Virus record (IMG/VR): IMGVR_UViG_3300021960_000304
Coordinates: 1 to 32,476 of that record
Length of the DNA: 32,476 nt
Strand: one strand, 5' to 3'
DNA from: a virus
Shown here: piece after piece, positions 1 to 32,476 of the stretch
Layout of the letters: each line of letters begins with the position of its first letter
Numbering within the stretch: the first letter of the stretch is position 1
The notes under the pieces: model-generated
The model's database searches: none
Told to the model about the DNA's origin: nothing
What the model saw: only the letters and a program-made list of their open reading frames with translations
Translations under genes and position numbers: made by a program

Positions 1-575
1 TATTCAGAAGACCATATTTGAGCTACTCCAGAATCAAAGTTTATATAATGATGATCACCATCAGAAACATTGGATGTTACATAGTTTATCCATGTCAATC
101 CAGAAACATCATTGATGTATGCAAATGCGGTATCATCTAGAGTTGCATATTTGCCAGTAATAAAATTACCAGCTCCAATGGAATTACAATAATCCTTTAA
201 TTGTAGTGTTGTGCTGATACCTACTTCTGTATCTCTAGTACCAGTTACAAAATCTACAGCGTAAACATTTACATCTTGAGTTGTAGATTGTAATACTGAA
301 AGTACGGATCCGAAAGGAACTATAGTCGATGAGGCGTATTGCGCTACTTCGCCTAAATCTTCTACAGGGCCATTAAAATCTGTTACTAATCCGTAATCTT
401 CAGTTGAAGTTACTGTTGATAAACCTTCTCCACCAAAAGTAAAATCTTGACTAGTAAATAAGTTTACAGATTCTACGTTATAATCAAATAGTCTTGAAAT
501 ATTTCCTAAACTTTCTGCGGTTCCAGAAAAACCGAGTTTTAAACTTCCTTCTGGAGTATATGTATAAGTGGCCAT
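1..575 (-). CDS. tail-fibre/virion structural protein, 3' end cut by window edge
   Basis: This reading frame starts at an ATG at 575 and stays open for 191 codons to the left edge, so the C-terminus is missing. The start is well supported: GGAGGT lies about eight bases upstream, and the ATG overlaps the TGA of the preceding gene by one base, which suggests translational coupling. The protein begins MATYTYTPEGSLKLGFSG and is rich in Thr, Ser, Gly and Tyr, with no signal peptide or membrane segment. Residues about 59-90 carry TEDYGLVTDFNGPVEDLG followed by VPFGSV. This acidic-Tyr-Gly plus PFG(T/S) pattern recurs in tail-fibre-like proteins of marine T4-like phages and is also present in the gene just upstream. 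I infer an extended virion protein, possibly a fibre or adhesin. Its exact role cannot be read from the visible part. Confidence 0.75.
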   Translation of the reverse strand, partial: MATYTYTPEGSLKLGFSGTAESLGNISRLFDYNVESVNLFTSQDFTFGGEGLSTVTSTEDYGLVTDFNGPVEDLGEVAQYASSTIVPFGSVLSVLQSTTQDVNVYAVDFVTGTRDTEVGISTTLQLKDYCNSIGAGNFITGKYATLDDTAFAYINDVSGLTWINYVTSNVSDGDHHYINFDSGVAQIWSSE

Positions 576-949
576 CAGATTCCACCTCCCGACTTATCTG
601 GAACTACTAATCGTTCTAATCCATTATTAAGTTCAAAGAGTGTCCCATATCCAAACCAAGTAATATGCAATCCATTAAGGATGACTGATTTTTTGGTAAG
701 TTCTTCAAGTCTGATAGCGTAGATAGAAACTCTCTTAGTTTTTGCTCTAACAGTCTTCTTAGAGAGTTTAACCGTACCAAATGGAGTTAAAGTTTCAGTA
801 ACGGTTATTGAACTGTAGTTATCGACAGTTTCACATGAACTTGTTATACTTCCGCAGTCGAGTACCTCATCTGGAGAATCGGAAAGAAGTCCGCAAGAAT
901 CCTCCAGATATTCATTTACAGATGATATATTGTACTCGTAAACAGCCAT
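575..949 (-). CDS. small virion-associated protein with PFGT motif (124 aa)
   Basis: This 124-residue protein follows a strong terminator and lies directly before the edge-cut fibre gene, overlapping its start by one base. The N-terminal half is acidic and holds three closely spaced cysteines (SCGLL, LDCGSI, SSCETV), then TETLTPFGTVKLS. The C-terminal half is basic (KKTVRAKTKR) and ends in a VPDKSGGGI tail. The PFGT segment matches the fibre-type motif of the next gene, except that cysteine stands where the neighbour has DYG or DLG. The ATG at 949 is preceded by AAAGG with almost no spacer, so its ribosome site is poor. I recognise no enzyme domain. It is probably a small structural or fibre-associated protein, perhaps folding or assembling with the downstream product; that role is inferred from position and the shared motif. 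Confidence 0.7.
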   Translation of the reverse strand: MAVYEYNISSVNEYLEDSCGLLSDSPDEVLDCGSITSSCETVDNYSSITVTETLTPFGTVKLSKKTVRAKTKRVSIYAIRLEELTKKSVILNGLHITWFGYGTLFELNNGLERLVVPDKSGGGI

Positions 950-969
950 CCTTTATTGATACAAGTAGG

Positions 970-1001
970 AAAAAAAGAGGGGATTGTAATTCACAATCCC
1001 C
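970..1001 (-). terminator. rho-independent terminator after the 335-aa structural gene
   Basis: A perfect 9-bp stem (GGGGATTGT pairing with ACAATCCCC, at 979-987 and 993-1001) closes a 5-base loop. On the minus strand it is followed by TCTTTTTTT. It begins about 30 bases past the TGA of the 335-aa gene. The other flank is CAAAAAA, so on the plus strand the hairpin would be followed by A rather than T; it therefore works best for leftward transcription. It should insulate the abundant structural gene from the 124-aa and fibre genes downstream. Confidence 0.9.
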
Positions 1002-1030
1002 AAAAAATCACAAATATATTTAATTATGTA

Positions 1031-2038
1031 TCAGTCAAGAGCAACGTTTAGAGTGATCTTGATTTGGTCACCGTTGTTCTGAATGGTGTAAGGGCCATTT
1101 GTGAATCTTTCAGCGTACATGATTGAACTGTAAAGAGTCGCGGTTGACCAACCTACTTGTGCGTTTGGTGTTGGATTTAGTGCTGGAGTTGTGTAGAACT
1201 CGTCAGCGTTAGGTACTGAGAATACAGTGTATGTATTTGAATCAGTCGTTGTGTTTGCTGCACCAGCTGCGATGTAAACGATATCACCAGCAACTAGTTG
1301 GTGTCCAGAAGCAACAATCTTAGAATAACTAAATTCAACGGTTGGGTTTGTTGCAACCTGGATGTTATCGATTAGTGGTAGGTCTAGATAGATAACTTTG
1401 AGTGCTCTATCAATACCGATGACTTGTGTTCCTGTTTGAATACCAGCGTTTCCACCAACGATCATTCCTAGGGTTAGGTCGTCGATGCTGATGTCTGGGT
1501 CAACGGTGACGTACTTGTTACCGATAACTCCGATTGTTGGGTCGCTGTTATTTCCTTTGGAAACGGTGGTTCCGATACCAACTGAAGCGTAATCAACTAC
1601 ACCTTGAACAGCGATTGGCATGTTGTTTGCACGAGTTACATAGTAACCGTAAACATCGCCTGCATCTCCAGTGAATGTGAATGTTTGTTCTGGATATGTT
1701 GCTGTTGTTCCTGATCCAACCTGATTAACTCTCCAACGGGAACCGTTAAGAAGAATACCAGTTTGGGATGTATAGTTTTGATCAGTTCTATTATTTACGC
1801 AGTATGGATAACCTGTGTAAGGAGCGTATCCATAAGCATTAGTGTTGCCGATACCATAAGGCTCATAATATGCACTAGCTGAAGGAACATCGCTTTCAGC
1901 TGGAGTGGTATTACTTGTGAAAAGTTTTAGAACTAGATTTCTAGGAGATTGGTCGGCAAGACTTGCAGTGTGGTTGTTCTGTGCAACCAAGTATCTTAAT
2001 GACTCAAGTTCTCCAATATTTGGGACTAATAGTGCCAT
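1031..2038 (-). CDS. virion structural protein, MALLVPNIGE family (335 aa)
   Basis: A 335-residue beta-rich protein with no signal peptide or membrane segment. The N-terminus (MALLVPNIGELESLRYL) is of a type I recognise from structural proteins of marine T4-like phages, followed by LVLKLFTSNTTPAE. The middle is very Tyr/Gly/Asn-rich (about residues 55-80: YYEPYGIG...YGYAPYTGYPY) and then has TFTFTGDAGDVYGYYVT. Near residues 245-285 there is a GHQLVAGDIVYI segment that resembles HxLxxGDxVxI modules of the giant gp7-type protein. It has its own late promoter, a strong AGAAGGAG ribosome site about nine bases before the ATG and a terminator, a layout that suggests high-level independent expression. 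It is probably a tail, baseplate-peripheral or decoration protein; which of these cannot be told from sequence. Confidence 0.82.
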   Translation of the reverse strand: MALLVPNIGELESLRYLVAQNNHTASLADQSPRNLVLKLFTSNTTPAESDVPSASAYYEPYGIGNTNAYGYAPYTGYPYCVNNRTDQNYTSQTGILLNGSRWRVNQVGSGTTATYPEQTFTFTGDAGDVYGYYVTRANNMPIAVQGVVDYASVGIGTTVSKGNNSDPTIGVIGNKYVTVDPDISIDDLTLGMIVGGNAGIQTGTQVIGIDRALKVIYLDLPLIDNIQVATNPTVEFSYSKIVASGHQLVAGDIVYIAAGAANTTTDSNTYTVFSVPNADEFYTTPALNPTPNAQVGWSTATLYSSIMYAERFTNGPYTIQNNGDQIKITLNVALD

Positions 2039-2082
2039 GTAAACAACTCCTTCTACAGACTGTTAGAATTAATAACTATCAT

Positions 2083-2090
2083 TATTTATA
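2083..2090 (-). promoter_or_regulatory. T4-type late promoter TATAAATA
   Basis: An exact TATAAATA octamer on the minus strand lies in the short gap before the 335-aa structural gene, about 45 bases from its ATG. T4 late promoters consist of this octamer, read by gp55-type sigma and the sliding clamp; cyanophages use NATAAATA-like versions. Transcription would begin a few bases further left, leaving room for the AGAAGGAG ribosome site. Confidence 0.82.
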
Positions 2091-2109
2091 ATTAAGAACT
2101 TTCAGAATA

Positions 2110-2784
2110 TCAGAGATTAAGTTTCAGTGAAATGAGAAACCTTCTGATACCACTTACAGAAACAACATCAAATGATAAAATATCTCCCGCTGTGATGGTC
2201 TTATCCCATCCAATCAAATTGTCATCTCTATATTTTTGAGTATTTGATAATGACAAGTTTGATGGGAGAATTGATGTATATGTAGGAAAGTCGGTGTAAT
2301 TTGACTTTTTAATATTCAAATTCAAATCTCCAACCTGGTCAGACAAAATAGTAAAGGATTCTATAATACCAGTAACATCAATGGTTATATTTCCTTTGTT
2401 ACCAGTTAACATATCATGTGATCCACTGTCAACAACATAATTTACAGTTCTAGTTAGATCTGCAGTCGTTGCTAAAGCAATAATGAATACATCATCCCCA
2501 ACGGCAGGTGGGGTTGTAAAAATAATGTATGCTCCAGATGTAGTGAAGTCTTCAACTGGTTCCATTACTAAATTATTTTTGACCACAATAAGTTGTTGGT
2601 CATTTATTGGATCATAAGCAGTACCACCTTTCGTCAAAGCGAAAGTTTGTCCAACTCCAGTAAATCCAGAGTTTATTTCATCAAGAATTAAATTTCCATA
2701 TTGTATTGACTTTGTAGGAATTTCATAATCAACCCCAATACTATATGGATTTCTATCATTGACAGTTATTAGGTAGTCGGTCAT
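2110..2784 (-). CDS. beta-rich tail/structural protein (224 aa)
   Basis: A 224-residue predicted structural protein. Residues about 45-105 hold a module with QTFALTKGGTAYDP, an NNLVMEPVEDFTTSG turn and IIFTTPPAVGDDVFII. The same FxLxxxG / INxVxQxPxxxYxxxG / IxFxxxPxxGd pattern occurs inside the giant gp7-type protein. The C-terminal part (about 120-224) has IESFTILSDQVGDLNLNIKK and ends with GWDKTITAGDILSFDVVS...RRFLISLKLNL, a jelly-roll-like terminal pattern common in phage tail proteins. The ATG overlaps the upstream TGA in an ATGA quartet, and CCAGGAG lies just upstream, so translation is likely coupled. There are no catalytic motifs. A fibre or peripheral baseplate role is inferred. Confidence 0.8.
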   Translation of the reverse strand: MTDYLITVNDRNPYSIGVDYEIPTKSIQYGNLILDEINSGFTGVGQTFALTKGGTAYDPINDQQLIVVKNNLVMEPVEDFTTSGAYIIFTTPPAVGDDVFIIALATTADLTRTVNYVVDSGSHDMLTGNKGNITIDVTGIIESFTILSDQVGDLNLNIKKSNYTDFPTYTSILPSNLSLSNTQKYRDDNLIGWDKTITAGDILSFDVVSVSGIRRFLISLKLNL

Positions 2785-3113
2785 GATACTCCTGGTGTTA
2801 CTAAAACGTTTCCTTCGACAGCTCTTGTTCTATACTGATTTGGAGAAATCAATATAACATCATAAACATATCTACCTCCATCCATTTGACTGGTTGCAGT
2901 AAATCCCATGGACACTGAAACTTTCCCCTGAAGTCTATCCTCAAAGAATAACTCTAATGGGTATGAAGATGACGATGAGGGATGTTTTTTAATAGAAGAA
3001 ATTCCAGAATAACCAGTCAAGTTCAATGGTTTATTAAACTGGTTACGAAGTGTAAAACTCGCTTGAAAATTAACTCCCTGTTCAATTACTAAGTTAACTA
3101 CAGATGCTGCCAT
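2781..3113 (-). CDS. small structural protein, VVNLVIEQGVNF type (110 aa)
   Basis: A 110-residue beta-rich protein beginning MAASVVNLVIEQGVNFQASFTLRNQ, with PLNLTGYSGISSIKKHP, then a Ser-rich stretch, GKVSVSMGF, GGRYVYDVILISPNQ and a VEGNVLVTPGVS end. This layout (intrinsic-energy-like N-strand, NLTGY, GxYxYD, EGxxxVxPGVS) is one I recognise as conserved in marine T4-like phages and resembles small Ig-like or BppU-like domains; the function is not established. A late promoter octamer lies 21 bases before the ATG and there is no good ribosome site. The gene overlaps the next by four bases and was probably made together with it. Confidence 0.78.
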   Translation of the reverse strand: MAASVVNLVIEQGVNFQASFTLRNQFNKPLNLTGYSGISSIKKHPSSSSSYPLELFFEDRLQGKVSVSMGFTATSQMDGGRYVYDVILISPNQYRTRAVEGNVLVTPGVS

Positions 3114-3133
3114 TACTGAAATGTCTTTTTAGT

Positions 3134-3141
3134 TATTTATG
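3134..3141 (-). promoter_or_regulatory. late promoter CATAAATA
   Basis: CATAAATA on the minus strand overlaps the TAA stop of the 70-aa gene and ends 21 bases before the ATG of the 110-aa gene. It differs from the T4 octamer only at the first, variable base. Transcription would start very close to the ATG, giving a leader of roughly 15 bases. Confidence 0.7.
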
Positions 3142-3349
3142 AGTTGGCGTCTAGTTTTGAAATAATAACCTTCATCATCTCCTTCAATTCACTAACTTCA
3201 CTCTTTAGATTCTTGAATTCCGAAAGTTCTTCTATTTTTTTTTGTTTATGATTTAGATAAGCTTGAAACTCTGAGTCGGAACAATTTATTATTGCTCCAG
3301 ACTCAGAATCTCTGTAATATCCAGGATTTCCTTCAACAGGTATTCTCAT
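3137..3349 (-). CDS. small coiled-coil phage protein (70 aa)
   Basis: A 70-residue protein starting MRIPVEGNPGYYRDSESGAI, followed by INCSDSEF and then a Lys/Glu-rich helix from about residue 35 to the end (HKQKKIEELSEFKNLKSEV...LKEMMKVIISKL) with leucine spacing that fits a coiled coil. The N-terminal EGNPGxYRDxxSGAIxN pattern is one I recognise from small proteins encoded beside the DUF4815 gene in marine T4-like phages. Its ATG lies one base past the TAA of the 2501-aa gene (TAATATG), with no clear ribosome site, so translation probably relies on reinitiation. It may be an assembly partner or chaperone of the neighbouring giant protein; this is inference from position and coiled coil only. 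Confidence 0.78.
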   Translation of the reverse strand: MRIPVEGNPGYYRDSESGAIINCSDSEFQAYLNHKQKKIEELSEFKNLKSEVSELKEMMKVIISKLDANS

Positions 3350-3350
3350 A

Positions 3351-6300
3351 TTATACAGTTGCGACTATTCTTAGATCTTTGATAAGTGGAACATAAGCTG
3401 AGTTTGTTCCCGACATGAGTATTTTAATTTGGAATCCATTAAAGAGAGGTAAATTCTTTGCAGAATACTCGTATGAGTTATATTCATCTCTTGTTGTCGA
3501 AGCCACAACATTTCTGTCTGGTCTTCCAGTGCAGTCAGATTGACTGATTACCTCACCATCTTGATCCAAATTATCATATCCTGGGAACAACTGCCACAAT
3601 TGAGATTGTTCATCGCCATCAGCTCTAAACAATCTATACAATACTCTAATATCATTGGAAGAATGTCTATAAGCATCAAACAACACCTTCAAGGAATCTG
3701 AAGATCTTGCTAGTTTTACAATCTTACTTACATAACTTGCTCCAGTAGGATCGGAAACAAGAGAATTGACTCTACCATCCGAAGGATAATTACTGATCTT
3801 GGAATTAATTCTGTTCGCAACAGTAATAATACTGACTCTATCAAGGTCAATCATTGGAGAAACTTTGGAGTCTGAAGTAGACATCGAAATTTCCATTGTG
3901 AAAGATTTCTTACCTGGGAAGTCTTGTAGATAAGTTTCTTCATTAATCTTAGAAGCAATAATTCTTGGGCTAGAGAAATGATTATCGGATGTAAGGGATA
4001 CATCTTCAAAACCTTGATCGACGAAAGAATTAATGGTGTTATTATCTACAGATCCACCAGAGAATGTTCTTACCTTTGCAGAAATAGAAGTTCCTTGTGG
4101 TAATAGTGATTGAATATTTGGTCTCAATACGTTGAATGGTATATTTTGTGATGCTTTTGGTCCATTATTTGATCCAACAGAGACAATAGTGTCATATGAA
4201 CCACAAGTTTTTGTATCCGAGAAGAATAGTTCTGGATATGCACCTGGATTTCCAGTTGCTCTGTCCACTCCATTTGTTGACATTCCGACTTTAACTGTAT
4301 AGTAGTCAAGTCCAATATCATAAGTGGAGTAATCAACATTTGACAAGTTATGTGATGTATTAATCCTTCTTAAGGAAACTCCATTAAGTTCATACTTGGC
4401 AACATTGGAAGAAACTTGGTAAGATCCAGTTTGTGTATTATCTTGGGATCTAACGATTCCAGTCAGACTACTTGTGGATGTGTTAACTCCAGTGTACTTG
4501 ATTATTTCATCACCAATGATCACATAACCTGGATTTGAAACAGAAACTGGAAGTCCTTCAAAACTGGTAAATATACCAACATTACTTAGCACCATGTCTT
4601 CTGTTGTAGAAGCACTATAACTGGAATTCAAAATACTTGGTCTCTGATCACTTTCTACACCACTCAATAGAGCAAAATTATTTCTGGAATACATTCCATG
4701 GTTATTATGTCTTACTTTGAAGTGTAATCCATCAGAAATAGTGTTCACATAACGAACAGTAGCCCCAGATAGTAGACTTGTTCCTCCAGTTCCAACATAG
4801 AATAGACTATCTGTGCTATTTTGTAGTGGTCTTCCCTTAATTGATGTTAGTACCAAAGCATTGAATGCAGATATTACACCAACTGTATTTGGAATACTTA
4901 GAATTAGGTTCTTACCAAATCCACCAGTTTGGTCGGAATCAACAGTCAAAGAATCGCCATAAGAATATCCAGTTCCACCAATAGAAACTGTTGCTGCAAT
5001 AGCAACTCCACCACTAACGGTTATATTTGCTTTTGCTCCAGATCCTCTACCTGTAAGTGAAAGAAGATCTACTCCACTATAAACAGTTGATGCACTAGTA
5101 AATCCAATTCCAGCGGAAGTGATTGATAAAGTGCTATTAATTCCAATCGCTCCAGAAATGTTTAATAGTTTAGAACTAAAGTTTCCGTTTGAACTTTGTA
5201 GAACCGTAACTCCAGGAGTCAAAGAAGCTGTTTCCGAAGATGTCAAACTTCTAGCTATACCAACAATTGCAGTATTTGAATAACACTCAAGTGGATTAGG
5301 TCTTAAAGAAGCAACTTGTCTATTACCAATATCTAGTAGTGGGTTGTAGAATCTAACCGTAGATGAACCTCTATAGAATTCTGCTCTATAGATCTTCATC
5401 TTGAGGTCTTCAAGTTGACTTGGATCCCAAGTAGCACCATTTTGTGACTTGAATAAAGATCCAAGTAGTGGTTGTTGAGAAACAATTATTCTCTGAGATT
5501 CTGCAAGGTTGATTGTAGATACATCTTCCTCGCCCATTCTGGAAATCCATACTGTATATTCATTTGAAGCAGACAACAGTACAACACAATATGCATTTCC
5601 AGTTTCTAGATAAACTGGAGATGGGAAAGTAAATGTGGTTGGAACTGAACCATCTTCAGATAGACTTACTTGAGATGGTTCTAAAACAACCTCACCAAAA
5701 GGAAGAATGGTTTGTGTTGGCAATCCAGTCTGCATGGTTCTTACCTGCAGGGTTACTGGCAATCCATTAGTATCTTTTGTTCTGAAGAATGTCTCTACCT
5801 TTGTAATGTAAACTCCATTTGGATCTGGAACTTCAAAAGATTGTGCAAGAGGATCTACCCATCTAGTCTGAGTGGTAGTTCTATTTCTGAATGAAGTACT
5901 AGCAACCAATTGTGTACTTCTATCAGTTAACGTTCTATTATCTGTTCTGATATTTCTTTCAATATCTGCATTTCTTATTCTAAGAGTTGCATCTTCAACA
6001 TTATTAAGAGTACCTGCAGAAGTGTAATTTACTTCTGCACTACTATCACTTGTTCCAGAAATAGTAGAATTAGTGCTACTAGTTGTTAGAGTAAACGTTT
6101 TTGTTCCAGTTTCAAATGTTGGGACTGAAGGTAGAAGTGGATCTGGTATGAAGTAAGAACCAATTAGGGTTCCAGCATTATCAGAGACCAATCTTACTCT
6201 TCTAACTGTAGCAACTGCTCCACTAGTTTGTCCAACCAATCTCATGTTATTGACAACGTATCCAAAATATCCAGACTCACTTTGCAATTCTAGAGCTGCT

Positions 6301-9300
6301 GTATCAATATTCAAAATTGTGGAAGTTGTTGAATACGCTGTTGATACGTTTTCTGTAGGATTGTATGGATTCTGAACATAAACTTGTGTTGGATTATTAT
6401 AAGGACCGTACTTGTGATTAGCTTTCGCCAATCTAAATCTAATAGAAGCTGCTCCAGAAGTTCCTCTTACGGTTTCACCAACAGCAAAAGATCCAGAAAC
6501 CATGGTAATTTCCAAAAGTTTTGGAGCTACATATTGAGTAACATCAACATTATCAAAGAAAGAATAGAATCTTGTTGTTGGTTTCAATCTTCTAGCAACA
6601 AATTCTACGTTTCTAGATCTCATTGTATGAATGACATCAGTAGAAACAACTCTTGGTCCAAGATTAGTTGTATCAAATCTTTCGCCAACTCTAAACTGAA
6701 TTCCCTCTCTATTTTGTCTAGTTGTAGTTAGGGTAGTTACATTTGTAAATTCAGTGAAAGTGTCTCTGAATGTCGTTCTGGTAGTGATTGGAACCCCTCT
6801 TCCATGTTGGAAGCCTCCGCGACTTGAAGATGAAGAGACAACTTGAGTTCCTCTACCGATTCTACCCATTGATTGTCTAGATAGAGTCTCTGTTCCTGTC
6901 CATGTTGTTGCCCATGCACCCCATTCGATAGGGGACAATCCAGTGTTCGTATCGACTCCGAGTTGTTGAACTGCAGATCTATAACTCCCTTCCAGGTCAA
7001 TGGTTCTATCACTAGTTCTAGTTTCAATCCAAGTATCTGTGGATGGATTTAGTTCAATTGCTCCAATCCAGTTTACAACGGCAAATGGGTTCACATTTTC
7101 AGATCTAGTAGCAAAATTATTTTCTACATATACTGATTCAGAATAATTCAGACATACAACGTCACCAACACGTCTTGTGTTTGGAGAAAGTAAATTCGTT
7201 GTAAATCTTAGATCAGCATCTGGATTGGAAGTATTTCCAATTCCAATTACAGCATCAGTTCCTAATAATAGATCTAAAGAAGTTGTATAGTGAGATGGTC
7301 TAAGTTCTCCATTTTCAGTGTCAACACTGCACTTGTAAGCGGAGTTTGTAACTGCACCACCAAATACAGACTTGAAGTTGTCTACAAAAAATCCACACTT
7401 AAATCTATCTAATCCAGTTTGAGTATCTCTTATGTTTAGATTTCTTGTATCACTTTCTAATAGAGACAAAGATGTATAATATTCTACATTCTTGAGTCTA
7501 TCTTCAATAGCAGAGATATCTTGCATTCTATATCTCTTATGTGGAGATCTTACAACTTTGATATCAGAAATATTGTGTACATATGGAGGTATGTTAATAG
7601 TTGCAATTTCTAAAGAGTTCTCAATGTCGCTTGGGGTTTTTGGAGTTAACGACGGAACTCCTCTATTGAGGAAAAATCTTCCATCCTTATTTACAAATAA
7701 CTTATCAATTCTTCCAAGATAATAAGTATAATCAATATTAATTGTCTTATCTTTTGCTAGATTATATGGAGAAGAACTAGACGCATAATTAAACTGTCTT
7801 GATACGAATTCAAATGGAGAATAAGTCGCTGTTGATGGGTTGTAAGGAACAACCCTTGGTCTCAAGTCAATAATATCACTTGATGCGTATATATCAACAA
7901 AAGGTAGATTATCCTTATATTGCAAAGCATTATATGAATTTACGGTTACGAAATCTCCAGTATCTTGAGCGTCTAATGTATAATTATTGAATACAAACTT
8001 CAATCTTCTAGTTGGAGCAGAAGATTCGTCTTTTCTCTCAACATAAGAGAAATCGACATATTCCTTATTCTGACCATGATTCAAAATAAAGTCAGATAGA
8101 ATATCTCTGTCACCAGATACAAGTGCATCTACGGAGGCAGTTATTGATGATTCTTGGAATCTAATTGGTTCTCCAAGTAAGAAAGTGTTTTCGTTACCAT
8201 AGACAAAATCAATTACATTAGTTCCATTATTAGATACTAAATATCCAACGGCTCCACTATCAGTTCCAATTATTTTCTCTCCACGAATACTATTGAGAAT
8301 ATTGGAATTTAAATTAGTAAGAGTTATCGATGGCAATGAAGGATCATTTCCATCTACAGATTCGTAGACTGCCAAAAGTTCTTGAACTTCTGGAACGTTT
8401 AGGGAAATTTTCTTGTCCTGAACTCTAGTTCCGTATATTTCGCTGTATGTAAGACCGTCAGCAAGAGTTGTAGACCCAATTCCAGATGAAGATTCTTGTG
8501 ATCTATTAACAATAAGTGTATTACATCTTGAATATATTTTATTTTTGGACTTTAGATTAGTTTTCTTGAATGTTGCTGTTAAAGTAGCAGCTCCATTTTG
8601 ACTAATATTCTGGAGAGTAACTGTTCTTCCAGAAATTGTTAATTTTTGGGAAGTTAATGATTCGACAGTTCCATCTGAAAAGGTTAGATTGTAATCTTCT
8701 TCATCAAATGGCTCCAATGTGTAGTCAGTATCAGTTTCTAAAGTTTGTACCGCTCCATTTGAAGAAATTGTTATTGGATATGACTTTCTTACTACTATTG
8801 TCGATCTTGTAAGATCAACGTTTTCAACTTCTTTCTGGGTTAGTGGAGAGAATAAAAATGCACTGTTGATATTAAGTACATCAGAAGTTACTTTTGCAAG
8901 ATTACTTACAGTTGTTGTACCAGAAGGAAGACTACCATTATTTACATTGGAAACAGATGTAGTTGCTTCAATGATAATAGAGTTTGAAGCTAAAGAAACT
9001 TCTTTTACTCTACTATATGTTGGTAAACTTTGTCCGCTTCTTGTGTGTTGTACAATATCTCCAGTTTTAATTCCAACAAAAAATGTTGAACTCGATGTAG
9101 TTACGGTACTTACACCTGCAGATTGTCCGGAAATTGTAAATGTTGATCCACCAGGAGCCAGTGTTACGACTCTAGATAGAACAGCATCTGCAGTAAAAGC
9201 TGAAGATCCAGTTGCATGTAGTTGCTTTACATCAGAAATTCCATAATCTCTAGAAGATGTGATTGATCTTGGATCTTCCTTTCCATTAATAATTATTGCT

Positions 9301-10856
9301 TCGTTTTGAACAAAGTCTCCAGATGTCTGATATAAAATTAGTTGATTTGAATTTGAAACACTTTGATATAGATAACCTGAAGCGGAACTATTCTTACCCT
9401 CAATAAAAGCAGGAGTGTTTATTGTAATTGTTGTATTTAAATTTACATATACAAACGTTTGAATATCATATAAAGATGCCTCAAACTTTGTTGCTTCATT
9501 TGAATATTCAGAATTCTTTAATTTTAGATCATATATTCTACCTACACCAATCTTTAAACCAGAAGAAGTTCCAGGACTAGAAGTTCTATCCGAATACAAA
9601 TTCACAATATTTGTTGTACCAACACCAACAGGAGTTGATCCATAAACATTATTCAATTCTAACTGTTTTCCTAGTGTAAAAGGAATTGATTCATTCAATA
9701 CTTGTTCAGTATCTCTGGATTTTTCTAGGTCGATTGAAATTGTATTGATAGTTTCTACTTCATAACCTCTTACATATGCCTTTCCTGGAGATACTTGTAA
9801 ACATGCAAGTTCATCTGTAGGAGTATTACCTTGTTGGGTCAACTGGGAAGAATAATATACTCCGTTGTTTCCAACTCTATTGTTCAGAGATTCCTTTGCA
9901 TGTATTTTAAAAGGAGTTACATAATAATCTCCAGATTCATCATATGTTCTTCTAGCTAGTTCATCTCTTATTAGGTTATAATTAGTATCATTTGAGAATT
10001 TTACTAATACTCCGTTTTCAATTCTCATCAATTCAATGAAGTTTTCATCATTGAAATCATCAATAGATTTTTTAATTAAGGTTGCACTTAATTTGAATCT
10101 ATCTGCTCCAGGGGCAGCAAAGTTAGAAAATCCTCTTGCATTATCATACAAGTCTGGATTATTTTGTGATGCTACAGATATTGATTCTTCTATAGATAGA
10201 CCAATTCTATACGATGGAGAACTTTGATATTGGTCTAATATAACTGTTTGTGAGGATACTTCTACAAAAAATCCTCTGATGAAATAAACACCGTTTTCAA
10301 TTTTTGCTGCAGATCCTGATCCGATAGCATCGGTGATAGTTGTAGTTGCAAAAGTAGAATTTTCTCTAATAATTGACAGGGAATATTGTACGTCCTGGAG
10401 AAGAATTAAATTTTCACCATCAACAAAAGTACTTAACTCAAAATCATTTTCACTAGAACTCTGATATTTTACATAAAGAGTGAAATTACCGTTTTCAGAC
10501 TGTGTATCTAAAATATAATTTTCAACCTTTGCTTTTACTCCGCTTATTTCACCCTTTACATATTTTCCAACAAGTTCTTTAATATAAAAGGATACTGGAA
10601 CGCCCAAATGTGTTGGGTCAATTTGCACATAAAAATAATCTGGATCATACGCAACATTACCAGGAATTACTACAGAGCCTTCCTTGAAGAAATGTTTTCC
10701 AAATTTTTCAATTTGGTTCTGGAGTATTGACTGTAATGTAGTTAATTCTCTGGCTTGAATTGGAACGCCTGGTTTAAATAAAACCCTCTGATAGTTTTTA
10801 TTTACATCAAAATCGTCAAAATATGGAGATGCGTTTAGATTAGTATTTTGTGCCAT
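3351..10856 (-). CDS. giant baseplate/tail structural protein, DUF4815 type (2501 aa)
   Basis: A 2501-residue virion protein. The N-terminus (ASPYFDDFDVNKNYQRVLF, then PIQARELTTLQSILQNQIE) and the following approximately 450 residues match the DUF4815 type I know from T4-like cyanophages, including VSPGKAYVRGYEVETI. A second conserved block near residues 1000-1200 has DIIDLRPRVVPYNP, DYTYYLGRIDKLF, RYRMQDISAIEDRLKNVEYY, then FVDNF and GELRPS. A third, around 1600-1800, has WVDPLAQSFEV, VYITKVETFFRTKD, VWISRMGEEDVS and QPLLGSLFKSQN. A GGTGYSYGDSL beta repeat like those in gp7 lies near residue 1960, and an IIGDEIIKYTGV...GIVRS module near 2110. The ATG is four bases past the gp8 stop, with GGAG about 16 bases upstream. 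The position after gp8 is where T4 has gp9-gp11, so a role at the baseplate edge or fibre junction is likely, but homology to those proteins is not visible. Confidence 0.88.
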   Translation of the reverse strand: MAQNTNLNASPYFDDFDVNKNYQRVLFKPGVPIQARELTTLQSILQNQIEKFGKHFFKEGSVVIPGNVAYDPDYFYVQIDPTHLGVPVSFYIKELVGKYVKGEISGVKAKVENYILDTQSENGNFTLYVKYQSSSENDFELSTFVDGENLILLQDVQYSLSIIRENSTFATTTITDAIGSGSAAKIENGVYFIRGFFVEVSSQTVILDQYQSSPSYRIGLSIEESISVASQNNPDLYDNARGFSNFAAPGADRFKLSATLIKKSIDDFNDENFIELMRIENGVLVKFSNDTNYNLIRDELARRTYDESGDYYVTPFKIHAKESLNNRVGNNGVYYSSQLTQQGNTPTDELACLQVSPGKAYVRGYEVETINTISIDLEKSRDTEQVLNESIPFTLGKQLELNNVYGSTPVGVGTTNIVNLYSDRTSSPGTSSGLKIGVGRIYDLKLKNSEYSNEATKFEASLYDIQTFVYVNLNTTITINTPAFIEGKNSSASGYLYQSVSNSNQLILYQTSGDFVQNEAIIINGKEDPRSITSSRDYGISDVKQLHATGSSAFTADAVLSRVVTLAPGGSTFTISGQSAGVSTVTTSSSTFFVGIKTGDIVQHTRSGQSLPTYSRVKEVSLASNSIIIEATTSVSNVNNGSLPSGTTTVSNLAKVTSDVLNINSAFLFSPLTQKEVENVDLTRSTIVVRKSYPITISSNGAVQTLETDTDYTLEPFDEEDYNLTFSDGTVESLTSQKLTISGRTVTLQNISQNGAATLTATFKKTNLKSKNKIYSRCNTLIVNRSQESSSGIGSTTLADGLTYSEIYGTRVQDKKISLNVPEVQELLAVYESVDGNDPSLPSITLTNLNSNILNSIRGEKIIGTDSGAVGYLVSNNGTNVIDFVYGNENTFLLGEPIRFQESSITASVDALVSGDRDILSDFILNHGQNKEYVDFSYVERKDESSAPTRRLKFVFNNYTLDAQDTGDFVTVNSYNALQYKDNLPFVDIYASSDIIDLRPRVVPYNPSTATYSPFEFVSRQFNYASSSSPYNLAKDKTINIDYTYYLGRIDKLFVNKDGRFFLNRGVPSLTPKTPSDIENSLEIATINIPPYVHNISDIKVVRSPHKRYRMQDISAIEDRLKNVEYYTSLSLLESDTRNLNIRDTQTGLDRFKCGFFVDNFKSVFGGAVTNSAYKCSVDTENGELRPSHYTTSLDLLLGTDAVIGIGNTSNPDADLRFTTNLLSPNTRRVGDVVCLNYSESVYVENNFATRSENVNPFAVVNWIGAIELNPSTDTWIETRTSDRTIDLEGSYRSAVQQLGVDTNTGLSPIEWGAWATTWTGTETLSRQSMGRIGRGTQVVSSSSSRGGFQHGRGVPITTRTTFRDTFTEFTNVTTLTTTRQNREGIQFRVGERFDTTNLGPRVVSTDVIHTMRSRNVEFVARRLKPTTRFYSFFDNVDVTQYVAPKLLEITMVSGSFAVGETVRGTSGAASIRFRLAKANHKYGPYNNPTQVYVQNPYNPTENVSTAYSTTSTILNIDTAALELQSESGYFGYVVNNMRLVGQTSGAVATVRRVRLVSDNAGTLIGSYFIPDPLLPSVPTFETGTKTFTLTTSSTNSTISGTSDSSAEVNYTSAGTLNNVEDATLRIRNADIERNIRTDNRTLTDRSTQLVASTSFRNRTTTQTRWVDPLAQSFEVPDPNGVYITKVETFFRTKDTNGLPVTLQVRTMQTGLPTQTILPFGEVVLEPSQVSLSEDGSVPTTFTFPSPVYLETGNAYCVVLLSASNEYTVWISRMGEEDVSTINLAESQRIIVSQQPLLGSLFKSQNGATWDPSQLEDLKMKIYRAEFYRGSSTVRFYNPLLDIGNRQVASLRPNPLECYSNTAIVGIARSLTSSETASLTPGVTVLQSSNGNFSSKLLNISGAIGINSTLSITSAGIGFTSASTVYSGVDLLSLTGRGSGAKANITVSGGVAIAATVSIGGTGYSYGDSLTVDSDQTGGFGKNLILSIPNTVGVISAFNALVLTSIKGRPLQNSTDSLFYVGTGGTSLLSGATVRYVNTISDGLHFKVRHNNHGMYSRNNFALLSGVESDQRPSILNSSYSASTTEDMVLSNVGIFTSFEGLPVSVSNPGYVIIGDEIIKYTGVNTSTSSLTGIVRSQDNTQTGSYQVSSNVAKYELNGVSLRRINTSHNLSNVDYSTYDIGLDYYTVKVGMSTNGVDRATGNPGAYPELFFSDTKTCGSYDTIVSVGSNNGPKASQNIPFNVLRPNIQSLLPQGTSISAKVRTFSGGSVDNNTINSFVDQGFEDVSLTSDNHFSSPRIIASKINEETYLQDFPGKKSFTMEISMSTSDSKVSPMIDLDRVSIITVANRINSKISNYPSDGRVNSLVSDPTGASYVSKIVKLARSSDSLKVLFDAYRHSSNDIRVLYRLFRADGDEQSQLWQLFPGYDNLDQDGEVISQSDCTGRPDRNVVASTTRDEYNSYEYSAKNLPLFNGFQIKILMSGTNSAYVPLIKDLRIVATV

Positions 10857-10862
10857 TTTGAA

Positions 10863-12458
10863 TTAGAACTCCAGTACAACTTTAATATCTTCTTTTTGGC
10901 TCACTGATCTAGGAATTGGTGGCCTGTTGTCAATGTAGATAATCTCACCTGATCTCTTATTAAACTCTGCAGAACCAATTCCCGATACAAAATCAATTCC
11001 CAGTTGATATATTCTATTATTTATTGTGGTGGTGATGCCATTAAAGTTGGTATCAACACTGAGTTCAGGACCAATAATAGAAGAACAAGAAATAGTTGTT
11101 CCATAACCAGCATCTGGTTGAGAAGTGAATGGTAAAATTTTGAATGATGTTTCACTTGATGCCAGTCCAGTTGGTTGATAGTATTTTAAAACACCAGTAA
11201 TATTATCCCAAGCAGCTACAAATCCTATAGCTGTAGATCCAACACCAACTGTCTGTTTAATTACAGAGTCAACTGCGTATGTAGTGTTAGTAGTAACTCC
11301 AGTCAACTTGAGAGCTTGAAGTCCACTAACCAAGGAAACATTAAGAATTTCCGTATTACTATTGAATATTGTAGGATTCTTAATTACTCCAACTCTAGCA
11401 AAATCGTTTCCAACAATAATATCTGGATTGCTCTCTAGAGTTTCGAATCTTGAATAAAGAAGAACTCTATATGCTCCAAGTTCCCTATAAACATCATAAC
11501 CATGTCCACCTTTTGGAGGAATGATTACGTTAAAAGCAGCGATTGAAGTCGTTCCTATTCCAGTGTTTGTTAGGTTTGCTAAAGGACCACCAGTGTCAGA
11601 TCCTGGAGCACCAGGATAGAACTGAATTGTTCCATATGTATAACCAGAACCTCCTTCAGTAACAAATACTTCAGATACCTTACCAAAAGAGTCAATGGTA
11701 ATAGTCGCCTTTCCACCATTTCCATCACCAAGGATAGGAACATTAGAGAATGAAGTTGAAATTGGTTGATAGTTTGTTCCTCTATTATCAACCAATACTA
11801 CTTCAACTTTACCATCAATGGCATTATTCTTTGTGGAAATACTTTCTCCTTCTCCGCCCCAATTTTCTGGAACTGGAATATATTCGATAGAATCAAACTT
11901 TACAATTTCTGAGGGTTTGATTGTGTAAAGATATTTCCACACATATCCATCACCAGAAGTTCCAGCAGCTCTTGGTTCTAAGTCAATAAAAGATGGCTGA
12001 TCATATGATGGCTTTCCTTTAGGGTTCTCTGGATCAGTTCCATTCTGCAAACAAACATAGACTCTTAAGTCTTCGTTTATTACATAATAGTTTGATTCAT
12101 ATAATGATGCAGATCCAGTAACTGGACTTGGATTGTAAATGTTGTAGTCATGTCTGTACATTTCATAAGTATTACCCGCAACCCACTCAACCTTTCTAAC
12201 AAGTCTTCTCACATCTTGAGAAGTTATTTGTTTCATAGCAATGATACTGTCTTTGATTTGGTTTTCCTCACGGAAACCATCAACTGGAGATGGAGTATTG
12301 GTAATCCAAGTAGAACTACCTCCAGCAGCTTCATTGGTTGAGTTTGGTAGACCAATAAAAGTGTAATACTTATCAATCGTAGATGCAGAGCCAACTACAT
12401 TCTTTACAAAGTTCTCAGCATTTAGTATTCTAAATTGATCCGATATAATGGCGGGCAT
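10863..12458 (-). CDS. 8: baseplate wedge subunit gp8
   Basis: A 531-residue protein beginning MPAIISDQFRILNAENFV, the N-terminus I recognise for cyanophage gp8. It is longer than T4 gp8 (334 aa), as marine versions usually are. Further markers are RRLVRKVEWVAGNTYEMYRHD, YYVINEDLRVYVCLQNG and DGYVWKYLYTIKPSEIVKF in the first 210 residues. A GGSGYTYGTIQFYPG beta repeat near residue 270 looks like an insertion of the repeat type abundant in gp7, and KRSGEIIYIDNRPPIPRS near the end is typical. In T4 a gp8 dimer joins the gp10-gp7 complex before gp6 in wedge assembly. The gene follows gp7 after a late promoter and precedes the DUF4815 gene. No good ribosome site precedes the ATG at 12458. Confidence 0.88.
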   Translation of the reverse strand: MPAIISDQFRILNAENFVKNVVGSASTIDKYYTFIGLPNSTNEAAGGSSTWITNTPSPVDGFREENQIKDSIIAMKQITSQDVRRLVRKVEWVAGNTYEMYRHDYNIYNPSPVTGSASLYESNYYVINEDLRVYVCLQNGTDPENPKGKPSYDQPSFIDLEPRAAGTSGDGYVWKYLYTIKPSEIVKFDSIEYIPVPENWGGEGESISTKNNAIDGKVEVVLVDNRGTNYQPISTSFSNVPILGDGNGGKATITIDSFGKVSEVFVTEGGSGYTYGTIQFYPGAPGSDTGGPLANLTNTGIGTTSIAAFNVIIPPKGGHGYDVYRELGAYRVLLYSRFETLESNPDIIVGNDFARVGVIKNPTIFNSNTEILNVSLVSGLQALKLTGVTTNTTYAVDSVIKQTVGVGSTAIGFVAAWDNITGVLKYYQPTGLASSETSFKILPFTSQPDAGYGTTISCSSIIGPELSVDTNFNGITTTINNRIYQLGIDFVSGIGSAEFNKRSGEIIYIDNRPPIPRSVSQKEDIKVVLEF

Positions 12459-12481
12459 TTTTAAACAGACTCTTTTTTACT

Positions 12482-12489
12482 TATTTAGA
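12482..12489 (-). promoter_or_regulatory. late promoter variant TCTAAATA before gp8
   Basis: TCTAAATA on the minus strand spans the TAA stop of the giant gp7-type gene and lies about 24 bases before the gp8 ATG. The same octamer occurs at 31753-31760 before the 53-aa gene. It differs from TATAAATA at the second base. Both copies sit right at gene boundaries, which supports promoter function; part of the match is forced by the stop codon. Confidence 0.55.
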
Positions 12490-15400
12490 CTGGTCTTGTA
12501 CGGAAAATTTGTGGATTGGTTTGAATTCCAACAATTCCGTTATCATTATAGACATCAAATGTCTTTGGAGATCCCAAAACGCGGTTCTGATAATCATAAA
12601 TCTTACCCCAACTATAGTTTCCATAGAAAGGTAAGGTTCCACTAGAACCATTAGTATTTACACCAGAATTGGAAGCACCTCTTACATAAATTTCAACATA
12701 TTGTTCCGATTCTGATTTTGGTGCTAGATTACATGTGACAGTGGTTATTCCTGCAGATGCGCCAACACCAACCGATGTTTGTACATCTTCGACTCTATAA
12801 ACACCATCCAAGAAACTGGTTGCAGTTCCCACCTTAGAAGCAGGATAATTAACCATTCCATTTAATCCAGCAAAGGTTGTAATTCCAATAATATCATGTC
12901 CAGTTTCAACATTACTATCAGTAATAACGAAGTAGTCTCCCTTGGAAAGTTGACTATAAGTTACAGATAGAGAATTTAGTGAAGAATAACCAACACCCAG
13001 AGTTGCATTATCATAGTATTCGGATTGTAGAATAAATTCTACTTTAGGTGTTGTTGTGCCAATACCGGGTGTTCCAGTTACGAATGTATTAATTCCGATG
13101 ATTCTACCAAAATCACCAAGGGCTTTGATAGACTTAATAACTTCAGTTTTCACTGGATCTGGTTCAATTAGTACTGATGGTGGGTTGTCCTGAGAATATC
13201 CAAATCCACCATTGGAGATGGAAATAGAAGTAACAACTCCAGAAGAAACATTGGAAATAGCTGTTGCTCTGTTGAATAGTGGATCCGAATATATTGCAGT
13301 TTGAACTCCAACTGAAACATATCTACCTTCTAGTCCAACTTCTCTAGCAAATCTTATTTCATTGAGTGGTTGAGGTTGGTTGGTTGGTCTATAAATCCAA
13401 TTCAGTAAATCGAAGGAATAATACAAATCACCAGAATCATTCAAAGCAACATAGAAATCTTCATAATACAAGTCAACGATATTTCCAGGAATCAAACTTG
13501 TACCAATTAACTCAAACGAAGCTGGATCGGGAACACCAGGTTGATCTGGGAAATCAACCGTTCTTATGATTGTTCCAGCATTTCCTGCAGCAATAAATCT
13601 ATCACCAACAAATATAACTTTATTGAGTTTCTGGAAAGTCACGGATCCCAAGGTCTCCCAAATAACATTGTTTGTAGATCTTACGACAACTCCATCATCA
13701 CCAACTCCAATAATCTGTGATAATCCAGTAGCCAAACTATTCAATGTCTTTGTTGTTGCAGTAAATCTCTTCGTGAATACTGTTGTTCCAATTCCAGTTG
13801 CACCAAAGATTGAACCAAATGCAGTTGCAACTCCGACCATAGTCCAACTATCAAGGAGTGGATAGTAAATTACATCATTGATTGTCTCAATATAATTACT
13901 ATCATTATAACCAGTAACTCCCAACTGTGGTACAAAGATTTCCTCAATGATATTGATCTTATCCCAAGATGTTATTGTGTTTGCATAACCAACACTTCTA
14001 ACTGCATATCCAGATTCACCAACGGCAATGAAGATATTCGTTCCACCGCAAGAAACTTTTCCAAAATCAACAGTGTTTCCAAAACCAATAGAACCAGAAG
14101 TCCATTCAGCTGCGTCAGAACTAAACGCAAATGCACAACTGTTTCCTACAGAAACAAATACATTTCCAGTAGATACAGAATTCAATGTAAATGATGTGTC
14201 TATTCCACTAACTGTCTTCCAGTTTGAAATCGGATCTTTTCTTCCTATTGCAACTTGAGATACACTTACAACTGGATTGGATGTATATGCATACCCAATT
14301 CCACCATCAGAGATTGATATTCCAGATATTGTGGAAGCGGAGGAAACAATACAAGTTGCAATTGCTGGAGAAGTCGTTCTTGTCTCTGCAATCTTAATGT
14401 CTCTACGATCTTCTGAGAGATCATCGATATTAGTGAATAGTGGGAATGCATTGTTTACATAAACAGAAGTATCATCTTCACGAATATTATTAATTACAAT
14501 GGAGTTTGGAACTACTCTACTATTGAGGGATGGTCTAGCCTTAGAATATAGTACACCATTAATTATTCTGTCTGACTTTTGTTTCTTCCACGTCAATGGT
14601 CTGACCTTTACTGGATCAGTATTAATGCCGAGACTATTATATGTAAATGTATCAAGTTGATCTGAAGATACAATCTTCTTAACAATTCTTGCAAACTGAT
14701 CTGTATCTAAAGGATCATTTCTATTCTCATTGATTGTTATGAAGTCGCCTTCTTTTATTGTCTTTGGTGGTTCAATATCTTCAACGTCAACAGAAGATCC
14801 TCTGAAATACATGACTGTGCAGGAAGATCCTTCTTTTGGAGCCTCCTTGAAGTTTATTCTAGATCCACTGAAAGTGTAAGCTGTATTTGGAGCCTGAAGA
14901 ACATCGTTTATGTAAATAAAGATGTTATTTGTAATCTCCAAATCAGATCCCTGAGGGGTTCTCAAACTGATAACTTCTTTAACGTTATTATTGGTTATAG
15001 TCAGAGTAAATTTCTTTCTAAATCCATTGAACTGATCAGAAATATCATCAAATCTAATAAATTGTCCTGGATAGAATCCAGTAAACTTATCAGTTTGAAC
15101 TTCTTTAACTTCAAACTTAAATTCTTCGAATTGTCTGAAACTTACAATACCAGATTGAGTATAGTAGTGAGATATTGTAGAACCTGCTGATAGGAATGTA
15201 AACTGGTTGGTAGATCCAATACTTGTTACACGGAAATCATAAGCTCCATCGGTACTTACATCTGGGAATCTGAGAACTCTCTGAGTTGTAGGAACTTTCT
15301 TAGTTATAGCAACTTTTTGTGCAGTACCTCCAGAAACATAGTTATGTGCAATAGTTGAAATACCAGCATTAAATGTAAATGACTTATTAGAAGCTACATA

Positions 15401-18400
15401 GGAAACTAGGAATGTTTTACCATATGGAGAAGTTCCATCTGGGAAAATTGTAGTTGTAATTCCTGCATGTTCTGCAGCACAAGAGAATTCAAGTCCATCT
15501 AGTGTTACATAATCACCAACAGACAATCCGTGAGAAGTAGATGTTACTACTGTAGAGATACCTGTAGATTCTGTGTAGGTAAAGGTGGATACTCCAACTT
15601 GACCATATCCTAGGAAATCATGAGGAATTGTAGAAATACCAGAGTTTATGGTGAATGATGTCGATGAACCAACACCAGTTACTCTGAAAGTGTATCCATA
15701 CTCACTTGTGCCATCTGGGAAAATACTTGTGGTAATACCAAGAACAGCAGTACCACCAGAAACATAAGTATGTGCAATAGTTGAAACACCAACAAATATA
15801 TTAAACTTATTAGAAGTTGGAACACCAACGATCTCAAAAGTATCATACGCATTAAATGCGAAACTTGTTGAAGATCCAACATATGGGAAGATAGTTGAAG
15901 TAATTCCAGCAGTTGCCGTTCCACCAGAGACATATGTATGTGCAATGGTCGAAACACCTACATCAACAACAATTGTTGTGCCAGAAGTTCCCGATGTGGT
16001 TTTGAATACGTTATTTGTTCCAGTTAAAGACTTTTGACTAGAACCGTCATATGGGAACAGTGTTGTAGAAATACCAAGGGTAACTGTTCCACCAGAGACA
16101 TATGTATGATCAATAGTTGAAATACCAGCGTTGATTGTAATTGTACTTCCTGCAGTACCAGCAACAGTCTTAAAGACGTTATAAGTTCCTGCCAGTGTAT
16201 TTGGACTACTTTGTGGGTACGAACCACCAAATGTATTAATTCCTGCAGGATAGGGGAATCTAGTGGACGTTAGTCCATTTGTTACTGGTGGACAAGAAAG
16301 GATAATATCATCGACTCTTATATATTCACCAGGTTCTATTCCATGATCACCAGAAAGTGTCAATGTACAAATTCCAACAAAATTCAAATAATCAAATCCG
16401 ACAACATTAAGTGTGGAGATTCCTGTCCAAGAATTACATGCCAACTGAATTCCTTCTAGTTTTACATAACCACCAGCATCAATTCCATGATTAGAATCTG
16501 TTGTTACTGTTACTATTCCAGAAACTTCGTCATATGTGAGATTTGTTATGTTTGAAGTAGAAATTCCAAGCCAAGAATCACAACTAAACGAAATATCAGC
16601 TAAACGTGCATAGTCACCAATAGAGTATCCATGATTTGAATCAAGTATAATCGTGGTAACTCCAGCATAATTATCGTAATCAACTCCAATAATATTAAAC
16701 GTAGATCCGATACTGGTGCAACTGAATGGCAGATCCTTCAAAGTTATCATATCATTTGCACTAATTTGGTGAGGCTGAACGGTAGTTACAGTCGAAACAC
16801 CAGTGGTATTATCATAAACAAATGTGCTGATTCCTATTTCTGGCCAACCAACAAACACATGCGAAATAGTTGATACACCCGCATTCATTGTGAAGACTGT
16901 ATTACCTATTGATGCTAGTGCAGGGAATACTCTTCCGTATGGAGATGTACCATCTGGGAAGATAGTTGTTGTGATACCGGCATGTTCTTCGGCACAAGCA
17001 AATGGGAGATTGTGTAAGAATACTTCGGTACTGGTCTTATTCTCATCTACATCGGTTCTTAGTACTCCATGTGGAGAATAAGTTGTTACTGTACAGATAC
17101 CAGTTGCGTTATCATATGAGAAAGATTTAATTCCAACTTCATCATAACCACAGGTGAAGGCCGCTCCAGCAAGTCTTACAACATCATTAATTGCAAAACC
17201 ATGAACATCTGTTGTAGTAACAGTGTTTATTCCAGTGATATTATCATAAGTAAAGTTAGATATGTTTAGAATATCTGTTCTAGAACCAGATAGTGTAAGT
17301 AGATCTGGTACTTTCAAAACATCACCCACTTTATATCCAATACCTGGATCATCAATCTTGAAGGAAATTACACTAGATCCCTGACCAACAGATACTGTTA
17401 CTTTAGCGCCTTGACCAACACCAGAAGTGCCATCGGTATATGCAACACCAATATGACTATATGAAGTTGGTATTCCAATTACGACTGTTGGTACTGATGT
17501 TGTCGTGTATCCAGATCCTGGGTTTACAATTGTGAATCCAGTAATAGTTCCACTTGCTCCTACAGTTGCAGTTATACTTGCGCCAGTTCCAATTGTCGAA
17601 GCGATACTTACTGTCGGTGGAAGTCTGTATCCAGATCCAATTCCAGTAAGAACAACATCGGAAATAGTACCAGCAGCAGATACTACAACATTTGCTGCAG
17701 CGCCTAGTAATGGAAGATATCCAAATCCAGAACTCAAACTTACATTTGAAATTCTTCCGGCACTAGGAGTTCCAGATAGGAAACGTACAACGTTTTCTGA
17801 GGATCCATCTACTGTATAATCAACTCTTGGTTCTTGAACAACATTATTGATGAGTATGAATGGATTGTTATTGATTTCAACCCCACTATTAACATCATTA
17901 AACAATGCTTGAGTTGTCGCAGAATTAGATTTTAGAGTAAATTCTGTTGCGGCAATACCAGTGAATGATAAAGAAATATCATCTAGAATAATGTTCTTAT
18001 CTTTTGGTTGACTTGCATCGAATTGTCTCGACATAAATCTACCAGCAAAGATAGATCCAGTTTGGAGACCAGCTGGGCCAATCTTTCCATATGGAGGTGT
18101 TGTGAAGAAGATGGTATCTCCAGAAATATTGAAATCACCATTTAGTACTGTTACTGCAGCTCCAACTGTATGAACTCCAGAAGTCGTACCTAAGTAAGCT
18201 CTCTCTACTCCAAGTTTATCAGTTCCAGCAACTCCAATTGTCTTGATATTGATGTATTCCTGATCAATATTGAGAATATCTCCAATAACTACTGAAGATA
18301 TGCCACTTGAAATTTGGAGGATAGTTGTAGATGCACTGGAAACGGCAGAACCAAGTTCAATTTCTAGTGACTTTCTTCTAACAGCTCCTTGGATAATTCC

Positions 18401-21400
18401 ATCGATAGTAATTACCACGCTGGCATTGGAATCTTTGTACTCGAAAGAATGATCCCCAGTACCATAAGATTGTAGGTTTACAAAGACACTTGTAGATAAA
18501 CCAGAAACCTTGAAGGAGTTATCATCAATCTTATAAACAAACACAGATCCAGGTAAAGTATCCGTACCTAGAGAAGATGGATAGAATGTAATATCGTCTC
18601 CAGGAGTTACTCCACCAATATATGTTCCGGCAATAGAAACTAGTGATGTTGTTGCATATCCAGAACCACCATTTACCACAAATACTTCATCAATTCTTCC
18701 AACATTATCTCTAGTGACGGTAAATATTGCGTCTGTTCCAATTCCTGTTACTGATGAAGGAATATTGGTATACGCAGCATTTGCTTGTGGTTGAATTTGC
18801 GTTGCAGTTGTAGATGTAACAACGAAACTTAAATCATTGGTTGGAGTTGTTCCACCCATGTAAGTTCCAGCAATAGAAACAGTTTCACCAACAACAAATC
18901 CAGTACCACCAGTTTTTAACGTAATACTTGTACTTAAAGCATTACCAGTAGATGCAGAATAAGTTATTAAAACATCAAATGTTGCATTCGTTCCTGATGC
19001 ATCGCCGTTTCCGACTGCACTAGAAACTATCTTATTGGTAGGTCCTGCTGGAACAAGAACTGTAGAGATACCCACTTCAGTTCCAACATCATTATTATAT
19101 CCATTTTGAAGGATCGCTCCACCATTTACAGATCCGATTCCAGTAATAATATCAACAGATCCGGAAACATATGAAGTTGTAGCAATTCCAATTGGATCTC
19201 CGGTGTATCTGTAAATAAGTTCCTGACCAGTTTGGAAGTTGTGATTTGGTAGTGTAAAAGTATTATTTTCTAGATTTATTACTGCTGTACTTAGTCCACT
19301 GAAATCCCTCTTGAATAGTGGGAATCCATTATTCTTCAATTTAAATGTTGACAATCCAACAATACTTCCACCCCTAGTTAAAGATGGATATGTAACTTCT
19401 GGGGCGAATCCAGTACCCAATCCAATTATTGTAGTAATAATTCCAACATAACTCGCTAAAGAAGCTCTAACATCTGCACAATCAGTATCGCCGAATGTAG
19501 TTGTTGGAATTCCAGCAAGACTTCCAGAATCTATAGCGGAAGTTAGAATTCCAACTAGGTTGGTTATATTTGTTTGAATGTTAGAACAAGAATTAGGATC
19601 AGTATTAAATCCTGTTACTGGATCTGCAATAATTGTTAGATCCTTAACATTCAACTGATTAGTAATGGCTTTCTTAGAATAATCCCTTAGTGCATGGAAT
19701 GCATAAATTGATTCCGATTCTTCGCCAAGAAGTCCAGTGGTTAAAGCAATACCTGCTCCAGTAAAGTATTTCTTAGTTGCATAAACAATATGTTGATTTG
19801 AACCATAAGCAATATCCTGAGCAACTGCATCTAGGATATAACCAAGATCACGATAACACTTAAGTCCACCAGTAGTATATGTGCCAACATTCTCAATCGG
19901 AAGAGTCGTTGTATTTCCAACTTCTACAGCAATTGTTACTAGAGAGGTCAAGGATATAATATTATTCTGGACATCTTGACAAGCATTTGTAGCAGTATTG
20001 GGAACTGTAGATCCTACACCCACAACTGGAGAACCAGGAGTAATACTTAGATCTTTTACAGTTAAACCATTTCTAACTGCTGATCTCATCAAGTCTCTAG
20101 CTTGATTAAAAGCAACAATAGACTGAACTTCTTCACCGACCAATCCGTTGGAAATTGGGTTACCAGCGCCATCAAAGTATTGTAATACAAACTCTCTAGA
20201 ATACTTGTTACCACCAGTAAAGATATCTGTTGAGATTGCATCAACAAAATATCCAATATCACGTTTGCACTTAGACTCTGTTGAAGAAACTTCTGGATGG
20301 ATGAGAATCATGTTATTCCATGCAGTAGTAACAATCTCATCTCTATTGAGTTGAATCAATCTATATGCATCATAATAACGTGATCTTTCTTGACTTTGTG
20401 GATCTCCTGGGAAGTAGAAATCTGGATATCCTATTGCTATAGAAGCAAGAGACTTGTCCAAAATTTCTCTCTTATTGCTTAGAATTAGATTTCTAGCATC
20501 TTTGTTTCTGAAGAGATCTGGATTTTCTGGATCTTGAATTAGATTATAATTGAAAAGTTGATCTACAGAAGACTGATAAAGAGTTGGTGGAGTTTGATTA
20601 TTGATTATGTATTGACCAATAAACTTAACATAGTTGTATGCAAATAGAGTTTCTTCAGACTCGTTAGAAACATAAGAAGCGCCAGCGTTCCAATATGCTA
20701 AACCAGCCTCTACAGATTTGTTATTTGAATTGTACTTCAAATCATGGGATACTGCATCAACAATAAATCCAGTATCTCTAAAACACTTATCTCTGCTATA
20801 ACTAGAACTTGAGGTAATATTTGGATAGTTAAATTCAACAAATGCAACAACTTCTGATTGAATAAACTCCCTGTTAAGATCTAGAAGATCTGAAGCATCT
20901 GCATATCTTCCTCTCAAATATTGAACTGCAGTTCCATCGAATTCACTAGAGATATCATCAATTTCCAAAACTTTGTTAGTTTTGTTCAGAATATAGTTTC
21001 TAAGAGCAACTCCTTCTGTGAAGAACACTCTCTCTACAGAACCATCTTCCAAGAAGTCTTCTTCATAAACCAGAGCAAAATTATTTCTCTGAGAAACATC
21101 AGACTCCGAATCAAGATTTACTAGGAATGAAGATTGATTATCGAGAACTCTTGGTTTTAAAGTTGTTGTTCTACCAATACCGCTATCGGTTGCTTTTGTA
21201 TAAATTTCAAGGTCGGAGAATTCTTTAAATCCAGATGGGTGTACAATAGATCTAACTGACTCTCTCCAAATATTGTATGGGATTGTACCTTTAATAGAGT
21301 ATGAGAACTTCTGATAGTAGAAGTTATCAGATATTCTTTGTTGGAAATCATTTAGAATGCCTACAGCCTTATCAATTTGACCAACTTTATCTCTAGATAC

Positions 21401-24400
21401 TCCAAGAGTAGATTCCAATTGGAAAGTATCGAAATACTCTACAGTTCCAGTAATTTTTGATGTTTCACCAGTTATCTTGTCACCCACATTCAGGGTTCCA
21501 AAAGATTCAGATATTCTTAACTGATTAAGATCATTATCCCAACCATTTTCCATGGTTAATCCAATGAAATCAGTTGTAGTTACTCTTTCTTTCGAGAAGT
21601 ACTTGACATCATCGGCAAGGATCATTTCATAAACCGGCATGTCCTTCTTGTTCACAACATAACCAAGAGTTATATCCGAATCATATGTACCAAAACCGCC
21701 AGTAGAAATACCAGCCATACTATAAGTGATGGTCTTATTATTTTCATCTACAGAAGTTAACTTAAAGAACTTATATCCATATTTGTCAGAGTTATAGTTT
21801 GCAAGACCCTGATTATATGAGGTTTTTGTTAATCTGCATGATTCAACAAATACTTCATCGCCAATTTTGAATGGGAATTGAGATATAGTGCTTCCATATC
21901 CGATTGGAATAAAGTTTTGTGTGAAAAGTTCAAGAGTTACAAAGTTTCCATTGACGGTGATATTGTCAATATCATACCCATTTGAATTATATACACTATA
22001 AATTTGAAGTGGATCTACAAGATTAGTGACGTTTTGTAGAACGTCTACAGAAGTTACTGACCCACCAGTAACTTTTGCTGATAACTTAATATTAGTATTA
22101 TCTTTTACAAATAGTTGCGGTGCGGTATTATATCCTCTACCACCAGTGACAATTCCAACATAATCGATTGTTCTAATATCTTTAATGCCAACCACAGTTG
22201 GTACACTCAAAGATGGAGTTAGTGTTGGATCAGTTGGATAATCAAATCCATCTTTAACTCTTTCATATTCTTCAACTCTTCCTATTTCTGGGGAGACTAG
22301 TTTAATAACCGCGTTCTTACCTGATTTGGTATTAAATCCAGTAACTATTGGTGGAACAGCATATCCCTTTCCACCAAAATTAATTTTCATAGATTTAATA
22401 GGACCACTCGAAGTCTTCGAGTTTGTATCATAACTCAAACCAGTTGGAACATATGAAGCAACTTCTTGAGAAGTAGACTTTCCTCTCAAGTTTATACTAA
22501 AAGTTGTAGGATCTACAGTTTGAATATCGAAAGATCTTTGTAGAATGTGATTCTTGACTACAATCTTGTTATTTCCAACTACATCGGTATCAGAAGAAAT
22601 TTGTATTTTTCTTTCGTCAATAGGACTCTTTGGAACTAATGTATAGAATAGTTGAGATGGGAAAGTATCTACATTTGTGGTTAGAGATACATATGCTTCA
22701 GATGTTCCAGGAGTACCTTCTCTTCTGATTGCAAATGAACTTCTTGTAGCCCCGATCAATTCTATTCTCTTTTGGAAGGTTCTATCCTCAAAGAACTGCA
22801 ATTCCATATCAACTAGACTTGAGTCTGAGATATCAAATTTTAGAACATCATTTTTTACAATGACTATTGGAGGATTAATTAGATATAGGTAATGTGTTCC
22901 AGAACCGGGAGAAGTTATATTAATATAATTTGATTGGTTAACATCAGAAAGATATTCACAAAGTCTTATATTATTTTCACTGTACTTAAGTACAAAATAT
23001 GTTTTATTATTACCTAAACCATTTACTTCGGAAGTAGATCCATAGTAAATGACTTTATCACCATTCTTTAATGTATTTCCAATAATCTCAATACTATTAG
23101 TAGAATTGTCAATATCAGAAAAACTGAAGTTGACATCATCTACAACAACCTTTCTAAGACTCTCATTATATAATAGTTTTACAGTCTTTTGTTGATTATT
23201 TGATATAGTAAATTCAACAATATCACCGGAAGAAAGTTCATGATTTTCGGTTGTAGTAACAAACCCGACGAATCTTTCTATCTTTCCAGTTAGTTCGCTT
23301 TGAAGTGTTTTCAATGAGTGAGCGAATCCAACTAGACCGAAAGAGGAATCGAAGTTGACAAACTCCAAACTATTATTTGAAGTTCCAATACCTGATGATG
23401 TAGTAAATCCAAGAGTGGAAATTCCTATGAAGTCTCTGCCGAGATTTACTGCATAGACAACACTATTATCTGGAATAATAAATGATACAGCACTACCAAC
23501 ATTGTTTACTACTAAACTAGTTCCGCCAATACCACAACTATAAATTAGTTCTTGTCCAGTATAGAACTTATGTCCAGGAATATAAATTGATCTTGCAGGA
23601 ACAAATCTGGTGGTGACGGTACTTGTTCCAATACCAACTATAGATCTAACTGATCCTTGGGTTCCAGTTCCAACTGTTTCTTTTGGATCAAAATATGTTG
23701 TATAGTTATACTGTGTTATTTGTTTACCTGGTTCTTCAGTTACAAAAGAGAATTTGATCGGTAACAAAGTAACATCATCAATTCCTGCAGTATGTAATCC
23801 AGTATTTGCGATTCTGTTTACATACAAACGTGATCTTGAAGAATCTACTCTTGTTACTCGTAGTACTTCTGTTCCAATTCCAACATAATCATCTGGGGAG
23901 AATCCCGAAGTATCATCAACAGTAAGATGAGTGCTGAATCCAGTATTTACTTCCAGATCAACATCTTCAACCAAATCAACTGTTTTATTAGAAACGGAAA
24001 CTTTTCTAATTCCATCTAAGTATGAGAATCCAACAGTAGATATTCCAGAAACTAGAACATACTCATTATCACTTAGATTATGTGGTTCCCCGTATTTGCC
24101 TTCAACAGATCTCTTGTTAACAGCAAATTTAATATCTGATAGGGTTGTATCTACTACAGAAAACTCATCGATTTCCTTACCTTTTAGTTTGGATACAACT
24201 ATATTGGCAGAAGAACCAGCAGAATTCTGAGGATTTACTTCTAAGTAATCGCCAACTTTATATCCAGTTCCAGCTGAGAATACTGCAACTGATGATATTC
24301 CAGAACTTCTTGTTGAAGAAACTGTAAATTCTTGTTTGAACAAATCTAAAATCTTATCGATCAAATCATAATAAGATTCTTTGTAAGTTAAGTAATATGG

Positions 24401-27400
24401 AGCAACGTTTCTACTAACACCAAAAGATTCAAAATTAATGTTTTGGTTGAAACTTGGTAGGAAGTTTTCCTTTACTGGAGTGCTCTTAAACTTAGAACCG
24501 ACAATGTATGGGTACTGTGGTTGGGCTGTTCCAGAAGAATCTATACTTACACTAACAAAATATGCATAAACTCCATTAGGATACTGTGGAGTAATACAAT
24601 ATCTTCCATTGTACTCATCAAGATCACCAGTTCCAGTAAAGATATAATCATTTGTAAAATATCCTGGTGGATATGATGGTGGTCTCTTTCCACTTGTAAG
24701 ATCTGGATTGAGGATATAACCGGTCTTTACTTGTCTAACCAATCCACCAGCATATGGATCATAACCGTATGGTCCATAAATTGGATTTCCATCATAAGCA
24801 AATCCCAAAATTGGTGAGTGGGACAATGAAGATCCTTCTATTCCATATTGATCAACATTGTCACTTAATTGGAATCTAAGTTGTTTTGGACAGTAGAAAT
24901 TTACGTACTGCAGTCCAAGAGATGGGTTTTTACTTGGATAAGTAATTCCCTCATCACCACCATCAAGGAGAACTGTAGATTTTACTACTTGATTTACCTT
25001 CCATTCTCTTACATTTGCTAAGAATTTTGCACCAATTCCTCTGTTTAAAATGGTTAGAGTAGTGTCCGATGAACCATATCCAACTCCAGAATTAATTATC
25101 TGCACAGAAACAACAGATCCATTATCTATAGTTGGTACAATTTCTGCAAAATTTCCACTACCATAAACATAGATATCGGAATCTTTTCTATATCCTCTAC
25201 CTTTGTTGATTATCTTTACGTCAATAATATTTCCATTTAGTACAATTGGTTTCAGAATACATTCTGAAGTGATGCTTGATACACCAACTTCTGGTCTTCT
25301 GTGATAGTTTAAAATATTTGTACAACCATAACCAACACCACCTTTCTCCAAATAGATGTCAGAAACAGAACCAAGAACAATAGGTTCTAAAACTGGAGAA
25401 ACCAATGATGTTGATCCAATTCCGGCAAGAGATTCAACCCTAATTGATATTGGTGGATATCCAATAATATGAGTACCAAGACCAATACTATCGAGTTTTA
25501 TAAATTTATTTGCTAAGTAATTCTCTTCAACTATGTTTGTAGAAACACCAGCATAAGCTAACTTGAACTTATTTGTATCAATTACTTTTACTTTATAGTA
25601 ATTTGTAGTTGTTAATCCGGTTATTGGAACTTCAGTAGAAGAATATGTGACTACTTCACCAGATTTAAATCCATGATTTGTGGCAAAAATATAAGAATCA
25701 TATGTATTAATGCCAACATTATCAGAATAAGAAAGTTCTGATGGAACATATACTTTTCTATTGGAATATCCACTACCGGATTCTTTTACATATACTTCTG
25801 TAATGGTGTTTTTACTCTTAAGAGTTTCAATTTTATGAAGTCCAGAACTTATTCCGGTTATGTTTACATTATTAACTTTGTTTATAGCATCTAAAGAATT
25901 ATTATATAACTTAATTTGTTTTGCACTTAGTATTCCAACATAGTAATGAGAATTATCTACTAAACCGACAATATCGTTATTTGCATTAGAATTGTAAATT
26001 ACCTCTTCACCATCATCAAAATTATGATTAGTCAAAAATGTGATGGTATCACTTGGTAAATCTACAGCACTCTCTGGTTTAAATTCTGCACGTAATCTTG
26101 TCTTGACTAGATTTGACTCCAATATACATCCACTTCCATTTCCACCAGATATGGAAATCTTTGGTTTATTCTTATATCCTACTCCAGGACTCACTACTTT
26201 TATCTTTTGTACTGAACCAAGAATATTCAAATGAGCTTTAGCATCAGATCCAGTAGAATCATAAATTTGAACTTCTGGTGGATTTATTACATCGTATCCA
26301 CGGCCGCCATTAGTTACACTTATGGAAGTAATATCACCAAAAAATACGTTTTCATCGAATAGTGTCGGTGATAATACCTCTACTCCATTGATGAGTAATC
26401 CAATCTCCCTATTATTTGTTGTTCTTTCGTTTTTGTCATCAAATACAAAAACACTTCTATCAAGATTAAACTTCTTTAGTAATTTTTGATGTTTTAAAGT
26501 TTTAAATTCATATCCAGATTTCCAGGTATAGTTTCCACTGGAAGGATTGCCTACGATGAATTTTTTGGTAAACAAATCATTCTTACTGAATGATAAAGAG
26601 AAATTGTTCTCGTCAATTTTAGTTAGGAAATAAGTTCCAGTATTAATACCAGAAACTGAACTGTTTTCTGGCAAATAGAAAACAGATTCACCAGTAGTAT
26701 ATGGGTGGTTTGGTGAATAAAGTAAACTTGTACTTGCAGTACCTACTACAGAAACTGAACTCTTTGTATCCTTACCAAATAAAGTGTAATTTGGAAGTCC
26801 AGATGATGTTACGTATAGAGTTTTTGAATCGTTACTTATGTAAGTATTTTGTACTCCCGATGGAATATTACTTAGTCCAGAAAAATAGTTTGAATAATGA
26901 TTGGCCTTGATAATGACCTTCTTAATATTCTTGGAGTCAGTAATAGTAAAACCACTTTGAGAGACTTGAATTAGAATTCTATCAGTATACTTTCTTACAT
27001 CATCTCCAGTATCGAATTCAACTCCAATTACAGTACATTCTGAAGTTTGTCCAGATTCATTTTCAAGTACTAACTTTTCTCCTTTATAGAAACTTATCTT
27101 ATCAAAGAAATATAATCTAAACTTATTTTCATCCTGTTGAGAAATTGATTTGATATTATGTTTTGTTGGGACATTATAAATCCAGTTATTGAATTCAAAC
27201 CTATCACCAAGATCTTTACCGAATCCAGATAATTTAATTTTATCTCCTACTTTCAAATTTGATGTCTTTGAAAAATCAATATTGTCAATAACGTTGACAA
27301 TTCTAAACTCTACTTTAGAAGTATTTCCTACACCAATATAACTATAAGCAAACTTTTCTTCTACAATATCGAGTCCATATCTAAGAGGAACTGTTACTCC

Positions 27401-28480
27401 AGATACACCCAGAAATTGATTGGATGTTTTATCAGTATAGGTTAGAGTTATATAATTAGAATTTTCTGGTTTTACTAGAATTTGACCAGAATCCGAGAAT
27501 CCAATTGTTGAATCGACAAGAATATTATGTTGACCAACTTGAACTTCTTCCAGAATTCTTGTTTTTCCAGTTACTTGGAAGACTCCATCAAAAGAAGTTG
27601 AGTCTAAAGACAATTCATAAAACTGTTTGTCATAAACTGGTCTATATTCAACATTAAAGATAGAAGCACTAATAGTTGAAAGACCAACAATGTCTTGGTA
27701 TAAGAAATTACCTCTTGTTAAAACTGGATCTCCACCAGATATTTTCTCAACAAGAATATTTTTAGTAGTAAAATAAGAATTGGAAGAAGGAACTATTGTA
27801 TAATCTTGTGGCTTGATGATATCAATATCAACCCCATACAAGATTTTAAAGAGAACTTTATAAGAAAGATCTGTTCCCTTGGATCTATAGAAATCACTTC
27901 CCCTTGATAAAATGTTTTGTATGTCAATACCAGTTGCGAATTCTCTTCCTTCAAATCCAGGCAGAAACTCCGACTTATATTTTATGAAAAACTCTTTAAG
28001 GAAAAGATTACTTAGATTATATACAACATCTCCAGAAGAGTGTTCTTCAGAACTAGTATCTTTGAATTCTAAGAACTCTGTATTAGAATCCGATTTTATC
28101 TTGTCAATTCCACTAAATCCTCTGATACATCCTTTGAAGGAAGTAGTTGTCTTACTTTTATAAGTAATAATCTCATTATTAACTTTTAATAATCCGTAAG
28201 TTTCTGGAAAACCAACTGTACTTCCAACACGAATTTCAGTATCAAATGCCAATACATCCGAAGTCAGAACAGTATCTGAGGATAGGTTTTCGGAAGTAAA
28301 ACTAGATATATTTTTATAATCTACTATGTTGAGTGCTAAATCTGCAGCTCCAGATTTACTTTCTAATGAAGTATAGTACTGAAGTAAGAACTCTCGAAAT
28401 AGAGGAGAATCCTCATTAAGAAACTCTGGAATCTGTGATTCCAGGACATCGATTATTTTAACCTTCTTGATATCCGACAT
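12485..28480 (-). CDS. 7: giant baseplate wedge protein, gp7 type (5331 aa)
   Basis: An uninterrupted 5331-residue reading frame between gp6 and gp8, the position of gp7, the central wedge protein of T4 (1032 aa). The N-terminus (VLESQIPEFLNEDSPLFREF, LLQYYTSLESKSG, then FFIKYKSEFLPGF and YRSKGTDLSYKVLFKILYG) is the form I know from marine T4-like gp7. Beyond about residue 300 it is a mosaic: GGxGY beta repeats (about 17 along the chain), HxFxTGExVxY modules, a YHYH-like domain (about 1190-1315), helical CxRD modules (about 2526-3027), two interleaved seven-copy repeat families (about 3741-4444), a YINDVLQAP module (about 4490-4570) and a propeller-like domain (about 4739-5071). There is no signal peptide or transmembrane helix. 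The ATG is one base past the gp6 stop, with a weak GAGA site. The wedge role rests on synteny and N-terminus; the extra modules may be surface-exposed and possibly host-contacting. No frameshift or stop is seen. Confidence 0.85.
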   Translation of the reverse strand: MSDIKKVKIIDVLESQIPEFLNEDSPLFREFLLQYYTSLESKSGAADLALNIVDYKNISSFTSENLSSDTVLTSDVLAFDTEIRVGSTVGFPETYGLLKVNNEIITYKSKTTTSFKGCIRGFSGIDKIKSDSNTEFLEFKDTSSEEHSSGDVVYNLSNLFLKEFFIKYKSEFLPGFEGREFATGIDIQNILSRGSDFYRSKGTDLSYKVLFKILYGVDIDIIKPQDYTIVPSSNSYFTTKNILVEKISGGDPVLTRGNFLYQDIVGLSTISASIFNVEYRPVYDKQFYELSLDSTSFDGVFQVTGKTRILEEVQVGQHNILVDSTIGFSDSGQILVKPENSNYITLTYTDKTSNQFLGVSGVTVPLRYGLDIVEEKFAYSYIGVGNTSKVEFRIVNVIDNIDFSKTSNLKVGDKIKLSGFGKDLGDRFEFNNWIYNVPTKHNIKSISQQDENKFRLYFFDKISFYKGEKLVLENESGQTSECTVIGVEFDTGDDVRKYTDRILIQVSQSGFTITDSKNIKKVIIKANHYSNYFSGLSNIPSGVQNTYISNDSKTLYVTSSGLPNYTLFGKDTKSSVSVVGTASTSLLYSPNHPYTTGESVFYLPENSSVSGINTGTYFLTKIDENNFSLSFSKNDLFTKKFIVGNPSSGNYTWKSGYEFKTLKHQKLLKKFNLDRSVFVFDDKNERTTNNREIGLLINGVEVLSPTLFDENVFFGDITSISVTNGGRGYDVINPPEVQIYDSTGSDAKAHLNILGSVQKIKVVSPGVGYKNKPKISISGGNGSGCILESNLVKTRLRAEFKPESAVDLPSDTITFLTNHNFDDGEEVIYNSNANNDIVGLVDNSHYYVGILSAKQIKLYNNSLDAINKVNNVNITGISSGLHKIETLKSKNTITEVYVKESGSGYSNRKVYVPSELSYSDNVGINTYDSYIFATNHGFKSGEVVTYSSTEVPITGLTTTNYYKVKVIDTNKFKLAYAGVSTNIVEENYLANKFIKLDSIGLGTHIIGYPPISIRVESLAGIGSTSLVSPVLEPIVLGSVSDIYLEKGGVGYGCTNILNYHRRPEVGVSSITSECILKPIVLNGNIIDVKIINKGRGYRKDSDIYVYGSGNFAEIVPTIDNGSVVSVQIINSGVGYGSSDTTLTILNRGIGAKFLANVREWKVNQVVKSTVLLDGGDEGITYPSKNPSLGLQYVNFYCPKQLRFQLSDNVDQYGIEGSSLSHSPILGFAYDGNPIYGPYGYDPYAGGLVRQVKTGYILNPDLTSGKRPPSYPPGYFTNDYIFTGTGDLDEYNGRYCITPQYPNGVYAYFVSVSIDSSGTAQPQYPYIVGSKFKSTPVKENFLPSFNQNINFESFGVSRNVAPYYLTYKESYYDLIDKILDLFKQEFTVSSTRSSGISSVAVFSAGTGYKVGDYLEVNPQNSAGSSANIVVSKLKGKEIDEFSVVDTTLSDIKFAVNKRSVEGKYGEPHNLSDNEYVLVSGISTVGFSYLDGIRKVSVSNKTVDLVEDVDLEVNTGFSTHLTVDDTSGFSPDDYVGIGTEVLRVTRVDSSRSRLYVNRIANTGLHTAGIDDVTLLPIKFSFVTEEPGKQITQYNYTTYFDPKETVGTGTQGSVRSIVGIGTSTVTTRFVPARSIYIPGHKFYTGQELIYSCGIGGTSLVVNNVGSAVSFIIPDNSVVYAVNLGRDFIGISTLGFTTSSGIGTSNNSLEFVNFDSSFGLVGFAHSLKTLQSELTGKIERFVGFVTTTENHELSSGDIVEFTISNNQQKTVKLLYNESLRKVVVDDVNFSFSDIDNSTNSIEIIGNTLKNGDKVIYYGSTSEVNGLGNNKTYFVLKYSENNIRLCEYLSDVNQSNYINITSPGSGTHYLYLINPPIVIVKNDVLKFDISDSSLVDMELQFFEDRTFQKRIELIGATRSSFAIRREGTPGTSEAYVSLTTNVDTFPSQLFYTLVPKSPIDERKIQISSDTDVVGNNKIVVKNHILQRSFDIQTVDPTTFSINLRGKSTSQEVASYVPTGLSYDTNSKTSSGPIKSMKINFGGKGYAVPPIVTGFNTKSGKNAVIKLVSPEIGRVEEYERVKDGFDYPTDPTLTPSLSVPTVVGIKDIRTIDYVGIVTGGRGYNTAPQLFVKDNTNIKLSAKVTGGSVTSVDVLQNVTNLVDPLQIYSVYNSNGYDIDNITVNGNFVTLELFTQNFIPIGYGSTISQFPFKIGDEVFVESCRLTKTSYNQGLANYNSDKYGYKFFKLTSVDENNKTITYSMAGISTGGFGTYDSDITLGYVVNKKDMPVYEMILADDVKYFSKERVTTTDFIGLTMENGWDNDLNQLRISESFGTLNVGDKITGETSKITGTVEYFDTFQLESTLGVSRDKVGQIDKAVGILNDFQQRISDNFYYQKFSYSIKGTIPYNIWRESVRSIVHPSGFKEFSDLEIYTKATDSGIGRTTTLKPRVLDNQSSFLVNLDSESDVSQRNNFALVYEEDFLEDGSVERVFFTEGVALRNYILNKTNKVLEIDDISSEFDGTAVQYLRGRYADASDLLDLNREFIQSEVVAFVEFNYPNITSSSSYSRDKCFRDTGFIVDAVSHDLKYNSNNKSVEAGLAYWNAGASYVSNESEETLFAYNYVKFIGQYIINNQTPPTLYQSSVDQLFNYNLIQDPENPDLFRNKDARNLILSNKREILDKSLASIAIGYPDFYFPGDPQSQERSRYYDAYRLIQLNRDEIVTTAWNNMILIHPEVSSTESKCKRDIGYFVDAISTDIFTGGNKYSREFVLQYFDGAGNPISNGLVGEEVQSIVAFNQARDLMRSAVRNGLTVKDLSITPGSPVVGVGSTVPNTATNACQDVQNNIISLTSLVTIAVEVGNTTTLPIENVGTYTTGGLKCYRDLGYILDAVAQDIAYGSNQHIVYATKKYFTGAGIALTTGLLGEESESIYAFHALRDYSKKAITNQLNVKDLTIIADPVTGFNTDPNSCSNIQTNITNLVGILTSAIDSGSLAGIPTTTFGDTDCADVRASLASYVGIITTIIGLGTGFAPEVTYPSLTRGGSIVGLSTFKLKNNGFPLFKRDFSGLSTAVINLENNTFTLPNHNFQTGQELIYRYTGDPIGIATTSYVSGSVDIITGIGSVNGGAILQNGYNNDVGTEVGISTVLVPAGPTNKIVSSAVGNGDASGTNATFDVLITYSASTGNALSTSITLKTGGTGFVVGETVSIAGTYMGGTTPTNDLSFVVTSTTATQIQPQANAAYTNIPSSVTGIGTDAIFTVTRDNVGRIDEVFVVNGGSGYATTSLVSIAGTYIGGVTPGDDITFYPSSLGTDTLPGSVFVYKIDDNSFKVSGLSTSVFVNLQSYGTGDHSFEYKDSNASVVITIDGIIQGAVRRKSLEIELGSAVSSASTTILQISSGISSVVIGDILNIDQEYINIKTIGVAGTDKLGVERAYLGTTSGVHTVGAAVTVLNGDFNISGDTIFFTTPPYGKIGPAGLQTGSIFAGRFMSRQFDASQPKDKNIILDDISLSFTGIAATEFTLKSNSATTQALFNDVNSGVEINNNPFILINNVVQEPRVDYTVDGSSENVVRFLSGTPSAGRISNVSLSSGFGYLPLLGAAANVVVSAAGTISDVVLTGIGSGYRLPPTVSIASTIGTGASITATVGASGTITGFTIVNPGSGYTTTSVPTVVIGIPTSYSHIGVAYTDGTSGVGQGAKVTVSVGQGSSVISFKIDDPGIGYKVGDVLKVPDLLTLSGSRTDILNISNFTYDNITGINTVTTTDVHGFAINDVVRLAGAAFTCGYDEVGIKSFSYDNATGICTVTTYSPHGVLRTDVDENKTSTEVFLHNLPFACAEEHAGITTTIFPDGTSPYGRVFPALASIGNTVFTMNAGVSTISHVFVGWPEIGISTFVYDNTTGVSTVTTVQPHQISANDMITLKDLPFSCTSIGSTFNIIGVDYDNYAGVTTIILDSNHGYSIGDYARLADISFSCDSWLGISTSNITNLTYDEVSGIVTVTTDSNHGIDAGGYVKLEGIQLACNSWTGISTLNVVGFDYLNFVGICTLTLSGDHGIEPGEYIRVDDIILSCPPVTNGLTSTRFPYPAGINTFGGSYPQSSPNTLAGTYNVFKTVAGTAGSTITINAGISTIDHTYVSGGTVTLGISTTLFPYDGSSQKSLTGTNNVFKTTSGTSGTTIVVDVGVSTIAHTYVSGGTATAGITSTIFPYVGSSTSFAFNAYDTFEIVGVPTSNKFNIFVGVSTIAHTYVSGGTAVLGITTSIFPDGTSEYGYTFRVTGVGSSTSFTINSGISTIPHDFLGYGQVGVSTFTYTESTGISTVVTSTSHGLSVGDYVTLDGLEFSCAAEHAGITTTIFPDGTSPYGKTFLVSYVASNKSFTFNAGISTIAHNYVSGGTAQKVAITKKVPTTQRVLRFPDVSTDGAYDFRVTSIGSTNQFTFLSAGSTISHYYTQSGIVSFRQFEEFKFEVKEVQTDKFTGFYPGQFIRFDDISDQFNGFRKKFTLTITNNNVKEVISLRTPQGSDLEITNNIFIYINDVLQAPNTAYTFSGSRINFKEAPKEGSSCTVMYFRGSSVDVEDIEPPKTIKEGDFITINENRNDPLDTDQFARIVKKIVSSDQLDTFTYNSLGINTDPVKVRPLTWKKQKSDRIINGVLYSKARPSLNSRVVPNSIVINNIREDDTSVYVNNAFPLFTNIDDLSEDRRDIKIAETRTTSPAIATCIVSSASTISGISISDGGIGYAYTSNPVVSVSQVAIGRKDPISNWKTVSGIDTSFTLNSVSTGNVFVSVGNSCAFAFSSDAAEWTSGSIGFGNTVDFGKVSCGGTNIFIAVGESGYAVRSVGYANTITSWDKINIIEEIFVPQLGVTGYNDSNYIETINDVIYYPLLDSWTMVGVATAFGSIFGATGIGTTVFTKRFTATTKTLNSLATGLSQIIGVGDDGVVVRSTNNVIWETLGSVTFQKLNKVIFVGDRFIAAGNAGTIIRTVDFPDQPGVPDPASFELIGTSLIPGNIVDLYYEDFYVALNDSGDLYYSFDLLNWIYRPTNQPQPLNEIRFAREVGLEGRYVSVGVQTAIYSDPLFNRATAISNVSSGVVTSISISNGGFGYSQDNPPSVLIEPDPVKTEVIKSIKALGDFGRIIGINTFVTGTPGIGTTTPKVEFILQSEYYDNATLGVGYSSLNSLSVTYSQLSKGDYFVITDSNVETGHDIIGITTFAGLNGMVNYPASKVGTATSFLDGVYRVEDVQTSVGVGASAGITTVTCNLAPKSESEQYVEIYVRGASNSGVNTNGSSGTLPFYGNYSWGKIYDYQNRVLGSPKTFDVYNDNGIVGIQTNPQIFRTRPV
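13270..14265 (-). other. propeller-like domain in gp7 (about residues 4739-5071)
   Basis: This part of the giant protein repeats a blade-like pattern: hydrophobic-FVSVG or FIAVG, a short turn, then S or T with D and a Trp near the blade end. Clear copies contain NVFVSVGNSCAFAFSSDAAE, IFIAVGESGYAVRS, IIGVGDDGVVVRSTNNVIWE, RFIAAGNAGTIIRT, FYVALNDSGDLYYSFDLLNW and RYVSVGVQTAIYSD, about six in all plus a degenerate one. This resembles BNR/Ycf48-like beta-propellers, which often bind glycans or proteins. A receptor or glycan contact is inference only. Confidence 0.6.
15150..17260 (-). repeat. two interleaved seven-copy repeat families within gp7
   Basis: Residues about 3741-4444 are built of two alternating repeats. 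Type A reads TGIxTVTTxxxHGLxxGDYVxLxGLxFSC and ends each time in cysteine; I count seven copies. Type B reads GITTTIFPDGTSxYG, then FxVxxVxS, then AGISTIxHxYVSGGTA; I also count seven. Three type B copies end at DNA starting near 15752, 15920 and 16089, a spacing of 168-169 bases (56 codons), with closely similar nucleotides around the YVSGGTA codons. Copies near 15440 and 16945 are also similar at DNA level. Tandem duplication within the gene is the simplest reading. Confidence 0.88.
19400..20905 (-). other. three helical CxRD modules in gp7 (about residues 2526-3027)
   Basis: Three repeats carry KC(F/K/Y)RD(T/I/L)G followed by a hydrophobic residue and (V/L)DA(V/I), then an acidic-polar stretch with NxxS or NxxI, AYWNAGAS or YFxGAG, a GxxxEE-type turn and a helix with AFxxxRDxxxxA. 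The second and third continue with LTVKDLSI / LNVKDLTI and a cysteine-containing helix (CQDVQNNI, CSNIQTNI). The first two are preceded by LDLNREFI / IQLNRDEI. The Cys codons lie near 20797, 20275 and 19860. The predicted helical nature contrasts with the beta-rich chain on both sides. I recall such modules from marine phage giant proteins; function unknown. Confidence 0.75.
24540..24910 (-). other. YHYH-like domain in gp7 (about residues 1190-1315)
   Basis: The segment contains SPILGFAYDGNPIYGPYGY, then a Pro/Tyr/Gly-rich stretch, LDEYNGRYCITPQYPNGVYA and YFVSV, ending in YPYIVGSKF. This order (GxAYDGxPIYGPYG, LDExNGR, YxYxxx, YPYxxG) is that of the YHYH family. The signature YHYH tetrad itself reads YAYF, so the histidines are missing. 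It lies inside an otherwise repeat-filled part of the giant protein. The role in phage is unknown. Confidence 0.75.
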
Positions 28481-28481
28481 G

Positions 28482-30350
28482 TTATCTCGTATAGTTTCCG
28501 TTTAAGTAGCTTGAAGTTGGTGTAAACAGAGTAGCAGATGTATTCTCACCAGAAGTAATAATATCTTCAATAGCAGTGACGTTAGAATTACTAATATCTA
28601 TCTGCAAATATAATTCTTTCAATCCAATAATATCATTAGATTCTGGAATTGCTTGGATTTCAAGTAATCCATTAGTGGAGTTAACTCCTGTTATATTTAC
28701 CACATCCAGAAGAAGGTCGCCAGTAGTATAATTTATAGTTCCAGCGTTACTTTTAACTACAACTGGAACATTATTTTCAATCTTAAAGAAGAACAGTCTT
28801 CCAGTAGTATCAGTTAATTGTTGATCAGCCATGTAGATTGGTTCTTGAACACCATCAATATAAAATCCATTGGACTTAATTGAGTATCCACCCTTTCTAA
28901 TATGAACTTTATTACCAAAACAAATCTTATATGTAGCAAAAGAATTAAGTTCTGGAGCGATATCCAATCTCATCTTCACTTTAGTAATGTTTGATGTTAT
29001 AGCCAAATCACTACTATCAATTAAAGCATTAACTTTACTATACTTGAATCTTCCACCAAAACTGTTAAGGTCTACAGAATTTGCATATGAAGTCAAAGTA
29101 TTTAATACTTTTGTTCTCAAAATTTGAGCATCACTAGTTTGGTTCTTATTATAGTAAATTGTAGTATCTAGTTCAATGTAAAGGTACTTAAGATCTATAA
29201 TTTCTGGTTGTATTCCAGCAATAGAATATTGTTTCAAATCTCTCAGAATATCACTCTTAGTAATTTCCGATAAGAAAGTACCATTTCTTGGTTTTATGGA
29301 GAGATAGACTTTTCCATAAACTGGAGGATCCAATTCCTCTCCACCATAAGCATTAACAGATTCCACGTTTGGATAGATATATGGTATCAGTCCCTTGTAG
29401 TCGTTAGCCGTAACCGCCCTATACTGCGATGCATAGACCTTGGGCGCAAGGTATTTAACTGAGTCGATAGATTCTATGGAATCCCCGTTAGAAGACTTCT
29501 CAGTGGTTCTCAAGAGGGATATACCAGTTGTAATTGAATTTAGATTATTGTCCTTTAAAACTCCAGAGAAAGTGAAGTTACTCGCTCCATTACCTTCTCT
29601 GCCATTTGTAACAACATAAGTGACGGTAACGACACTTCCTGAAGTAGGTCTCTTTCCAAGAATATTGTCACCAAATCTTATCTCATATCTTTCATCGGTT
29701 ACTTCCTGAATGAAGAAGACTCTAGAACTAGAGTTAATATTAAGAATATTTGAATAAACAGAGTAGACTTCAGTTACTTGATCTCTTACAGAAACACGAA
29801 TTGTAGAAGAGTCAACGTTGGAGTTTGGAATTATGAATCTTTGGTCTGGAAGACTATCGTTAATAACAAAAGTACTTGTTAGAAATGTTCCTTCATACAT
29901 TTCTAAATTTTCAAAACTAGCAATACCATTAATATCTACAGGAGTTGTTATGTCCTCTGGTATTGAAAATATATAATTGCCATCTTCTACAGCACCAAGG
30001 GCACACTGACCTGCCTGTACTTTTACAGTTCTTGCTTCAGTTCCACTAACATCTACTGTGAAACTTACCTTTGCTTTTGCAGCCCTCTTTGATCTAGGTA
30101 AATAACCAATATTTCTGGCAAGAGCAACAACATTTTCTCTAAGAGTTGCGCTATCAAGAAATACTTCATTAACTGCCATATTAGTGTTAAAGGCAGTTAT
30201 GTAACTATTATAGGCTAAAAGATCAATCAGAGTCGAAAAGTTCGATCCCTCAAAATCGAAATCAGTAAAGTTACTGTTAGATCTTAAGTAGTCTTTGATT
30301 TGAGTCCTTAGATTATTAAAATCTAAATTCGTAAACTGATTGAAGGACAT
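28482..30350 (-). CDS. 6: baseplate wedge subunit gp6
   Basis: A 622-residue protein, close to T4 gp6 (660 aa). The N-terminus (MSFNQFTNLDFNNLRTQIKD, FEGSNFSTLIDLLAYNSYIT, AVNEVFLDSATLRENVVALA and NIGYLPRSKRAAKAKVSF) is the hallmark of gp6 in T4-like cyanophages. A central part has VTDERYEIRFGDNILGKRP and VTANDYKGLIPYIYPNVESV, the region related to baseplate J-like proteins, then YGKVYLSIKPRNG. In T4, gp6 forms the ring of linked wedges around the hub together with gp25 and gp53. The gene starts at an ATG that overlaps the gp25 stop by one base (TAATG), so the two are probably translated in a coupled way, and it ends one base before gp7. Confidence 0.95.
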   Translation of the reverse strand: MSFNQFTNLDFNNLRTQIKDYLRSNSNFTDFDFEGSNFSTLIDLLAYNSYITAFNTNMAVNEVFLDSATLRENVVALARNIGYLPRSKRAAKAKVSFTVDVSGTEARTVKVQAGQCALGAVEDGNYIFSIPEDITTPVDINGIASFENLEMYEGTFLTSTFVINDSLPDQRFIIPNSNVDSSTIRVSVRDQVTEVYSVYSNILNINSSSRVFFIQEVTDERYEIRFGDNILGKRPTSGSVVTVTYVVTNGREGNGASNFTFSGVLKDNNLNSITTGISLLRTTEKSSNGDSIESIDSVKYLAPKVYASQYRAVTANDYKGLIPYIYPNVESVNAYGGEELDPPVYGKVYLSIKPRNGTFLSEITKSDILRDLKQYSIAGIQPEIIDLKYLYIELDTTIYYNKNQTSDAQILRTKVLNTLTSYANSVDLNSFGGRFKYSKVNALIDSSDLAITSNITKVKMRLDIAPELNSFATYKICFGNKVHIRKGGYSIKSNGFYIDGVQEPIYMADQQLTDTTGRLFFFKIENNVPVVVKSNAGTINYTTGDLLLDVVNITGVNSTNGLLEIQAIPESNDIIGLKELYLQIDISNSNVTAIEDIITSGENTSATLFTPTSSYLNGNYTR

Positions 30351-30748
30351 TAGATTCTAGTTGGTTGAAGAATGAAATCTATAGTTTGAGTTGGAACTGG
30401 AAGTCCAACAATATCATATTCAATAGTAATGTATAATTCATTAGTATCTTCTGGATACGTCACTAAAACAATAGAGTTCACGATTCTTGGTTCGAAATTT
30501 TTCAAGAGAGTTTTTATTTCATCTTGAAAAACGTATGCATTTCCTGCATCTTGTTGTTCGAACAAAGAATCGTAAACTCTTGTGCCAAGATATCTATTGT
30601 AAAACCTTTCACCAATCCTAGTTCTAACTAGATTTGTTACAGATTTTTTAATCGCATCAGCGTCATTGAGAGATATAATATCATTAGTTACAGGATTTCT
30701 AACAAATGACAGACTAATATCTTTAAATTTGCGAGAAATCGTTGCCAT
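30350..30748 (-). CDS. 25: baseplate wedge subunit gp25 (GPW/gp25 family)
   Basis: A 132-residue protein, the same length as T4 gp25. It shows the GPW/gp25 fold markers: KFKDISLSFVRNPVTNDI, DADAIKKSVTNLVRTRIGER and YLGTRVYDSLFEQQ, then LLKNFEPRI and a final beta pair ending in IDFILQPTRI. The RTRxGER motif with the downstream LG is diagnostic. In T4, gp25 sits in the inner wedge ring with gp6 and gp53 near the first sheath layer; the T6SS counterpart is TssE. The gene leads the gp25-gp6-gp7 block behind a late promoter. The leader is very short and the ATG has only TTTGGGTA before it. Confidence 0.95.
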   Translation of the reverse strand: MATISRKFKDISLSFVRNPVTNDIISLNDADAIKKSVTNLVRTRIGERFYNRYLGTRVYDSLFEQQDAGNAYVFQDEIKTLLKNFEPRIVNSIVLVTYPEDTNELYITIEYDIVGLPVPTQTIDFILQPTRI

Positions 30749-30763
30749 TACCCAAACAAATGG

Positions 30764-30771
30764 TATTTATT
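30764..30771 (-). promoter_or_regulatory. late promoter AATAAATA before gp25
   Basis: AATAAATA on the minus strand lies in the 40-base gap between the 85-aa gene and gp25, 15 bases before the gp25 ATG. It differs from TATAAATA only at the first base. No other late-type octamer is placed at a gene boundary before gp8, so this one probably drives gp25, gp6 and gp7 together, about 18 kb of message. The first transcribed base would be very close to the ATG. Confidence 0.72.
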
Positions 30772-30788
30772 ATATGTATAAGACCTTT

Positions 30789-31046
30789 TTACCATTTTTT
30801 GCCGTAGGTTGGTTCAGTTCCATAATCCCAATCATCGTAATCATCATCATTTCTTATCTTTTCATGCAATTCAGTTTGCTTTTTCAAATCATGATTACTT
30901 TCATAGTCCATTATTTCTTGGAGAAATTCTCTTTTTTCTTTGTAAACATCGAATTGTCTCATTGAAGCATAATCTGAAACGAGTTTTGTGGTTCCCCACA
31001 TCTCTTTCATGTACTTTGCATCTCTATCAACTGGTAAATTTGACAT
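30789..31046 (-). CDS. conserved acidic phage protein of unknown function (85 aa)
   Basis: An 85-residue charged protein beginning MSNLPVDRDAKYMKEMWGTT, with a helical middle rich in Lys/Glu (YKEKREFLQEIMDYE, LKKQTELHEKI) and an acidic aromatic tail (NDDDYDDWDYGTEPTYGKKW). There are no cysteines, signal peptide or membrane segments. The ribosome site is strong (AGGAG about six bases before the ATG) but can pair into a small hairpin with upstream bases. It sits directly before gp25 in the structural operon. I cannot assign a function; a small assembly factor or virion component is possible. Confidence 0.72.
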   Translation of the reverse strand: MSNLPVDRDAKYMKEMWGTTKLVSDYASMRQFDVYKEKREFLQEIMDYESNHDLKKQTELHEKIRNDDDYDDWDYGTEPTYGKKW

Positions 31047-31051
31047 TTTTA

Positions 31052-31073
31052 GCTCCTGATTTTTTAGATCAGA
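31052..31073 (-). promoter_or_regulatory. hairpin overlapping the ribosome site of the 85-aa gene
   Basis: On the minus strand TCTGAT (31068-31073) can pair with ATCAGG (31055-31060) across a 7-base loop, with a G-U pair at the base. The right arm includes the AGG of the AGGAG ribosome site for the gene starting at 31046. The stem is short and AU-rich, so it may be only a weak modulator or chance. Confidence 0.3.
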
Positions 31074-31089
31074 ACTTTTTACGGGGTTG

Positions 31090-31557
31090 CTATCCCGAAA
31101 TGTCCTTATTTTCTAAAATTTTTATCTCATCACCCAAAACTTCTTCCAGATATTCTTTCGTCCAATAGGAATAATACTCAGTTTCAGCTAATTTTTTGCG
31201 AATCGAAGTCAATTTTTTCTTTGACTGACACAAAATTAGATTAAATTTCTTATTATTTGTCTTTACACCGCCAATAAAAGTGTTTCTGGAGGAAACATCT
31301 TCGAAAAAAACGTAATATGGGTACTTTTCATTGTAATGTTCAGCCCATTTCATGCATTGTTCGGGTCTCCAGAAGTCCTCAACAACAAAAACGATGACAT
31401 CATACCCAGATTCGGGTACAATATCATCGATTGAACACTCTACAATTTTAGTTTTTGAAGAAGAAGCGTATGGGCAAACAGAAAATCCACCCAATTCGTC
31501 CTTAGAGTCGGATAACTCTTCGATCCATTCATTTATATACGCTTCTTTTTCAGTCAC
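31090..31557 (-). CDS. conserved phage protein with GGFSVCPYA motif (155 aa)
   Basis: A 155-residue predicted soluble alpha/beta protein. The N-terminal helix (EKEAYINEWIEELSDSK) leads to a GGFSVCPYASSS motif, then a strand-rich core (YDVIVFVVEDFWRPEQC, YYVFFEDVS), NTFIGGVKTNNKKFNLILCQ and a helical end with YYSYWTKEYLEEVLGDE. The CPYA motif recalls the CPFA motif of DUF1415-type bacterial proteins, a weak resemblance from memory. Proteins of this type accompany structural genes in cyanophages, and their function is unknown. The start is GTG at 31557, chosen because AGGTTG, inside the end of the previous gene, lies about eight bases upstream and because it opens the conserved helix. The gap to the previous stop is three bases. 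Confident as a gene, not as to function. Confidence 0.78.
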   Translation of the reverse strand: MTEKEAYINEWIEELSDSKDELGGFSVCPYASSSKTKIVECSIDDIVPESGYDVIVFVVEDFWRPEQCMKWAEHYNEKYPYYVFFEDVSSRNTFIGGVKTNNKKFNLILCQSKKKLTSIRKKLAETEYYSYWTKEYLEEVLGDEIKILENKDISG

Positions 31558-31560
31558 AAA

Positions 31561-31722
31561 TCAACCTGCAGCTAGTGGTGAATTAACATTTGGTGCTTGA
31601 GGTGCTGGATTTCCTCTTTTTGCTTGAGAAGCAACATCATATCCAAAAACATTTGCATTTTCTGAAGTAACTTCAGGTGCGTCTGCTGCATTTGGACCAG
31701 CTTTTGGTGTTGAATCTGCCAT
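31561..31722 (-). CDS. small Ala/Pro/Asn-rich phage protein (53 aa)
   Basis: A 53-residue low-complexity protein beginning MADSTPKAGPNAADAPEV and containing NVFGYDVASQAKRGNPAPQ, a core I recognise from small cyanophage proteins beside baseplate genes. An in-frame ATG ten codons upstream (31752) would add MDRDFYFLLT and overlap the carbamoyltransferase end. I prefer 31722 because it opens the typical MADSTP sequence and lies clear of the previous stop. No strong ribosome site is visible for either. A late-type octamer lies about 30 bases upstream. The protein looks largely disordered and its role is unknown. Confidence 0.65.
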   Translation of the reverse strand: MADSTPKAGPNAADAPEVTSENANVFGYDVASQAKRGNPAPQAPNVNSPLAAG

Positions 31723-31744
31723 CGTTAGTAAAAAATAAAAGTCT

Positions 31745-32476
31745 CTATCCATTATTTAGACGATCTTCAAGCGTCTGTCTCTTAATTACCTTATTCATGT
31801 AAATATGTTTTAGTCCATTTTTAATGGAAACTAGTTTTTTATCATCAACAAAGTATACTCCAGAGAAAGGAACCGTATCACTCAACTCTGTCATAAACTC
31901 AAGAGCTTCAGTTTTTGTTTGAATCAGAGGTCTACCAGCAAGATTAAAACTAGTATTCAATAATATCGGACAACCAGTTTTTTCATAGAAACAAGTCAAC
32001 AAATCATATAAGAATGTATTGTCTTTTCCGACTGTTTGTATTCTACAGGTATTATCAACGTGTACAATGGTAGGAATATAATCTTGAACATCTTCTTTGC
32101 AATCAAAATTTATAGTCATATACTCTGACTTTTTGAGTCCCATTGTATCGAAGTACTTATCAAAGTGTTCTTCTAAAATGATACCTGCAAATGGACGATA
32201 CCATTCTCGTTTCTTCAACGTATTGATAATATCCTTACCGTTCTTATTTCTTGGATCAAAGAGGATAGAACGATGTCCTAACGCTCTAGGACCAGACTCT
32301 GGCGCACCCTGGAAGACCGATATAATCTCCTGATCGACCAGAACATCACATAGTTCCTCAACACCCACTTCCTTGACCGAATGATATTTTTCAGTCTCAA
32401 GAGGAGTCTCGACATAATAATGATAGAAATTGTCTTTTGGATAATGAATTTCACTATCATTAGTCAACTGACGATA
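31745..32476 (-). CDS. carbamoyltransferase (NodU/TobZ family), C-terminal part, 5' end outside window
   Basis: The frame is open from the window edge (codons Tyr-Arg-Gln precede the TTG at 32465-32467, which is therefore not a genuine start) and ends at a TAG at 31745, giving at least 243 residues. It corresponds to the C-terminal domain of the family: the signature FQGAPESGPRALGHRSIL is followed by FDPRNK, REWYRPFAGIILEEH, and later GCPILLNTSFNLAGRPL. Family enzymes transfer carbamoyl from carbamoyl phosphate via an adenylate to a hydroxyl on a sugar or small molecule; the N-terminal Kae1-like half with its metal site is outside the window. Carbamoyltransferase genes are known auxiliary genes of marine T4-like phages. 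The substrate here is unknown; a surface glycan, virion component or nucleotide are all possible. Confidence 0.9.
   Translation of the reverse strand, partial: YRQLTNDSEIHYPKDNFYHYYVETPLETEKYHSVKEVGVEELCDVLVDQEIISVFQGAPESGPRALGHRSILFDPRNKNGKDIINTLKKREWYRPFAGIILEEHFDKYFDTMGLKKSEYMTINFDCKEDVQDYIPTIVHVDNTCRIQTVGKDNTFLYDLLTCFYEKTGCPILLNTSFNLAGRPLIQTKTEALEFMTELSDTVPFSGVYFVDDKKLVSIKNGLKHIYMNKVIKRQTLEDRLNNG
31753..31760 (-). promoter_or_regulatory. late promoter variant TCTAAATA before the 53-aa gene
   Basis: TCTAAATA on the minus strand lies within the last codons of the carbamoyltransferase and about 30 bases before the 53-aa ATG. It is identical to the octamer before gp8. Being inside coding sequence it could be chance (Arg-Leu-Asn codons), but the position just before a new small-gene group fits a late promoter. 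Confidence 0.45.

Follow-up and report, generated by a model that had tools for sequence, protein, structure and literature searches.

A phycobiliprotein-like cassette in the very large, split-core gp7 baseplate protein of a T4-like cyanophage

The baseplate wedge protein gp7 of phage T4 (PDB 5HX2/5IV5) occupies the slot between gp6 and gp8, is 1032 aa long, and carries a FYxSKGxxxSYKxLFKxLY core segment followed by a KxxxPxxxWxxxVxxxVHPxGF segment, both in its C-terminal third and 105 aa apart. The minimal gp7 homologue described from phage XM1 is 242 aa, with a loop inside the core domain (80-106) and a C-terminal tail (201-242) that attach the tail spikes (PMC10457771). The bilin lyase CpeT of cyanophages has so far been assigned a role at the host antenna (PMC10452541, PMC2984593), and the known T-type lyases (CpcT/CpeT) target Cys-155 rather than Cys-84 (PMC2327270).

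The window analyzed in this study is the whole of a 32,476-nt (32.5-kb) viral record of a T4-like cyanophage (IMG/VR IMGVR_UViG_3300021960_000304), in which a giant gp7 is encoded on the minus strand together with the following baseplate genes:

12485..28480, minus strand: giant gp7 (baseplate wedge subunit), 5331 aa; matched in slices along almost all of the chain by PHROG 2885 "baseplate wedge subunit"
28482..30350, minus strand: gp6 baseplate wedge, upstream of gp7; PHROG 219, E 4.5e-201
30350..30748, minus strand: gp25-like baseplate wedge, upstream of gp7; PHROG 261, E 5.5e-46
10863..12458, minus strand: gp8 baseplate wedge, downstream of gp7; PHROG 438, E 3.6e-158

The frame starts with ATG and has zero internal stops and zero N. 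The synteny of gp25, gp6, gp7, and gp8, with strong PHROG matches, bears out the gp7 slot proposed in an earlier sequence-only reading of this DNA, and the position between gp6 and gp8 is that expected of a T4 gp7 member. The nearest relative of the protein is that of the isolate S-SCSM2R (48% identity over residues 1-4251 and 43% over 3927-5329), which is a single collinear frame of 5172 aa, so that an assembly error fusing two genes can be ruled out for the 5331-aa frame. Downstream of gp8 lies a gene for a 2501-aa protein (window 3351-10856) matching PHROG 358, of unknown function, whose relatives are named VrlC or DUF4815 protein, and just upstream of the baseplate genes is the end of a Nol-like carbamoyltransferase gene (31745-32476). 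Rfam and tRNA searches gave no matches, a DNA near-match search of phages returned a 63-base match only, and a PDB search with the single sequence gave no match for either half of the protein.

The size of this gp7, which had been put forward as unusual, proves to be ordinary for the Kyanoviridae and was dropped as a novelty. Taken from annotation or open frame, single-frame gp7 slots in this family range from 1942 to 6603 aa: S-H34 1942, S-CAM1 3032, S-CAM9 3884, S-SRM01 3895, S-B05 4024, Bellamy and SynMITS9220M01 4067, DSL-LC03 4107, S-SCSM1 4120, S-SM2 4156, ACG-2014f 4225, P-TIM68 4307, S-CAM7 4314, P-HM1 4446, Sf-CH5 4878, S-SCSM2R 5172, P-SSM2 5195, the window 5331, Syn9 6076, S-ShM2 6198, and P-RSM4 6603. 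The sequence-only reading itself had said that homologues of the same length and module order in most cyanophages would make the protein ordinary; for size this is the case, and three homologues exceed it. The frames of these three (6,076-6,603 aa) are very long among phage proteins and carry no annotation beyond "structural" or "virion structural protein." In the virion of S-CREM2, a gp7 of 1937 aa was represented by 91 unique peptides that cover 27% of it (PMC10665884). In five isolates the slot is split, as 3007+340+3001 aa in S-SSM7, 2995+341+2492 aa in Sf-FS3, 2514+1432 aa in DSL-LC02, 2845+1081 aa in B23, and at least four overlapping frames in S-SKS1 (NC_020851.1, locus 8968-21360), where sequencing error or decay is possible. 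In both S-SSM7 (23054-24076; N-terminus MSKQGISTGSAPNDG) and Sf-FS3 (23018-24043), the inserted 340-aa gene interrupts gp7 at the identical position.

Comparison with T4 gp7 and with these relatives gives the following map of the chain, from its N-terminus:

27761..28480, minus strand: gp7 core, first part (residues 1-240; 189-222 align with T4 gp7 726-759); hmmsearch E 1.4e-7, hhalign 94% to T4 gp7
21302..27814, minus strand: internal arm between the core parts (residues 223-2393) with GxGY, HxFxTGE, and YHYH modules; collinear in all Kyanoviridae gp7 compared
24545..24823, minus strand: YHYH domain (residues 1220-1312); Pfam PF14240, E 4.1e-19
21224..21301, minus strand: gp7 core, second part (residues 2394-2419), aligning with T4 gp7 864-889 by hmmsearch and hhalign
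19376..20932, minus strand: phycobiliprotein-like cassette of three CxRD modules (residues 2517-3035); comparison with relatives, model, and profiles
17261..18571, minus strand: conserved block (residues 3304-3740), present in most gp7 relatives
18206..18232, minus strand: point (residues 3416-3425) of the chain break and 340-aa fiber-like gene insertion in S-SSM7 and Sf-FS3, from comparison with relatives
15131..17263, minus strand: variable tandem A/B repeats (residues ~3740-4450), from comparison with relatives
14231..15133, minus strand: conserved block (residues ~4450-4750), from comparison with relatives
13301..14230, minus strand: residues 4751-5060, earlier labeled propeller-like; no family match
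12488..13285, minus strand: conserved C-terminal block (residues ~5066-5331); end of PHROG 2885, E 6e-25, aligned in most relatives

Homology to gp7 was confirmed using profile A5, built from the initial part of cyanophage gp7, for which the best match in the whole PDB was T4 gp7 (E 8.7e-7, T4 residues 727-758). The match of the second part to T4 gp7 is weak (hmmsearch E 0.0086 against 0.025 for the best of 2000 shuffles; hhalign 59%; 38% identity), but it is collinear with the first part, in the order found in T4. The earlier description of a gp7-like N-terminus therefore holds for the first core part and fails for the core as a whole, which a conserved insertion of ~2,170 aa divides in two, the second part lying at residues ~2394-2419. 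The spacing between the core segments is 2,172 aa in the window and 105 aa in T4. In PHROGs 17744 (765 aa) and 26741 (497 aa), which also match the two core parts, the insertions between them are smaller. In S-H34, the second core part is found at 1810-1894 of 1942 aa and the chain ends soon after, so that the arm and the tail must have expanded separately. By analogy, these would occupy the same two places as the loop and the tail of XM1.

The mosaic of modules described from the letters alone was also borne out, by Pfam for YHYH and by comparison with shuffled sequences for the GxGY-type (20 observed, 3.2 in shuffles, maximum 13), HxFxTGE-type (7, 0.03, maximum 2), and CxRD sites (3, 0.04, maximum 2). 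The tail that follows the second core part is a mosaic of ~2,900 aa. Most relatives share blocks 1-2516, 3304-3740, 4450-4750, and 5066-5331, while 2517-3035, 3740-4450, and 4750-5060 are variable; repetition is indeed seen in the A/B tandem stretch (~3740-4450), which differs between relatives, and residues ~4750-5060, which had been called propeller-like, match no Pfam or PHROG family.

The first of these variable stretches is absent as one piece from S-SSM7 and Sf-FS3, in which its flanks are joined by about eight residues. The same modules, with up to 55% identity to the window, are carried by fiber genes of other cyanophages, which identifies the stretch as an exchanged cassette. Within it, the following domain and cysteines are distinguished:

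19922..20473, minus strand: module 2, a predicted complete phycobiliprotein fold (residues 2670-2853); AlphaFold pLDDT mostly 80-96 here, VIA-align Z 15-17
20783..20785, minus strand: Cys2566, CxRD of module 1; alignment of relatives
20267..20269, minus strand: Cys2738 of module 2, at the position of bilin-binding Cys-84; HMMER alignments, KCKRDIGYF against KCARDIGYY of phycocyanin alpha
19979..19981, minus strand: Cys2834, first residue of the last helix of module 2; invariant in alignment A1, model helix 302-321, aligned ranges
19856..19858, minus strand: Cys2875, CxRD of module 3; C, R, and D invariant in 20/20 relatives

An AlphaFold model of the 498-aa cassette built from 20 sequences has a mean pLDDT of 80.8 and a pTM of 0.75. 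Among the 50 matches listed from each search of the PDB with this model, all are phycobiliproteins, with Foldseek probabilities of 0.98-1.00 (E only ≥0.08) and VIA-align Z of 15.4-17.1; the superposition on phycocyanin beta (2vjr_B) is 2.0 Å over 132 residues, model positions 137-320 corresponding to window residues 2670-2853, and the best VIA-align chain is 8u0f, entitled "bacterial fluorescent protein." A profile of the module searched against all PDB sequences likewise matched phycobiliproteins in 53/53 cases, with a best E of 1.1e-4 and KCxRDxGY aligned to the Cys-84 bilin site; for a profile of the whole region this was 17/17. The Pfam family PF00502 (Phycobilisome) scores 22.4 bits in one slice of the window and 22.0 in another, around its cut-off of 22.2, and matches 13/20 relatives (best E 2.6e-6). 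In the converse search of 23 whole phage genomes, PF00502 matched only at these modules, above the cut-off in 4/23, and of 14 control genomes only Synechococcus elongatus was positive. Taken together, the model, fold, profile, and converse searches indicate that module 2 is a complete phycobiliprotein-fold domain: as modeled, it has the globin-like fold of that family, and it shares sequence homology with it. What the sequence-only reading had noted as "CxRD helices" corresponds to residues 2534-3031, and whilst the three CxRD sites are there, the phycobiliprotein fold (Z up to 17; profile 53/53) had been missed. Modules 1 and 3 share the sequence of module 2; folded alone, module 3 reached a pLDDT of only 38.

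It could be argued that this is an ordinary giant gp7 and nothing else, in which a short helical motif has converged on the phycobiliproteins, as the single-sequence scores near the cut-off (22.0-22.4 bits against 22.2) and Foldseek E-values no better than 0.08 would allow. Convergence of this kind seems very improbable given a profile E of 1.1e-4 with every match in one family, superposition of the whole domain, and a converse search that finds these modules only. In most phages the domain scores no higher than the Pfam cut-off, which would explain its being overlooked. A phrase search of open papers found no account of a phycobiliprotein fold in virion proteins, though an earlier report is still possible. 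Against viral models, Foldseek gave 24 matches with E <0.001; those with names are from cyanophages or uncultured phages and are for the most part tail or structural proteins. The only cellular genome sequences found with the domain are three contigs (FZLS01000008, 12, 13) of the metagenome bin Rhodobacteraceae bacterium Water_Bin34, which are probably viral.

Cys-84 is the universal bilin site of phycobiliproteins. The equivalents of Cys-84, Arg-86, and Asp-87 are present in all three modules of the window, and among 54 module copies from 13 phages the Cys is found in 50/54, the Asp at +3 in 51/54, and the Arg at +2 in 39/54, the Arg being replaced in a CxDD subfamily. In relatives not selected on the motif, the C and R of CxRD are both kept 53 times, both lost 7 times, and never lost singly; invariance of C, R, and D in a further alignment (A2) was left out as evidence, since that alignment had been selected by the CxRD motif itself. 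About three quarters of CxRD copies have a second Cys, in the form C[ATS][DN][VI], 87-103 residues downstream. In module 2 this is Cys2834, which is followed by 19 more residues of the aligned domain and, on the model, is probably the equivalent of beta Cys-155. A structural disulfide between the two cysteines is not supported, as they vary independently, and retention of the second where the first is lost argues against any obligatory bond between them.

These patterns make it quite possible, at somewhat less than even confidence, that the Cys/Asp site of the cassette binds bilin in at least some of these phages. To our knowledge, no cyanophage virion has yet been observed to carry a bilin. 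The chief rival reading is a helical module without pigment, for protein-protein contact, stacking or trimerizing as phycobiliproteins do, in which the Cys and Asp are structural. This is a credible reading that we hold open as a substantial possibility: the modules are mixed with other modules in fibers, the Cys is lost in some copies, and the Asp at +3 persists in module 2 where C and R are lost. It fits less well with the joint and never single loss of C and R in the unselected relatives, and with the behavior of the other cysteines, which do not covary with the CxRD Cys and so provide no obligatory disulfide partner. A further argument against it is that CpeT was found only alongside the domain.

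Across the 28 isolates searched whole, the domain occurs in 16 and CpeT (PF06206) in 10, all of which are among the 16: CpeT is present in 10/16 carriers and in 0/12 non-carriers (Fisher p 6e-4), leaving 6/16 carriers without it. When the four records picked because they have the domain are left out, the figures become 6/12 and 0/12 (p 0.007). S-PM2, P-HM1, and S-CAM1 are among the isolates with both, while S-SSM7 and P-SSM2 have no such domain. On a gp8 tree, the possession of both is scattered, with at least 5 changes for 6 rows, and among phylogenetically independent pairs, too few (5) to give the test power, none opposes the link and about 2.5 favor it. Bilin reductases show no association with the domain (p 1.0). 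In S-PM2, S-RSM4, S-CAM1, and S-CAM3, the distance between cpeT and a domain-bearing fiber gene is about 1-2 kb, for which shared ancestry is a possible reason; in S-CAM3 (NC_031906) cpeT is at 18150-18653, upstream of the module-bearing short-tail-fiber gene at 19718-30739, and the order is likewise in the other three. The domain is a candidate acceptor, within the virus itself, for the phage-encoded bilin lyase CpeT. The preference of the known T-type lyases for Cys-155 over Cys-84 counts against bilin attachment at the CxRD site, although about three quarters of CxRD copies do retain a Cys where the last helix starts.

Homology with host antenna proteins would also suit a mimic, a domain that docks on the host phycobilisome or on bilin-handling proteins during infection and has no role in the virion. 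This appears improbable, as the domain sits in long virion-type genes (gp7 and tail fibers) of the isolates seen, and also occurs in P-HM1, which infects Prochlorococcus, a host without phycobilisomes (PMC2984593).

Several cyanomyoviruses adsorb in a light-dependent manner (PMC2984593), and for P-HM2 no adsorption takes place in darkness (PMC7112961). Its near relative P-HM1, the record of which is filed under the species Eurybiavirus PHM2, has the domain in two genes, one of them gp7, and also has CpeT. In the 2010 work of Jia et al., S-PM2 is reportedly among the light-dependent phages. It may be, although we regard this as unlikely at present, that virion bilin on the phycobiliprotein domains of baseplate and fibers, partly attached by CpeT, is the light-responsive element of host attachment. 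If so, a light-responsive virion pigment would explain both the bilin and lyase genes of cyanophages and their light-dependent adsorption, for which the phycobiliprotein-like domain offers a concrete molecular candidate.

Overall, the locus probably encodes an ordinary very large Kyanoviridae gp7 with a split core, an outward arm and tail, and a phycobiliprotein-fold cassette that may bind bilin in at least some of these phages. Two short core segments would form the conserved (gp6)2-gp7 wedge core, with the ~2,170-aa arm looping out between them and the ~2,900-aa mosaic tail coming after, and both arm and tail would most likely extend outward from the baseplate for host contact, as suggested by the spike-holding loop and tail of XM1. 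At its start the tail has a removable cassette with three CxRD modules, one or more of which is a complete phycobiliprotein fold. The cassette was most likely captured long ago from the host antenna family and then spread through tail fibers and gp7, and its retained Cys/Asp site may still bind bilin in at least some of these phages. We infer both the outward location and the direction of capture. The earlier idea that gp7 carries large peripheral extensions is plausible, and these may form an appendage absent from T4. The split core suggests a site at which contractile phages can add large host-contact arms with the wedge undisturbed, as with the spike-holding loop in XM1.

In comparison with known systems, the phage modules resemble phycobiliproteins (PF00502; phycocyanin, phycoerythrin, and allophycocyanin/smURFP) in the globin-like fold, the K-C-x-R-D-x-G-Y of helix E at the Cys-84 site, and a second Cys starting the last helix, but differ in having 12-20% identity to them and in standing in tandem within a virion structural protein. 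The "short tail fiber" proteins of cyanophages (PHROG 4527, S-PM2 T4-GC 830, and the S-CAM1 tail protein) contain the same modules, at no more than 55% identity to the window; those are separate fiber genes, whereas the modules of the window are in gp7. With the giant gp7 of other Kyanoviridae (P-SSM2 5195, S-SCSM2R 5172, Syn9 6076, and P-RSM4 6603 aa), this gp7 shares the N-terminal 2,500 aa and the conserved tail blocks, which are collinear in P-SSM2 and S-SCSM2R, whereas cassette content varies and the slot is in several frames in S-SSM7, Sf-FS3, DSL-LC02, B23, and S-SKS1. With T4 gp7 it shares the slot and both core segments in the same order, but here the first of these lies at the N-terminus, 2,172 aa separate them, and a tail of ~2,900 aa comes after them.
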